A stretch of DNA of 53,808 nucleotides from Prevotella sp. (GTDB taxonomy: Bacteria > Bacteroidota > Bacteroidia > Bacteroidales > Bacteroidaceae). Below the pieces are notes generated by a model that had not been told where the DNA came from, made no database searches, and saw nothing but the letters and a program-made list of their open reading frames with translations. Position numbers and translations under genes: made by a program. The stretch spans positions 1-53,808 of the forward strand of contig JAGCPV010000074.1 in NCBI GenBank assembly GCA_017965475.1, given 5' to 3'. Of the stretch, positions 1 through 53,808 are shown piece after piece; the first letter of the stretch is position 1; every line of letters begins with the position of its first letter.

Positions 1-983
1 GTTCCTCCCCAACTGAGGCCGACGCCGAAACCGGCGATCATTACCGTATCGTTTGGCTTGATGACCTGTCGCTCCAGACAGTCCTTCAGACCGATAAGCA
101 CCGTTGACGAGACGGTATTGCCGACGTTTTCCATGTTGATATAGAACTTGTCCTTGGGGAGTACGCAGAACTTACGGATGGTACTGAGCATGAATTTATT
201 GGCCTGATGAAACACGTAATAGTCAATATCGTCTTGGCTGAGATGGTGCTTCTCCAGTAGCTGCTGTATCATCGCCGGTACGGCATCAAGGGTAAAATTG
301 AATATGGCTCCACCATTCATATAGAGGTAGTCATCATACCATGTATGACCATCTTCATCCTCCCGGCTTTCCCCTGTGGGGGATTTATGACGTGCAGCGC
401 CGGTCTTGACGATCAGGTTGTCTGCTCCCTTGCCGTCAGTACCGAGAACAAAGTCCTGGATCTCTGCAAATCCTTCGGTCGAAATCAGACAGGCTGCAGC
501 ACCATCGCCGAAGATGGAGCGGTTGCTCTTATCCTCAGGGTGCAGGTATTTGTTGTATGTCTCGGCTGTCAACAGCAAAATGTTCTGGGCAATGCCAGCA
601 GCAATGAGTCCTTTGGCAAGGGCCATCCCGTAGATACAGCCAGAACAGCCAAGGTTGTAGTCGAAGGCACCGGCATGGGTGGGAATTCCCAGCCTATCCT
701 GTAGGATACAGGCCGTGGAGGGTAGGAAATAGTCAGGACTTTGCGTACACAGCAACAAGAAGTCGATGGATTCCGGACTGATGTGATATTCTTTGAAAAG
801 CTTACGGGCAGCCTTCTCTGCCATGTCGCCGGCCGTCTCGTCGTTGGCGGCAAGATGTCGGCTGTTGACCCCCACCTTCTGTGCGACTTTCTCCACACTC
901 CATTCCGGGAATTCTTTTACTAATTCCTCGTTTGTCACAACCCGTTCAGGTAGATAGTAGGATATTGCCTTGATGTATGCCAT
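1..983 (-). CDS. 3-oxoacyl-ACP synthase III family protein (KAS III), C-terminus cut by window edge
   Basis: The reading frame is open from the ATG at 983 to the left edge, giving 327 residues and ending in GFGVGLSWGG, which in KAS III enzymes lies within a few residues of the C-terminus. The thiolase-fold triad is visible: Cys113 in NLGCSGC, His259 in VFHQAN and Asn289 in NVGNT. The family condenses or transfers acyl groups onto carrier-bound substrates. The gene starts 8 bases after the SDR stop, in a compact minus-strand cassette with a discrete carrier protein and an adenylating enzyme. That context suggests a dedicated acyl-modification pathway rather than housekeeping FabH. Substrate unknown. 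Confidence 0.9.
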   Translation of the reverse strand, partial: MAYIKAISYYLPERVVTNEELVKEFPEWSVEKVAQKVGVNSRHLAANDETAGDMAEKAARKLFKEYHISPESIDFLLLCTQSPDYFLPSTACILQDRLGIPTHAGAFDYNLGCSGCIYGMALAKGLIAAGIAQNILLLTAETYNKYLHPEDKSNRSIFGDGAAACLISTEGFAEIQDFVLGTDGKGADNLIVKTGAARHKSPTGESREDEDGHTWYDDYLYMNGGAIFNFTLDAVPAMIQQLLEKHHLSQDDIDYYVFHQANKFMLSTIRKFCVLPKDKFYINMENVGNTVSSTVLIGLKDCLERQVIKPNDTVMIAGFGVGLSWGG

Positions 984-990
984 AGTCGGA

Positions 991-1734
991 TTAGTTTGCT
1001 CCTCCACTGATTTTGATGTTCGATCCGGTCATCCAGGAGGAGGCACCTGAAAGCAGGTAGATGGCCAGATGGGCGATATCGTCTGGAGTGCCGTACCGCT
1101 TCAGGGGGTAATTCTGTTCATCTGCCTTTAACTGTTCTTCATCTACACCATCTTGTATGATCAGGTCTGTCCAAACCATGGCAGGACTGATGCAGTTGAC
1201 TCTTATCTTACGGGGAGCCAATTCGAGACTGAGACAATTGGCATAGGAGATGATGGCACCTTTCGATGCACTGTAAGCAGCATGACCAATACTTGGTGAC
1301 GCCGAGGCCATAGAGGCGATGAACACGATAGAAGCGCCTTTGTTGATCTTCTTCTGCTCCAATAGCATCTGCTGTAACAAGACAGGACCTTTGAAATTGA
1401 TGTCCATCACACTGCTGACAATCTCTTCAGACAACTGGCGGCAAAGGGTACGGTTGCCGATGCCGGCACAATGAACGATCCCGTCGAGTGGCGGCATGGC
1501 CGTCACCATTTTCTTGACAGCCGACTGGTCTGTCAGGTCGGCAGGAAGAATCTGATGCTCACCATCCTCCAGTTGTCCTAATGTGGCTTCCAACTTCTTC
1601 CGGTCTCGTCCGTTAAGGATGATCGTCGCACCCATCTTGGAACACGCGATAGCGATGCCCCTTCCTATTCCGGAGGAGGCTCCAGTCACTAAAATGACCT
1701 TCCCAGTCAGTGAAAAGGGGTTATAGTCTGTCAT
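991..1734 (-). CDS. SDR family oxidoreductase, FabG-like
   Basis: A 247-residue short-chain dehydrogenase/reductase of classical length. The nucleotide-binding motif TGASSGIG is at residues 17-24, an NAG-like HCAG follows near 88-91, and the catalytic Tyr154 and Lys158 lie in YSASK with Ser141 upstream. The family reduces 3-oxoacyl or other keto substrates with NAD(P)H. Its start codon shares one base with the stop codon of the upstream acyl carrier protein (TAATG), so the two are probably translationally coupled and the carrier-bound acyl group is the likely substrate. The exact substrate cannot be read from sequence. Confidence 0.9.
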   Translation of the reverse strand: MTDYNPFSLTGKVILVTGASSGIGRGIAIACSKMGATIILNGRDRKKLEATLGQLEDGEHQILPADLTDQSAVKKMVTAMPPLDGIVHCAGIGNRTLCRQLSEEIVSSVMDINFKGPVLLQQMLLEQKKINKGASIVFIASMASASPSIGHAAYSASKGAIISYANCLSLELAPRKIRVNCISPAMVWTDLIIQDGVDEEQLKADEQNYPLKRYGTPDDIAHLAIYLLSGASSWMTGSNIKISGGAN

Positions 1735-1964
1735 TATTTCTCAGCCACTAAATGATAAACATCTTCTACCGTTTCGCATGAACGGATCTCCTTGCCTGTG
1801 ATGGTCTTGCCACATTGGGTCTTTACAAAGGCAATAATTCCCATGGCAACCAGTGATCCCCACTCCTCCAAGTCATGGAACTTGGTGTCGGGCTGTATCT
1901 CTGATTTGTCAGTGTCTTCAAATTGCTCTGCAAAATGGGAAACAAATTCTTCTAATTCCATCAT
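1734..1964 (-). CDS. Discrete acyl carrier protein
   Basis: A 76-residue acidic helical protein of typical carrier-protein size. Ser37 in EWGSLVAMG sits where the 4'-phosphopantetheine attachment serine of the DSL motif is expected; the usual Asp is replaced by Gly, as happens in some stand-alone carriers. It overlaps the neighbouring genes on both sides by one to four bases, so it is part of one translationally coupled operon. It probably carries the residue activated by the adenylating enzyme at 2747-4261 to the KAS III and SDR enzymes. It is not adjacent to the usual housekeeping fab genes. Confidence 0.87.
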   Translation of the reverse strand: MMELEEFVSHFAEQFEDTDKSEIQPDTKFHDLEEWGSLVAMGIIAFVKTQCGKTITGKEIRSCETVEDVYHLVAEK

Positions 1965-2737
1965 CTTTTTGCTTGTTTTATGAATGAATAATCGCTGAGA
2001 CCGTCAGGAACAGCCCCAGTCAGTTTATGTAGTTTAATGATCTTCTTGTTGTCGGACCTGATCCAGAAATAGGCAAGTGTGACGCTCTTTTCCACCATGA
2101 TGTTATAGGCATCAAAAAGCAGGAATAATCCGTGCTTGCTCCTGTCAATCCAGATATTCAGGTAGCATTTCTTGCCTTCCAAGGTGAAAATCAGGACACC
2201 GAGTACATGTCCATCCTCCTTATTCACCAAGACCCGTCCCTCTTTGATCATCTCGATCAGTTCAGGCTTGGTTGGCAGATAGTCAGTGTAAACGGAGAAC
2301 TCATCGACATAGAGCAGGTTGAGGATTTCGTCAGCATCTTCTTCCACAGCAAAGGTGCCTATGTCACTCTCCCGGTATTCTATTTCACGATTGTAGTATC
2401 TGTCGTATTGGGCGAGGAAGGTGAATCCGGCATCTGCAAGCACTTGTTCCCAATGGCCGATACCTTTCTTCGTAGGGATATTCAGGACGTACTCTTCATC
2501 GTCAAGTGTCCTTAGAAGATTGACCAGTTCTGCTTCGTCGGAAGAAAGGAGGAAGAGCCGCTGGAAATGGTGTTCTTTTTTCCTCAGCAACAGGGTTTGG
2601 GGAGTTACAAGCATCTCATGGGCGTCAGTCTCACTAACTCCAAAATAGTTAGAGAGAACGATGTCGTGAGTATTCTTGAAATCAGCGACAAGTGCCTGTA
2701 TCTCAGAAGTGGAGATGCTACTAAACGTTTCTTTCAT
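1961..2737 (-). CDS. Acetyltransferase-like (GNAT-fold?) protein in carrier-protein cassette
   Basis: A 258-residue soluble protein with no signal peptide or membrane segment. The C-terminal half (about 120-250) alternates short strands and helices (GHVLGVLIFTLEGKKCYLNIWID, followed by a helix and AYFWIRSDNKKIIKLHKLTG) in a way that resembles GNAT N-acyltransferases, but I do not see an unambiguous acetyl-CoA loop. Its stop overlaps the carrier-protein start by ATGA, and it starts 9 bases after the adenylating enzyme ends. Position suggests it moves an acyl or aminoacyl group to or from the carrier protein. Family assignment is tentative. Confidence 0.6.
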   Translation of the reverse strand: MKETFSSISTSEIQALVADFKNTHDIVLSNYFGVSETDAHEMLVTPQTLLLRKKEHHFQRLFLLSSDEAELVNLLRTLDDEEYVLNIPTKKGIGHWEQVLADAGFTFLAQYDRYYNREIEYRESDIGTFAVEEDADEILNLLYVDEFSVYTDYLPTKPELIEMIKEGRVLVNKEDGHVLGVLIFTLEGKKCYLNIWIDRSKHGLFLLFDAYNIMVEKSVTLAYFWIRSDNKKIIKLHKLTGAVPDGLSDYSFIKQAKR

Positions 2738-2746
2738 TGATTATGA

Positions 2747-4261
2747 TCACCCATTAACCTGTTTCTTGTAATATGACCTGTCGATCTTCCCGCTGCCGTT
2801 CTGTTTCAGGGCATCCTCCCTATAATACTCCGTCGGGATCATATAACGGGGGATCCTGTTGGCGACACCTTTGCGGAACTCGCCCTTGCTGACCTCCTTT
2901 TCCGCCTGATAGAACAAAACGATCTTCTTGTTGTTGAAGTCGTAGGTGGCGCAGCAGTTATCTACCAGCTTGCTGGCGAGGATGGCATTCTCGATCTCGC
3001 CCAGTTCGATGCGGTAGCCGTTGTGTTTGATCTGCGAGTCTTTACGGCCCACATACATGATCTCCCCGCGCTCGTTCCTATATACGATATCACCCGTGCA
3101 GTAGATCGTCTCCGGGTAGTGTTTGTTGAGTGGGTTCTGGATGAAGGCCTGTTGGGTTTTCTCCCAGTCGTTATAATAGCCAAGTGCCAGGGATGATCCT
3201 CTCACGCAGAGTTCACCCTCCTCGTTCACATCTGCCTCACGCTTCTGGTCTGTCAGGATGAGCACGCCACTATTGCGGCAAGCTTTGCCGATGGGAAGTG
3301 GCTCGTCGTCGCCGAACTCACGATCCACCTCGTAATAGGTGCAATCAACCGTTATCTCCGTTGGTCCGTAGAGGTTGGCATACCGGCAGTGCGGCAGATA
3401 CCTGCGCCAGTAGTTCAAGTGCTTGTTGGGCATGACCTCCCCAGCAAAGAAGATGTCTTTCAGATAGGGCATCTCCTGATCCTTCAGAACGTCGTAGTTT
3501 GCCACGTTAATGAGGGCGTAGGGCACCCAGAACACAAATGATATCTTATGCTCGTTCAGGTAATCGACGAGCTGGGCGGGGAAGGTGAAGTGTACCTCCG
3601 GGATGATGTCAAGTGTGGCACCCGTGGCATACATGAGGTAGATGTCGAGTGTCGAGTTGTCGAAATAGAAGGGGGCCTGGTTGCCGATGACGGCGTCGCT
3701 GGTGAAGCCGAACCTGCCAATGGCCCAGTCGATATAGTCAATCACTCCACGGTGCGAGATGACCACACCTTTTGGGGTGCCTGTGGAACCAGAGGTGAAG
3801 ATGGCATAAACAGGGTCTGTGTCTATCTGATCAAGCAGATACTCCTTGGCATCTGCACCAGCCAAAGGCTCATTCTCCAAGACATCCTCTATTACAAATA
3901 CCGCTTTGTCACACATCTGTCTGATCTGCTGTTCGTGGGCCTTGTCTGTGATAATGGCCTCCGATTCCAGCACATTCAGGATCGATTGGATACGGGTGTC
4001 AGGTGATTTCGTGTCGAGTGGCACATAGAAGTTGCCGCTCATGTTGATGCCGGCGAAAGCCTGCACCATGTGACAGCCCTTGGGTATATAGACACCTATG
4101 GGTGATTTCCACAGACCCTTTGCCTTGATGACGTCGGCGATGACAAAGGCTGAACGGAGTAGTTCAGTAAAAGTGATGCCGCCTGACGAGTCCTGAACAG
4201 CAATCTTCTTGGGATGCTTTGCAGTAGTGTTTACAAGATATTCAATGACACTTTTTTGCAT
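2747..4261 (-). CDS. Amino-acid-type adenylating enzyme (ANL superfamily, DltA-like)
   Basis: A 504-residue stand-alone adenylation domain, the size of D-alanine:carrier-protein ligases. Core motifs are in order: IFTSGSTGTPKG (P-loop), FDNSTLDIY, NLYGPTE, YCTGDI, GRKDSQIKHNGYRIELGEIE and the C-terminal NGSGKIDR whose Lys closes the adenylate. It should activate a carboxylate (probably an amino acid) as an acyl-AMP and load it on the carrier protein at 1734-1964. It is the first gene of the minus-strand cassette, with a promoter about 35-60 bases upstream. No membrane-bound DltB or DltD-like partner is visible, so classical teichoic acid alanylation is unlikely. Confidence 0.88.
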   Translation of the reverse strand: MQKSVIEYLVNTTAKHPKKIAVQDSSGGITFTELLRSAFVIADVIKAKGLWKSPIGVYIPKGCHMVQAFAGINMSGNFYVPLDTKSPDTRIQSILNVLESEAIITDKAHEQQIRQMCDKAVFVIEDVLENEPLAGADAKEYLLDQIDTDPVYAIFTSGSTGTPKGVVISHRGVIDYIDWAIGRFGFTSDAVIGNQAPFYFDNSTLDIYLMYATGATLDIIPEVHFTFPAQLVDYLNEHKISFVFWVPYALINVANYDVLKDQEMPYLKDIFFAGEVMPNKHLNYWRRYLPHCRYANLYGPTEITVDCTYYEVDREFGDDEPLPIGKACRNSGVLILTDQKREADVNEEGELCVRGSSLALGYYNDWEKTQQAFIQNPLNKHYPETIYCTGDIVYRNERGEIMYVGRKDSQIKHNGYRIELGEIENAILASKLVDNCCATYDFNNKKIVLFYQAEKEVSKGEFRKGVANRIPRYMIPTEYYREDALKQNGSGKIDRSYYKKQVNG

Positions 4262-4293
4262 GCGTGTATAGTGTACTTATTTATTTTAGGCTG

Positions 4294-4324
4294 CAAAAGT
4301 ACAACTTTTTTGCGTAACGGCCAA
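4294..4324 (-). promoter_or_regulatory. Bacteroidetes-type promoter for the adenylation/ACP cassette
   Basis: On the minus strand the -7 element TACTTTTG (4294-4301) is preceded by TTGG (4321-4324) with a 19-base gap. This fits the Bacteroidetes -33/-7 pattern. Transcription would start near 4287, giving a leader of about 25 bases before the ATG at 4261. Confidence 0.6.
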
Positions 4325-4395
4325 TCTTTTCCGCAAAAACTTTGTTAATTTGGTTAAAAATATATAAACATGGGCTCTTTTAACCTTTCACGCGC

Positions 4396-4424
4396 TTGCG
4401 TTAGGGAAAAGAGTTGTACCTTTG
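4396..4424 (+). promoter_or_regulatory. Bacteroidetes-type promoter for rplM-rpsI
   Basis: The -7 element TACCTTTG (4417-4424) follows a TTG (4396-4398) with an 18-base gap. Initiation near 4431 leaves an unusually long leader of about 225 bases before rplM. Confidence 0.65.
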
Positions 4425-4430
4425 CACTCC

Positions 4431-4657
4431 GATTATTGGGGAGAGACTTAGAATCCCCGTGAAATGTTGTGTGAATAGCGGTGTCTTTGGCCGGGCATAG
4501 TGGTTCGTGAATCAATGTTTCAATGATCCCCGTCGGGGAATGAACCTGATAGGGAGCGCTCGTTAGACTTGCAGCCGGGAGTTAGACCTCGGATGTGGGT
4601 TTGTGTGCGTACATTAAAAATAAGTAAAACTGTTTTTTAGTAGTAAAATTAAAAGAA
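4431..4657 (+). promoter_or_regulatory. Long structured 5' leader upstream of rplM
   Basis: About 225 bases separate the predicted start site from the rplM ATG, with no open reading frame of note. It contains a GGGG/CCCC pair (4438-4441 with 4455-4458) and a perfect TCCCC-GTC-GGGGA hairpin (4527-4539), then an A/T-rich stretch before the ATG. Ribosomal-protein operons are commonly autoregulated through such leaders, and L13 leaders have been proposed computationally in Bacteroidia. I cannot confirm that this one matches a described family. Confidence 0.5.
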
Positions 4658-5119
4658 ATGAACACTTTAAGTTACAAGACTATTTCCGTGAACAAGGAAA
4701 CAGCAAAGAAGGAGTGGGTGGTGATCGATGCCACAGACCAGGTCGTTGGTCGTCTCGCTTCTAAGGTAGCAAAGCTGATTCGCGGAAAGTACAAGCCAAC
4801 TTTCACCCCGCATGTTGATTGCGGTGACAACGTCATCCTTATCAATGCCGATAAGGTGGTATTCACTGGTAAGAAAGAGACCGACAAGGTCTATACCCGC
4901 TACACAGGTTATCCTGGTGGTCAGCGTTTCCAGACTCCTGCCGAGCTGCGCAAGCGCAATGGTGGTGTGGAGAAGTTCCTCCGTCACGCCGTGAAGGGTA
5001 TGCTGCCAAAGGGTCCCCTCGGACGCAGCCTGCTGAACAACCTCTACATCTATGAGGGTACAGAACATCCGCATGAGGCTCAGAAGCCGAAGGCAATTGA
5101 TATTAACCAGTATAAATAA
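4658..5119 (+). CDS. rplM: 50S ribosomal protein uL13
   Basis: A 153-residue protein with the conserved uL13 features WVVIDATDQVVGRLAS near the N-terminus, GDNVILINADKVVFTGKK, and HAVKGMLPKGPLGR in the middle. The protein is part of the large ribosomal subunit. It is followed 9 bases later by rpsI, the usual rplM-rpsI pairing, and both probably share the long leader and promoter upstream. Confidence 0.98.
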   Translation: MNTLSYKTISVNKETAKKEWVVIDATDQVVGRLASKVAKLIRGKYKPTFTPHVDCGDNVILINADKVVFTGKKETDKVYTRYTGYPGGQRFQTPAELRKRNGGVEKFLRHAVKGMLPKGPLGRSLLNNLYIYEGTEHPHEAQKPKAIDINQYK

Positions 5120-5128
5120 TAAGGAAAG

Positions 5129-5515
5129 ATGGAAGTAATTAACGCAATAGGTCGTCGCAAGAGCTCTGTAGCCCGCGTATATGTTTCTGAGGGTACTGGC
5201 AAGATCACGATCAACAAGAAGGAATTAGAGACTTATTTCCCGTCAGCTATCCTGCAGTATGTGGTGAAGCAGCCGCTGAACCTGCTGGAGGTTGCTGAGA
5301 AGTATGATATCAAGGTGAACCTCGATGGTGGTGGTTTTACTGGTCAGAGCCAGGCTCTCCGCCTTGCCATTGCCCGCGCCCTGGTAAAGATTAACGAAGA
5401 GGACAAGAAGAAGCTGAAGGATGCAGGTTTCCTGACACGTGATAGCCGTGAGGTTGAGCGTAAGAAGCCGGGTCAGCCCAAGGCACGTCGTCGCTTCCAG
5501 TTCAGTAAGCGTTAA
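5129..5515 (+). CDS. rpsI: 30S ribosomal protein uS9
   Basis: A 128-residue protein, the usual length. It opens with the conserved AIGRRKSSVARVYV and ends with the basic tail KARRRFQFSKR, whose final SKR contacts P-site tRNA in the small subunit. GGGFTGQSQALRLAIARAL in the middle is typical. It lies directly after rplM, and a 151-base spacer with hairpins separates it from rpsB. Confidence 0.98.
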   Translation: MEVINAIGRRKSSVARVYVSEGTGKITINKKELETYFPSAILQYVVKQPLNLLEVAEKYDIKVNLDGGGFTGQSQALRLAIARALVKINEEDKKKLKDAGFLTRDSREVERKKPGQPKARRRFQFSKR

Positions 5516-5666
5516 ACAATACTGGACTCGTTTAGTATCTAAACTGGTGGGATTCCTTTGGACTACCCTCTGGCTGATTCTGGACAAAGTAATCGCTTTA
5601 GCGCTTTTACCAAGCGTAGCGACTAAAAGAATTAAAAAGAAAGTAAACAATTAAAGATTAAAGACA
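5516..5666 (+). promoter_or_regulatory. Structured rpsI-rpsB spacer, candidate rpsB leader
   Basis: No gene is visible in this 151-base spacer. It contains a perfect inverted repeat GTTTAG-TAT-CTAAAC (5530-5544). A second hairpin pairs TCGCT+GCGCTT with AAGCGT+AGCGA (5593-5622), an 11-pair stem interrupted by a three-base bulge. An A-rich stretch follows before the rpsB ATG. The hairpins lack a clear T-run, so they look more like a processing site or a protein-binding leader than a terminator. Confidence 0.45.
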
Positions 5667-6530
5667 ATGTCAAGAACAAATTTTGATCAGTTGCTCCAGG
5701 CTGGCTGTCACTTCGGTCACCTGAAGCGTAAGTGGAACCCTGCAATGGCTCCCTACATCTATACCGAGCGTAACGGTATCCATATTATCGACCTGCACAA
5801 GACGGCTGCCAAGATTGACGAGGCTGCCGATGCCCTGAAGCAGATTGCCAAGAGTGGCAAGAAGGTCCTGTTCGTCGCTACTAAAAAACAGACAAAGGAA
5901 GTGATTGCTGAGAAAGCTACCAGCATCAACATGCCCTACGTGATTGAGCGCTGGCCCGGTGGTATGCTCACCAACTTCCCGACAATCCGCAAGGCCGTGA
6001 AGAAAATGGCGAACATCGACAAGCTGATGCAGGATGGTACCTATGCCAACCTCTCTAAGCGTGAGCTGCTGCAGATCACCCGTCAGCGTGCCAAGCTGGA
6101 GAAGAACCTCGGTTCTATCGCTGACCTGACCCGTCTGCCGAGCGCACTCTTCGTGGTTGACGTGCTGAAGGAGCAGATTGCCGTTCGTGAGGCCAACCGT
6201 CTGGGTATCCCCGTGTTCGGTATCGTTGATACCAACTCTGATCCTAACAATATCGACTTCGTGATCCCTGCCAACGACGACGCAAAGGACAGCGTAGAGG
6301 TAATCCTCAACGCTTGCTGCACCGCTATCGCTGAGGGTATCGAAGAGCGTAAGGCTGAGAAGGCTGACGAGAAGGCTGCCGACGCCCAGGCTGATGCTGA
6401 GGTTGAGGAGGTGAAGCCCAAGCGTGCTGCCCGCAAGCCCCGTAAGGAGGCTGAGCCCAAGGCTGAGGAGGCTCCTGCTGCCGAGGAAGCTGCTGCTCCC
6501 GCTGAGGAAGAGGCTCCTGCTGCAGAGTAA
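5667..6530 (+). CDS. rpsB: 30S ribosomal protein uS2 with long acidic/Ala-rich tail
   Basis: The first 225 or so residues are a standard uS2 (LLQAGCHFGHLKRKWNPAMAPYIYTERNGIHIIDL, ERWPGGMLTNF, GIPVFGIVDTNSDPNNIDFVIPANDDA). The remaining 60 or so residues are a low-complexity extension, basic in KPKRAARKPRK and then Ala/Glu/Pro-rich, giving 287 residues in total. Such tails are seen in some Bacteroidetes S2 proteins. rpsB is paired with tsf, 37 bases downstream, as in most bacteria. Confidence 0.97.
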   Translation: MSRTNFDQLLQAGCHFGHLKRKWNPAMAPYIYTERNGIHIIDLHKTAAKIDEAADALKQIAKSGKKVLFVATKKQTKEVIAEKATSINMPYVIERWPGGMLTNFPTIRKAVKKMANIDKLMQDGTYANLSKRELLQITRQRAKLEKNLGSIADLTRLPSALFVVDVLKEQIAVREANRLGIPVFGIVDTNSDPNNIDFVIPANDDAKDSVEVILNACCTAIAEGIEERKAEKADEKAADAQADAEVEEVKPKRAARKPRKEAEPKAEEAPAAEEAAAPAEEEAPAAE

Positions 6531-6567
6531 TACATTAAACAATTAAGATTAAACATTAAAGATTATT

Positions 6568-7563
6568 ATGGCAATTTCAATTGACGATATCAAGAAGCTC
6601 CGCGCAATGACCGGTGCTGGTCTGGCTGACGTAAAGAAGGCTCTGACCGAGGCTGAGGGCGACTTCGATAAGGCCAAGGAGCTCCTCCGTGAGCGTGGCC
6701 TCGCTATCGCTGCCAAGCGTAGCGACCGTGAGACATCCAATGGTTGTGTACTTGTAAAGAGCGTTGACGGCTTCGCCGCTATGATCGCTCTGAAGTGTGA
6801 GACCGACTTCGTGGCTAATGGTGCCGACTTCATCGCTCTGACCCAGAGCATCCTCGACGCCGCTATCGCCGCCAAGGCCAAGGATCTCGAGGCTGTGAAG
6901 GCTCTCGACATCAATGGTCAGAGTGCTCAGGACGCTGTGACACAGCGCTCTGGTATCACTGGTGAGAAGATGGAACTCGACGGTTACCTCGTACTCGAAG
7001 GTGAGAACGTGGAGGTCTATGACCACATGGGTAAGCACACCCTGTGCACCATGGTTCAGACCACTCTGAACGCTCCTGAGGTGGGTCACAAGCTCGCTAT
7101 GCAGGTGGCAGCCATGAAGCCTGTGGCTCTTGACTCTGCCAGCATGCCTCAGAGCATCCTCGACGAGGAGTACAAGACGGCTGTTGAGAAGTCTAAACTC
7201 GAGCAGGTGCAGAAGTATGTGGACAACAAACTGAAGAAGGCTGGTATCAACCCCAACCTCGTTGACTCTGAGGATCACATTGAGAGCAACATGGCTAAGG
7301 GCTGGCTCACACAGGCTCAGGCCGACGAGGCCCGCAAACTCATCGAAGAGGGCAAGGCCGAGGGTGAGGCTCAGTTGAAGATGCCTATGATCGAGGGCAT
7401 CGCCAAGGGTCGTGTGCAGAAGTTCCTGAAGGAGAACTGCCTCGTTGATCAGGAGTTCCAGTTCGGTGATGGCGACAAGCAGACTGTCAGCCAGTGGCTC
7501 GCCGCTCAGAACAAGGATCTGAAGATCGCTGACTTCAAGCGCTTCACGCTCGTTGCAGAGTAA
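6568..7563 (+). CDS. tsf: Translation elongation factor Ts
   Basis: A 331-residue EF-Ts, the guanine nucleotide exchange factor for EF-Tu. The N-terminal UBA-like segment IDDIKKLRAMTGAGLADVKKAL is followed by the core motif ALKCETDFVA that contacts EF-Tu. The length and the C-terminal dimerisation region are typical. It is the last gene of the rplM-tsf block and is followed by a strong stem-loop terminator. Confidence 0.98.
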   Translation: MAISIDDIKKLRAMTGAGLADVKKALTEAEGDFDKAKELLRERGLAIAAKRSDRETSNGCVLVKSVDGFAAMIALKCETDFVANGADFIALTQSILDAAIAAKAKDLEAVKALDINGQSAQDAVTQRSGITGEKMELDGYLVLEGENVEVYDHMGKHTLCTMVQTTLNAPEVGHKLAMQVAAMKPVALDSASMPQSILDEEYKTAVEKSKLEQVQKYVDNKLKKAGINPNLVDSEDHIESNMAKGWLTQAQADEARKLIEEGKAEGEAQLKMPMIEGIAKGRVQKFLKENCLVDQEFQFGDGDKQTVSQWLAAQNKDLKIADFKRFTLVAE

Positions 7564-7586
7564 TCTCAAATCACTCTATAATCAAA

Positions 7587-7620
7587 ACCGGCCCTGCTCT
7601 ACAGCAGGGCCGGTTTTTTT
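7587..7620. terminator. Intrinsic terminator after tsf
   Basis: A perfect 12-pair stem ACCGGCCCTGCT / AGCAGGGCCGGT (7587-7598 and 7603-7614) with a CTAC loop and a run of seven T. A-residues on the other side let it also serve the convergent minus-strand gene at 7643. Confidence 0.95.
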
Positions 7621-7642
7621 GTGTTCCTTAGAGGCCCAGAAG

Positions 7643-8995
7643 TCAGAGCGGCTGGAATTTATAAACCACGTCTGCCACCTGCTCGTGCTGCATAAACATC
7701 AGCATGTAGATGGGCAGATACGTCACTTTGTCTGTCACCTGCACATTGTCCTGACAGAGCACGATAGCATGTGGGATGGCGTATCCTGCGTTGGCCATCA
7801 CATTGCAGAGTGCGCGATGACGCTCATAGTCCTTGCCAGACTTCACCTCGATGGGCAGCACCTCGCCATGCTGCTCTATGACAAAGTCGAGTTCGCCCTG
7901 CTTCTTGCTGTTGAAGTAGAACAAGTCGTGATTCTGCGCATAGCCGTGGGCGTAGAGTTCCTGAGCCACAAGATTCTCGAACACAGCGCCGAAGTTGATG
8001 TCGGAGTCCTTCTCTAACAGGCGCAACTGGATGTCGCCCCCATACATAGCAGCCAAGAGGCCGACGTCGTTGAGGAAGAGTTTGAACAGATTGCGCTGCT
8101 TGCTGAGCAACAAGGGCAGTCTGGACTCCTCGATATTATAGGCAGGAAGTGCCACGCCAGCATCCTTCAGCCATAGGAAACCACTCTCATAGCGACTGAA
8201 ACGGGCCTTCTCATTCAATTCCTTCAGGATAAAACGCTTGTTCTTGGCATTAAGTTCTGAGGGTATCAGGTCGTAGATTTCCTCTATCAGCAGTTTCTTT
8301 TTGGGGTCGTATTTCGTGATATCGCGCTTGTAGGTGTGGATGATGTCGCTCTGTTCGCCCAACACACGCCTCAGATTGTTTGTGTCCAAGTAGCGCTGAA
8401 CGGCAGCAGGCATTCCGCCTACAATCAGATAGAGGCGCACCAGTTCCAGCATACGTTCATGAATAAAGCCATCGACGGGTTTCTGCTGCTCGAAACACTC
8501 ACGCAAGTGAGCCTGCACATCGCTGCTGATGCCAACGGTGGTGGCAAATTCCAGCAGGTCGAGTGGAAACATCTCAATCTCGCCCATATAGCCCACGGGC
8601 ACGCTCCTGATGTCCTTCAGTTCGACACCCAGCAGCGACCCACTCATCACATAGCGATAACTACCTTCATCTACCAAGAACTTGATGGCGGTGACAATCT
8701 CCTTGCACTCCTGCACCTCGTCGAAGAAAATCAGCGTCTTGCCTGGAATCAGTTGCTTGCGAGTGAAGGCCGAAAGGCGCAGCAATATGCCCTTAGCATC
8801 GTAGGGTTCACTGAAAAGGGCGATGGCATCAGGTTGTTCGATGAAGTTGATTTCAACAACCTGTTCGAAACACTCCTTACCAATCTTGCGGATGGCGAAG
8901 GTCTTACCTACCTGACGGGCTCCTGTTACCAGCAGGGCTCTCTTTTCGTTCCTGAAAAAGTCGCGAATCGACTCGTTTGCTTTCCTGTCTATCAT
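7643..8995 (-). CDS. AAA+ ATPase of the DUF4143 family
   Basis: A 450-residue protein with an N-terminal AAA domain: Walker A VTGARQVGKTFA near residues 20-31 and Walker B LIFFDEVQEC near 89-98. The C-terminal DUF4143-type region carries ELDFVIEQ...LPIEVKSGK, an arrangement like PD-(D/E)XK nuclease folds. These ATPases are abundant in gut Bacteroidetes, often variable between strains, and their function is poorly known. It has its own promoter and three phased repeats upstream, and it converges on tsf. Confidence 0.88.
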   Translation of the reverse strand: MIDRKANESIRDFFRNEKRALLVTGARQVGKTFAIRKIGKECFEQVVEINFIEQPDAIALFSEPYDAKGILLRLSAFTRKQLIPGKTLIFFDEVQECKEIVTAIKFLVDEGSYRYVMSGSLLGVELKDIRSVPVGYMGEIEMFPLDLLEFATTVGISSDVQAHLRECFEQQKPVDGFIHERMLELVRLYLIVGGMPAAVQRYLDTNNLRRVLGEQSDIIHTYKRDITKYDPKKKLLIEEIYDLIPSELNAKNKRFILKELNEKARFSRYESGFLWLKDAGVALPAYNIEESRLPLLLSKQRNLFKLFLNDVGLLAAMYGGDIQLRLLEKDSDINFGAVFENLVAQELYAHGYAQNHDLFYFNSKKQGELDFVIEQHGEVLPIEVKSGKDYERHRALCNVMANAGYAIPHAIVLCQDNVQVTDKVTYLPIYMLMFMQHEQVADVVYKFQPL

Positions 8996-9018
8996 GCTTT
9001 ATGATGTTTTATCAGGCG

Positions 9019-9049
9019 CAAAGATAACAAAAAATACAATATCCAACAA
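9019..9049 (-). promoter_or_regulatory. Promoter of the DUF4143 ATPase gene
   Basis: On the minus strand the -7 element TATCTTTG (9019-9026) and a TTG (9047-9049) are separated by 20 bases. The start site would be near 9012, about 15 bases before the ATG at 8995. Confidence 0.65.
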
Positions 9050-9063
9050 GAAATTAATCGAAA

Positions 9064-9146
9064 ACTTACACTTTTCCAATTGGTTTCTTACTTAAAACTT
9101 ACACTTTTCCAATAATTTTATAGATAGAAATATACACTTTTCCAAT
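9064..9146 (-). repeat. Three direct repeats with 33-base period upstream of the ATPase promoter
   Basis: ACTTACACTTTTCCAAT occurs at 9064-9080 and again at 9097-9113. A near copy ATATACACTTTTCCAAT occurs at 9130-9146. The spacing is exactly 33 bases each time, about three DNA turns, so the copies face the same side of the helix. They begin 15 bases upstream of the -33 element of the ATPase promoter, where an activator or repressor would bind. The interspersed sequence is not conserved. Confidence 0.85.
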
Positions 9147-9195
9147 AAGCCGTATTCGTTGAGCAAACATCCTCTCAATCTCCAGACGATATGAA

Positions 9196-9230
9196 AGGAA
9201 AAAGCCTCGCATCATGCGAGGCTTTTTCCT
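9196..9230. terminator. Bidirectional terminator between ATPase and flavodoxin genes
   Basis: A perfect 15-pair inverted repeat AGGAAAAAGCCTCGC / GCGAGGCTTTTTCCT with an ATCAT loop. It has A-runs and T-runs on either side and lies just beyond the stop of the minus-strand flavodoxin gene. Confidence 0.92.
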
Positions 9231-9246
9231 TGTCGTTATCTGATCA

Positions 9247-10080
9247 TTATCTGACGACTTGCGTGAATTCTGGGGTCTGACCTTCCAGAACCGTCACATA
9301 GACCTTCATCTCTCCTGCAGGAGCAGCCTGGGGAGCGCCCTCGCGAGGCAGGTCAACGGCAGTGAACAAATACTCCGTGCCACCAGGGATGGTGCGTGAA
9401 GCAACGGTCTTGGCCTGAGCATGGATCATCTGATAGTCCTTGACGGCAGCATCAAAGATGGCAGACTGTTCCTCAGTGACGGACTGCTGCTCGGGGAAAT
9501 CCTCCAGTTTGGTATATTCGCCCTCGATGAATCCGCCTGCCTTCAGGAACTGGTCAACCTCGTTGGGTACGGCTGCCATACGGGCTGCACGGACGCCATA
9601 GCCAGGAAGGATCTCTGCCTTTGGCTGCTTCTCTGCCAGATTCTTCACACTGGAGTCCAGGCCACCGCTGCCGAAGGTGCAGAACGGAACGACCTTCTTG
9701 CCACTCAGATCCACCTGATCCAGGAAGGCTGCGAAGGGCGGTGCATAGGTGCCGAACCATACTGGGTAGCCCACAAAGATGACATCATACTTGGTGAGGT
9801 CGGCAGCGATGGGCTTGATCTCGGGTGTGATACCCTGTTCGCGCTCCTGCATACAACGGCTGATCGTAGCCTGGAAGTCTCCGTCGTATGGCTTGACGGG
9901 AACAATCTCCTCGATGTCGGCATTCAGTCGTGTCGCAATTTCCTGTGCCACGGTCTTTGTGTTCGACGTCTGGGAGTAGTAGATGACCAGCACCTTTTTC
10001 GGTGCTTCTTTCTTTGAACCGCAGGAAACAGCGGCCAGCATGGCTGCCACAATGGTCAGCATCAGTTTAATTCCTTTCAT
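9247..10080 (-). CDS. Flavodoxin-domain lipoprotein
   Basis: A 277-residue protein with a lipoprotein signal (hydrophobic stretch ending AAVSCGSKK, lipobox Cys near residue 20). A flavodoxin domain follows at about residues 28-190: VLVIYYSQTSNTKTVA is the FMN phosphate-binding loop, VGYPVWFGTYAPP a typical second loop and FCTFGSGG the third. The last 80 or so residues are an extra domain of unknown role. Exported flavodoxin-like proteins with this organisation occur in Bacteroidetes. The redox partner is unknown. It is monocistronic with a terminator directly downstream. Confidence 0.88.
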   Translation of the reverse strand: MKGIKLMLTIVAAMLAAVSCGSKKEAPKKVLVIYYSQTSNTKTVAQEIATRLNADIEEIVPVKPYDGDFQATISRCMQEREQGITPEIKPIAADLTKYDVIFVGYPVWFGTYAPPFAAFLDQVDLSGKKVVPFCTFGSGGLDSSVKNLAEKQPKAEILPGYGVRAARMAAVPNEVDQFLKAGGFIEGEYTKLEDFPEQQSVTEEQSAIFDAAVKDYQMIHAQAKTVASRTIPGGTEYLFTAVDLPREGAPQAAPAGEMKVYVTVLEGQTPEFTQVVR

Positions 10081-10131
10081 AATAAATCATGTTTAGGGGT
10101 TTCTGTTATTTACCATGCAAAGATAGAGGTT

Positions 10132-10164
10132 TTTGCCGATAGTCTGAAAAAAGTTCTACTTTTG
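10132..10164 (+). promoter_or_regulatory. Promoter for the FAH-family gene
   Basis: TTTG (10132-10135) and TACTTTTG (10157-10164) are 21 bases apart. A second -7-like element, TATCTTTG at 10212-10219, lies closer to the ATG at 10253 but lacks a convincing -33 partner. Confidence 0.5.
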
Positions 10165-10252
10165 TGTGTATATTTAGTATTATTTAAGTGTATCTATTCC
10201 GAAACTTTTCGTATCTTTGCCGTCGAATGATGTAACCAAACAACAAAACAGC

Positions 10253-10870
10253 ATGAAAATCTTCGCCGTCGGCATGAACTATGCCGCACATAACCAGGAA
10301 CTCCATGGCACGTTGAAACGACCAGACGAACCAGTCATATTCACCAAGGCCGATTCGGCCATCCTCAACCAGGGGAAACCTTTCTTTATCCCCGATCATC
10401 TGGGACGCATCGACTATGAGACAGAAGTCGTGGTGAGGATCTGTCGTCTCGGGAAGAATATCCCTGTGAGGTTTGCCAACCGCTATTATGACGCCGTGAC
10501 GGTGGGCATCGACTTTACGGCTCGCGACCTACAACGGAAGGCCAGTGAGGCTGGTCAGCCATGGACGATCTGCAAGGGTTTCGACGGCTCTGCTGCCATC
10601 GGCGAATGGGTGCCCAAGGAGAAGTTTATCGATATTCAGCGCATCCACTTCCATCTGGATATCAATGGTCAGATGGTACAGGAGGGTTGTACCTCGGATA
10701 TGCTCTATACGGTGGATGAGATCATTGCCTATATCTCACAGTTCTTCACGCTGAAGACAGGTGATCTGCTCTATACAGGTACCCCTGCTGGTGTCGGACC
10801 CGTTCATATTGATGACCACCTTGAGGGATGGCTTGAAGAGCGTAAGGTTCTGGAGTTTAATTGCAAGTGA
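10253..10870 (+). CDS. Fumarylacetoacetate hydrolase (FAH) family protein
   Basis: A 205-residue single-domain FAH-fold protein. KIFAVGMNYAAHNQEL at the N-terminus and DYETEVVVRI (acidic metal ligands) are characteristic, as are TVGIDFTARDLQ and GDLLYTGTPAGVGPV near the C-terminus. Members hydrolyse or decarboxylate beta-diketo acids such as acylpyruvates or oxaloacetate in a divalent-metal-dependent way. I chose the ATG at 10253 because an in-frame TTG further upstream (10217) lies inside the -7 promoter element. The gene is followed 35 bases later by porU. Confidence 0.9.
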   Translation: MKIFAVGMNYAAHNQELHGTLKRPDEPVIFTKADSAILNQGKPFFIPDHLGRIDYETEVVVRICRLGKNIPVRFANRYYDAVTVGIDFTARDLQRKASEAGQPWTICKGFDGSAAIGEWVPKEKFIDIQRIHFHLDINGQMVQEGCTSDMLYTVDEIIAYISQFFTLKTGDLLYTGTPAGVGPVHIDDHLEGWLEERKVLEFNCK

Positions 10871-10905
10871 TGCAATAAAGTAGCCTCGAATCCGTTAATA
10901 ACTTA

Positions 10906-13900
10906 GTGAAACGATGGTATAGGCTGATATATGGCTTAGCACTTCTGTTTCTCTGCCAACAGGTGGGGGCGCAGGAGTTCTTCAACTTGACTGCCCGTCA
11001 GGTGAGGATTGACTCGTTGTTGCCTGTGTTCACCTATCAGAAGGCTCTTGCTGGCCACTTTGCCGATTCTGTCTATACCGTCAGCATCGAATATCCCGAG
11101 TTTATTGATATGGGCAAAGCGGATATCCGTCGTTATCAGCAAATCAGCGGTGAACCGTTGCCAGAACTGCCGATGGTCACGCAGTCGGTGGGTGTGGCCC
11201 GTAAGCAGGGTGTGCTTGATGTGTCGTTCGTGCCATTGGTGTTCAGGGATGGCAAGTATCAGAAGTTAGTCAGTTTCAAACTGAAGGTCTATTCCTCACC
11301 GAGAACTCAGGTGCGGACAAGGGGCGATGAGACGCGGCGCTATGCCGAACATTCCGTGCTGCGGGAAGGCACGTGGGCGAAGATCCGCATCCCGGAGAAC
11401 GGTTTCTATCAACTGACCTCCACGCTGATACGGAAAGCTGGTCTCTCAGATATTAATAAGGTGAAGGTCTATGGCTATGGCGGTGCTTTGCAACCAGAAA
11501 GCCTGACGGGTGATTACCTGGCCTCCACGGATGACTTGCAGGAAGTGCCTACCTGTCTGGTTGATGGAAGACGTATCTTCTACGGTGTAGGTCCCGTGAC
11601 ATGGGATACACCAGAGACGCTCATTCGCGCGCGTAATCCTTATTCTGATTATGGCTACTATTTCCTGACGGAGAACGACGAGGAACCGCTGACTATCAGC
11701 AGCGAGGAAATGATCGCTACTTATTACCCCTCTGCCGCAGACTATCACACGCTCTACGAGGTCGATGACTATGCGTGGTATCACGGAGGACGGAACCTGT
11801 TCGACAAGACCCTGTTTTCCATCAACACACCGCAGACTTATATCCTGGCAGCTGCAGGCACGTCGGGCAAACTGTCCGTGGCTCTGTCCTATGATAGTAG
11901 TTTCGAAGCTACAGTGGCAGTCAACGATTCTGTGGTGGGCACGATGGCGAAGACCATCTCCCTCGACAGCTATACGACAGCGGCAGAGACGGTATGGGAC
12001 TTCCCATTGGAAGGGATTTTGACAGCAGAGAATACTGTCAAGATCACACAAACGGCAGGTGCTAACCTGCGTCTCGATTATCTCTCCTTGCAGTTGGATA
12101 CGCCGAAAGCCATGCCTGACATCTCTTCAGCCAGTCTCCCCACGCCTGAATATGTATATAACATCATGAACCAGGATCACCATGCCGATGAACCTGTGGA
12201 TATGGTTATAATCATTCCCACGAACCAGCAGGTGCTGGCACAGGCGGAACGCATCAAGAACTGGCATGAGGAGAAGGATGGGATGCGGGTGAGAATCGTT
12301 CCTGCTGACGAGTTGTATAACGAGTTCTCCAGTGGTACCCCCGACGCCACGGCCTACCGTCGCTATCTGAAGATGTTCTATGATCAGGCCAAGACGAATG
12401 CTGACATCCCTGGCTATTTGCTGCTCTTCGGTGACGGGGCCTGGGATAACCGTATGAAGAGTGCCGACTGGTCAGGCTATGATCCTGATGATTTCCTCCT
12501 GTGCTTCGAGAGTGAGAACTCCTTTAGTCATGTGAACTGCTTTGTCAGTGATGATTTCTTCTGTCTGCTTGATGATGAGGAAAGGATCCAGCAACCGTCA
12601 GGTAGTTCATTCACCTATCAGGGTAAGCCCGACGTGGCCGTAGGCCGATTCCCCGCACGGACAGCAGAAGAGGCGGAGGTGTTAGCCGATAAGACGCTTA
12701 ACTATGCTGCCAACAAGTATGCAGGTTCTTGGCAGAACGTTATCTGTGTGATGGGTGACGACGGTAATAACAATACCCACATGGCAACAGCCGATAGGGT
12801 GGCTACCCTCGTGGAAGACAATTACTCAGGCTATTATATTAAGAAGATATACTGGGATGCCTACCAGCGCACCTCTTCTTCTACGGGATACAGTTATCCT
12901 GATGTGACTCAGCTGATCAAACAGCAGATGACCAATGGAGCGCTGATGATGAACTATAGTGGTCACGGTGCAGCCTATGCTCTTTCCCATGAGTTGGTGA
13001 TGAAACTGCCCGACTTCGAGTCGTCAGTCTCCAATCATCTTCCATTGTGGGTGACGGCTTCGTGTGACATCATGCCCTTTGACGGACAGGAAGAGAACAT
13101 CGGCGAAACGGTGATGCTCAACAAACGGGGTGGAGGTGTGGCGTTCTTTGGAACGACGCGCACGGTTTATGCCAACTATAATGAACTGATAAACCTTGGC
13201 TTCACCAAATACGTGCTGAACCCAGACTATACCATTGGTGAGGCCGTTCGTCAGACCAAGTGCGACCTTGTCAGTCAGGGGCGCGATACGTCACCTAATA
13301 AATTGCAATATACCTTGTTGGGTGACCCGGCCTTGCGATTGGCTTGTCCATCGCCGTCAGTGGTCATCGATAGCATCAACGGACAACCTGCATCGGCAGT
13401 CGTCAGTCTCTCTGCAGGCTCTGTGACGACGGTCAAGGGACATGTCGAACAGAACCAGATGCCAGCCAGTTCGTTCAACGGGGTACTCACGGCGACTGTT
13501 CGTGACGCGGAGGAAACCATTGTCTGTAAGCAGAATGATGACTCTGATGAAGGGGCAGAGCATCCCTTTACCTATAAAGACCGTACGAATGTCCTCTATC
13601 AGGGTTCCGACAGTATCCGAGGTGGTGTCTTCCGGTTTACCTTTGCCGTCCCCAAGGATGTCAGCTATACTGACGGAAACGGATTGATGACACTCTATGC
13701 CGTAGATAATGTCGGCAAGACGACATTCCATGGCGAGAACGACAGTTTCGTCCTCGACGGGAGTTCCGTCAGTCAGAACGATTCCATCGGCCCTTCCATC
13801 TATTGTTACCTGAACTCGAAGTCCTTTATCAATGGCGGTAATGTGAATACGACGCCCTATTTTGGAGCCGACTTGTATGATGATGACGGCATCAACGCTG

Positions 13901-14442
13901 CAGGTAACAGTCTGGGTCACAACCTGGAACTGGTCATCGACGGTGAGTTGTCCAGGACCTACGACCTCAACGATTACTTCTCCTTCGACTTCGGCGATTA
14001 CCGCAGTGGAAGTGTAGGCTTTACCATACCGGAACTGAGTCCGGGTCCTCATCGACTCCTTTTCAGGGCTTGGGATGTGTTGAACAACTCCTCGACCTCA
14101 GAACTGGCATTCAATGTTGTCAAGGGCGGTGGCGAGGGTACCATCAGTGTCATCTGCACGAAGAATCCCGCCTCGACCTCCACGTCGTTTGTCATCAACC
14201 ATGATCGTAGCAGCACAGAGGCAGATATCGTGTTTGATGTCTATGACACGTCAGGACGACAGTTGTTGAAACGTGTGGAGAAGAATGTCGCTACGGATGG
14301 AACAGTGGTCATCGACTGGGATCTCTCCGTCAGCGGGGGTAGTCGTCTGCAGACAGGTGTCTATATCTATCGCATCCAGTTCAATGGCAATGGCAGCAGC
14401 GCCTCCTACGCCAACAAATTGATCATATTAGGCAATAAATAA
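10906..14442 (+). CDS. porU: Type IX secretion system sortase PorU (C25 family)
   Basis: A 1178-residue secreted protein, the usual PorU length, starting at a GTG (no in-frame ATG fits) and carrying a signal peptide (LIYGLALLFLCQQVGAQ). The gingipain-like C25 catalytic domain is in the middle, with His687 in NYSGHGAAYALSHE and Cys720 in VTASCDIMPF. The C-terminal 80 or so residues (VYDTSGRQLLKRV ... GVYIYRIQF) form a T9SS C-terminal domain. PorU removes CTDs from T9SS cargo at the cell surface and attaches A-LPS. The adjacent porV encodes its outer-membrane partner. Confidence 0.93.
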   Translation: MKRWYRLIYGLALLFLCQQVGAQEFFNLTARQVRIDSLLPVFTYQKALAGHFADSVYTVSIEYPEFIDMGKADIRRYQQISGEPLPELPMVTQSVGVARKQGVLDVSFVPLVFRDGKYQKLVSFKLKVYSSPRTQVRTRGDETRRYAEHSVLREGTWAKIRIPENGFYQLTSTLIRKAGLSDINKVKVYGYGGALQPESLTGDYLASTDDLQEVPTCLVDGRRIFYGVGPVTWDTPETLIRARNPYSDYGYYFLTENDEEPLTISSEEMIATYYPSAADYHTLYEVDDYAWYHGGRNLFDKTLFSINTPQTYILAAAGTSGKLSVALSYDSSFEATVAVNDSVVGTMAKTISLDSYTTAAETVWDFPLEGILTAENTVKITQTAGANLRLDYLSLQLDTPKAMPDISSASLPTPEYVYNIMNQDHHADEPVDMVIIIPTNQQVLAQAERIKNWHEEKDGMRVRIVPADELYNEFSSGTPDATAYRRYLKMFYDQAKTNADIPGYLLLFGDGAWDNRMKSADWSGYDPDDFLLCFESENSFSHVNCFVSDDFFCLLDDEERIQQPSGSSFTYQGKPDVAVGRFPARTAEEAEVLADKTLNYAANKYAGSWQNVICVMGDDGNNNTHMATADRVATLVEDNYSGYYIKKIYWDAYQRTSSSTGYSYPDVTQLIKQQMTNGALMMNYSGHGAAYALSHELVMKLPDFESSVSNHLPLWVTASCDIMPFDGQEENIGETVMLNKRGGGVAFFGTTRTVYANYNELINLGFTKYVLNPDYTIGEAVRQTKCDLVSQGRDTSPNKLQYTLLGDPALRLACPSPSVVIDSINGQPASAVVSLSAGSVTTVKGHVEQNQMPASSFNGVLTATVRDAEETIVCKQNDDSDEGAEHPFTYKDRTNVLYQGSDSIRGGVFRFTFAVPKDVSYTDGNGLMTLYAVDNVGKTTFHGENDSFVLDGSSVSQNDSIGPSIYCYLNSKSFINGGNVNTTPYFGADLYDDDGINAAGNSLGHNLELVIDGELSRTYDLNDYFSFDFGDYRSGSVGFTIPELSPGPHRLLFRAWDVLNNSSTSELAFNVVKGGGEGTISVICTKNPASTSTSFVINHDRSSTEADIVFDVYDTSGRQLLKRVEKNVATDGTVVIDWDLSVSGGSRLQTGVYIYRIQFNGNGSSASYANKLIILGNK

Positions 14443-14488
14443 ACAACGATAACGTTATTTTATGGAGATAAAAGATAAAGGAAAATAT

Positions 14489-15676
14489 ATGAAGATACAG
14501 GAAGATAAAGGACATTTGCTGATGAGGGTGATAGTGACATTATTCACTATTCACTATTCACTATTTACTGCAATGGCCCAGGATGATGATAAGACCACGA
14601 TGTTCAACCCCGTGGAACATGCCGTTATCTCGCAGACCATCGCCCCCGATGCTCGTGGTGCTGGTATGGGTGATGTGGGAGTGGCCACCGATCCCGATGT
14701 AAATTCCCAGTACTGGAACCCTGCGAAGTATCCGTTCTGCATCAGTCGTTCTGGTATCGCCCTGAACTACACCCCGTGGCTCCGTCAATTGGTCAATGAT
14801 ATTGATCTGGCCTACGTGGCAGGCTATTACCGTATCGGCGATTACTCGGCGGTATCAGGTTCACTGCGTTATTTCTCGCTGGGCGAGGTCTTTGCTGATG
14901 ATGGTATGTCTGTCAAACCCTATGAGATGTCGATCGACTTGGCCTATTCACTGATGCTTAGCGAGAAATTCTCTCTGGCTGCCGCTATCCGTTGGCTCTA
15001 CAGTGATCTGCGCTACGACTACAGCGAGGATTCCAAACCGGCCTCGGCCTTTGCTGCTGATCTGGCGATGTACTATAACAACTATGTCATGTTGGGCAGT
15101 CGTGAGTGTCAGCTCGGCATCGGTATGAATATGTCGAACATTGGTTCTAAGATTTCTTTCTATGGTGATGATGAGAGCCAGTTCCTGCCAGCTAACTTAC
15201 GTCTGGGTGCTTCTCTGATGGTACCTGTCGATGAGTATAACCGCTTCTCGCTCTCTGCAGATCTGAACAAACTGCTGGTACCCACCGTGCCCAGACAGGA
15301 AGAAGGGGAGTCGAACAGCGACTATCAGGACCGTGTTCGCCGTGAGTATGCCGATGTGAGTGCCATCAGTGGTATCTTCAAGAGTTTCGGTGATGCTCCT
15401 GGTGGTTTCAAAGAGGAACTGGAGGAGATCCAGTGGAGCGTGGGTGCTGAGTATGTCTATCATGATCAGTTCTCCGTCCGTGCAGGCTATCACCATCAGG
15501 CAGAGTCAAAGGGTAACATGAAGTACTTCACTGTGGGTGGCGGCTTCCGCATGAGTGTCTTCTCGCTCGACGTGGGCTATGTCATCTCCACGGCTCGTAG
15601 TAACCCGCTCGACCAGACGTTGCGCTTCACCCTTGCCTTCGATATGGATGGCATCAAGGATCTGTTTAAACGGTAA
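14489..15676 (+). CDS. porV: Type IX secretion outer membrane protein PorV (LptO)
   Basis: About 395 residues of outer-membrane barrel. After the signal peptide (...SLFTAMAQ), the PorV/PorQ-family motif APDARGAGMGDVGVATDPDVNSQYWNPAKYPF is clear, followed by beta strands ending in LRFTLAFDMDGIKDLF. PorV binds CTD cargo and shuttles it to the PorU sortase. The start is uncertain: in-frame ATGs lie at 14462, 14489 and 14522. I prefer 14489 because of the A-rich leader before it; 14522 would give the tidiest signal peptide. The signal-peptide region is encoded by tandem seven-base repeats. Confidence 0.9.
   Translation: MKIQEDKGHLLMRVIVTLFTIHYSLFTAMAQDDDKTTMFNPVEHAVISQTIAPDARGAGMGDVGVATDPDVNSQYWNPAKYPFCISRSGIALNYTPWLRQLVNDIDLAYVAGYYRIGDYSAVSGSLRYFSLGEVFADDGMSVKPYEMSIDLAYSLMLSEKFSLAAAIRWLYSDLRYDYSEDSKPASAFAADLAMYYNNYVMLGSRECQLGIGMNMSNIGSKISFYGDDESQFLPANLRLGASLMVPVDEYNRFSLSADLNKLLVPTVPRQEEGESNSDYQDRVRREYADVSAISGIFKSFGDAPGGFKEELEEIQWSVGAEYVYHDQFSVRAGYHHQAESKGNMKYFTVGGGFRMSVFSLDVGYVISTARSNPLDQTLRFTLAFDMDGIKDLFKR
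14541..14568 (+). repeat. Tandem heptanucleotide repeat inside the porV signal-peptide region
   Basis: TATTCAC is repeated three times without a break (14541-14561), followed by a fourth imperfect copy TATTTAC (14562-14568). Seven is not a multiple of three, so gain or loss of one unit would shift the porV frame. The repeat encodes the hydrophobic part of the signal peptide. Confidence 0.85.
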
Positions 15677-15690
15677 ATAGAAATTAGAAG

Positions 15691-16167
15691 ATGAAGATAC
15701 GTGTTGGAATGGGCTATGATGTCCATCAGTTAGTGGAAGGCCGTGACTTGTGGATGGGCGGCATCAAGATCGATCATAGTAAGGGATTGTTAGGACACAG
15801 CGATGCCGACGTGCTGTTGCACGCCATCTGTGATGCCCTGTTAGGTGCCGCGAATATGCGCGACATCGGCTATCATTTCCCGGACACCTCGGCCGAGACC
15901 GACGGCATGGACAGTAAGATCATCCTGAAGGAGACCATCGCCCTGATCGCCACCAAAGGCTATCGTCTGGTTAACATCGATGCCACTATCTGTGCGGAAC
16001 GTCCGAAGATGAATCCCCACATCCCTGCGATGAAGGAATGCATGGCTGCTATCTGCGGTTGTGATGTTGACGATATCTCTATCAAGGCGACCACTACCGA
16101 GAAACTTGGCTTCACGGGTCGCGAAGAGGGAATCTCCGCCTACGCCGTGGTTCTGATAGAGAAATAA
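15691..16167 (+). CDS. ispF: 2-C-methyl-D-erythritol 2,4-cyclodiphosphate synthase
   Basis: A 158-residue trimeric enzyme of standard length for the MEP isoprenoid pathway; it cyclises CDP-methylerythritol 2-phosphate with loss of CMP. Metal ligands are visible in GYDVHQL (Asp, His) and in GHSDADVLLHAICDALLGA. The C-terminal ATTTEKLGFTGREEGI is the CMP-binding signature. The gene follows porV by 14 bases and probably ends the porU-porV-ispF transcript. Confidence 0.98.
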   Translation: MKIRVGMGYDVHQLVEGRDLWMGGIKIDHSKGLLGHSDADVLLHAICDALLGAANMRDIGYHFPDTSAETDGMDSKIILKETIALIATKGYRLVNIDATICAERPKMNPHIPAMKECMAAICGCDVDDISIKATTTEKLGFTGREEGISAYAVVLIEK

Positions 16168-16253
16168 TTACACCTTTTTAATAATAATAATGCGGAAATC
16201 ATGGACATTATCTGTGATTTTTGAAGTTTTTTTGTTTTTTTTTAGAAAAATCC

Positions 16254-16284
16254 TTGTCTAATTCAGATATTTCTCTTATCTTTG
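16254..16284 (+). promoter_or_regulatory. Promoter of the FHA/kinase/phosphatase island
   Basis: TTG (16254-16256) and TATCTTTG (16277-16284) are 20 bases apart. Initiation near 16291 leaves a leader of about 37 A/T-rich bases before the first FHA gene at 16328. The preceding 85 bases are A/T-rich with no gene. It is the only strong promoter I see before 28.7 kb, so it may drive the whole island. Confidence 0.7.
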
Positions 16285-16327
16285 CATCGTTGCTATATAA
16301 TTAAAAACTTTTTAAACATCTTTTGAT

Positions 16328-17110
16328 ATGTCACAGAACAAAACAGTCATCAAGGGCTTGGAGCCTGCAGACGCACCAAACGTAGAAGGTGGTGCAAGTG
16401 GTAATTTCTATACCCGTGCCGTACGGCCTAATGCAAAGGGTACAGTTGTTCCAGGTATGGAAGGGGCAGTAACTAATGCAGCAAACATTCCTACTCCCCA
16501 GTCACAACAGAATAAGCCGGCAACAGGAAAGCCTGTTGTAGGATTCCTCTATTCTATTTCTCGCACAGCATTTGGTGAGTACTGGCCCGTACATATCGGT
16601 CAGAACACGATTGGTCAGAACCCAGCCAGCGATATCGTCCTGCCAGAGGGGACTGTGTCTTCAGATCACGCCGTACTAGTGGTTAGAAAGATGAAGAACC
16701 CCGAGAAGGTGATTGCCTCTATCAGCGATGCACGTTCTACGAACGGCACGATGCTGAACGGAGAGAGCCTTGGCTTCTCTGCTGTGGATTGTAAGAATGG
16801 TGACATTATTACAATTGGTGACAACTACGAGCTCCTCCTTGTGCTGGTCGATGCTCCCGCATTAGGCTTGAAGGTGCGCGAGGACTTTATTCCTGTCCAG
16901 ACTGACGGTTTGTCCACAGATGATATTCCTGGTAGTCCTTATACAAATCCAACAAGTCAGACAATCCCAGGCAGTGGCTATGCAGGCCCGATGCCTCCTC
17001 CATTCCCAGGCGGTAGTAGCGTTCCTCTTGCTGGAACAGTAGGTATTGACGGCTCTGCACCCGCAGCAAAGGGCGGAACTGTCGGTATTGACGATCCGAA
17101 GGGATGGTAA
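16328..17110 (+). CDS. Cytoplasmic FHA-domain protein with Thr-rich linear tails
   Basis: A 260-residue soluble protein. A forkhead-associated domain spans about residues 78-165: GQNTIGQNPASDIVLPEGTVSSDHA and DARSTNGTMLNGE carry the phosphothreonine-binding Arg/Ser/Asn-type positions, with the first Arg replaced by Gln in this copy. The N-terminal 45 residues contain Thr-Val motifs (KTVIKG, GTVVPG). The C-terminus contains GTVGIDG and GTVGIDD, which look like kinase target or FHA-docking peptides. It is the first gene of the phospho-signalling island, 15 bases before the first kinase, and is a likely kinase substrate and scaffold. Confidence 0.82.
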   Translation: MSQNKTVIKGLEPADAPNVEGGASGNFYTRAVRPNAKGTVVPGMEGAVTNAANIPTPQSQQNKPATGKPVVGFLYSISRTAFGEYWPVHIGQNTIGQNPASDIVLPEGTVSSDHAVLVVRKMKNPEKVIASISDARSTNGTMLNGESLGFSAVDCKNGDIITIGDNYELLLVLVDAPALGLKVREDFIPVQTDGLSTDDIPGSPYTNPTSQTIPGSGYAGPMPPPFPGGSSVPLAGTVGIDGSAPAAKGGTVGIDDPKGW

Positions 17111-17125
17111 TGAATACTAAAGACA

Positions 17126-18670
17126 ATGGCAAGATATAAGATACAAGGTACAGCCGAAAAGCAACAGGGGATCTACTACGAGTTCGACCCGTCGGAAGAG
17201 CCCCTGGGCGTCGGTGGTATGGGAAAGGTCTATAAAGGTCTCTGCGTGAGCGAGAAGACTGGTATGACCAAATGGGTGGCCATCAAGTTCATGTACGACG
17301 ACCTGCCTCCCCAGGCCATTGAGCGTGCCCGTCGTGAAGCTGCTATCCGTATTCATCATGACAACCTAGTAGAGATGCTGGGTTTCATTGAGACGGATGA
17401 GAGAGGTCCGTTGGGGGAGACGAAGCATCGGTACCATGTAGTCAGTGAGTTGCTCGAAGGTGTCATGCTGGACGACCTGCTGTTAGGGAAACTGACAGAC
17501 CGTAATGGGAATCTTGTGCCTTATGCGCAGAAACTCTATAATGACTTCCAGAAAGACCCCTATTATTTCGCAGTCAACATCATCAGGAATGTATTGTCTG
17601 GTCTGATGGCCCTTCATGATAACGGTTATATCCATCGCGATATTGACCCGACGAACATCATGGTCACCACCGACGGCCGTATTAAACTGATAGACTTTGG
17701 TATCGCCAAGCAGAGACGTTCCCTGACAACCAACGATAAGTCGCTGACGGTGGCTGGCGTGTTTATGGGCAAACCAGAATACGCGGCTCCTGAATTGGTG
17801 CTGGGTGATGTGAAGAGTCAGGATCAGACCACGGATATCTATTCTGTAGGTATCCTCTTCTTCCAGTGTCTGGTTGGTCATCCGCCTTTCGAGGGTGATC
17901 GTCATGAGGTGCTTTCCATGCAGTTGCACTCCAAGATGCCGTTACAGCTTATTAAAAATAAGTACGTGCGGAAGATCGTGGAGACAGCCACAGAGAAAGC
18001 TCGTCCGAAGCGTTATCAGAGTGCTGCGGAGTTCAGGGTGGCTTTGGATCATCTGCCTGCACAGTTGACTGATAACCTCTTTGAGTGGAAACCGGTATAT
18101 ACCATCATTTCTGCCACTGCTGCTGCATGTATTGCTATCCTGCTGACTGTAGTCCTTTGGCCGAAGGGTACTACAAACCCAGAGCCAATGACCAGTTTAG
18201 CGTCAGGATCAGTCGTGAAAAGTGGTGGCTATATTGACGCAATTGCTAAGTTATATAGTACTGAGAGTGCCAAGGACGGCATTGCCGAACTAGAAAAACT
18301 CTCAAGTGCAGGAGATGCCCAGGCAACCTATCTGCTTAGTCGGCTCTATTTCAAGAGCAATGCGGCTCAGGACTTCTGTCCTGACTCGATCGTGAAGATG
18401 CAGTCTAATACGGGTATTGGCATTGACAACGGCAAGGCTCACCAACTTTTGCAGAAGACGATCAAGCAGGATCCGTCTAACTACAGGGCTTTGTTTGAAT
18501 TGGGATGTGACTACTTTGGCGGCGCCAGTCGCGCGTCAGAATACAGTCGTGACCTGAATGAAGCGCTTCGCCTGTTCAAAGAGGCGTTACCATACGCTCA
18601 ACAAGCCAATGATGGTGAGTTTATTAGTCGTATCCAGACGAATATCCAGAAACTGGAAAGTGTCTTGTAA
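17126..18670 (+). CDS. Membrane Ser/Thr protein kinase with atypical HRDxD loop
   Basis: A 514-residue Hanks-type kinase. The kinase domain spans about residues 25-310: glycine loop GVGGMGKVYKG, Lys54 in VAIK, catalytic loop HRDIDPTN (Asp172, Asn177) and Asp190 of DFG. One transmembrane segment lies at about 328-348. The C-terminal 150 residues contain helical Sel1/TPR-like repeats that would lie in the periplasm. The catalytic-loop Lys found in most Ser/Thr kinases (HRDxKxxN) is Asp174 here. The gene is embedded between an FHA protein and a second kinase; a PP2C phosphatase gene follows two genes on. Confidence 0.92.
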   Translation: MARYKIQGTAEKQQGIYYEFDPSEEPLGVGGMGKVYKGLCVSEKTGMTKWVAIKFMYDDLPPQAIERARREAAIRIHHDNLVEMLGFIETDERGPLGETKHRYHVVSELLEGVMLDDLLLGKLTDRNGNLVPYAQKLYNDFQKDPYYFAVNIIRNVLSGLMALHDNGYIHRDIDPTNIMVTTDGRIKLIDFGIAKQRRSLTTNDKSLTVAGVFMGKPEYAAPELVLGDVKSQDQTTDIYSVGILFFQCLVGHPPFEGDRHEVLSMQLHSKMPLQLIKNKYVRKIVETATEKARPKRYQSAAEFRVALDHLPAQLTDNLFEWKPVYTIISATAAACIAILLTVVLWPKGTTNPEPMTSLASGSVVKSGGYIDAIAKLYSTESAKDGIAELEKLSSAGDAQATYLLSRLYFKSNAAQDFCPDSIVKMQSNTGIGIDNGKAHQLLQKTIKQDPSNYRALFELGCDYFGGASRASEYSRDLNEALRLFKEALPYAQQANDGEFISRIQTNIQKLESVL

Positions 18671-18679
18671 CTAAAAACA

Positions 18680-19624
18680 ATGACTATGGCAACAATGCAG
18701 ACAGTCGTACAGCGTCCAGGTGATCCGAATATCTACCTGTATGCAATGGGGGAATGGTACTGCTATAACCCTCAGATTCCACCGTTGGGCAGCGGAGCTA
18801 TGGGTGATGTCTATCGTGGATACAGGTGCAGCAACGGCTCTGTAATCGCGGTGAAGCGTGTTAAGGATGCCTATGCCAATAACAAGATGATCCGTGAGCG
18901 TGCGCGACAGGAAGCCTCTTTGGCTTTCCGTCACCCGAATCTCGTGGAGATGATCGGTTGTTGTGAGTATGCACCTGATTCCGGTCCCATTTTCTTGCTC
19001 AGCCATTATGTGGAAGGTATAGAAATCGACGAGTTTGTCAAGAGCCTGTCAGGAGCAGCCAACAGAGTGGAGGTGATCTGCAATGCCGTCTGTTCCGTTT
19101 TGGACGCCTTGGACTATGTCCATTCCCGGGGTGTGGTTCATCGCGACATCAAACCCTCCAACATTATGATTGAGAAGGGATCTAATGTCAGATTGATGGA
19201 CTTGGGTATTGCCCGTATGAATGGTGGTAATAAGTTCTCATCCTATGGATTCATTGGCACACCAGAATATTCTGCCCCGGAACAGATCCTTCGTGAGCAG
19301 AATGGTGCCAGTGTTCAGATCAACGCCACGACAGATATCTATTCTCTGGGTATCACGATGTACGAGCTGTTGGCAGGTGTCAACCCGATGGCCTGTCAGG
19401 CAGAGGCGGAGACGCTTGCTAAGCAGATGAAGATGCAGTTGCCGACAAGTCCTGAGATTCCGAGGAAATTGATGCGAGTCATCTGGAAGGCAACGGATAA
19501 GGAACAAAGCCGTCGCTATCAGACAGCACTGGAATTCAAGAATGCCATCAAGGATTCCTTACTGCCTGATCCATCACCCATGGAGCGGTTCCTCCAGTGG
19601 TTTAAAGATCATTTTAATGTATAA
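18680..19624 (+). CDS. Soluble Ser/Thr protein kinase
   Basis: A 314-residue kinase without a membrane segment. It has the glycine loop LGSGAMGDVYRG, the Lys in VIAVKRV, HRDIKPSN (Asp156, Lys158, Asn161) and Asp174 in MDLGIAR, so the DFG motif reads DLG, a tolerated variant. The APE-like PEYSAPEQ and DIYSLGITMYELLAG complete the fold. Alternative ATGs occur at 18686 and 18695. It sits 9 bases after the membrane kinase and 17 bases before the PP2C phosphatase. This is the more canonical of the two kinases. Confidence 0.93.
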   Translation: MTMATMQTVVQRPGDPNIYLYAMGEWYCYNPQIPPLGSGAMGDVYRGYRCSNGSVIAVKRVKDAYANNKMIRERARQEASLAFRHPNLVEMIGCCEYAPDSGPIFLLSHYVEGIEIDEFVKSLSGAANRVEVICNAVCSVLDALDYVHSRGVVHRDIKPSNIMIEKGSNVRLMDLGIARMNGGNKFSSYGFIGTPEYSAPEQILREQNGASVQINATTDIYSLGITMYELLAGVNPMACQAEAETLAKQMKMQLPTSPEIPRKLMRVIWKATDKEQSRRYQTALEFKNAIKDSLLPDPSPMERFLQWFKDHFNV

Positions 19625-19641
19625 CAACCTAACAACAATTT

Positions 19642-20652
19642 ATGGAATTACAACAACTACATAGGGAAGAAAACGATATCGTTGCTGGATTTGCGGAATC
19701 CCGTATAGGCGGCAGACCGGAGAACCAGGACTCCTATGGTGCCATGTACACCAACAGGGGGTTTCTTGTGACCGTCTGTGACGGCATGGGAGGAGGTCCT
19801 GGTGGAAAGACGGCATCGTCCATTGCTGTGAACGAGATTCTGGCAGGCATCTGCGAGGCCGCAGCAGACGAGACGGTGGCAAATGTCATCATCAAGGCTG
19901 TTCGGCGGGCTAATATGGCCATCATTGAGGCAGGTAACGAGAATCCCGAGTTGAAAGGCATGGGATCCACGGCCACTGTGTTGCTGATCTCCAAGGAGTC
20001 TGCCCATGTGGCCCATGTGGGTGATAGCCGTGTCTATCAGTTCCGTGGGAAGAGGAAGATATTCCGTACCTACGACCACTCGATGGTGTTCGACCTCGTG
20101 AAACAGAAGGTGATCACGGAGGAACAGGCCCGCTTGTCCGCCCAGTCGAATGTCATCACCCGAGCCCTTGGTATGAAGCCTGATGTGGAAGTTGAAGTCC
20201 ATGAATTGCCATACAAGAAAGGAGATAGGTTTATCCTCTGTTCCGATGGTATTCATGGTACTATGCCAGAACCCGAATTCATCAAGATGGCAACAATGTC
20301 AGGTTCCATAGGTACCATTACTGATAACATTGCAACCACAGTGGATAACATGGGTCACACAAATGGTGGAGGTCATGATAACCTGACGATTGCTATTGTA
20401 GAAACAAATTCTAATTCTAAACTAAAAGCCAAGATGACAAAGAAAGCCAGAATCATTATCCTTGTGTTAGCAATCATCTGTGTTTTAAGTATCTTCCTGA
20501 ACATTTTCCAGGCAGTTAGTTGTTCTAATCCGAAGCCAATTCAGGATAGTATTACAGTAACAAATGATTCAATAAATAAGAAAATTGACAATCTTTATTC
20601 GCAGCCAGCGCAGGATGTGGTTAATCCCAAACAGAATCCTAAACAAAAATAA
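19642..20652 (+). CDS. PP2C-family protein phosphatase with C-terminal membrane anchor
   Basis: A 336-residue protein. Residues 1-255 are a PP2C (PPM) domain with all metal-binding motifs: RPENQDS, CDGMGGGPGG, HVGDSRVYQFR, SDGIHG and GGHDNLTIAIV. A transmembrane helix follows at about residues 267-290, then a short polar tail rich in Lys/Asn/Gln. It should remove phosphate from Ser/Thr residues added by the two kinases encoded directly upstream, at the cytoplasmic face of the inner membrane. Confidence 0.95.
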   Translation: MELQQLHREENDIVAGFAESRIGGRPENQDSYGAMYTNRGFLVTVCDGMGGGPGGKTASSIAVNEILAGICEAAADETVANVIIKAVRRANMAIIEAGNENPELKGMGSTATVLLISKESAHVAHVGDSRVYQFRGKRKIFRTYDHSMVFDLVKQKVITEEQARLSAQSNVITRALGMKPDVEVEVHELPYKKGDRFILCSDGIHGTMPEPEFIKMATMSGSIGTITDNIATTVDNMGHTNGGGHDNLTIAIVETNSNSKLKAKMTKKARIIILVLAIICVLSIFLNIFQAVSCSNPKPIQDSITVTNDSINKKIDNLYSQPAQDVVNPKQNPKQK

Positions 20653-20657
20653 ATAGT

Positions 20658-21260
20658 ATGAAAGTATATTCTATTGGAAGAGAAGAGAGTTGCGACATCA
20701 TCATTGATGACAGGACTGACGTGATTAGTCGTCGTCATGCAGCTTTGAATGTGACTTCGATGGGTAAGATGACCATCGTGGATTATAGCCATAACGGTAC
20801 CTATGTCAATGGTATCCGCATCTCCCCTAACGTCCCAGTCCCAGTGACGCGCAAGGATAATATATCCTTTGCCCATGTTGCCCGGTTAGACTGGCATGTG
20901 ATTCCTAACACACAGGCCAAGATTATTCGTTATGCAATTTTGGCGGTGGTTGCCGTCTTGTTGGTCATTGGTGGAGTTTGGGGATACAAGTCCTTTAGTG
21001 GCGGCTCTGGTTCAGAGACACCGGTACCTCAGGAGGCGGTGGCTGATAGTACACTGACCCAAAAACCTGATACGCTGACCCAGAAACCTGATACGCTGAA
21101 ACAGGACAAAGACACCTTGAAACAGGATTCTGTGCAGATAATACAGATTAAACGGAAGGCACCTGCAGGCAAGCCAGGAAAAGATACTGGTAAGGGCAAG
21201 AAAGATGCTCCTAAGAAAGAAGAGCCCAAACAGGAAGAGGCTCCGACGAGATTCCGATAA
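20658..21260 (+). CDS. FHA-domain protein with single membrane segment and repetitive tail
   Basis: A 200-residue protein. An N-terminal FHA domain (about 1-75) shows SIGREESCDIIIDDRTDVISRRHAAL and YSHNGTYVNGIRI, retaining the Arg, Ser-Arg-Arg-His and Asn positions that bind phosphothreonine. A transmembrane helix lies at about 92-115. The remaining tail contains tandem DTLTQKP / DTLKQDK units, then a Lys/Pro/Glu-rich stretch. Topology predicts FHA in the cytoplasm and the tail in the periplasm. It is 5 bases after the phosphatase gene. Confidence 0.85.
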   Translation: MKVYSIGREESCDIIIDDRTDVISRRHAALNVTSMGKMTIVDYSHNGTYVNGIRISPNVPVPVTRKDNISFAHVARLDWHVIPNTQAKIIRYAILAVVAVLLVIGGVWGYKSFSGGSGSETPVPQEAVADSTLTQKPDTLTQKPDTLKQDKDTLKQDSVQIIQIKRKAPAGKPGKDTGKGKKDAPKKEEPKQEEAPTRFR

Positions 21261-21288
21261 AAACATTAATAACTAAAACTATAAGAAT

Positions 21289-22902
21289 ATGAGATTATTG
21301 AAGATTGGCCGCGATGCAAGTAACGACATCGTTTTACGCAGTGAAAGAGTAAGTTCACTCCATGCTGAGATTACTTTAATGGATAGTGGTGATATCCTGT
21401 TGGAAGACAGGGGTAGCCAAAATGGAACGTTCATTCAGAACACACCGATTAAACCAGGCAAGCCCGTCAATATCAGACGTGGTGATGCGATCCGCTTTGC
21501 AGATGTGGAGCTCCAGTGGAGTCAGGTTCCTATGCCAGAGGATAACTCTGCTTATAAGGCCATTTTTGGCATTGGTTCCCACCTGAACAATGACATTCAG
21601 CTCACTGGTGATACCGTGAGCCGTTACCATGCTGCAGTTAAGATTGGCAAAGATAATAAGGTATATCTTATTGATCATAGTAAGAATGGTACGACAGTGG
21701 ATGGCCAGAGAATCACGCCCAACACGCCAGTCCGCATTAAGAAATCGAGTGCGATTGTCTGTGGTCGTGTGCCTGCTCCCAAACCTCTCCCTATTCCATG
21801 GCCGTCATCTATCTGGAAAACAATCCTCACTGCAGCCGCTGCTATCTTGATTCTTGCTGGTATTGGCTTTGGTGCTTATAAGCTCATTGGAGGTTCTCAA
21901 AAGTCTTCCGACAAGGAGTTGTATGCTCGATTTAATCATGCTGTAGTGATGTTGGTGGGTATTTATCACTTTGAGGTAGAAGTTGGAGATTGGAGCGCAG
22001 CGCAGTTCCAGCAATATAATCAGGTATGTGAGCAGATCTATCAAATCAATAAGGAAGATCTGAGAGTTCCACCACAAGTCCTGATAGATGGAAGTGGCAA
22101 ACCAATTCTTGCAAGTGGTGTCTCTTCACAAGACTTGATTAATGCATTCAATAAACAGGGTTCGTATGGTGGAACAGGTTTCTTCATTTCAAAAGATGGC
22201 CAGCTCATCACCAATCTTCACGTTGTGAAACCGTGGCTTGAATCCAATATGACAGAACTACTTCAGGATGAGTTCTCAAAGAGAATCGCCAAGTATGTAG
22301 ATTTTATTTCTAATTATACGTTAGCAACAAGTGGAGTTGCTGGTGGTATTCTTGCACCAAGTGAGATGTCTGCCTACATTTCAAAGGTAAAGGTGAAGGG
22401 CGTTCTCGACTATGTAGCATTGATTCCCAATGGAATGATTTATGACCCAGATAACATTATCAAGTGTAGGGTGTTGTCAGCCGGCAATGATCTGAATAAG
22501 GATGTGGCTCTGATCCAGACGATTAATAAGCAGTTGCCAACAGGTGATTGCACTACTATCAACGTGACGGATAGTATGGATGTTAATGACGCAGCACTCA
22601 CCGTAGGTGAACATATCTATACTTTAGGATTCCCCATGTTGACTTCTCTTCAGGACCTAAGTGCTAAGGATGGTATTCAGTTGTTGGCCCGTGGCGGTAG
22701 TATCACACAGATCTTAAATGAGTATCTTTTTGGTTTTGATGCTGCCTCTTACGGTGGAGCAAGTGGATCGCCTATATTCAATGATAAGGGAATGTTAGTT
22801 GGTATTCTTAATTCAGGAGCTAGGGCAACCCAAGGCTTTAACTATGGTGTAAAGGCTAAATATATTAAAGAGTTGTTAGAGTCTCCTCATAACGTAGAAT
22901 AA
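21289..22902 (+). CDS. FHA-FHA-transmembrane-trypsin-like serine protease fusion
   Basis: A 537-residue protein with four parts. Two FHA domains come first (about 1-75: IGRDASNDIVL, RVSSLHAEI, GSQNGTFI; about 88-160: IGSHLNNDIQL, TVSRYHAAV, HSKNGTTVDG). A transmembrane helix lies at about 182-203. A chymotrypsin-fold protease fills 205-537, with His311 in ITNLHVV, Asp405 in DVALI and Ser492 in GGASGSP, so the triad is intact. The FHA pair faces the cytoplasm and the protease the periplasm. This would couple kinase activity to proteolysis across the inner membrane. Confidence 0.9.
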   Translation: MRLLKIGRDASNDIVLRSERVSSLHAEITLMDSGDILLEDRGSQNGTFIQNTPIKPGKPVNIRRGDAIRFADVELQWSQVPMPEDNSAYKAIFGIGSHLNNDIQLTGDTVSRYHAAVKIGKDNKVYLIDHSKNGTTVDGQRITPNTPVRIKKSSAIVCGRVPAPKPLPIPWPSSIWKTILTAAAAILILAGIGFGAYKLIGGSQKSSDKELYARFNHAVVMLVGIYHFEVEVGDWSAAQFQQYNQVCEQIYQINKEDLRVPPQVLIDGSGKPILASGVSSQDLINAFNKQGSYGGTGFFISKDGQLITNLHVVKPWLESNMTELLQDEFSKRIAKYVDFISNYTLATSGVAGGILAPSEMSAYISKVKVKGVLDYVALIPNGMIYDPDNIIKCRVLSAGNDLNKDVALIQTINKQLPTGDCTTINVTDSMDVNDAALTVGEHIYTLGFPMLTSLQDLSAKDGIQLLARGGSITQILNEYLFGFDAASYGGASGSPIFNDKGMLVGILNSGARATQGFNYGVKAKYIKELLESPHNVE

Positions 22903-22905
22903 ACA

Positions 22906-24180
22906 ATGAAGAAATTACTATTATCTACTATATTTGCATTTGCCATCGTTACGGTGGCAAATGCAATTGTAACCCAGAAGGTGGTCCTGAGAGATGGATC
23001 AGTCCTCTATGGGTATATCCAACAGCAGGATGGCAAGGGTCAACTGACCATCCATACTGACAGTGCGTTGATCAGCATCAGCGGGAAGAAAGTTGCTGAT
23101 ATCAAACCATCTCCTGTGGCTGTGAATGAATTAACACCCGTCTGGAAAATCTGGGCAGAAAATCACGATGCCTACGACAACGTTAATGGCAAGAAGACAC
23201 TGACTCTTTCTAAGGTCTTCTTTAAGAAAGACTCCATTGCTAACCCCAACCAGACGACAGCAGACGTGAAGGTGTTGGAGGAGGGAGCCATTGTGAGGTA
23301 TCTGGAGTTGACACCCAGTGTCTATTTTATCAAATGGAAGGAGATTCTCACGATTCAGGCAGAGCAGCGCTCCAAGACCGACTTGTCTGGTATTGACAGG
23401 GTTTATAAACTGAAGAACGGCACTACTGAGAAAGGTCAGTACGCCGGTGAGACAGAGAATCTGCTGAAGCTCTATGTTGGTAAGCTCAAAGTCAAATCGT
23501 TTGACATCAACGATGTGGTGAAGTACGAGTATCTCCCGATTAATCCGAATCAGGACATCTTTGCTCAGAGCGAACTGCTGGATATCATCAAGACCCGTGG
23601 TGGCGAGGAGATTAAGGGCATTATCGTAGAACAGAGCTATGAAGGAAAGACAAATGCCGAGAATTACTTCAAGATTCAGACAGGCAAGGAAGCAGCTCTG
23701 ACGAGAGAAGTAAAGGTCTCAGACATCGTAGAAGTGCGTAAGACGGACAATCCAGATTACCAGCCACAATCAGATATCCTGTTGGATGAGGGAGATGTAT
23801 ATGTCAACCGTCAGAAAACTTTATGGTTAGGTGTTAAGGAACAGGCGAAGAATGATATTCTACAGTTGGATAGCATTAATACTGATATTGTAATAGCTCT
23901 GGATGCGGAAGGCAAGGCTATAGTAGCAGTAGAATACTGGTCTGAGAAGAATGATGGTGCCAAGAAGTTCCAGTTGGTCAAGGTCTCCAAAGAAAAAAAC
24001 AAGAAGAATGTCATTTATGGATTCACCTATAAGGATCTGGCCACGTCAAATTATCCATCTACAGAGCCGAAGACAAGTGTGAACCATACGACGAGGGTGG
24101 AATATACCATTCGCGCTAAGGGTGGTTATGCCCTGTATGACGCTCAGCAACACAAGGCCGTCACTTTCATGGTTAAATAA
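22906..24180 (+). CDS. Secreted protein of unknown function in the phospho-signalling island
   Basis: A 424-residue protein with a clear signal peptide (MKKLLLSTIFAFAIVTVANA). The rest is polar and beta-rich, with repeated short units of the type LRDGSVLYGYI, LKNGTTEKGQYAG and TRGGEEIKGIIVEQ, each followed 25-40 residues later by an I-x-D-V/I-V-x-[KE]-Y/R turn. This suggests several copies of one small beta module. No catalytic motif is recognised. It begins 3 bases after the FHA-protease gene, so the two are probably co-translated; it could be the periplasmic substrate or inhibitor of that protease. Confidence 0.7.
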   Translation: MKKLLLSTIFAFAIVTVANAIVTQKVVLRDGSVLYGYIQQQDGKGQLTIHTDSALISISGKKVADIKPSPVAVNELTPVWKIWAENHDAYDNVNGKKTLTLSKVFFKKDSIANPNQTTADVKVLEEGAIVRYLELTPSVYFIKWKEILTIQAEQRSKTDLSGIDRVYKLKNGTTEKGQYAGETENLLKLYVGKLKVKSFDINDVVKYEYLPINPNQDIFAQSELLDIIKTRGGEEIKGIIVEQSYEGKTNAENYFKIQTGKEAALTREVKVSDIVEVRKTDNPDYQPQSDILLDEGDVYVNRQKTLWLGVKEQAKNDILQLDSINTDIVIALDAEGKAIVAVEYWSEKNDGAKKFQLVKVSKEKNKKNVIYGFTYKDLATSNYPSTEPKTSVNHTTRVEYTIRAKGGYALYDAQQHKAVTFMVK

Positions 24181-24204
24181 GAATAGTTGAAGTAAATTGC
24201 CCCA

Positions 24205-24900
24205 ATGACATTAAGGGAAATCTCTATAGGACGCTCGAAAAACAGTGACATCTTCCTTGATGAAAACTGTATCTATGCCAGTTCAAACCATGGCACGATC
24301 TATTGTGACGGTGGTCAGCTGATGTTCCGCGACACCAGCAGTAACGGTACATTGATCAACAATGTCATGGTGAAGCATCAGGTGGTACCCATCAACAGGG
24401 GAGATGTCATCCTTGCAGCAGGTCAGTACCAGATCAATTGGTATCAGATAGATATGTTCTTTCCGCCTTCTGAACTCCAGCAGACACCGCCAAGAACAGC
24501 CATCGGTTCGCCGCAGATGCCACCACAGATGCCACCGCCTCCTCCTATGGGGGCACCCGTGCAGTCGTCTGTGTCACCACAGGTGCCGAATCTGTCAAAA
24601 TGGAACTGGGGCGCCTTTGGACTCTATCCAATCTGGGGATTCTTTAATGGTTGTTGGTGGGCATTCTTCGTGTGGCTGTTCCTTGGATGGTGCTTCCTGA
24701 TACCGAATATCGTGTTTGGTATCAATGGCACGAAGTGGGCATGGCAGAACCGTTCTTGGATCAGTGTCGAAGATTTCAATCACACCCAGTCTGTCTGGGG
24801 GACGGTGGCTATTATCCTGATCTGTATTGGCCTTGTTTCCACGTTCCTGATATTTATCTTCTATCTGGCCATATTTCTTGGTTTTTTAAATAGTTTATGA
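24205..24900 (+). CDS. FHA-domain integral membrane protein
   Basis: A 231-residue protein. An FHA domain occupies about residues 1-78 (ISIGRSKNSDIFLDEN, SSNHGTI, DTSSNGTLINN). A Pro/Met-rich linker (PQMPPQMPPPPPMG) follows, and then a hydrophobic region with WNWGAFGLYPIWGFFNG and two or three membrane helices through the C-terminus. The aromatic NWGAF-type segment occurs in small bacterial membrane proteins of unknown role. Its stop overlaps the start of the WG-repeat gene by ATGA, so translation is coupled. Confidence 0.8.
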   Translation: MTLREISIGRSKNSDIFLDENCIYASSNHGTIYCDGGQLMFRDTSSNGTLINNVMVKHQVVPINRGDVILAAGQYQINWYQIDMFFPPSELQQTPPRTAIGSPQMPPQMPPPPPMGAPVQSSVSPQVPNLSKWNWGAFGLYPIWGFFNGCWWAFFVWLFLGWCFLIPNIVFGINGTKWAWQNRSWISVEDFNHTQSVWGTVAIILICIGLVSTFLIFIFYLAIFLGFLNSL

Positions 24901-26432
24901 TGAGAAAAAGAATTGTAGGAATAGTAGTCTTGATGTTCTTGCTATCACTGAACGTGACGGCACAGAGCATCGTATGGCAGTTGAAACCGACTGATTATTC
25001 CGAGATAGTCCGTTTTGGTCCTGATATCTACAAGGTGACGAAGAACGGGAAGTTTGGTCTCATTCATTCCAATGGCGATGTCATCGTACCTGTTACTTGT
25101 AACAGAATAACGGACTTTTACGAAGGCAAGGCCCTTGTGCTTGGTAGCGAGACCGATAATGAAGGTTTCCCTCAGGTCTTGGGATATTTGACAGATCAAG
25201 GACAGTATGTACAGTTTGAAGGAACTTATTATGCATTGAAAGGCCTGGAATTCTATTCCAATGGTCTGCTTCCAGCGAACGATGCAAAAGGCAGACGTGG
25301 CTATCTGGACACAAAGGGGAATGCGGAATTGGGATTCGACGGAAAGTGGAGTGGTGTGATGCCTTTCACGGAAGATCATGCTGTGGTTTTCACGGGGAAG
25401 AAGGATAACAGGAAATACCACCTGATTGATAAGAACGGCAACAATGTGCGTTTCCTTCTTGGTAATGGCATAGAGCTATACGGTGGTACCAATGTTTATG
25501 ATGGCCAGGCGGTGGTTTGGGATACGAACAGGAAATTCTACAAGTATAATGTGTTTACAGGGAAAAGTTCTTCTTTCAAGGAGCCTGGTAATAAACAGAT
25601 GGACTATTTGTATTGTTTCATGGACGTGTCAAATCGTGCTAAGACGGCTCCTACTTATTCTTTCCCAGAAGGTCAGAAGGGGTTACAGCCTGTCAGTCAA
25701 GTGAACTTATACGGCTACAGTGAAGATGGTAAGGTGATTCTTCCTTGCCAGTTCTCTCAGGCTACAGCCTTTGAGGATGGATTGGCTGTCGTTACCCTGC
25801 AAGGACAGAAAGGTATCCTTCGTATGGTACGGGGTGGGGCTGATTTCGCACTCTCTATCCCGACGTCTCACTTTGTCTATGATCCAGGAAGTAGTGTGAA
25901 CTGTGCTTTCCAGTTGACGGTTCCTGAGGTATGGAGTGGTAAGAATATGGAAGTGACAGTGGTTGATCAGGCGACGGGTGAACGTTTGGCAACGGAAAAT
26001 ACTGCCGGCACCTATTCTTTCAAGATGAAGCCTAACTCGAAAGAAAGTAATTATGATATCTCTGTCGCATCCGAGGGCCTGGCTCTATGGTCTGGCAGTG
26101 CATCCTACACCTTTAAGAAAAGGGAGATGGATCTCCGGGTTTCATTGTCTATTGGTTCTACGAAGGCTGATAAGGACGATAAGGTTTATGTCTATGCAAC
26201 AGTTACCAATCCTGGTAGTGAGGCTGTGACAGCTACAATTACGATGGTAGGCAGCAGTGCCTTCAAGGATTTCTCCAAGACCGAAACGATTGGTGCAGGC
26301 AGCAGCGTGAAGGTCTCCTCTTATTTCTCTGTGCCAAGCGGCACATTGAAAAACCAGCATGTATCGGCGTCAACCTCCAGAGGTGGTCATGATTTCAAAT
26401 CAGGCCTGACGTTGACTCCTTTTTATGAATAA
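24897..26432 (+). CDS. Secreted WG-repeat protein
   Basis: A 511-residue protein with an N-terminal signal peptide (MMRKRIVGIVVLMFLLSLNVTAQ). Residues 45-300 contain WG-type beta repeats, seen as NGKFGLIHSNGDVIVPV, GRRGYLDTKGNAELGF, KYHLIDKNGN and NLYGYSEDGKVILPC, usually followed by a phrase like AFEDGLAVV. The C-terminal 190 residues look like two Ig-like beta domains. WG repeats are thought to mediate binding. Its overlap with the FHA membrane protein gene suggests that the two products work together across the envelope. Confidence 0.8.
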   Translation: MMRKRIVGIVVLMFLLSLNVTAQSIVWQLKPTDYSEIVRFGPDIYKVTKNGKFGLIHSNGDVIVPVTCNRITDFYEGKALVLGSETDNEGFPQVLGYLTDQGQYVQFEGTYYALKGLEFYSNGLLPANDAKGRRGYLDTKGNAELGFDGKWSGVMPFTEDHAVVFTGKKDNRKYHLIDKNGNNVRFLLGNGIELYGGTNVYDGQAVVWDTNRKFYKYNVFTGKSSSFKEPGNKQMDYLYCFMDVSNRAKTAPTYSFPEGQKGLQPVSQVNLYGYSEDGKVILPCQFSQATAFEDGLAVVTLQGQKGILRMVRGGADFALSIPTSHFVYDPGSSVNCAFQLTVPEVWSGKNMEVTVVDQATGERLATENTAGTYSFKMKPNSKESNYDISVASEGLALWSGSASYTFKKREMDLRVSLSIGSTKADKDDKVYVYATVTNPGSEAVTATITMVGSSAFKDFSKTETIGAGSSVKVSSYFSVPSGTLKNQHVSASTSRGGHDFKSGLTLTPFYE

Positions 26433-26465
26433 ACATTATTGTCAAACTATTAAACACAAAGTTTT

Positions 26466-27188
26466 ATGAAGAAACTACTAATTCTGTTTGTCGCAATTCT
26501 GAGCGTGTCGCCAGCACTTGCACAAATTGAGGACGAATCCGACTTCGGTCAGTTGAGCTCCAGCCGCTTTGAGAAGCCAAAGAGCAGCGCTTTTTTCATT
26601 GGTCCGAAGGTGGGTGTGACCATGACATCAATGACACAGCCTGCTCAATGTGACCTTTATGACAAATCTGGTATCGGCTTCTCTGGTGGTGTTGCCATGA
26701 AGGCTCGCTTTGGTAAGGCTACAGAGAACTCATACGAGGGAACAGGTATGTTCGGTGTTGGCTTGGAACTGAAGTACAAGCAGAACAATGTAAAGACGAT
26801 TGCCAATGAAGGAGACCTAAAACTTGGCTATTTCGAGGTGCCTGTCACGCTCCAGTTCTACCCCTTTGCCAAGTCGAAGATCATGAATCCTTTCTACATT
26901 GAGTTGGGTGCTAGCTTTGCAGGCATCATGTCAAAGAGTCCTGATGCACTGACGGTGAATCTCAATCAGCCTTATCCAGGCAATCAGTCCGTAACATATC
27001 CTGTTGGTGATTTGAAGGGATTTGACGTGAGAGGTGTGGCAGGTATCGGTTATACAATTCCAGGAACAGGTGTTGATATCAATGCACGTTATTATCTTGG
27101 TACCAGTGAATTGGCAAAGGATTTTACCAGTAAGATGAGCACTGTTGAAGTCTCTCTCTCCTATTATTTCCAACTTGCTAGATTCTAA
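26466..27188 (+). CDS. Outer membrane beta-barrel protein (PorT-like fold)
   Basis: A 240-residue protein with a signal peptide (KKLLILFVAILSVSPALAQ) and alternating amphipathic strands typical of the small Bacteroidetes barrel family: FFIGPKVGVTMTSM, GIGFSGGVAMKARFG, GVGLELKYKQNN, VRGVAGIGYTIPGTG and a terminal VEVSLSYYFQLARF ending in an aromatic. It is the tenth gene of the island and could give the system an outer-membrane component. Its true role is not evident. Confidence 0.75.
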   Translation: MKKLLILFVAILSVSPALAQIEDESDFGQLSSSRFEKPKSSAFFIGPKVGVTMTSMTQPAQCDLYDKSGIGFSGGVAMKARFGKATENSYEGTGMFGVGLELKYKQNNVKTIANEGDLKLGYFEVPVTLQFYPFAKSKIMNPFYIELGASFAGIMSKSPDALTVNLNQPYPGNQSVTYPVGDLKGFDVRGVAGIGYTIPGTGVDINARYYLGTSELAKDFTSKMSTVEVSLSYYFQLARF

Positions 27189-27213
27189 TTACTCACTTAA
27201 CGAACACAGGATT

Positions 27214-28737
27214 ATGAAAAAAGTTTTATTCGGCCTGATGGCCATTATGATAGGATTGTTCTCATCTTGTTCTAATGATGAGATTAATGTTAATGTGGTT
27301 CCAACGCCTGAACCACCAAGAACCTTGAGTTTGAGTATCTCTACTACGCCTGGATTTGAGCCTTTTGGTATAGATTATTACAAAAATCAGCTTCTTAATA
27401 ATAATCAACCCTATTATATAGGCGTGAAGACATATTTGTATGATGACAGTGGTATAATTGTTGATTCTGTTAACTCTTATACAAAGACTTTCAATCAGGT
27501 TGATCAGACCTTTGCTAATTTGAAGAGAGGGTCTTATACTGCTGTGACAGTTGAAACATTGGTCAATTCTGATTACCAATATACTTCAGACTATTGGGAT
27601 ATTATTGGAGCGAGCCAGCTGAATACGTTGGCTATCAAGATGAATTCGACTTCTTTTGTTGTCTATTGGGGTGGAGTTATTGCGGTTGCTTCAAAGGTCA
27701 TTACAATCGCTTCTGAAGATGAGGCTGTGTCATTAAGTCCTTCCCCAATGGGAGCGTTAGTGGATGTCCACTACTTGGATTTTAATAAAAGTTCTTATAC
27801 TCTTGCGGCATTATATTCCAAAAACAAGCCAATAGGCATGTCTCTAAACCCCAATGTGCGTGATTCTGAGAGATATTTATATGATGAATATTTAGAGACA
27901 CATACGTGGGATAGGCGTGATTATGAGTATTCTTCAACAGGTTTTACTGAAGGTGATTATTCCCATACAGTGTATCTTATTGAACAAGGTGATTTGAATT
28001 GGTGTTTTGGTGCACAAACTCCAGAAGATGATGGCCGTTTTACGGCTTATCCCAATAGTAGTTCTCACTTTACGCTTGAAAATGGTAAGTACTATTATGC
28101 AGGTTTCTGCTATAAGGGAGGAACGAAGGGGTCTGACTGCGAAGCTGCTTTTTGCAAAACTTTAGCAGAATTACAAGAATGGTACAATTCTATAGATAAG
28201 TCTAATCAGGATCAAGATCTTTTGTTTAAGGAACCGTATCTTGTATGGGGTGGAACGGTGAGTGCTGTGCAGACACATATGAGTTCCTATTCCCCAGGGA
28301 ACAGTGCTCCAGAAGCAAGTGGTGATTTTTATTTGCTGTGGTATTATGGCAAGTATAAGGAGATAGAGACGGATTATTATTTCACAAGTAGTACTGGAGG
28401 CCTTGCTTGGGTTAATATGTTCTTCGAATCCAGCGTGGGTGAGGATGAGATCATGTCAGAATTAACCAATAATGGATATACCCTGGCAGAATACGATTCT
28501 TCAGAAGAAACATATTACTATTTGTCTTCAGATCAAAAAACAGTAGCTAGATTCTTAAAGAATTCTGAAGGCTATTGGCTTGTTCAATACTATGGTTATT
28601 CTTCATCAGCAAGAGCTCGTGGTGATGCAATGGATAAGACTAGTAAGATTACGGGAAAAGCTAAGAGTTATGAGGTCTCTTCGCCTTTCTATGTAGTTAA
28701 GAACAACCGTATCAGTTTAAGACAACTGAAGAAGTAA
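27214..28737 (+). CDS. Large lipoprotein of unknown function
   Basis: A 507-residue protein with a lipoprotein signal (MKKVLFGLMAIMIGLFSSCSND, lipobox Cys at residue 19). The rest is Tyr/Ser/Asp-rich and beta-rich, without a recognised domain; a segment near 30-140 (LSLSISTTPGF ... YKNQLLNNNQPYYIGVKTYLYDDSG) resembles Bacteroidetes surface lipoproteins. Base composition is more A/T-rich than in the kinase genes, which may indicate separate acquisition. I chose the ATG at 27214, after the upstream stop; an in-frame upstream start would overlap the previous gene and spoil the signal peptide. It is followed by a terminator. Confidence 0.75.
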   Translation: MKKVLFGLMAIMIGLFSSCSNDEINVNVVPTPEPPRTLSLSISTTPGFEPFGIDYYKNQLLNNNQPYYIGVKTYLYDDSGIIVDSVNSYTKTFNQVDQTFANLKRGSYTAVTVETLVNSDYQYTSDYWDIIGASQLNTLAIKMNSTSFVVYWGGVIAVASKVITIASEDEAVSLSPSPMGALVDVHYLDFNKSSYTLAALYSKNKPIGMSLNPNVRDSERYLYDEYLETHTWDRRDYEYSSTGFTEGDYSHTVYLIEQGDLNWCFGAQTPEDDGRFTAYPNSSSHFTLENGKYYYAGFCYKGGTKGSDCEAAFCKTLAELQEWYNSIDKSNQDQDLLFKEPYLVWGGTVSAVQTHMSSYSPGNSAPEASGDFYLLWYYGKYKEIETDYYFTSSTGGLAWVNMFFESSVGEDEIMSELTNNGYTLAEYDSSEETYYYLSSDQKTVARFLKNSEGYWLVQYYGYSSSARARGDAMDKTSKITGKAKSYEVSSPFYVVKNNRISLRQLKK

Positions 28738-28746
28738 AGTGTTTGG

Positions 28747-28785
28747 TGCAAGAGTCTGTGACAAATCATAGACTCTTGCATTTTA
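28747..28785 (+). terminator. Terminator at the end of the phospho-signalling operon
   Basis: A 15-pair stem (28747-28761 with 28766-28780, one G-U pair, CAAA loop) starting TGCAAGAGTCTG and followed by TTTTATT. It separates the 11-gene block from the M6 protease gene. Confidence 0.88.
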
Positions 28786-28804
28786 TTGCCATTGTGTCTG
28801 AAGT

Positions 28805-31426
28805 ATGAAAAAGCCTATTTTAATTGTTAGTCTTATACTCTTTTGTTGGGTGGAGGCTCTTGCCGTCCCAGCAAAACGGTTTACGCGGACTGTTCAGCAA
28901 AGCGATGGAACATCCTTAACCATCATCTTATGCGGAGATGAATATCTGCATTATTATTCAACAGATGATGGCTATCCTGTTCTCCAAGGTCAGGATGGCG
29001 GATTCCGTTATGCACGTTTCTGTCAGCAGACTTTGGCTCCGACAGACGTATTAGCCCATAACTCAACAGAAAGGGATAATGAGGAGAGACAATATGTAAA
29101 AGGTCTGGATGAGGATGTCCAACTAAGAATCCCTGAAATCTGGAAAGACAGGGTATCCGCAGGTGGACGTACGAAGAGACAATTAATGGCAAGGGGAACT
29201 AGAAATACAGGTTCGAGTATTTCACGTAGATCCTATATCGGGAAAAAGAAAGGTCTTGTAATCCTTGTTGAATTTAAAAACAAGACGATGGCGGCCAGCA
29301 ATCCCCAACATGAGTTTAACAGAATGTTCAATGAGAAAGGATATAGCGATAACAACCATATTGGATCAGTCCACGATTATTTTTATGATCAAAGCTATGG
29401 GATGTTTGACCTGAGCTTTGATGTTGTCGGTCCTGTGTCTATGAGCGAGAACTATGGCTATTATGGCTCTAACGTGAATGGTGTAGATGGAAGAGACCGC
29501 TATCCTGGGAAAATGGTGGCTGAGGCATGTAAACAAATAGCAGACCAAGTGAACTTCTCTGATTATGACTGGGATGGTGACGGGGAGGTTGAACAGGTCT
29601 TCATTGTATATGCAGGATATGGTGAATCCAATGGTGCACCATCCAATACAATATGGCCCCACCAATTCAGCTTGTCAGATTGTATGTCCCTAGGCGATGG
29701 GGAAGGCCCGTTATTATTGAATGGTACGAAGATAGATACTTATGCATGTACTTGTGAGTTGGCTGAAACACGTGGCTCCACAATGAACGGCATCGGAACG
29801 GCGTGTCATGAGTTTAGTCATTGTCTTGGTCTTCCCGATTTCTATGATATCAAATATAATGGAGGTTATGGGATGGGTTACTGGGACTTGATGTGTTCAG
29901 GAAACCATAGTGGCCCCAAGAATAATGGGGAAGTGCCTTGTGGTTATTCTGCTTTTGAAAGGTGGTTTGCAGGATGGCTTGAATACGAAGAACTTTCAGA
30001 ACCTGCCCAGATTTCAGAAATGCCAAACCTTGGTGAGGAACCTTTGGCTTATATTCTTTACAATGACAACCATCCAGATGAGTTCTTCCTCTTAGAGAAT
30101 AGACAAAACGTAAGATGGTTCTCGTATGTGAGCACATCTGATAAATGTCACGGACTGCTTGTAACACATGTCGATTATGATGAGTCGGCATGGTTAAGGA
30201 ACAATGTTAATATATTGCCTGATCATCAACGTATGAGTATTATCCCTGCTAATGGTGAATTTGGAGAGTTGGTGGTAAAAGATAATTCAAAAGTATATCG
30301 TGAAACAGAGGATCAGTTATTGGGCGATCTATTCCCTGGTGCCATGAAAGTCACAGAATTGACCAACACATCACATGATGATGCTGGCGGCAAGCTTTTT
30401 AATCGGAATATTGATGGGACTTTCAATATGAATAAGCCCATAGAGAATATAACAGAAGATAATGGTTTGATCTCATTCGACTTTATGGGCGGGATATATG
30501 TGCCTTCGCCTATAGTATTGGAGCCGACAGATATCAACAATAATGGTTTCACGGCGAATTGGGAGTCCGTTGACGGGGCAGATAGTTATTCAATTGAGTT
30601 AACAGAACTGGCTCAACAAGGGAAGCCTAATGATAATATCCTATTGTTTGAGAGTCTGGACAGGTTTATGACCAATGTGAGTATGGGTGATGGATTTGAA
30701 GACTTGTCTTCTAAACTTGATGAATATATGGATCATAAAGGATGGTCAGGTCTGAAAGTCTTCACGTCTCCTTATGGCGCAAAGTTAGGAACTAGTAGTG
30801 TCAAGGGTTATCTTACAAGTCCTCAGATGGATAGTAAGTCAAGGAACATCACTTTTATAGTTACTGCGAATTCATCTGAAAGTGGTGATGTCAATATGGA
30901 AGTCTTATTACTAAACTCAGATGGAGAGGTAAATGCAAAGGTTGATATTCCTGTCAACGAGACTTCTTCCGTGTCTGTTCTCAATTTTGAAGGACTTGAG
31001 CCTGGTGCATATCAGATTTCTATAGCGCCTTCTCGTCGAGTGTATATTAGTGGCTTGGGAATATATGATGGCTTCTATACGGAAGAGAATATCGCAGATA
31101 ATGGTTTGTCCTCTCAAATACCGTTAAGTCCTCAAACTAAAACAGTCTTCAAAGATATAAGCTCAAACAATTATACTTTTGATAGTCTGAAAGGCTCAAA
31201 TTATAGGTATTGTGTAAAAGCAATCCTGAATGGGGCTGCCTCTGCATGGAGTGATCCTATGGATGTACAGCTGACGACTGGTATTCTCCATCATCCAGTG
31301 GATGGACAGGATGACAAACCTGAATACTACCTGCTGAATGGAAGCAAGGTGTCATCCGTCAATCGTCTTGGTCTTTATATTGTCAAGCATAAAAAAGGTA
31401 AGGTTGTTCTGATTAATTCTAAATAG
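28805..31426 (+). CDS. Secreted M6-family zinc metalloprotease
   Basis: An 873-residue protein with a signal peptide (ILIVSLILFCWVEALAVPA). The M6 (immune-inhibitor-A-like) motif HEFSHCLGLPD is present: His335, Glu336, His339, with Gly342 and Asp345. A fibronectin type III-like module (FTANWESVDGADSYSIEL) lies at about residues 575-610, a beta domain follows, and the C-terminal YYLLNGSKVSS...LGLYIVKHKKGKVVL resembles a T9SS sorting tail. The protein is therefore probably exported by the machinery that includes PorU and PorV. It lies just downstream of the island's terminator; no strong promoter of its own was seen. Confidence 0.88.
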   Translation: MKKPILIVSLILFCWVEALAVPAKRFTRTVQQSDGTSLTIILCGDEYLHYYSTDDGYPVLQGQDGGFRYARFCQQTLAPTDVLAHNSTERDNEERQYVKGLDEDVQLRIPEIWKDRVSAGGRTKRQLMARGTRNTGSSISRRSYIGKKKGLVILVEFKNKTMAASNPQHEFNRMFNEKGYSDNNHIGSVHDYFYDQSYGMFDLSFDVVGPVSMSENYGYYGSNVNGVDGRDRYPGKMVAEACKQIADQVNFSDYDWDGDGEVEQVFIVYAGYGESNGAPSNTIWPHQFSLSDCMSLGDGEGPLLLNGTKIDTYACTCELAETRGSTMNGIGTACHEFSHCLGLPDFYDIKYNGGYGMGYWDLMCSGNHSGPKNNGEVPCGYSAFERWFAGWLEYEELSEPAQISEMPNLGEEPLAYILYNDNHPDEFFLLENRQNVRWFSYVSTSDKCHGLLVTHVDYDESAWLRNNVNILPDHQRMSIIPANGEFGELVVKDNSKVYRETEDQLLGDLFPGAMKVTELTNTSHDDAGGKLFNRNIDGTFNMNKPIENITEDNGLISFDFMGGIYVPSPIVLEPTDINNNGFTANWESVDGADSYSIELTELAQQGKPNDNILLFESLDRFMTNVSMGDGFEDLSSKLDEYMDHKGWSGLKVFTSPYGAKLGTSSVKGYLTSPQMDSKSRNITFIVTANSSESGDVNMEVLLLNSDGEVNAKVDIPVNETSSVSVLNFEGLEPGAYQISIAPSRRVYISGLGIYDGFYTEENIADNGLSSQIPLSPQTKTVFKDISSNNYTFDSLKGSNYRYCVKAILNGAASAWSDPMDVQLTTGILHHPVDGQDDKPEYYLLNGSKVSSVNRLGLYIVKHKKGKVVLINSK

Positions 31427-31434
31427 TGTATGTT

Positions 31435-31800
31435 ATGACAAGGAAATATAAGTTTCTATGGATATTGGTATTTCTAGTGATGCAGTCTTTTACCCCAGAC
31501 AGATATGCTATTGCACAGGCTGACAAGGCGCAGGAATATCTGCGGGAGGCGGAATACTATAACAAGCAGGCTGAAGGCTACGAGCGTGAGGCCCAGTATT
31601 ACACCAGACAGGCGGAAGGCTATATGCGTGACGCCGACAGCTATTCTCGTGATGGCGACTATGACAAGGCCAAAATGTACACCGAGTGGGCCAATGAGGC
31701 TTCCGACAAGGCCAGGATGTACCTGAGCTGGGCTCAGGAAGCACGCGAAAAAGCCCAAATGCGGATGCGTTGGGCTCGGGAAGCGATGAGGCGGAAATAG
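31435..31800 (+). CDS. Secreted helical protein with 14-residue repeats
   Basis: A 121-residue protein starting at the ATG at 31435, 8 bases after the protease stop (a GTG at 31426 overlapping that stop is the alternative). It has a signal peptide (FLWILVFLVMQSF ... IAQA). The mature part is a highly charged amphipathic helix with repeats: REAEYYNKQAEGYE, REAQYYTRQAEGYM, RDADSYSRDGDYDK, then Ala/Trp-rich units ending in EAMRRK. No family recognised. Its position suggests co-transcription with the M6 protease, as a partner or substrate. Confidence 0.72.
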   Translation: MTRKYKFLWILVFLVMQSFTPDRYAIAQADKAQEYLREAEYYNKQAEGYEREAQYYTRQAEGYMRDADSYSRDGDYDKAKMYTEWANEASDKARMYLSWAQEAREKAQMRMRWAREAMRRK

Positions 31801-31808
31801 TCAGACTG

Positions 31809-32426
31809 CTACTTCTGGGCGGTCAGGGTGAACAGGGTCTCGCCGATCTTGAAGGTATCTCCGTAGTTCAGGTAGATACTGCTCTTGGAATACAGGGCGT
31901 TGTTGTTCACATAGACGGCATTGGTTGTCCTCAGCACCGTCAGTTTGATGGTATATCTTCTTGAAGCTTCTCCTTTGGTGACCGTGATCATGACAGAACG
32001 GCGGCTGGCCATGTCATCGTTGATGGCGATGTCCGAAGGCTCCGTCGCATCCATGCGCCCGATAATGAAACTGCCTTCCGTCAGGGGGAAAGTACGCTTG
32101 AGAGCTTTCTCCGACCATGACAGGATGCCGGATGAGACGAACTGACGGGAGTCTTCGGTGATGACACGCGTACGGCGCTGGGAGGGAATACCCTCGCTGC
32201 CTCTGCTACTGAAATAGATATAGGTGTTGCACTCTGGACACCGGGCTTTCATCACATCATCATCATAGGTGCAGGAGGCGAAAGGCGTGTGACAATGGGG
32301 ACAGATGAAACTGTACATCTTGCCAACCTCTGCGCGCTCGTGGACTACATAGATGTTATCACCCTCGAACATCAGCTTGGGTTCACCCAGAAGCGGATAG
32401 TTCTCTCTTCTATACGTCTTATCCAT
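31809..32426 (-). CDS. Zinc-ribbon plus FHA-domain protein
   Basis: A 205-residue soluble protein. A zinc ribbon lies near residues 40-70, with CPHC and CPEC pairs. An FHA-like domain follows at about 105-205: FIIGRMDATEPSDIAINDDMASRRSVMI with TTNAVYVNNNAL, retaining the Arg and Ser-Arg-Arg positions. I chose the ATG at 32426 because its promoter lies directly upstream (32453-32483); an in-frame upstream start would precede that promoter. It is convergent with the island, 8 bases from the repeat protein's stop, and belongs functionally with the other FHA proteins. Confidence 0.82.
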   Translation of the reverse strand: MDKTYRRENYPLLGEPKLMFEGDNIYVVHERAEVGKMYSFICPHCHTPFASCTYDDDVMKARCPECNTYIYFSSRGSEGIPSQRRTRVITEDSRQFVSSGILSWSEKALKRTFPLTEGSFIIGRMDATEPSDIAINDDMASRRSVMITVTKGEASRRYTIKLTVLRTTNAVYVNNNALYSKSSIYLNYGDTFKIGETLFTLTAQK

Positions 32427-32452
32427 AATCCTGTATTGGTTAGTAAACATTG

Positions 32453-32483
32453 CAAAAGTAATAAGATTTTCTGAAGTAAACAA
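32453..32483 (-). promoter_or_regulatory. Promoter of the zinc-ribbon/FHA gene
   Basis: On the minus strand TACTTTTG (32453-32460) is preceded by TTG (32481-32483) with a 20-base gap. The start site would be near 32446, about 20 bases before the ATG. Confidence 0.7.
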
Positions 32484-32514
32484 GAAAAAGCCGGAAAAAC
32501 TTTGGGAGAGGCAT

Positions 32515-32751
32515 AAAAAATGATGCCGCAACTCTCGCGAGCAGCGGCATCGAAAAAAGCCTATGTTTAACTAAAAATCCTTTTCTCTAAAAGAAATTTC
32601 CAGCTCACAAGAGCTAAAAATTTGAAAGTTTAAAAGGGAGCTTCGCAGCGACCTCCTGTTATCCTACAGTTGAAAACTTTCTCTTACCAATAACTAAAAA
32701 CCTAAAACTATAAATATTACTACTAACCTAAAACAATCTATTAACCTTTTG
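32515..32751 (-). ncRNA. Candidate small RNA of about 235 bases
   Basis: There is no open reading frame here, but a full transcription unit can be read on the minus strand. It has a promoter (32758-32788), internal pairings GAAAGTTT/AAACTTTC (32624-32631 with 32674-32681), AGCTC-ACAA-GAGCT (32602-32615) and a GGAG/CTCC hairpin between them. At the end is a terminator: GATGCCGC/GCGGCATC (32522-32529 with 32544-32551) and a run of six T. It could be a regulatory RNA, possibly a 6S-type RNA. The alternative is an attenuated leader of the FHA gene, but that gene has its own promoter beyond the terminator. Confidence 0.62.
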
Positions 32752-32757
32752 ACGGTG

Positions 32758-32788
32758 CAAAGGTACAATGATTTTTCCATCCCCGCAA
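32758..32788 (-). promoter_or_regulatory. Promoter of the candidate small RNA
   Basis: On the minus strand TACCTTTG (32758-32765) follows TTG (32786-32788) with a 20-base gap, a consensus-like Bacteroidetes promoter with no coding sequence downstream. Confidence 0.68.
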
Positions 32789-32880
32789 GAGTTATCATGG
32801 AATAAGTGTATAAATACCCATCATTCTTGACGTAAATCAACCGTTTGTGCGCGCAGACACTAAATATTTATGCTTTTTAC

Positions 32881-32911
32881 TTGTTTTTTCCCATATTTTA
32901 CCTTACCTTTG
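32881..32911 (+). promoter_or_regulatory. Promoter of the glycosyltransferase pair
   Basis: TTG (32881-32883) and TACCTTTG (32904-32911) are 20 bases apart. Predicted initiation near 32918 gives a leader of only about 8 bases before the ATG at 32926. Confidence 0.7.
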
Positions 32912-32925
32912 CAACAAAGAAAGAC

Positions 32926-34182
32926 ATGAAGGTACTGATTGTCAACACGAGTGAATGCACGGGTGGGGCGGCTGTGGCAGCCAAACGTCTGATGGTGGCG
33001 CTGAACAACAACGGCGTCAAGGCGAAGATGCTCGTGCGCGACAAGGAGACGGACTCCCCTGCCGTCATCTCCCTGGGCAGACATCTGCTGATGGAATGGT
33101 GTTTTCTGGCCGAGCGGTTGGTCATTTGGCTTAACAACTTCTTTAGTCGCAGGAACCTTTTCAAGGTGTCGATAGCCAATACGGGTGCTGATATCACCCG
33201 TCTGCCGGAGTTCAAGGAGGCCGACATCATCCATCTGCACTGGATCAACCAGGGCTTCCTTTCCCTGAGCTCCCTCCGCAGGATTATCCAGAGCGGGAAG
33301 CCCGTTGTGTGGACCATGCACGACATGTGGGAGACCACGGCCATCTGTCATCATGCCTATACCTGTGAACAGTATCAGACGGCCTGTCATCACTGTCCGT
33401 TCCTGCGCTTTCCTGCCAGCCATGACCTCTCCAGTCGCGTCTTCCGGAAGAAACAGAAACTGCTGACGGGGGCCAATATCCATTTCGTGGCAGTCAGCCA
33501 GTGGTTGGCCGACAGGGCCAAGAAGAGTGCACTGATCGGCAACCAGTCCATCATCGTCATCCCCAACGCCATCTCCACATCACAGTTCTCGATGACCGAC
33601 CGTCAGGATGCCAGGAGCATGCTGGCCCTGGGCAACGAGCGTTACTATATCATCTTCGGTGCAGCGCGTGTGGATGATGATATCAAGGGACTGGACTATC
33701 TGACCGCCGCCCTGCAGAAGCTGACCAGCGACGGACGCTACGACCGTCAGGACATCCGCCTGGTGCTCTTCGGTGGCATCAAGGACGAGCGCATCCTCGC
33801 GCACATGCCCGTGCCGACATCCTATATGGGCTATGTCAATGACCATGTCCTGTTGTCACAACTGTATTCCGCTGCTGATGTCGTGGTGTCGTCGTCGCTC
33901 TATGAGACCTTCGGCCAGACCATCATCGAGGCCCAGCTCTGCGGCTGCACACCAGTGGCCTTCGGCAACAGCGGACAGGCTGACATCATAGAACATCAGG
34001 TCAACGGCTATCTGGCCGACTACCTCTCTGCCGACAGTCTGGCCGACGGCATCGACTGGGCTTTCCATGCCCGTCTCCAGCCGCAGGACCTGAAGAAGCG
34101 GGTGGTCAGGAAATATGCCGAGAGTGTCGTGGCCAACAAATATATCCACCTGTATCAACAACTGGTCAAGGAGAATCTATGA
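32926..34182 (+). CDS. Family 4-type glycosyltransferase (GT-B fold)
   Basis: A 418-residue glycosyltransferase. The N-terminal KVLIVNTSECTGGAAVAAKRL is a sugar-acceptor Rossmann start with a Gly-rich loop. IHLHWINQGFLS and VWTMHDMWETTAICHHAYTCEQ follow in the middle, and the C-terminal donor domain has FGAARVDDDIKGLDYL and SLYETFGQTIIEAQLCGCTPVAF, the E-x7-E-like motif of retaining GT4 enzymes. It probably adds a sugar to a surface glycan. It overlaps the next gene by ATGA. I start it at 32926, after the promoter. Confidence 0.9.
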   Translation: MKVLIVNTSECTGGAAVAAKRLMVALNNNGVKAKMLVRDKETDSPAVISLGRHLLMEWCFLAERLVIWLNNFFSRRNLFKVSIANTGADITRLPEFKEADIIHLHWINQGFLSLSSLRRIIQSGKPVVWTMHDMWETTAICHHAYTCEQYQTACHHCPFLRFPASHDLSSRVFRKKQKLLTGANIHFVAVSQWLADRAKKSALIGNQSIIVIPNAISTSQFSMTDRQDARSMLALGNERYYIIFGAARVDDDIKGLDYLTAALQKLTSDGRYDRQDIRLVLFGGIKDERILAHMPVPTSYMGYVNDHVLLSQLYSAADVVVSSSLYETFGQTIIEAQLCGCTPVAFGNSGQADIIEHQVNGYLADYLSADSLADGIDWAFHARLQPQDLKKRVVRKYAESVVANKYIHLYQQLVKENL

Positions 34183-34967
34183 ACATCCGAATCACCTACG
34201 TCACCATCACCTATAATGCCGCCCCCGTGCTGCAGCGCACCCTCGACAGTGTGCTCAGCCAGGACTATCCCGACATCGTCCATCTGATCATCGACGGGGC
34301 CTCGACAGACGGCACGTTGGAGATGGTCAACGACTATATCGAGCGTTCCAATGCCGCCCAGAACGGTCACCGCATCCAACTCACCTCCGAGCCCGACCAG
34401 GGCATCTACGACGCGATGAACAAGGGATTGCGCTCCCTTGATGGCGACTATGTCTGTTTCCTCAACGCAGGTGACTTCCTCCCCGCCCCCGACACCGTCT
34501 CCCGCATCATCGAAAAACTTAGTGCTGGGGTCAGGCCCCAACATCAAATTCCAGCCGTTCTTTACGGCGATACGGACATCGTTGACGCCGATGGAAAGTT
34601 CCTCCATCACCGTCGTCTGTCACCGCCCGAACATCTCACGTGGAAGTCCTTCCGTCAGGGTATGCTTGTCTGCCATCAGGCTTTCTACGCCCGTACCGAC
34701 TTCGCCATCGCCACCCCCTACGACCAACAGTACCGCTATTCCGCCGATGTCGATTGGTGCATCCGTGTGATGAAGGCGGCAGCCAAGGAGAACATCCCGT
34801 TGCTGAATCTCCACATGGTGGTGGTCAACTATACCGAGGAGGGCCAGACGACCCATCACCACCGCGAGTCGCTCTGGGAGCGCTATCATGTCATGGAGCG
34901 TCACTACGGTCGTATCCAGACCTTCCTGCTCCACGGCTGGTTCGTCCTGCGCTCGATCCTGAAGTAA
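34179..34967 (+). CDS. Family 2 glycosyltransferase containing a REP-derived insert
   Basis: A 262-residue GT-A enzyme. It has ITYVTITYNAAPVLQRTLDSVLSQDY, LIIDGASTDGTLEMV, DQGIYDAMNKGL and the metal-binding region DYVCFLNAGDFL. DTDIVDADGKFLHHRR and DVDWCIRVMKAA follow. It transfers an activated sugar with inversion, probably with its partner upstream. A copy of the dispersed palindromic repeat lies in frame at about residues 112-122 (KLSAGVRPQHQ), in the loop before VLYGDTD. The frame stays open, so the enzyme may still work. Confidence 0.9.
   Translation: MNIRITYVTITYNAAPVLQRTLDSVLSQDYPDIVHLIIDGASTDGTLEMVNDYIERSNAAQNGHRIQLTSEPDQGIYDAMNKGLRSLDGDYVCFLNAGDFLPAPDTVSRIIEKLSAGVRPQHQIPAVLYGDTDIVDADGKFLHHRRLSPPEHLTWKSFRQGMLVCHQAFYARTDFAIATPYDQQYRYSADVDWCIRVMKAAAKENIPLLNLHMVVVNYTEEGQTTHHHRESLWERYHVMERHYGRIQTFLLHGWFVLRSILK
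34514..34540 (+). repeat. Dispersed palindromic repeat, copy A (inside the GT2 gene)
   Basis: AAAAACTTAGTGCTGGGG followed by TCAGGCCCC matches the repeat seen at 39.4, 41.8, 44.0 and 45.3 kb. It contains the core GGGGTCAGGCCCC and is read in frame as part of the glycosyltransferase. Confidence 0.85.
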
Positions 34968-34984
34968 GTACCCTGAAATAGGAT

Positions 34985-35025
34985 CAAAAAAAGAAAGGCA
35001 GTCATCCGCATCCGGATGCTGCCTT
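34985..35025 (-). terminator. Terminator downstream of the amylase gene
   Basis: AAGGCAG/CTGCCTT (34995-35001 with 35019-35025) with inner CATCCG/CGGATG pairing. On the minus strand it is followed by TTTCTTTTTTT. It also lies beyond the plus-strand glycosyltransferase stop. Confidence 0.85.
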
Positions 35026-35071
35026 CCCAACCAATTACTAACTATAATTATTTAAGAACGAATTTAAAAGA

Positions 35072-37120
35072 TCACTTAATCACATACTTCTTGTTGCCGA
35101 TGATATAGACACCCTTCGGCAGTCCGCTGGTGGCCTCACGGCTGTCTTTGGCCGTGCGCAGGAGACGTCCGTCGAGCGAATACACCTTCACGCCTCCGTC
35201 CGTGACAACCTGAATACTGCGGATGGCGGTGGGCACCTTACCCTGCAGCCCCTTCCTGTTGTAGTAGCCGCCGTTCTCGAAGACCATGTCGTCCGTCTGC
35301 GGCTGGGCGTTGTTGTTGAAGATGATCATGGCAGGCTGGGTGGCCGACGTATTGTTCTGCTTCTTGCCGTCCCACGACCATTTCCACACTTTATTACCGT
35401 TCTCGGCCGTTCCCAGTTCCACGCAGGCTACACCCGGCCAGGAGCCACCCGTGAAGTTTTCCGAGGGTGTTTCCGTCCAGGCCCAGCAGTGGATGGTGTT
35501 CTCCCATGCCTCGGGAGCCTCGAAGAAGGCGCAGACCTCACCCTCGTTCACCTGACAGAAGTCGGGGATCACGATGATGGGCTCGGGCTCTGGCTCACGA
35601 TAGATGAAGACCCGGTTGATCATGCCACTAGGCTCACCATTGATATACAGGCACACCGTCAGTGAAATATCCTCCTTGCCCTCGATCCTGATCCTGGTAC
35701 CGCTCTCTGCCTCTCCCTCCTGGGCTTCACCCTCAGCATTGGCGATGGAATAATACAGTTTCGCGTCGGGGTTGGCCGAGACGGCGGTGAGGATCACGTC
35801 GAAGGGCTCGTGGAATTCGCCGGATCCCTTATCGACCCAGGCCGTCTCCATGGTGTTCGCCAGATAATAGGCATAGTGGTGACCGGAGAGAACCTTCGTC
35901 CACTGGGCAGCGTCGGGACTGACTTGCTGCTCGTCGCCCACGACCACCATCAGCTTGTCGTCGATGGTGTTGGCATAGAACGCCTTCTGACTCTCTATAT
36001 TCTTATAAGTTGATGTGTTGTTGATGCCAGCCAGTTTGCGGGCCTCGATCATCGCCTTGATCTCCGGCTTGTAGGCCTGCCAGTGCTTCAGGAAGACACA
36101 GGGGGTGCCGGGCATGGCCAGGAGATAGGCGTTGGCGGCCAGCGTGTCCTTCTTGATGGGATCCTGCTTCTCCTTGGCGGAACGGTATTCCGTGTCGTGG
36201 TTCTCCACGAAGGTCACGGCCCACTGACGGTAGCTGCCGCCCTCGAAGTCACTGCTCACGAGGGGCCAGTTGCCCTCGTTCTGCTTAGCCAGATAGCTCC
36301 AGTTGTTATTGTTGATGGCGTTGCGGATGGTGTAACGGAACTGGAAGTCGAAGGCTGCACTCTCCTTACCCGTACCGTTGATCCAGTTCTTGATGGTGTT
36401 CGAACTGTCCCAGCACTCGCCGACGGAGAACTCGGGCTTGGCACTCTGGTTATACATCTTCGTATAGCTGGCGCTGTAGCCCTTCACCATGTCGTAGCGA
36501 AACCCCGTGTAGCCGAGGTCGTTGAGTAGGAAGTCGAGGTAGGCCTTCACGATGGTCTGCACATTCTCGCTCTTGTGGTCGAGGTCGCGCATGCCGTCCC
36601 AGCCCTCACCGGTATCGTTGTTGTCACTGAGGCTGTAGCCGTTCTCCGAGGCCCACTTCTTCGTGGCCCCACCGTCATCGTTGGCACAGATGTCCGTCGA
36701 GACCATCTCATAGGTCACGCCTTTGTAGGTCTCCCTGGGGAAGTCCACCCAGTTGCTCACGTTCTTGCGGTGGTTGATCACCACGTCTGCGATGGTACCG
36801 AGCCCGTACTCCTTGAAGGTGTTGATCATCGAACGCAACTGCGCCTCGTTGCCAAACGAACTGGTATAGTCGCTGAACCACCACAGGTCGTCGTAGCCCA
36901 TCGACTGTGAACCGCAGTTACCGCTCTGTGGAATCCAGATCAGGTTGAAACTGCTCGACAGGTCGTTGACCTGTTTCTCCAATGTCGTCCACTGGCTGTC
37001 GTCGAACGAGTCCCAGTAGAAACCCTGTAACATCACACCCTGGTAGTTGGCGGGCCATCCCTGTGCCATCGTGACGAGTGTCACGAGGAGGAAGAGGATA
37101 GAGGTGCAGATTCTTTTCAT
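35072..37120 (-). CDS. Secreted GH13 alpha-amylase with starch-binding module and T9SS tail
   Basis: A 682-residue protein with a signal peptide (MKRICTSILFLLVTLVTMAQ). The GH13 catalytic barrel covers about residues 25-410, with nucleophile Asp210 in GFRYDMVKG, acid/base Glu235 in SVGECWD and Asp309 in VENHDTE. An Ig-like linker and a starch-binding-type module follow (CAFFEAPEAWENTIHCWAW ... GSWPG, about 530-620). The tail VKVYSLDGRLLRTAK...LPKGVYIIGNKKYVIK is a T9SS sorting domain, so it should be secreted through PorV/PorU. It probably degrades starch for the Sus-like system at the right end. I start at 37120, where the signal peptide begins. Confidence 0.93.
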   Translation of the reverse strand: MKRICTSILFLLVTLVTMAQGWPANYQGVMLQGFYWDSFDDSQWTTLEKQVNDLSSSFNLIWIPQSGNCGSQSMGYDDLWWFSDYTSSFGNEAQLRSMINTFKEYGLGTIADVVINHRKNVSNWVDFPRETYKGVTYEMVSTDICANDDGGATKKWASENGYSLSDNNDTGEGWDGMRDLDHKSENVQTIVKAYLDFLLNDLGYTGFRYDMVKGYSASYTKMYNQSAKPEFSVGECWDSSNTIKNWINGTGKESAAFDFQFRYTIRNAINNNNWSYLAKQNEGNWPLVSSDFEGGSYRQWAVTFVENHDTEYRSAKEKQDPIKKDTLAANAYLLAMPGTPCVFLKHWQAYKPEIKAMIEARKLAGINNTSTYKNIESQKAFYANTIDDKLMVVVGDEQQVSPDAAQWTKVLSGHHYAYYLANTMETAWVDKGSGEFHEPFDVILTAVSANPDAKLYYSIANAEGEAQEGEAESGTRIRIEGKEDISLTVCLYINGEPSGMINRVFIYREPEPEPIIVIPDFCQVNEGEVCAFFEAPEAWENTIHCWAWTETPSENFTGGSWPGVACVELGTAENGNKVWKWSWDGKKQNNTSATQPAMIIFNNNAQPQTDDMVFENGGYYNRKGLQGKVPTAIRSIQVVTDGGVKVYSLDGRLLRTAKDSREATSGLPKGVYIIGNKKYVIK

Positions 37121-37158
37121 ACGCGTAACTGTTTGATTTTCGAGTGACAATTAAAATG

Positions 37159-37250
37159 CTTTGCAAATGCGTTGCAAAGGTACGACAAAAAGCCGTTCGT
37201 TGTTCTCTAACCATCCTGAAAATGTGTAAGTTGCAAATGCAATCGTTTGC
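37159..37250 (-). promoter_or_regulatory. Amylase promoter with TTGCAA palindromic operator candidates
   Basis: The -7 element TACCTTTG (37175-37182, minus strand) overlaps a perfect inverted repeat CTTTGCAA-N5-TTGCAAAG (37159-37179). A second site, TTGCAAATGC...CGTTTGCA (37231-37251), lies exactly 70 bases from the matching part of the first. Such TTGCAA half-sites are typical of LacI/MalR-type regulators. Transcription would start near 37168. The -33 element is weak, as expected of a regulated promoter. Confidence 0.5.
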
Positions 37251-37255
37251 ATCAA

Positions 37256-37306
37256 GGGACAGACCCAAATGCCGATGTCTTTGACTCGGCAGAGGGGCCT
37301 GTCCCC
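37256..37306. repeat. Compound inverted repeat after the smalltalk gene
   Basis: GGGACAG (37256-37262) pairs with CTGTCCC (37299-37305), and an inner GCCGA/TCGGC pairs at 37271-37275 with 37286-37290. It begins 18 bases past the smalltalk stop. It resembles in design the compound element at 41699 and may act as terminator or REP-type element. Confidence 0.55.
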
Positions 37307-37324
37307 AGTTCAGGAGGCTCTGGT

Positions 37325-37438
37325 CTATAGGCTGATAGGGCCGTAGCCCAGGCAACTTGTGGTCGTGATGGCCGTCAGGAAGGCTGTGAGCGCGGCTACT
37401 AACACCTTCACCGCAATCTCAATGATACGCTTTTTCAT
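37325..37438 (-). CDS. Smalltalk-family small protein
   Basis: A 37-residue protein (MKKRIIEIAVKVLVAALTAF ... TTTSCLGYGPISL) with a short basic start, one hydrophobic helix and a TTTSC motif. This matches the short Bacteroidetes peptides called smalltalk, typically encoded directly after an HU-related gene. It begins 10 bases after the HU-related stop, supporting co-transcription. Function unknown; the hydrophobic helix and Cys could make it a tiny lipoprotein. Confidence 0.75.
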   Translation of the reverse strand: MKKRIIEIAVKVLVAALTAFLTAITTTSCLGYGPISL

Positions 37439-37448
37439 ACGCTAATAC

Positions 37449-37970
37449 TTACGGCTCTGGCTCTTCCTCTGGCTCGGGATTTACGATGGCATCGATCTTC
37501 TCTGCGGCGGCCTTCGTCCAACGGAAGGTGGAGTCATCGTTGAGCTCGGCGCGGGTGAACTCGCCCGTGGCCTGAGCGAGCAGCTTTGCACTCTTCACGG
37601 CATACTGTGCCTGCTTGGTGAAGTCGGGCGTACCCTGACCGTCGGGACCGGTCTTGGGGATGCTGCCGAGACCGGCGACGACCTTATAGTTCTCTGCCAG
37701 CGTCATACCGTTGGCCTCCACCGAGCACTTGAAGAGCGCCAGGTCGTCGATCTTCACGGTGTTGCCGTTGAGACACTGCTCACGGATACAGCGCACGAAG
37801 TCGGTGAGGATGCCTGAGATCGTACCCTCGGAGAACGGAGTGTTATGCTCGGCCATGTGCTTGGCCATCTCTTTGATACCGAGTGTCTCCTTGCCCTCTA
37901 CGCGAGCATAGTACTTTCCCTGGGTGGGTGAGTTACGACGGGTGTCTTGATAAATGTTCAGTTCTAACAT
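37449..37970 (-). CDS. HU-related DNA-binding protein (Bacteroidetes type)
   Basis: A 173-residue protein. Residues 1-125 follow the Bacteroidetes HU-related fold (GKYYARVEGKETLGIKEMAKHMAEHN, GTISGILTDFVRCIREQCLNGNTVKIDDLALFKCSVEA), with strands ending in the DNA-gripping arm region. The last 45 residues are a helical segment with an acidic tail NPEPEEEPEP. It probably binds DNA as a dimer. In Bacteroidales such genes are commonly followed by smalltalk and an amidase/peptidase, as here. Confidence 0.85.
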   Translation of the reverse strand: MLELNIYQDTRRNSPTQGKYYARVEGKETLGIKEMAKHMAEHNTPFSEGTISGILTDFVRCIREQCLNGNTVKIDDLALFKCSVEANGMTLAENYKVVAGLGSIPKTGPDGQGTPDFTKQAQYAVKSAKLLAQATGEFTRAELNDDSTFRWTKAAAEKIDAIVNPEPEEEPEP

Positions 37971-38060
37971 AGTGTTTAAATTTTAGGAGTTAATGATAAT
38001 GATGTCTTGCGCCCTTGATCCTCCGGCCTGCGCACTGCCTTTGTCTCTCGATTGCGAGTG

Positions 38061-38068
38061 CAAAGGTA
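38061..38068 (-). promoter_or_regulatory. Probable -7 element for the HU-related/smalltalk pair
   Basis: TACCTTTG on the minus strand, about 90 bases before the HU-related ATG. No good -33 partner is visible. A short inverted repeat CTCG-ATTG-CGAG (38047-38058) overlaps the expected start site. Confidence 0.45.
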
Positions 38069-38192
38069 CGACAAAAAACCATACGTTTGGAGGAAAGTAC
38101 AGGGGGCGGACAAATCCTAAAATCATAACACACTGGGAATCAGGGCTTCGCATGGCCGTTTTCCGAACACCGCGAAAGACCGACCCCGCCGT

Positions 38193-38780
38193 TCACAGCC
38201 CGTGCGCCGCCAACAGCTCTGCGAAACGGGTGCCGACGGCGACCATCTGGTCGTAGGGACGGCGGGTCTTGAAGTAGGTGGGGTCGAAGGTCCATCGCTC
38301 GAAAGGTCGGGTGAAACTCGTCTTGGTGATCTGTTTCAGCGCACTCAACGAGAACGGGATGCGACAGCCGACGGGTTGGATGCGCCACACCAGTCGCTCG
38401 AAACCCGTATAGTCGTTGTCAGCGACACACAGTTGCTTGTCGGCCAGGATCCGGTAGATGGCCTGCCACTGACTCTTGCGGCTCATCAGGTAGTCGCCAC
38501 GTTCGTCACGTTCCTCCATCAACTGTGCGATACACGCCCGTAGCGTGTCCTCTGTCCCCAACCTGGCCAGTGGCTTGGCTATCTTCTCCGCATCCGCCAC
38601 ACCCATCAGCGAACTGCCAATCTGACCGAACACCCGGCCGATCTTGCTGCAGGCCTCATTGATACGCTGTTCTGCCTGACGTATGTGACGCTCGTAGGCG
38701 ATCAGTCTGGATGCCAACGGACAATGCTCAATCCCCTGACATCCCAACTCGTGACAGATATCCGTCTCTGTAAAACTCAT
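38193..38780 (-). CDS. Conserved-looking protein of unknown function
   Basis: A 195-residue soluble protein with a Cys/His-containing N-terminus (DICHELGCQGIEHCPLASRL), a helical middle with a likely coiled coil (RHIRQAEQRINEACSKIGRVFGQ) and a C-terminal basic/aromatic region (FERWTFDPTYFKTRRPYDQMV). The N-terminal Cys and His residues could form a small metal site. I do not recognise the family. It precedes the HU-related/smalltalk pair on the same strand with a 222-base gap, and is divergent from the 88-residue protein at 39040. Accessory, possibly mobile-element-derived. Confidence 0.65.
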   Translation of the reverse strand: MSFTETDICHELGCQGIEHCPLASRLIAYERHIRQAEQRINEACSKIGRVFGQIGSSLMGVADAEKIAKPLARLGTEDTLRACIAQLMEERDERGDYLMSRKSQWQAIYRILADKQLCVADNDYTGFERLVWRIQPVGCRIPFSLSALKQITKTSFTRPFERWTFDPTYFKTRRPYDQMVAVGTRFAELLAAHGL

Positions 38781-38808
38781 AGTTCTGGTTTATTAATTTG
38801 TTTATTTA

Positions 38809-38840
38809 TTTGTTTTTTCCAATCTTATTTCGTATCTTTG
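38809..38840 (+). promoter_or_regulatory. Promoter of the structured leader before the 88-residue protein
   Basis: TTTG (38809-38812) and TATCTTTG (38833-38840) are 20 bases apart, an excellent match. Transcription from about 38847 leaves a leader of roughly 190 bases. Confidence 0.75.
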
Positions 38841-38846
38841 CAACGG

Positions 38847-39039
38847 CTTAGCAGCCATTTTCGTGGGTGACTCTTGGAGTTATTGAATTCTTTCTACCAA
38901 ATTGCGAAAACCGGAAGAAAAAGGAGATTCGATAGCGCCCTATATAGGGTGTGGTCGGTATTCATCCTTTTCGGGTATTCGCAAACCTGGTAGAAATGGA
39001 TACACGACCCACACCTTTTTATTAATATACAGGCGACCT
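38847..39039 (+). promoter_or_regulatory. Structured leader with mutually exclusive pairings, candidate riboregulator
   Basis: A long stem pairs TTTCTACCA (38891-38899) with TGGTAGAAA (38988-38996), then TTGCGAA (38902-38908) with TTCGCAA (38978-38984), then AAAAGGA (38919-38925) with TCCTTTT (38965-38971). A CCCT/AGGG hairpin caps the stem at 38938-38949. Its arm GGTGTGG (38948-38954) can instead pair with CCACACC (39009-39015), which is followed directly by TTTTT, a terminator-like arrangement. The ATG of the small gene lies 20 bases after that T-run. Confidence 0.6.
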
Positions 39040-39306
39040 ATGGAAAAGTACGACGACAACGACATTCAGCGAACCGACGACGAGATCTATCGTGAACTTC
39101 TCGCAGTAGCGACCGATCATGAAGCCCTTCTGGCTGAGTCTCCCGAACGCTACTACCAGACGGTGGTCAGCGACATGACCGCACTGGTCAGGGTTGCCAA
39201 ACAGGATCCTGATATCCGTCAGTTCTTCCTCCAGACAGACCGCGATCCCGACGCGATGCTCGATGAACTTCTCCGCAAAGCTGTCGCGAAGTTAGGGAAA
39301 ATCTGA
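39040..39306 (+). CDS. Small acidic protein of unknown function
   Basis: An 88-residue acidic helical protein (MEKYDDNDIQRTDDEIYREL ...). It has no signal peptide, membrane segment or recognised motif. The frame extends upstream to 38902, but that part lies in the structured leader and has no good start, so I use the ATG at 39040. A repeat element and the promoter of the TPR regulator follow. The structured, possibly regulated leader is the most notable thing about it. Confidence 0.65.
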   Translation: MEKYDDNDIQRTDDEIYRELLAVATDHEALLAESPERYYQTVVSDMTALVRVAKQDPDIRQFFLQTDRDPDAMLDELLRKAVAKLGKI

Positions 39307-39364
39307 TACTCCCCCAAACAATCTCTCCAAATCGACTTCACAATTATTTCACAAAACTTACTCC

Positions 39365-39425
39365 TGGGGTCAGGCCCCGACACTAAGTTTTTTTATCTCG
39401 GGGCCTGACCCCGGCACTAAGTTTT
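39365..39425. repeat. Dispersed palindromic repeat, copy B (two units)
   Basis: Two units in tandem. The first is GGGGTCAGGCCCC followed by GACACTAAGTTTTTTT. The second is ATCTCGGGGCCTGACCCC followed by GGCACTAAGTTTT. It sits between the 88-residue protein gene and the promoter of the TPR regulator, ending 12 bases before the -33 element. Confidence 0.9.
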
Positions 39426-39436
39426 AGGTCTGCAAA

Positions 39437-39468
39437 TTTGGTGGAACGGGAATATTTTCGTATCTTTG
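39437..39468 (+). promoter_or_regulatory. Promoter of the TPR/HTH regulator, nearly leaderless
   Basis: TTTG (39437-39440) and TATCTTTG (39461-39468) are 20 bases apart. Initiation about 7 bases later would fall at 39474-39476, only 2-4 bases before the ATG at 39478. Confidence 0.72.
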
Positions 39469-39477
39469 CGCAACGAA

Positions 39478-41124
39478 ATGAAGAGGATAAGAACGATCAT
39501 TTTCCTGGTTGGCATGACGGGACTGATACTGGGTTGTTCGGGAGGCTCCTACCGACAGACGCTCGACAGGGCAGAACGTCAGAACACGTCCTACGACTCC
39601 ATCACCCATATCGACTCCATCCAGATGGCCGCCGACTATCTGGACCGTCACGGTTCGGCCAATGAGCAGGTACGTGCCTACTACCTGTTGGGCTGTGCCT
39701 ACCGTGATGCGGCCGAGGCACCCAAGGCCCTGGAGGCCTACCATGCCGCCGCCGACCGTGCCGATACCACCCGTACTGACTGCGACTACAGTCTGCTCAT
39801 GCGCCTCCATGCCCAGATGGCGGAACTCTTCTACCAGCAGCTGTTGCCCTACGAGATGATGGACGAGCTCGACTCCCAGCACCGTTATGCCCTTCGGGCC
39901 GGTGATGACAAGGCGGCCGTGAACGCCATCGAACGGCGCGCCAACGCCTATTACCTGCTCGATAAGCCCGACTCTATCATCCCCATCCGTTTGAAAGCCT
40001 CTGCGATGTACGAGCAACTCGGTTTCACCCAGGAGGCCGCCCTGGCCCTGGGACCCGTCATCGACCTGCTCATCGACCGTGGCGACACGGCCGAGACCCG
40101 ACGCTGTATCGCCCGTTACGAGGCTGACTCCGGCATTTTCGTCGATGGCGAACCGATTCCCCGCAAGGCCATCCACTATTTTTCCAAGGGGAAATATTAT
40201 CTCGCCGTGGGCCGGACCGACTCCGCCCAGATCCTGTTCCGCAAACTGCTCCAGCCCGGGCGCCCTGTCAGTCAGAAAGAGGCGGGTTACCGCGGTCTCT
40301 ACCTCCTCTACCAACAGACAGGACAAAAGGATTCCATGGCGAAGTACGCCGACCTGTGCTATCAGCAGAGTATCCACCACCTCGCTGCCACCAACTCCGA
40401 CAACCTGCGTAACATGCAGTCGCTCTACAACTACAGCCGATCGCAGCAGGTGGCACAGCAGATGACCGCCAAGGCCCACCGTCAGGAACTCACCCTCTAT
40501 GCCGTCGTTGCCCTGGTCGTCGTCCTCCTCCTGATTGTCGCCGTCCTCTGGCAGTATTACCGCCGGAAACGGCGCGCTCTGCAGTTGCAGTACAATCGGG
40601 AACAGGCCCACTTGCAACGGACGCTGAATGAGCTGAACCGCTTGAAGGAGGTCGTGGAGCTGAAAGACTCCAGGATCGAGGATCTGGTGGCGGAAAAGGA
40701 GTCCGACGTGCGCGCGCATCAGGAACAGATCCGGCAACTGGAGGAGAAACTGAAGATCAAGCGGAGCAAGAAGGATGTCAACGAACGGCTGATGACCACG
40801 CCTGTCTATCGCCTTTTCAAGGATGCGGCCTTCGACCCCAAGGCACAGCTCACCAAGAAGGACTGGCGGGATCTGCGTGATATGATGGACGAGATGATCC
40901 CCGGTTTCTATGCCAGGATGAACAGTCAGAGGCAGACCCTGTCCCTGAGCGACTACCATGTCTGTCTGCTGGTACGCCTTTTCTTTTCCCCCAAGGAGAT
41001 CTCCAACCTGACGGGCAACTCCCCCTCAGGCATCACCATGAAGCGCCTCCGCCTCCTCAAGAAGGTCTTCGAGATCGACGGCACAGCGGAGACTTTCGAC
41101 AAACTGGTGCAGCAGATTCTTTAG
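39478..41124 (+). CDS. Membrane-anchored TPR regulator with C-terminal HTH
   Basis: A 548-residue protein of a Bacteroidetes one-protein signalling type. An N-terminal lipoprotein-like signal (IIFLVGMTGLILGCSGG) is followed by TPR-like helical repeats at about 35-330, a transmembrane helix near 340-360 (LYAVVALVVVLLLIVAVLW), a coiled coil at about 365-430, and a C-terminal helix-turn-helix (DYHVCLLVRLFFSPKEISNLTGNSPSGITMKRLRLLKKVF). TPRs outside and HTH inside suggest signal reception in the envelope and direct gene control. An in-frame TTG upstream lies in the promoter, so I use the ATG at 39478. DUF3244-type genes often follow such regulators, as here. Confidence 0.85.
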   Translation: MKRIRTIIFLVGMTGLILGCSGGSYRQTLDRAERQNTSYDSITHIDSIQMAADYLDRHGSANEQVRAYYLLGCAYRDAAEAPKALEAYHAAADRADTTRTDCDYSLLMRLHAQMAELFYQQLLPYEMMDELDSQHRYALRAGDDKAAVNAIERRANAYYLLDKPDSIIPIRLKASAMYEQLGFTQEAALALGPVIDLLIDRGDTAETRRCIARYEADSGIFVDGEPIPRKAIHYFSKGKYYLAVGRTDSAQILFRKLLQPGRPVSQKEAGYRGLYLLYQQTGQKDSMAKYADLCYQQSIHHLAATNSDNLRNMQSLYNYSRSQQVAQQMTAKAHRQELTLYAVVALVVVLLLIVAVLWQYYRRKRRALQLQYNREQAHLQRTLNELNRLKEVVELKDSRIEDLVAEKESDVRAHQEQIRQLEEKLKIKRSKKDVNERLMTTPVYRLFKDAAFDPKAQLTKKDWRDLRDMMDEMIPGFYARMNSQRQTLSLSDYHVCLLVRLFFSPKEISNLTGNSPSGITMKRLRLLKKVFEIDGTAETFDKLVQQIL

Positions 41125-41222
41125 CCCATCTTTTAGAAAGTGTTAAATCTGGCTTAACTATCTGATCCTAAGATGGTTGTGCTGTTTTGTGAATTATCTG
41201 TTGATTCAATCTGGCCTTAGAA

Positions 41223-41254
41223 TTTGCTTTGTCATCACATTTTTCCTACTTTCG
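41223..41254 (+). promoter_or_regulatory. Probable promoter of the DUF3244-like gene
   Basis: TTTG (41223-41226) and TACTTTCG (41247-41254, one mismatch to TAnnTTTG) are 20 bases apart. The start would be near 41261, about 20 bases before the ATG. Confidence 0.5.
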
Positions 41255-41281
41255 CCTCCGACTTTCTAAATTAAAAGAGTT

Positions 41282-41635
41282 ATGAAAAGATTTTTTGTTT
41301 CTTTGATGGTATGGTGCAGCATGACTGTGCTTGCCATGGCTGGTCGGATTCCCCTGACCGCAGGTATTATTGATCCCGGGGCAGCTGGTAATGATGCTCC
41401 GCGTGATCCGGTTTATGTCCCCTCTGCTGAGATTGAAGGCAACGTTTTGACTGTCAGTGATCATCCTGACTATGTTCTGCAGATCGTGGATCTCGGCGAT
41501 GCGGACATGGTCTATTATGAGACTGTACTTCCCGCAGGCACCAACACGGTCGTTCTGCCCGCCACTCTATCTGGCAACTATGAGGTCCGCCTGATCTGGG
41601 GTAACTGGTATTTCTTCGGTCAGATCAGTCTGTAA
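41282..41635 (+). CDS. Small secreted DUF3244-like protein
   Basis: A 117-residue protein with a signal peptide (MKRFFVSLMVWCSMTVLAMAG) and a single small beta-sandwich domain (VLTVSDHPDYVLQIVDLGDADMVYYETVLPAGTNTVVLP ... GNYEVRLIWGNWYFFGQISL). The terminal Gly-x-Tyr-x-Val-x-Leu and Trp-x-Phe-x-Gly pattern fits DUF3244, a Bacteroidetes secreted family of unknown role often found beside TPR/HTH regulators. It is followed by a compound terminator-like inverted repeat. Confidence 0.75.
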   Translation: MKRFFVSLMVWCSMTVLAMAGRIPLTAGIIDPGAAGNDAPRDPVYVPSAEIEGNVLTVSDHPDYVLQIVDLGDADMVYYETVLPAGTNTVVLPATLSGNYEVRLIWGNWYFFGQISL

Positions 41636-41698
41636 TGAAAGGTGCTGCCCTGTCGGGTGGCACCTAAGTTTTAAATCTAATACAGGAAAGCTTTTTTC

Positions 41699-41752
41699 GG
41701 GTCTGGCCCAGTTTCTGAAGTGAACTTCAGACACGGGCCAGACCCCTTTTTT
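41699..41752. repeat. Compound inverted repeat, terminator-like
   Basis: GGGTCTGGCCC (41699-41709) pairs with GGGCCAGACCC (41735-41745). Between them CTGAAGT/ACTTCAG (41715-41721 with 41724-41730) forms an inner hairpin. A run of T follows. It probably terminates the DUF3244-like transcript and is fused to copy C of the dispersed repeat. Confidence 0.75.
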
Positions 41753-41819
41753 TATCTCGGGGCCTGACCCCGAGATAAAAAAACTTAGTGTTGGGGCCTG
41801 ACCCCAGCACTAAGTTTTT
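41747..41819. repeat. Dispersed palindromic repeat, copy C (two units)
   Basis: The first unit is a near-perfect palindrome with T-run and ATCTCGGGG arms around CCTGA, then CCCCGAGAT and an A-run. The second has AAACTTAGTG and TGGGG arms around CCTGA, then CCCCAGCACTAAGTTT. This is the clearest statement of the family consensus. It lies between the DUF3244-like gene and the M15 peptidase promoter. Confidence 0.92.
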
Positions 41820-41880
41820 CACTGAAAAACACTCGCATTTTCTCATTTCACCACGATTTTCTCAACGGTGGGCGAAAAGC

Positions 41881-41911
41881 TTGCCGGTGTCGGTCGTGCG
41901 CCGTAACTTTG
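41881..41911 (+). promoter_or_regulatory. Promoter of the M15 peptidase gene with palindrome at the start site
   Basis: TTG (41881-41883) and TAACTTTG (41904-41911) are 20 bases apart. A perfect palindrome AGTCGCGACT (41920-41929) sits just downstream of the predicted start (about 41918) and could be an operator. Confidence 0.65.
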
Positions 41912-41967
41912 TCCTCGCAAGTCGCGACTGCAAGTAAACATGTAGAACTTAAAAACAAGACAAAGTT

Positions 41968-42420
41968 ATGGCAAGAAGAAAGAATTTCATGTTAAGTCCG
42001 CATTTCAGCTACGACGAGATGACACGTTCCACCTGGGCACAGACCCACCGTGTGGATAACACACCCGACGAGCTGCAACTGGCCGCCCTGATCAACATCT
42101 GTTGGAAACTGGGTGAGCCCCTGCGCGAAGTGTTCGGTCCCATCCACGTGAACAGCGGTTTCCGCAACGAGCGGGTGAACATGGGCGTGCATGGCGTGGG
42201 CGGCTCGAAGCATCTTAAAGGTGAGGCAATGGACATCCGTATTGACTCCTTGGAACAGGGCAAGGAGTACTTCAAGTTCATCCAGAAGAATATCGACTTC
42301 GACCAGCTGTTGTTTGAGTATAACAAGCGCGGGGCGATGTGGATCCACTGTTCCGTGTGTCTCGACCCGAAGGAGAACAGGCATCAGGCGTTCAGTAATT
42401 ATAGGGTAAATAATAGTTAA
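41968..42420 (+). CDS. M15-family peptidase (D-Ala-D-Ala carboxypeptidase/endolysin-like)
   Basis: A 150-residue protein without a signal peptide. The metallopeptidase signature is clear: VNSGFRNERVN, then GSKHLKGEAMDIRI with the zinc ligands His and Asp, and WIHCSV supplying the last His. This short form cleaves peptidoglycan stem peptides and is often phage- or island-encoded. Its place after the HU-related/smalltalk genes and before VapE matches a recurring Bacteroidales cluster in which this slot holds a cell-wall hydrolase. It is followed 5 bases later by the small zinc-ribbon gene. Confidence 0.88.
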   Translation: MARRKNFMLSPHFSYDEMTRSTWAQTHRVDNTPDELQLAALINICWKLGEPLREVFGPIHVNSGFRNERVNMGVHGVGGSKHLKGEAMDIRIDSLEQGKEYFKFIQKNIDFDQLLFEYNKRGAMWIHCSVCLDPKENRHQAFSNYRVNNS

Positions 42421-42425
42421 GAGCG

Positions 42426-42605
42426 ATGATTACCTGTAAGCACTGTGGGAGGGAGCTGTCGGAGGAGCAGTTCGAACTGTATCCCTCGGGTACGCGGCGA
42501 CGGGTGTGCCGTCATTGTCACTACGTGCTCCACTCCCGACAGGCGTGGCGCAAGTGGATAATGCATCAACGCGCGCGCGTGGTAGTAGGGAAACTCAGAA
42601 AATAA
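42426..42605 (+). CDS. Small zinc-ribbon protein
   Basis: A 59-residue protein starting 5 bases after the M15 stop. Two CxxC pairs, ITCKHCGRE (Cys4, Cys7) and RVCRHCHY (Cys28, Cys31), form a zinc ribbon. The rest is basic (HSRQAWRKWIMHQRARVVVGKLRK), suggesting nucleic-acid binding. Not assigned to a family. Likely co-transcribed with the peptidase gene. Confidence 0.72.
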   Translation: MITCKHCGRELSEEQFELYPSGTRRRVCRHCHYVLHSRQAWRKWIMHQRARVVVGKLRK

Positions 42606-42674
42606 CCTGCTCATCCTGCCTATCCTACACCCAAAGTAAAAAGCTCTGGGTGTAGGATGAGCAGGATAGGTAGG
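42606..42674 (+). other. Very long hairpin between the zinc-ribbon and VapE genes
   Basis: Two 27-base arms (42606-42632 and 42648-42674) pair along their whole length, with two A/C mismatches and a few G-T pairs, around a 15-base loop. Core arm: ATCCTACACCC / GGGTGTAGGAT. ATAAAAA follows. It starts immediately after the zinc-ribbon stop and ends 26 bases before the VapE start. Confidence 0.8.
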
Positions 42675-42700
42675 ATAAAAACCACTTATAACAACTATAT

Positions 42701-44014
42701 ATGGATTTGAAATATGTTTTTTCGCTGCTTAAAAGCAGTCTGAACCTGATTTTTGACCTCTTTTTGCGTCGTCAGGTGCTGGATGATGACCGGAAGGAAC
42801 ACCTGTCATCGACTCGTGAACGGAAACGTATCGCCAAGGGGGTACGTGCGTTTTTTGAGAAAAACTATGAGTTGAGGTACAATATTATGAAGCAAACGGA
42901 GGAATTCCGACCCCTTTCCGGTAGAGGTGACCTCTACGACTCTGAAGGTCACCTTTACGATGCTGAAGGTCACCTTTACGAAGACAAAGGTCCCCTTGTC
43001 TGGCAGCAATTGACGGATCGGGAACTGCGTCGGATGGCTCTTGAGCAGATGGAGCAGGTGGGCGTGGCCTGGTCGATTGATGTGGAACTGTATGTGCGTA
43101 GCGCACAGGTACCGTTGTATAACCCCGTTACCGACTTCCTGGACGGCTGTGGCACGTGGGACGGTGAGGACCGCATCCGGGCGGTTGCGCGACGGGTGCC
43201 GACGGACTATGACCTGTGGCCCGATCATTTCCACCGTTGGATGCTGGCGATGGTGGCACAGTGGATGGATCTCTCCCGCGACTACGGCAATGCCATCGTG
43301 CCGATGCTCATCGGGGCGCAGGGCACGCATAAATCGACGTTCTGCAAACTGCTCCTGCCACCGTCGCTGCGGGAGTACTACATCGACGACATCAAGCTCG
43401 ACAACGCCGAGCAGGTGGAACGGATGCTCAGCCGGATGCTCCTGGTGAACATCGACGAGTACAACGCGAAGACCGACCGTGAGCAGGCGAAGATCAAGCG
43501 GGTACTGACCGAGAAGGACGTGCAGACGCGTAAGATACGCTCCGACCAGTACGTGTTACGGCCCCGTATGGCCTCGTTCATCGCCACGACCAATGAACTG
43601 GAACCCTTGGTGGATCCGACGGGCTCACGGCGTTATCTGTGCTGTGAGGTGACGGGACAGATCGACACCGACACGCCCATCGACTACCGTCAGCTCTATG
43701 CCCAGGCTCTGCACGAGTTGCGTAACGGCGGCCAGTGGCACTTCACGAAGGAGGAAGAGACGGCCATCAGTCAGCATAACGAACGTTACCGTCGGCAATC
43801 GACGCCCGAGACGCTGCTCCTGTCGTTCTTCGAACCAGCGGAGCGTGCCAAGGCCCATTTCATGAGGGCTGTGGATATCCAAGCGGAGATTAAAAAGCAC
43901 GTCCGGAGTGCGGACGTGCCGAATATCAAAATGCTGACATTAGCGCTGAAAGCCTGCCACTTCCCTCACGGTAGCTATCATGGTTTTCGAGGGTGGTATG
44001 CGAGAAAAACTTAG
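42701..44014 (+). CDS. VapE-like P-loop ATPase (primase/helicase-associated)
   Basis: A 437-residue protein. The virulence-associated-E domain covers about 140-380, with Walker A GAQGTHKSTFCK near 206-217, LLVNIDEYN as Walker B, and SFIATTNELEPLVDPTGSRRYLC as the sensor region. Such proteins act in phage, plasmid and island replication. Residues 76-96 are a seven-residue tandem repeat (GDLYDSE, GHLYDAE, GHLYEDK). The stop codon TAG at 44012-44014 is supplied by the dispersed repeat, so the native C-terminus may have been altered. Confidence 0.87.
   Translation: MDLKYVFSLLKSSLNLIFDLFLRRQVLDDDRKEHLSSTRERKRIAKGVRAFFEKNYELRYNIMKQTEEFRPLSGRGDLYDSEGHLYDAEGHLYEDKGPLVWQQLTDRELRRMALEQMEQVGVAWSIDVELYVRSAQVPLYNPVTDFLDGCGTWDGEDRIRAVARRVPTDYDLWPDHFHRWMLAMVAQWMDLSRDYGNAIVPMLIGAQGTHKSTFCKLLLPPSLREYYIDDIKLDNAEQVERMLSRMLLVNIDEYNAKTDREQAKIKRVLTEKDVQTRKIRSDQYVLRPRMASFIATTNELEPLVDPTGSRRYLCCEVTGQIDTDTPIDYRQLYAQALHELRNGGQWHFTKEEETAISQHNERYRRQSTPETLLLSFFEPAERAKAHFMRAVDIQAEIKKHVRSADVPNIKMLTLALKACHFPHGSYHGFRGWYARKT
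42926..42990 (+). repeat. 21-base tandem repeat inside the VapE-like gene
   Basis: Three full units at 42926-42946, 42947-42967 and 42968-42988, followed by the start of a fourth, e.g. GGTCACCTTTACGATGCTGA. The unit length is a multiple of three and encodes G-[DH]-LY-[DE]-x-[EK], so copy-number change would lengthen or shorten a linker without shifting the frame. Confidence 0.85.
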
Positions 44015-44064
44015 TGCCGGGGCCTGACCCCGAGATAAAAAAGGGCCAGGCCCTGGCACTAAGG
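44004..44064. repeat. Dispersed palindromic repeat, copy D (two units)
   Basis: AAAAACTTAGTGCCGGGG, then CCTGACCCCGAGAT and an A-run, followed by a second unit AAGGGCCAGGCCC and TGGCACTAAGG. The first AACTTAG contains the stop codon of the VapE-like gene. Confidence 0.9.
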
Positions 44065-44131
44065 GTAATTATTTATTTTGCATAATGCAAGTTAAATAAT
44101 TCAAATTAAATAATTCGTTTTGAATAATCCC

Positions 44132-44162
44132 TTGGAGGATATCAGGTTTTATTGTATATTTG
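44132..44162 (+). promoter_or_regulatory. Promoter of the AAA ATPase at 44180
   Basis: TTG (44132-44134) and TATATTTG (44155-44162) are 20 bases apart. The start would be near 44169, 11 bases before the ATG at 44180. An in-frame TTG at 44120 lies upstream of the promoter and is not the start. Confidence 0.65.
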
Positions 44163-44179
44163 CCCCCAAAACAGATGAT

Positions 44180-45307
44180 ATGGAAGCTATTGTCAACCCT
44201 TTTATTGCTACAGGAAAAGTTCCTGCCGAGCTGTTCTGCGATCGCAAGGATGAATCAAAACGGCTCATCCAAAGTCTTGTCAACGGAGCTAACATCGTAT
44301 TGATGTCCCCCCGCCGCGTAGGCAAGACGCAGCTGATGCTTTACTGTTTCGATCAGCACAAGATTTGCAACAATTATACAACCATTTTCATCGATATTCT
44401 CAAAACGTCCACCTTGCAGGAGTTTACTTTCGAGTTTGGCAAAGCCGTATTCAATACTTTAGCCAGTAAGGGGCAGAAGGTGCTGAAGATGACTCTGGCC
44501 ACCATGCGATCACTGACAGGCAACCTCGGCTTCGACCCCATCACCAACCTACCAAAATTCAATTTGGCAGTGGGCGACATTAAGAATCCCGCCTATTCAC
44601 TCGAAGAAATTTTCCAGACGCTGGAAAATGCAGGTCATAAGTGCATTGTGGCCATCGATGAGTTCCAGCAAATCACGAATTATCCGGAACTGAATATCGA
44701 GGCCACCTTGCGCTCGTATATTCAACAACTGACGAATACTCAATTCATCTTTGCAGGAAGTGAACGGCATCTGTTGGAAGAAATGTTTCTCGACTCGGCA
44801 CGTCCTTTCTTCAATAGTGCCGACATCCAGCATCTTGACGTTATTCCCGAGGATAAATACTCCGACTTTGTCAGACATCATTTTGCTGTCAACGGCAAAC
44901 GAATTGATGATGAAGCCATCAGTCAGGTGTATCATGTCTTTGAGGGCAACACTTATTATAACCAGAAAGCCTTCCGCGAGGCATTTGCCATGACTGCCGC
45001 TGACGGTCTCTGTAATCAGGGAACTACAGATTTGGTCATCAGTCAGATGATCAATGAGTCAAACCGTCACTACAGCGAGATGTTTTCACGACTGACGCTG
45101 CCTCAGAAAGAATTGCTGTACGCCATAGCCAAGGAACAGCGTGCCCGCCAGATAACGTCAGGAGATTTCATCCGCCGACACAGCCTCAAATCAGCCAGCA
45201 GCGTACAGAGCTCCATCAAGAAACTCCTCGCCTATGCCCTTGTCTCCTCAGAAAACAGCGAGTACTTCATCGCAGATCAACTGATGCGCCTCTGGCTGTT
45301 GCGATAA
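44180..45307 (+). CDS. AAA ATPase with C-terminal winged helix
   Basis: A 375-residue soluble ATPase of the archaeal-type/STAND-like P-loop group. Walker A is LMSPRRVGKTQL near residues 37-48, Walker B CIVAIDEFQQI follows in the middle, and FIFAGSERHLLEEMF is the sensor 1 region. The C-terminal 90 residues (LPQKELLYAIAKEQRARQITSGDFIRRHSLKSASSVQSSIKKLLAYALV) form a winged helix. Similar ATPases are common and strain-variable in gut Bacteroidetes, with unclear function. It is convergent with the PAP2 lipoprotein gene, with a dispersed repeat between. Confidence 0.87.
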   Translation: MEAIVNPFIATGKVPAELFCDRKDESKRLIQSLVNGANIVLMSPRRVGKTQLMLYCFDQHKICNNYTTIFIDILKTSTLQEFTFEFGKAVFNTLASKGQKVLKMTLATMRSLTGNLGFDPITNLPKFNLAVGDIKNPAYSLEEIFQTLENAGHKCIVAIDEFQQITNYPELNIEATLRSYIQQLTNTQFIFAGSERHLLEEMFLDSARPFFNSADIQHLDVIPEDKYSDFVRHHFAVNGKRIDDEAISQVYHVFEGNTYYNQKAFREAFAMTAADGLCNQGTTDLVISQMINESNRHYSEMFSRLTLPQKELLYAIAKEQRARQITSGDFIRRHSLKSASSVQSSIKKLLAYALVSSENSEYFIADQLMRLWLLR

Positions 45308-45311
45308 ATTT

Positions 45312-45342
45312 TAATCTCGGGGCCTGACCCCAGCACTAAGTT
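45312..45342. repeat. Dispersed palindromic repeat, copy E
   Basis: ATCTCGGGGCCTGACCCC followed by AGCACTAAGTT. It fills the gap between convergent genes and overlaps the stop codon of the phosphatase gene at 45341-45343 (minus-strand TAACTTAGTG). Confidence 0.9.
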
Positions 45343-46819
45343 ACTCCGCGAGGCGGAGGTAATCGGCGCGAGCCTTCTGGATCTGGTTGCGGAAGTCCTC
45401 CTCGGCGTGCATACGGGCGATGAGACAGCAGGCCAGTATGCGGGCGGCATCGATGTCGGTGGCCCAGTGGTAGCCGGTGATCTGACGGTTGTAGCCGAAC
45501 TCATAGGCACGGTGCAGGATCTGGCGGCTCCGCTCGGGCACGGCCTCGGCCAGCACGAGGGCATCGGCCCACGACAGACAGGAATGGCCTGAGGGGAAGC
45601 TGCTCTCATAGCGGTAGTTCTCTTCCTCCTTGGGGACGGATGTCGGCTCGTTCAGCTCCACAAAGGGACGGTTGCGGAAGTAGGCCCTCTTGACATAGCC
45701 GACCTCATAGACACTGCGCGGACGGATCATCTCCAGGAGTTTGTAGATCTCGGGGGTGGTCTCTTCCGAGGCCTCGATGAGGAGCACCTCACCGAAGATC
45801 TTGGTCATATTGTCGGAGTAGCCGTTGACATCCTGTGTGGCCTGTTTGCCCTGGATGGTGCCGCGCAGGCTCTTGGCATAGTAGTAGCGGGCCAGGTCGC
45901 CTTCGTAGCGGTAGTCGCTGGGCGTGTTGAAGACGGGGGGATTGATGATGGCCAGTCCCGTGGGATCGTCACAGTCAACGAAGTCTGCTGGGTCGATGGT
46001 CAGTCCCTTGAGTTTCTTATATTCCTCGCGGGCGGCAGCGATATCCTCCTCCAGTTTGGGGTTGTTATGGGCCATGGCCACGGCGGCGGAGCCACAGAGG
46101 TAACCGGCGTTGACGTCGCTCTGATAGTTGGAACCACTGATCACGCGGTCTTCACCGAATAGGAATCCCAGTCGCAGGATGGCATCCTGCCGGGGTGTCC
46201 ACATCTCAGCGAAGATAAGGCTGACGGCCCATCCTGCAGCCGTAGTGGCAGAGGCATAGGAGCCGCTGGCATCCTGGGCGTCGGGGGCATACCAGGCGGT
46301 CTCTCCGAACTCTGCGAAGGGACGCTCGCGCAGGTATTTGGCTTTGATATCCTTGGTGGATTGGAACCCCGTCCAGTAGGCACGGGTGAGCAGGCGGTCC
46401 AAGGCGGGGGTGGTCTCGCTGTTGATGGCGTCGAGCTCCAAGGCTCCGGCCATTATCAGACGTGCGGGCTCGGGTGTCCTGCCCATGCGGAGCATGGCCA
46501 CGTCACCACGTGCGGTGCTACGCTGACTCTGACCCCATCGCCACTGTATCTCGTCATCGACGAAGTCCTCCACATCCCGTTCTGGCGGTGCCGGCAGGAT
46601 GAAGGCGGCATCGGCATGCTTGTCGGGTTCGACATAGACGCTGTCTTCAAGTACGACGGGTGGTTCGGGCTCCGGCTCGGGCGTGGGCTCGGGCGTGGGT
46701 TCTGGCTCCACCGGAGAGGAGCCGCTGTCGCACGATATGAGCAGGGCAAAACCCAGGAGGGCCGGCAGGAACAGACGACCTGTGGTCGCCAGTCTGGTCA
46801 GATAGCGTCTTGTTGTCAT
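45341..46819 (-). CDS. PAP2-superfamily acid phosphatase lipoprotein with degenerate N-terminal half
   Basis: A 492-residue lipoprotein (LLGFALLISCDSG, then an acidic EPTPEPTPEPEPEP linker). The C-terminal half has an intact class A acid phosphatase set: KRAYFRNRP (KX6RP), PSGHSC and NRQITGYHWATD (RX5HX3D, with the nucleophile His). The N-terminal half repeats the pattern, with KAKYLRERP retained, but PSGH reads ASAT and the nucleophile His is Asn (DRVISGSNYQSD). It probably dephosphorylates exported small molecules at the outer membrane. It is a tandem paralogue of the next gene. Confidence 0.87.
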   Translation of the reverse strand: MTTRRYLTRLATTGRLFLPALLGFALLISCDSGSSPVEPEPTPEPTPEPEPEPPVVLEDSVYVEPDKHADAAFILPAPPERDVEDFVDDEIQWRWGQSQRSTARGDVAMLRMGRTPEPARLIMAGALELDAINSETTPALDRLLTRAYWTGFQSTKDIKAKYLRERPFAEFGETAWYAPDAQDASGSYASATTAAGWAVSLIFAEMWTPRQDAILRLGFLFGEDRVISGSNYQSDVNAGYLCGSAAVAMAHNNPKLEEDIAAAREEYKKLKGLTIDPADFVDCDDPTGLAIINPPVFNTPSDYRYEGDLARYYYAKSLRGTIQGKQATQDVNGYSDNMTKIFGEVLLIEASEETTPEIYKLLEMIRPRSVYEVGYVKRAYFRNRPFVELNEPTSVPKEEENYRYESSFPSGHSCLSWADALVLAEAVPERSRQILHRAYEFGYNRQITGYHWATDIDAARILACCLIARMHAEEDFRNQIQKARADYLRLAE

Positions 46820-46823
46820 GGGA

Positions 46824-48257
46824 TTAGCCTTTTATTTTCTTATATTCTGCCTGAGCCTGTTTGATCAGGGCGCGGTATTTGGCATTGCTCTGCAGGTAGG
46901 AAATGATGGAGGCTGCCAGCAGACGGCCGGCATCGACGTCGGTCGGCCAGTGGAAGCCCACGACCACGCGGTTGTCACCGAAGACATAGGCGCGGGCCAG
47001 GACCTGGTTCTGGTAGGCTGGTGCCACTTCGGTGAACATCAGACCCAGTGCCCAAGCAAAGCAGGTATGTCCGGAGGGATAGCTGCTGGTGGTCTTGTAG
47101 CTGGGTTCCTTGGCGGGCAGCGGTGTCTCCTCGTTCAACATCGCGAAGGGGCGCAGACGGAAGTAGGTGAGCTTCACGGCCGTGCAGATATCGGCATTGA
47201 TCGGACGGATCATCTCCATGAGGCTGTAGATGGCGGGGGTGCTGACCGGATCGATGGTGATACCGATGATACCACCGAAGATCTTGGCCATGTTGTCCGT
47301 ATTGGCATTGGCGTCCATGACGGCCTGGGAGCCACGGGCGGTCTCACGCAGTTTCTTGGCCTCGTAGTAGCGCATCAGGTCGGCCTGCTGACGGGCGTCG
47401 CTGGCATTGACAGGGGCGTTGAGGATCTTCACACCCTCGGGGATGCCGATACCGGCGGTGGGGTCGTAGGAGTCGGCCAGACCCTTGAGCTTCTTGTATT
47501 CCTTACGGGCAGCGGCGATATCCTCCTCCAGCTTGTTGTCGTTATGAGCCTGTGCGATGGCAGCCGCACCACAGAGGTAACCGCCTTCGACATCGCTCTG
47601 GAAGTTGGAACCGCTGATGACACGGTCCTCACCGAACTGGAAGGCTTTTTTCAGGATATAGTTCTGCAGGGGAGGCCACATCTCGGCGAAGACCAGACCC
47701 ACAGCCCATCCTGCTGCCGTGGTGGCGGAGGTATAGGAGCCTGTGTTGTTCTGTGCGTCGGCGGCATACCAGGCAGATCCCTCACCCATCAGGGCGAAGG
47801 GGCGTTGGCGCTTGTATTTGGACTTGGCTGCTGTGGTAGCCTGCTCACCGGTGCGGTAGGCCCTGTGCAACAGACGTTCCAGGGCGGGAGTAGCCTCCTT
47901 GCTGATGGTGGCCAGGCCCATCACCTCGGCCATCACCTTACACATCACCTCGGGAGTGCGACCCATGTGGGACATCGCCGTCGTGCCACGGGAAGTACTG
48001 CGCTGGAGCTTACCCCACTCCCACTGCACCTTGTCGTCGAGGAAGCTGACATCGTCAACGGCGGGCGGTGCCGGCAGGTACTCCTTCGGGTTGGGCAGGT
48101 TGACTTCGGCCACATAGACGGAGTCGGGAATCGTCACGTCATAATAGGCCGGGGTGTCGTCGGATGCCGGGTTGTCGAATAGGAGGTCAAAGAAATCCTC
48201 ACAGGAAGTTAGGGTCAGGCTGCATGAAGCCAGGATGATCCAAAGATACTTTTTCAT
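46824..48257 (-). CDS. PAP2-superfamily acid phosphatase lipoprotein, paralogue of its neighbour
   Basis: A 477-residue lipoprotein (MKKYLWIILASCSLTLTSCEDFF). It shows the same double-domain plan: a degenerate N-terminal half (KSKYKRQRP kept, TSAT in place of PSGH, SGSNFQSD with Asn for His) and an intact C-terminal half (KLTYFRLRP, PSGHTCFAW, NRVVVGFHWPTD). It is transcribed first, and the stop lies 4 bases before the second paralogue's start. The ATG at 48257 is preferred because upstream in-frame codons lie beyond the promoter and lack a signal peptide. Confidence 0.87.
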   Translation of the reverse strand: MKKYLWIILASCSLTLTSCEDFFDLLFDNPASDDTPAYYDVTIPDSVYVAEVNLPNPKEYLPAPPAVDDVSFLDDKVQWEWGKLQRSTSRGTTAMSHMGRTPEVMCKVMAEVMGLATISKEATPALERLLHRAYRTGEQATTAAKSKYKRQRPFALMGEGSAWYAADAQNNTGSYTSATTAAGWAVGLVFAEMWPPLQNYILKKAFQFGEDRVISGSNFQSDVEGGYLCGAAAIAQAHNDNKLEEDIAAARKEYKKLKGLADSYDPTAGIGIPEGVKILNAPVNASDARQQADLMRYYEAKKLRETARGSQAVMDANANTDNMAKIFGGIIGITIDPVSTPAIYSLMEMIRPINADICTAVKLTYFRLRPFAMLNEETPLPAKEPSYKTTSSYPSGHTCFAWALGLMFTEVAPAYQNQVLARAYVFGDNRVVVGFHWPTDVDAGRLLAASIISYLQSNAKYRALIKQAQAEYKKIKG

Positions 48258-48294
48258 TAGATAGTCTTTTAGAATGTATTTGATATATCGGCTG

Positions 48295-48326
48295 CAAAGG
48301 TACGACAAATCCCCGAAACGACCAAA
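48295..48326 (-). promoter_or_regulatory. Promoter of the tandem phosphatase genes
   Basis: On the minus strand TACCTTTG (48295-48302) is preceded by TTTG (48323-48326) with a 20-base gap. The start would be near 48288, about 30 bases before the ATG at 48257. Confidence 0.75.
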
Positions 48327-48351
48327 GGTTAAACACTTTTTATCATAAGAT

Positions 48352-48410
48352 AAGGGCCGCCCGGGATTATCCCAGACGGCCCTTGGTTGGTCGTTTGCAC
48401 AGTGCAAACG
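48352..48410 (-). terminator. End of the Sus-like operon: GC-rich hairpin and CGTTTGCA palindrome
   Basis: A hairpin AAGGGCCG/CGGCCCTT (48352-48359 with 48377-48384) with an inner GGGA/TCCC stem lies past the SusF-like stop. Before it in the transcript is CGTTTGCA-CAG-TGCAAACG (48392-48410), a perfect inverted repeat. The latter resembles the amylase operator candidates and could be a regulator site about 65 bases upstream of the phosphatase -33 element. Confidence 0.6.
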
Positions 48411-48417
48411 GTTGCAC

Positions 48418-50280
48418 TTACTCTACCGTGCAGTAGATCTTGTCGGAATCCCTACGGGTGGGATAGAGCTTGATGGTCGTACCCTCGACACAGAGGTTCT
48501 TACCATAGCCAACAAGATCATCAATGATGGTTGAGGGTTCCACGGTGTCATTGGCTCCGAGGTTGATGTTCCAGTTCGGATCCGTAGGACCATTGGCACG
48601 GAATTTCCATCCAACAGCATTGACGGCTGCGCCAGTCACTTCGTAACAGAAGTCTGTGGCGTTCCACGTCATCTCTACACCTTCATTCCATCCGCAGAAG
48701 TCACCGGTAACACCCATATATTCGATCTTGGTGCCTTCGATGCTCATCTTTCCCATGTCGAGAACGACATAATAGACACCCTCGCCTGCAGTGGCCTTGA
48801 AGTTGCCACCACCATCTGCAAAGTCGCCTGTGATGCCGCCGGTCATGTGACCCGTGTTGATCTCGGTATCCCAGTTGCCGGGCTCCTTCTGGAACTTGAA
48901 CTCGTTGCCCCATTCGTTAGGATCGGCACAATAGACGTAACCCGTATAGATACCGCTTTCATCTGTGAGGGCCAGTCTCTGTTCGGCATTCGCCCATCCG
49001 TCGGTAGCACCGATGAAGTAGATGAAAGGATCGAAGCTCAGCGGGGTGATTTCGTAGGTATTCTCAGCCATGTTGATGGTGAAGCGGTAGTACTTGGCTG
49101 TTCCATCGACACAGAACGAGTGGTCGCCGTCGAGGTTGTAGCGACGATCGAAGCTACCGCTCAGGTCGGTGCTCTCGCCGGTCGTGCCGAAGAGCTGGTT
49201 CCACTCACCGTTTGCCACGGCGTCGATGGCATCCTTGTCACCGAAGGCGAACCACATCTCACTGCCACTACCTGCGAAGGTGTAGGTGAAGATCGGATCC
49301 TCGAACACATCCTTGTCGCTGTGCGAGAACTGCATCTCCATGGCAGCGTCTGCGTTCCATTCGCCAGGACCGCCGATGAGGTAGTAGTTCTCAGCGATAT
49401 TCACAGGTTCAATCTTATAGCTGTACTCCATCATGTCGAGTGTGATGCGGATCTTCTTGGCATTCAGCACATGGAAGGAGTGTTCACCTCCGAGGTTGTA
49501 ACGACGGTCCATCTTACCCTCCAGGTCCTCACTCTCGCCCTTGGTACCGAAGAGTTGATTCCAGTCACCGGCATCGATGGCGTCGAGAGACTCGTCGTCG
49601 GCAATAGCGAACCAGCAGTCATCACCGCCAGAGTCGATGGTGATGGTGAAGACAGGATCGTCATAGACATCAGCGTCGCTGTGTATGAACTGCTGTGAGC
49701 GGGCCCCGTCAACACTCCAGCCGCCGGCAGCACCTATCACGTAGTAAGCGGGAGAGATCTGCACCTTGAAGAGCGGGGTGAACTGTACGTGCTGCTCTGC
49801 GTAGTAGTTCTCGCCGGGCTTGCCGATGTATGCCTGAGAGGCACCATTGGTCACCGTCATGAGCGTGGTGCGCATATAGAGCTCAGTCGTCTTCGGATTG
49901 CGGGTGATGAAGTCGAAATAGGCATCCTGCAATGTGCTGGGAGAGACGGTCACGACATTTTCCTCGTCGATGGAGGCTGGCAGTGAAACAGACTCTGAAT
50001 AGCCAGGATCGATGGAGAATTCCACCTCAGCTGCGATGGCCATGTTGGCGGGCATGGCACCCTCACGTACCGATACGGTACCGATCCTGATGTCCTCCTC
50101 GGCCTCGATGAGGCTCTCAATGTTGATCGCGCTGGCCTCGGATGTCATCGTGACATCATCGGCAGCAAGCGGGCTCTCTTGTGAGTAGGACTGTGGTCCT
50201 ACCTCGGGGTCAAAGTTCTCCGTACATGCCGTGAAGGCGATGCCCAGAAGAGCCGACATAAAGATATTTAGCTTTTTCAT
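48418..50280 (-). CDS. SusF/SusE-like starch-binding outer membrane lipoprotein
   Basis: A 620-residue lipoprotein (MKKLNIFMSALLGIAFTACTENFDPEVG). After an N-terminal Ig-like SusE/F domain come consecutive glycan-binding-type beta modules, each opening with a strand such as YYVIGAAGGW, YYLIGGPGEWN and YFIGATDGWANAE. Two of them are near repeats, sharing DV[YF]-[DE]DPIFT, WNQLFGT-GES-DL and RRYNL-G-HSF. It should sit at the cell surface and bind starch or a related glucan beside the SusC/SusD pore. Last gene of the operon. Confidence 0.85.
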   Translation of the reverse strand: MKKLNIFMSALLGIAFTACTENFDPEVGPQSYSQESPLAADDVTMTSEASAINIESLIEAEEDIRIGTVSVREGAMPANMAIAAEVEFSIDPGYSESVSLPASIDEENVVTVSPSTLQDAYFDFITRNPKTTELYMRTTLMTVTNGASQAYIGKPGENYYAEQHVQFTPLFKVQISPAYYVIGAAGGWSVDGARSQQFIHSDADVYDDPVFTITIDSGGDDCWFAIADDESLDAIDAGDWNQLFGTKGESEDLEGKMDRRYNLGGEHSFHVLNAKKIRITLDMMEYSYKIEPVNIAENYYLIGGPGEWNADAAMEMQFSHSDKDVFEDPIFTYTFAGSGSEMWFAFGDKDAIDAVANGEWNQLFGTTGESTDLSGSFDRRYNLDGDHSFCVDGTAKYYRFTINMAENTYEITPLSFDPFIYFIGATDGWANAEQRLALTDESGIYTGYVYCADPNEWGNEFKFQKEPGNWDTEINTGHMTGGITGDFADGGGNFKATAGEGVYYVVLDMGKMSIEGTKIEYMGVTGDFCGWNEGVEMTWNATDFCYEVTGAAVNAVGWKFRANGPTDPNWNINLGANDTVEPSTIIDDLVGYGKNLCVEGTTIKLYPTRRDSDKIYCTVE

Positions 50281-50294
50281 ATTCTTACTCGGAT

Positions 50295-51200
50295 TTATTT
50301 AACTTGTTCAAACTTGATGGTACCTTGGTTCATATCGAGCGTTATCTCCAGCGGACCGCCAGGATAGGTCAGGAATGTCCAAGAACCCTTACCGGGATAT
50401 ACGTACTGATCAACATAGACACCGTCGGTGAACGCGCACTCTGTCGATACGTCGTCCTCCTGGTGACCCAGAGAGTTACCACCGTCCCAGCCGGTCAGGG
50501 CTGTGTAGATACGGAAGGTCAGGTCGCCCTCAGGCATCTCGACAACACCATTGTAGATCTTGCTACCGATCTCGGTCTCATAGATACGCCAGTCGGCCAG
50601 TGCCTCGGCATTGGCAGCCTTCGGCTCTGTCCAGCCGCCGCAGTTACCGATGATCCAGACGGAGCCAAGGCTCTTGATGGCGCAGTAGGCGGCCATGTGC
50701 TCAAAGTTCACTGCGTTGGACAGGATCACCGTGCCAGGCACGTCGTTACCCTTGGAATCCTGGATGCTTGACTTGATGCGGAAGGCAATCTCACGGAAGC
50801 CCTGATCCACATAGTCTTCCTCGCTTGTCACACCGTCGATCTCGCAGATAGCCTCTGCAATCTCCTCACCGCTGATGTCGGCGTCGCAGATGGTGTAGGT
50901 GGTGGCCAGGAACTTGTCGGCACCGTCCTTTTCGTTCCAGACGATATTACCGTCCTTGTTGACACCCACCTGAACCTGATAGGTGGCCAGAGCATTATAG
51001 CCGTAGTTGGGCTGCGACCATGTGAGGTTCACCCTGTTGTCGGGCGTCAGCTGGATATACTGACTGGCCACGGGTGAGGTGTTGACGACAAACTGTGTCG
51101 GCTTTCCGATGGTGGGGTTGGAGTCACGGTCGTCTTTGCAGGACGTCAATACCGTGGCAAAACCCATCAACATCAGTGCGAATGAAAATATCTTTTTCAT
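50295..51200 (-). CDS. SusE-like outer membrane lipoprotein
   Basis: A 301-residue lipoprotein (MKKIFSFALMLMGFATVLTSCKDDRD). An N-terminal SusE-type Ig-like domain (VNLTWSQPNYGYNALATYQVQVGV, with paired strands and FRIKSSIQDSKGND) is followed by a single C-terminal carbohydrate-binding-type module (VWIIGNCGGWTEPK ... LTFRIYTALTGWDGGNSLG). It lies 26 bases after the SusD-like gene and 14 bases before the SusF-like gene, which supports one operon in SusC-D-E-F order. Probable surface glycan-binding protein. Confidence 0.85.
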   Translation of the reverse strand: MKKIFSFALMLMGFATVLTSCKDDRDSNPTIGKPTQFVVNTSPVASQYIQLTPDNRVNLTWSQPNYGYNALATYQVQVGVNKDGNIVWNEKDGADKFLATTYTICDADISGEEIAEAICEIDGVTSEEDYVDQGFREIAFRIKSSIQDSKGNDVPGTVILSNAVNFEHMAAYCAIKSLGSVWIIGNCGGWTEPKAANAEALADWRIYETEIGSKIYNGVVEMPEGDLTFRIYTALTGWDGGNSLGHQEDDVSTECAFTDGVYVDQYVYPGKGSWTFLTYPGGPLEITLDMNQGTIKFEQVK

Positions 51201-51226
51201 AATTCTTTATTCTTAGTTCTTAATTC

Positions 51227-52837
51227 TTAGTATCCGGGATTCTGCTTGATGTCACCCTTCACCTGATCGGCAGGGATAGCGAAGATATTCAAATGAGCGC
51301 TGAAGGCGCGGCCGTCCTTGGCTCCACCTTTCCACATCCACTTGTAACTGCTGCCACCGAACTTGCCATGGCGGATCAGATCGACGCGGCGACGGCCCTC
51401 GAAGTAGAACTCACGGCTCCACTCGTCGAGAATCTGGTCGAGCGTATAGACGGTCTTCGTCTCGGCATTGGCACGGGTGCGCAGAGCATTGATCATCTCT
51501 GTACCCTCAGCAGTGGTCTGGTCGCCGTTCTGACGGGCTGTTGCCTCTGCGTAGGTCAGGTAGGCCTCGGCCACGCGGAAGAAGAAGTAGTCGGCGTCGG
51601 GGAACTGGGCATCGCTACCCTTCACGACGGCACCCGTGGATTTGTAGTTGATGAACTTAGCCACGCCGTAGCCGTCCTTGAAGTCACCAAAATAACCAAA
51701 CTCGTTTCTCAGTGAGTGACCCTTGCTGAAGAAGAGGGCGCGGTCGTCGCCGGCGGCGGTCTTCATGTCATAGCCCTGCACATCGGTAGGTGCATCGTCC
51801 TTCGGGAAGAACTTGTGAACCAGGTCGTAGCGGGCGCGGTTACCTGCCCATTTCTCACTGGTACCGTTGTTGCCACCGGGATCGGCAGCTGTGGCGTCCA
51901 TGTCGATATCGTAGGTTGAAGCCATCAGGAAAAGGCTGACACCCCAGGAGGTGGTCTTCTTACCGTCGCAGAGCACGGGGAAAATACACTCGTTGGAAGC
52001 GGCGCTCTCACCGTTGTCGCCCATGAACAGCATCTGGTAGGCGCTCCAGTCGGCGGTGCCTGTCATGTTCAGCTGATAGGGAGAGTCGATGACCTTCTTG
52101 GCATACTCGGCAGCCTTGTCCCACTGGGCAGTGCCCGTATAGACTTCAGCATTGAAGTAGAGACGCATCAGCAGCATCCAGGCGGCAGCCTTGTCAACGC
52201 GGCCGTACATGAAGTCGCTGGAGTTCTTGGCACGGGCGGTAGCCAGTGCAGGCTCGATCTCCTTCAGCTCATTCTCGATCCATGCGTAGATCTCGGGACG
52301 GGTCTTATAGGTAGGTGTGCTCAGGGTCTCTGAGAAAGGAACGCCTCCGAAGGCATCCATCATCAGGTAGTAGTGCAGGGCACGGATGAAGCGGATCTCA
52401 GCGATCTTCTGGGCATCTCCGTCGCCGATTACCTGCAGGTACTGGTTGCAGTAGCTGATACCTGTTGTCAGACGGTTGAAGTAACCGTTCAACATCGGGT
52501 GGGAAGCGTCGTAGGTGTTGTAGTCGAACTGCTGGATACCATCGTCACCCCAGTGGCAGATGGCCTCGTCGGTGGTCAGTTCGTTGGAGTTCCACATCTG
52601 GCGGATAAAACCGGTGGTACCACCGTCCAGTCCGTCAATATCGCAGTCGCCGTTGGCGCCGCCATTACCCTGTAGTCCAAGGTTGGCATAGCACTTGTTG
52701 AACAGACCGTCATAATCGACTTCCAACGAGAGATTGGGGTCAATCGGGGTCACGTCCAAGTCCTTGGTGCAGGAAGTCATTCCAAACAGCAGCGTCAGTG
52801 CTGCAGCGGGAAGTATATTCTGAATGAATCTTTTCAT
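51227..52837 (-). CDS. SusD/RagB-family nutrient-binding lipoprotein
   Basis: A 536-residue lipoprotein (MKRFIQNILPAAALTLLFGMTSCTKDLDV). Helical TPR-like structure with SusD landmarks: EIRFIRALHYYLMMDAFGGVPF, DKAAAWMLLMRLYFNAEVYTG, FFFRVAEAYLTYAEATARQNGDQ and EFYFEGRRRVDLIRHGKF. SusD proteins cap the SusC pore and bind oligosaccharides. I start at the ATG at 52837 because it gives a clean lipoprotein signal; upstream in-frame codons do not. The SusC-like gene ends 40 bases upstream. Confidence 0.93.
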   Translation of the reverse strand: MKRFIQNILPAAALTLLFGMTSCTKDLDVTPIDPNLSLEVDYDGLFNKCYANLGLQGNGGANGDCDIDGLDGGTTGFIRQMWNSNELTTDEAICHWGDDGIQQFDYNTYDASHPMLNGYFNRLTTGISYCNQYLQVIGDGDAQKIAEIRFIRALHYYLMMDAFGGVPFSETLSTPTYKTRPEIYAWIENELKEIEPALATARAKNSSDFMYGRVDKAAAWMLLMRLYFNAEVYTGTAQWDKAAEYAKKVIDSPYQLNMTGTADWSAYQMLFMGDNGESAASNECIFPVLCDGKKTTSWGVSLFLMASTYDIDMDATAADPGGNNGTSEKWAGNRARYDLVHKFFPKDDAPTDVQGYDMKTAAGDDRALFFSKGHSLRNEFGYFGDFKDGYGVAKFINYKSTGAVVKGSDAQFPDADYFFFRVAEAYLTYAEATARQNGDQTTAEGTEMINALRTRANAETKTVYTLDQILDEWSREFYFEGRRRVDLIRHGKFGGSSYKWMWKGGAKDGRAFSAHLNIFAIPADQVKGDIKQNPGY

Positions 52838-52877
52838 GACTATTATTCTTTTATTGTTATTCATTATGCATGATGCA

Positions 52878-53808
52878 TTATAAACTGAAGTTCACACCAA
52901 AGATGAACGAGATAGGACGCGGGTACATCTGGTTGTCGTAACCGTTGTTAATCTCAGGATCGATTCCGTCGTAGTTCGTGATGGTGAACACATTAGAGAC
53001 GGTACCATAGACACGTCCTGCCAGACCGTGCCAGCTGCTGCACTTGAACAGGTCGCTGAATGAGTAACCGAGGGTGATGTTGTCACACTTCAGGAATGAA
53101 GCGTTGTGAACATAGCGGTCAACGATCTGTGCCGTCACAGCGTAGGTGTAACGACCTTCAGACATGGCGTTCACCGGACGGTTGTTCAACACGTGGAATG
53201 AGTTATAGACCTCATTCGGGTTCATGTTGGTCATACCGGCAGAGATATTGTCGAACACATAGTTGTTGAAGTTGGCACGGAGTGAGAAGCCGAGGTCCCA
53301 GTTCTTGTACTCCATGCGAGAGCTCAGACCCATGGTCACGTCGGGAGCCGGCTTCTTGTAGAAGTAACGGTCTTCGGGTGTGATCAGACCGTCACCATTG
53401 CGGTCAACAACGGCATTCTCGATGGCCTTGCCGTCCTTGTCATAAGCCTGCTGATACACATAGAAGGAGTTCATGGCATAGCCGACCTGGTTGTACTGGA
53501 GGTACTTATCGGTACCGATGGTGATGCCGGTGTTGGGCACGGGAGAACCGTCGGCTGAAACACCGCTCAGGTCGGTAATCTCGTTGTGGTTGTACGTGAA
53601 GTTGTAGTCAACCGTCCAGTAGAAGTCATTGGTCTGGATGGGCTTGAAACCGAGAGTGACCTCGATACCCTTGTTCTCCATGTCACCAATGTTCTGCCAA
53701 GCCTGGTTGCGGAAGGCTGACATGGCTACGGTCGGAGCGTAGTTCAACAAATCGGTGGTCTTACGGAGGTAAGCATCGATGCTGGCGGTGATGCGCTGGT
53801 TGAACAGA
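52878..53808 (-). CDS. SusC/RagA-family TonB-dependent receptor, C-terminal part
   Basis: The frame is open from the right edge (CTG at 53807) and gives 309 residues plus stop. The sequence is the C-terminal barrel of a SusC-type receptor: KGIEVTLGFKPIQTNDFYWTVDYNFTYNHNEIT, GDGLITPEDRYFYKKPAPDVTMGLSSRMEYKNWDL and the terminal VTLGYSFSDLF ... YPRPISFIFGVNFSL. With the SusD-like partner it forms an outer-membrane importer for glycan oligosaccharides, energised by TonB. The plug domain and promoter lie outside the window. Confidence 0.95.
   Translation of the reverse strand, partial: LFNQRITASIDAYLRKTTDLLNYAPTVAMSAFRNQAWQNIGDMENKGIEVTLGFKPIQTNDFYWTVDYNFTYNHNEITDLSGVSADGSPVPNTGITIGTDKYLQYNQVGYAMNSFYVYQQAYDKDGKAIENAVVDRNGDGLITPEDRYFYKKPAPDVTMGLSSRMEYKNWDLGFSLRANFNNYVFDNISAGMTNMNPNEVYNSFHVLNNRPVNAMSEGRYTYAVTAQIVDRYVHNASFLKCDNITLGYSFSDLFKCSSWHGLAGRVYGTVSNVFTITNYDGIDPEINNGYDNQMYPRPISFIFGVNFSL

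Follow-up and report, generated by a model that had tools for sequence, protein, structure and literature searches.

The proteobacterial type VI secretion system (T6SS) has a threonine phosphorylation pathway made up of PpkA, PppA, Fha and TagQRST, as set out in the available text of PMC10482370. In the kinase-kinase-phosphatase module KKP, which the accessible part of PMC11341870 describes as mostly prophage-borne, one kinase is fused to a cold-shock domain (CSD) and the other to an FHA domain. A protein of Bacteroides thetaiotaomicron, NP_811686.1, has the domain order FHA-FHA-trypsin, and the portion of PMC2605481 that presents it gives it as a single protein architecture, with no description of an island.

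The locus described here is an island of 11 genes within a 53,808-nucleotide stretch of Prevotella sp. DNA (hereafter, the window), and is kin to known kinase/PP2C/FHA modules, in a new form. Like the T6SS threonine phosphorylation pathway, it brings together in one locus a membrane kinase with an outer part, a PP2C phosphatase and FHA proteins, it has envelope partners, and four relatives have it joined to a T6SS. Unlike that pathway, as far as the text of PMC10482370 covers it, the island has four FHA proteins, one of them fused to a protease, and no T6SS marker was found in 17 of the 27 type A island genomes tested. The presence of two Hanks-type kinases adjoining a PP2C gene recalls KKP, but neither kinase carries a CSD or FHA fusion (Pfam) and many envelope genes accompany them, in contrast to KKP as presented in PMC11341870; identity with KKP was rejected because these fusions are missing. 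Gene 6 of the island shares the domain order of NP_811686.1. The original prediction held that the system was undescribed, and among the matches listed there is no account of such an island in the literature.

The island lies at positions 16328 to 28737 on the plus strand (to which all gene coordinates below refer), and its 11 genes, whose ORF coordinates were checked and are all present, run in one direction. Intergenic gaps are, in order, 15, 9, 17, 5, 28, 3, 24, -4, 33 and 25 bases, where the last value counts the start of gene 11 as the ATG at 27214 (a TTG at 27145 is an alternative further upstream). The largest gap is therefore 33 bases and one pair overlaps, as predicted. Pfam profile searches found FHA domains in genes 1, 5, 6 (twice) and 8. 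Genes 2 and 3 matched Pkinase, gene 4 PP2C, gene 6 also Trypsin_2, gene 9 WG repeats and gene 10 OMP_b-brl_2. These matches confirm the families of the proposed phospho-signalling cluster; genes 7 and 11 matched no Pfam family. Hydropathy, from which all topologies given here are taken, places a single membrane segment in each of genes 2, 4, 5 and 6 and two in gene 8, and signal-like N-terminal segments on genes 7, 9 and 10. A promoter-like site, TTG-N20-TATCTTTG, is found at 16254 to 16284 (plus strand) and matches the pattern TTG-N20-TAnnTTTG, which we take to be the Bacteroidota type of promoter consensus. The window's plus strand has 7 occurrences of the pattern, where block shuffles give an expectation of 0.86, and no other plus-strand match lies between those at 10133 and 32881. 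A 17-bp terminator-like hairpin 3' of gene 11 (28738 to 28800, plus strand) folds at -25.4 kcal/mol, which is compatible with the terminator predicted to follow the cluster; this hairpin is not among the sites listed by the terminator scan. Judging from sequence, it is plausible that the whole island forms one transcript.

In alignments, the catalytic residues of the kinases, phosphatase and protease are intact. Gene 2 (17126 to 18670) encodes kinase 1, a Hanks-type kinase (Pkinase, 1.4e-35) with a predicted membrane segment at residues 326 to 344, whose catalytic residues K54, D172, N177 and D190 show no variation in 27 sequences. Mean identity is 60% in its kinase part versus 24% in the part outside the membrane, which is weakly TPR-like. 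Kinase 2, the soluble Hanks-type kinase encoded by gene 3 (18680 to 19624; Pkinase, 9.6e-43), has K158, N161 and D174 in 27/27 sequences and D156 in 26/27 (one gap). The PP2C phosphatase of gene 4 (19642 to 20652; PP2C_2, 9.6e-15) ends in a predicted membrane segment (residues 271 to 289) and matches the NCBIfam model Stp1_PP2C_phos at 1.9e-57, under the model's cut-off. Five Asp residues checked in this phosphatase are invariant in 35/35 sequences, a count that takes in second PP2C copies. Kinase 1 and the phosphatase are thus likewise predicted to be membrane-anchored, which goes beyond the original prediction.

The FHA proteins include the expected soluble, single-segment and protease-fused forms; gene 8 (24205 to 24900; Pfam FHA), for which several membrane segments had been proposed, has two by hydropathy. 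Gene 1 (16328 to 17110; FHA, 2.7e-12) encodes the soluble protein, of 260 amino acids, and its copy in the window has Gln at the position of the phosphothreonine-binding Arg, which is Arg in 13/23 sequences. In gene 5 (20658 to 21260; FHA, 8.9e-17), where the FHA domain is followed by a membrane segment (residues 89 to 107) and a charged tail, the phosphothreonine-binding residues R8, S24, H27 and N46 are invariant (25/25). The product of gene 6 (21289 to 22902) consists of two FHA domains, a membrane segment and a trypsin-like protease domain (Trypsin_2, 4.1e-13) that is predicted to be periplasmic and whose triad, H311/D405/S492, is invariant in 27/27 sequences. The phosphate-binding Arg is missing from its second FHA domain in all 26 sequences having a residue there, and from its first in 10/26. 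Because this Arg is missing from the gene 6 domains and from gene 1 in 10/23 sequences, some of the FHA domains may be structural only.

Gene 7 (22906 to 24180) encodes a predicted secreted protein with a signal-like N-terminus and no assigned family: no Pfam family matched more than 2 of its 24 relatives, and its best match in the PDB was at chance level (E = 0.54). It is found in 23/27 islands, and gene 9 (24897 to 26432), which encodes a secreted WG-repeat protein (WG, 6.2e-14), in 19/27. The remaining genes encode an outer-membrane beta-barrel (gene 10, 26466 to 27188; OMP_b-brl_2, 5.7e-12) and a lipoprotein without an assigned family (gene 11, 27214 to 28737). The lipobox-like start of the latter was recognized by eye, and its Cys19 is invariant in the 8 aligned sequences, counting the window. 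Genes 8, 10 and 11, which only a minority of islands carry (5, 9 and 8 of 27, respectively), are thus accessory.

Gene order proved to be conserved beyond close relatives, as anticipated for the predicted system. The order kinase 2, PP2C, FHA with membrane segment and FHA-protease is held in 26/27 related islands from several families, the remaining island being cut by a contig end, and these islands occupy varied chromosomal sites. That order and content recur across families argues that the island is more than a chance assembly. Islands were found in at least 12/200 genomes of a genus sample, at least 8/61 genomes of the Phocaeicola group (one being type B) and at least 6/393 genomes order-wide; all are lower bounds, few candidates having been scored per genome. 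Matches in G287, G325, G441, G297 and G286 (5 of 17) were not counted, as they have no FHA, kinase or PP2C labels alongside. The set of 27 leaves out the type B islands L059, L061 and L065 and the duplicates L057 (identical in content to L151) and L230 (99.4% identical to L033 across 13.6 kb). Genome comparison thus shows a module that is conserved yet patchily distributed.

The window has an extra block of ~16.3 kb (16163 to 32543) that two relatives, G258 and G256, lack; its flanking matches sit ~140 bp apart in G258 and ~56 bp apart in G256, a comparison compatible with gain and with loss. The block contains the island, an M6 protease, a small protein and a Zn-ribbon FHA gene (31809 to 32531) with matches in 0/9 other genomes, and its G+C content is lower (45.4% versus 50.2 and 52.8%). 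What follows ispF varies among relatives: G262, the closest by PorV, and G206 hold different genes at this site. Neighbors of other islands include BACON domains, one weak T9SS tail, one barrel and one helicase, with no effector common to these neighborhoods.

We propose, with confidence just short of even, that the island is a mobile, autonomous envelope phospho-switch that exerts inside-out control of a periplasmic protease and was recruited once by a T6SS. By hydropathy, kinase 1, PP2C and the gene 5 and gene 6 proteins are anchored in the inner membrane, their kinase, phosphatase and FHA parts facing the cytoplasm and the protease and the kinase 1 tail lying on the outer side. Kinase 1 might use its fast-evolving outer part to sense a periplasmic condition, and kinases 1 and 2 would phosphorylate threonines of island proteins. 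These phosphothreonines could be bound by the FHA domains, of which that of gene 5 is the best preserved, and a membrane complex would form in which the tethered trypsin domain is delivered to, or kept at, partners in the periplasm or outer membrane, namely the gene 7 product, the WG-repeat protein, the barrel and the lipoprotein; PP2C would reset the switch. In one clade, the same module appears to have joined a T6SS without detected TssN. The relay of a phospho-signal across the envelope that was originally suggested is in keeping with a conserved island predicted to extend over cytoplasm, inner membrane and periplasm, but a T6SS role is not its general rule. To our knowledge, outward transfer of a Ser/Thr phospho-signal through the inner membrane is a feature of few signaling routes. 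If the proposal is correct, a kinase/PP2C/FHA set in control of a tethered periplasmic protease would achieve such outward signaling compactly.

The island could instead be a T6SS threonine phosphorylation pathway whose target, in trans, is the T6SS encoded on another contig of the window's genome (G000:C23). The claim that no secretion or baseplate genes are present is true within 16328 to 28737, but the T9SS genes porU and porV are directly upstream, and four genomes (G013, G168, G196 and G760; one clade, two families) have the island and a T6SS in one continuous stretch. This continuity speaks for a T6SS pathway, as do the resemblance of the kinase/PP2C/FHA trio to the proteobacterial pathway in the text available from PMC10482370, the presence of TssC in 5/9 type A genomes of a family sample (the window's counted) and of Hcp in 3/6 type A genomes chosen regardless of the TssC result, and a marker (TssC or Hcp) in 10/27 type A genomes tested. 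However, the other 17 have no marker, and neither TssC nor Hcp was found in five genomes that are 92 to 99% complete (G233, G062, G413, G408 and G437). TssC was found in 3/12 island genomes of the genus sample and in 28/188 of its other genomes (p = 0.40), and the T6SS-linked islands form a single clade that excludes the window. Moreover, the TssC on C23 is 39% identical to that of the island-linked T6SS, and the C23 locus includes its own multi-TM genes. We therefore consider action in trans on this T6SS unlikely, and, given the genomes without TssC and Hcp and the lack of excess co-occurrence, set aside T6SS as the general function, while keeping it as the leading alternative. TagQRST and TagF had no match among the island's Pfam and NCBIfam results. 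An Alistipes island genome had no TssC match, in a search whose controls were unmatched too.

Ordinary envelope maintenance, with gene 6 as a quality-control protease in a DegP/DegS-like role and the kinase pair for fine tuning, would fit the weak, below-cut-off DegP/HtrA matches of the protease domain and the secreted and barrel partners. We hold it to be improbable, since the rare and patchy distribution, including the low order-wide count, argues against housekeeping, and Pfam found no PDZ domain in gene 6. That patchy, insertional distribution would suit an anti-phage or abortive-infection module whose toxic kinases are freed by phage attack. The kinases do match the PADLOC models PD-T4-6 and MAD6, but 34 PADLOC models match each kinase, such models matching Hanks kinases broadly, and the PADLOC scan gave nothing specific. 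The lack of KKP-type fusions also argues against defense, gene 6 was unmatched in 50,697 phage records, and viral contigs gave two weak gene 6 loci, of which one has an annotation that shows no island and the other is an unannotated match of 20 residues. A defense role seems very improbable. The suggested survey of neighbors for defense or secretion genes yielded, besides porU/porV and the T6SS of four relatives, restriction-like or Cas9-like proteins, recognized by eye only, at up to ~20 kb from three islands, which would favor defense; no common effector emerged. Regulation of the T9SS is the hardest to credit: porU, porV and ispF end 160 bp upstream of the island, and a protein after one relative's island has a T9SS tail match below cut-off, but relatives carry porU-porV-ispF without an island, other genes lie beside islands elsewhere, and the promoter-like site belongs to the island itself.

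The T6SS linked to islands belongs to the Bacteroidota type (TssC PF17541). In G013 it includes TssC, Hcp and VgrG domains and a ClpB-type AAA protein (Pfam); TssC was found in G168 and G196, and the T6SS of G760 was identified from BLAST labels. TssB is assigned by position only, with no Pfam match, and TssF-like and TssK-like matches are below cut-off. The TssC, Hcp, VgrG and ClpV-like genes are like those of Bacteroidota T6SSiii, but the TssNQOPR membrane complex described for the latter in the accessible text of PMC10781749, which gives TssN as nearly ubiquitous in Bacteroidota T6SS, contrasts with the lack of a detected TssN here. A profile search found TssN in 0/4 island-linked genomes versus 3/3 canonical controls, with divergence past the profile possible. 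TssN was also undetected in G000, G363 and G299, whose T6SS have no island alongside, which ties the lack of TssN to divergent T6SS generally. The island-linked T6SS, with no TssN detected, is a testable exception to the near-ubiquity stated in that text of PMC10781749.

A bolder reading, which we regard as unlikely, sees in the island an envelope-spanning platform, assembled through phosphorylation and able to act as an interchangeable membrane base, which replaces a TssN-type complex in the clade of G013, G168, G196 and G760 and acts alone elsewhere, as in the window, directing the periplasmic protease via FHA docking. The TssN counts in linked and canonical genomes favor it, and the failure to detect TssN in G000, G363 and G299 speaks against it. 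Also in its favor, hydropathy in G013, the sole linked locus in which the two sides were compared, gives few membrane segments on the T6SS side (a PG-binding protein has two, an effector-like gene and ClpV one apiece) and one or two in each of the kinase, FHA-TM, PP2C and FHA-protease genes. Were this platform real, it would be a membrane complex with its assembly written by threonine phosphorylation.

Plasmid records gave two matches, one of them an FHA match only and the other an island of Phocaeicola massiliensis that is labeled as plasmid and is possibly chromosomal. By their titles, records with related islands come from gut and rumen, and also include a strain of P. massiliensis, which means that a culturable host is at hand.

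Eleven plus-strand genes lie consecutively at 16328-28737 of the window, which is contig C57 of a genome that is 85% complete in 189 contigs. They are spaced by -4 to 33 bases, when the spacing of the last gene is counted from ATG 27214. Pfam bears out the parts of the 11-gene phospho-signalling island that the original prediction described. Gene 1 matches an FHA protein and gene 10 an outer-membrane barrel, while Pfam and hydropathy together predict a kinase with one membrane segment (gene 2, kinase 1), a soluble kinase (gene 3, kinase 2), a PP2C phosphatase with a C-terminal membrane segment (gene 4), an FHA-TM protein (gene 5), an FHA-FHA-TM-trypsin protein (gene 6, the FHA-protease), an FHA protein with two membrane segments (gene 8), and a presumably secreted WG-repeat protein (gene 9). 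Gene 7 is predicted from hydropathy to encode a secreted protein, and gene 11, read from ATG 27214, a lipoprotein. Directly 5' of gene 1, at 16254-16284, is a TTG-N20-TAnnTTTG site, a consensus that we take to be promoter-like and of the Bacteroidota type; it is the sole plus-strand match between the sites at 10133 and 32881. A weak terminator-like stem (16193-16223) lies between it and ispF, and folding places a 17-bp hairpin, absent from the terminator scan output, 3' of gene 11. The genes directly upstream (10906-16167) are the T9SS genes porU (C25 peptidase) and porV, then ispF, all of which are also present in relatives without the island.

In the sampled genomes the island is conserved and patchy. 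FHA-protease relatives occur at E 1e-20 in at least 14 of 251 family genomes, nine with islands of the window's kind (type A, window counted) and five with another kind (type B), whose last gene is a ~1,270-aa kinase where the contig extends far enough. Matches were found in at least 17 of 200 genomes of the genus sample (12 of them true islands, window included), 8 of 61 in the Phocaeicola group (one being type B) and 6 of 393 in the order-wide sample (the four new ones all type A); all these counts are minimum values, as not every candidate in a genome was scored. Among 27 type A loci set against the window, 26 keep the order kinase 2, PP2C, FHA-TM, FHA-protease on one strand, the exception (L156) being cut at gene 6. 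Gene 1 stands in front in 24, and in the remaining three a contig end truncates the locus. Kinase 1 is present in 24 of these loci, gene 7 in 23, the WG gene in 19, the barrel in 9, the lipoprotein in 8 and gene 8 in 5, counts that include some cut loci. The core is thus made up of FHA, kinases, PP2C, FHA-TM and FHA-protease, with the outer-envelope genes accessory. Eight type B loci (L034-L038, L059, L061, L065) carry FHA-protease, FHA, PP2C and kinase genes, plus a ~1,200-1,300-aa kinase where the locus reaches; that of L034 has no further Pfam domain. Three other Bacteroidales clusters (L064, L071, L073) contain many consecutive FHA and kinase genes.

The island enzymes look live, judging from their active-site residues. 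The five PP2C aspartates are invariant in 35/35 sequences (second copies included), and the His/Asp/Ser of the gene 6 protease in 27/27. Kinase 1 keeps its catalytic residues in 27/27 sequences; D156 of kinase 2 is present in 26/27, the remaining one having a gap. The phospho-threonine-binding residues of gene 5 are likewise invariant (25/25). Those of the FHA domains of genes 6 and 1 are degraded: the Arg is found in none of 26 sequences with a residue at that position in the second FHA of gene 6, and is missing from 10/26 in its first FHA and from 10/23, the window among them, in gene 1. Mean identity in kinase 1 is 60% for the kinase part versus 24% for the part outside the membrane, a contrast from which we infer a diversifying sensor.

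The best explanation, to which we give slightly less than an even chance, is an envelope phospho-switch with a periplasmic protease. It draws on the parts, the intact active-site residues, the predicted membrane placement and the conserved order. A periplasmic condition would act via kinase 1, threonine phosphorylation would make FHA docking sites, docking could bring the membrane-tethered protease toward periplasmic partners, and PP2C would reset the switch.

Alternatively, the island might serve type VI secretion (T6SS). In three Phocaeicola-group genomes (G013, G168, G196) it continues into kinase 1 and WG copies, ClpV, TssB (assigned by position), TssC, Hcp, VgrG and an effector-like gene, and further into TssK/TssF-like genes, a kinase-FHA gene, another kinase 1 and a WG gene. 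A fourth case, G760, belongs to a different family and is split across two contigs. These four islands form one clade (bootstrap 100, tree re-rooted on type B). TssC is found in 5 of the 14 family-sample genomes, 5/9 type A (the window's included) and 0/5 type B. In the genus sample it occurs in 3/12 island genomes versus 28/188 others (Fisher p = 0.40, island and TssC counts taken as the same draw of 200), and it was not found in the Alistipes island genome. Hcp was sought in 11 type A genomes; it is absent from the five pre-selected for absent TssC (G233, G062, G413, G408, G437) and present in three of the other six (G465, G470, G760). Overall, 10 of 27 type A genomes have a T6SS marker and 17, some of the genomes being incomplete, do not; G233, without a marker, is one contig and 99% complete. 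T6SS is not the general partner of the island. The 10 of 27 and the partial pre-selection of the Hcp set made us raise the T6SS link marginally, to a level that is still improbable, and lower the phospho-switch by as little, from even.

In nine partly annotated Prevotella-group genomes that have a divergent TssC (G246, G363, G403, G357, G430, G344, G297, G299, G402), the stretches read carry no kinase or FHA labels. That of G299 has a WG-like gene; in G344 and G299 the island is on other contigs. The T6SS of the window's genome is on contig C23, with a TssC 39% identical to that of G013, and its locus includes a multi-TM protein, a weak E2-like match and, by eye, an E1-like protein. Ubiquitin-like sets accompany two divergent T6SS loci: L166 (G363) has a firm ThiF match with UQ_con and JAB below cut-off, and the C23 locus (L050, L051) has UQ_con and RING-like matches below cut-off in L050, with the E1-like protein there assigned by eye. 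Each locus also encodes an 800-aa protein containing several membrane segments, and no TssN was detected in either.

TssN is nearly ubiquitous among published Bacteroidota T6SS (PMC10781749). It was detected in G080, G265 and G274, which have canonical TssC, and in 0/4 island-linked genomes; G000 (the window's own), G363 and G299 also gave no match. Few membrane segments are predicted for the G013 genes that run from ClpV to the PG-binding gene (ClpV 1, effector-like gene 1, PG-binding gene 2), against one for each of the kinase 1 copies, kinase 2, kinase-FHA, FHA-TM and FHA-protease and two for PP2C. These figures are compatible with the island providing the membrane base of the linked T6SS, but they are no proof of it. 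The absence of TssN may reflect divergence, and divergent T6SS with no linked island lack it as well.

The island parts resemble those of the proteobacterial threonine phosphorylation pathway (PMC10482370, PMC12607579). Kinase-kinase-PP2C is shared with KKP, but the domain fusions that PMC11341870 describes for KKP are absent from the island. The FHA-FHA-trypsin domain order has been published before for Bacteroides thetaiotaomicron (PMC2605481). In PMC4714493, which defines the T6SS architectures of Bacteroidales, a term search of the main text gave no kinase, FHA or phosphatase. None of the literature matches listed, a scope outside which subscription papers and preprints fall, describes the island.

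Comparison of the flanks indicates that the island moves, and in other genomes islands adjoin different genes. In blastn searches against G258 and G256, the alignment of the ispF region stops at 16163 and picks up again at 32515 or 32543, points that are ~140 bp (G258) and ~56 bp (G256) apart in these relatives, so the window has ~16.3 kb extra. This block is a candidate, not a proven, gain in the window or loss in the relatives. G+C is 45.4% in the island versus 50.2% upstream and 52.8% downstream. Of 14 relatives compared around porV, G258 and G256 alone share the next gene, and in G262 and G206 ispF is followed by different genes; by these comparisons the site 3' of ispF is variable. Also within the extra block, at 28805-32531, are genes for an M6-like protease and a small repetitive protein and, on the opposite strand, a Zn-ribbon FHA gene, the last found in none of nine other genomes searched. 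By eye, integrase-like proteins lie upstream of two islands (L031 16215-17111, in G013; L059 2838-4034), and Cas9-like or methyltransferase/restriction-like genes lie ~20 kb or less from three (L219/L225 in G760, L230 in P. massiliensis, L042 in G233).
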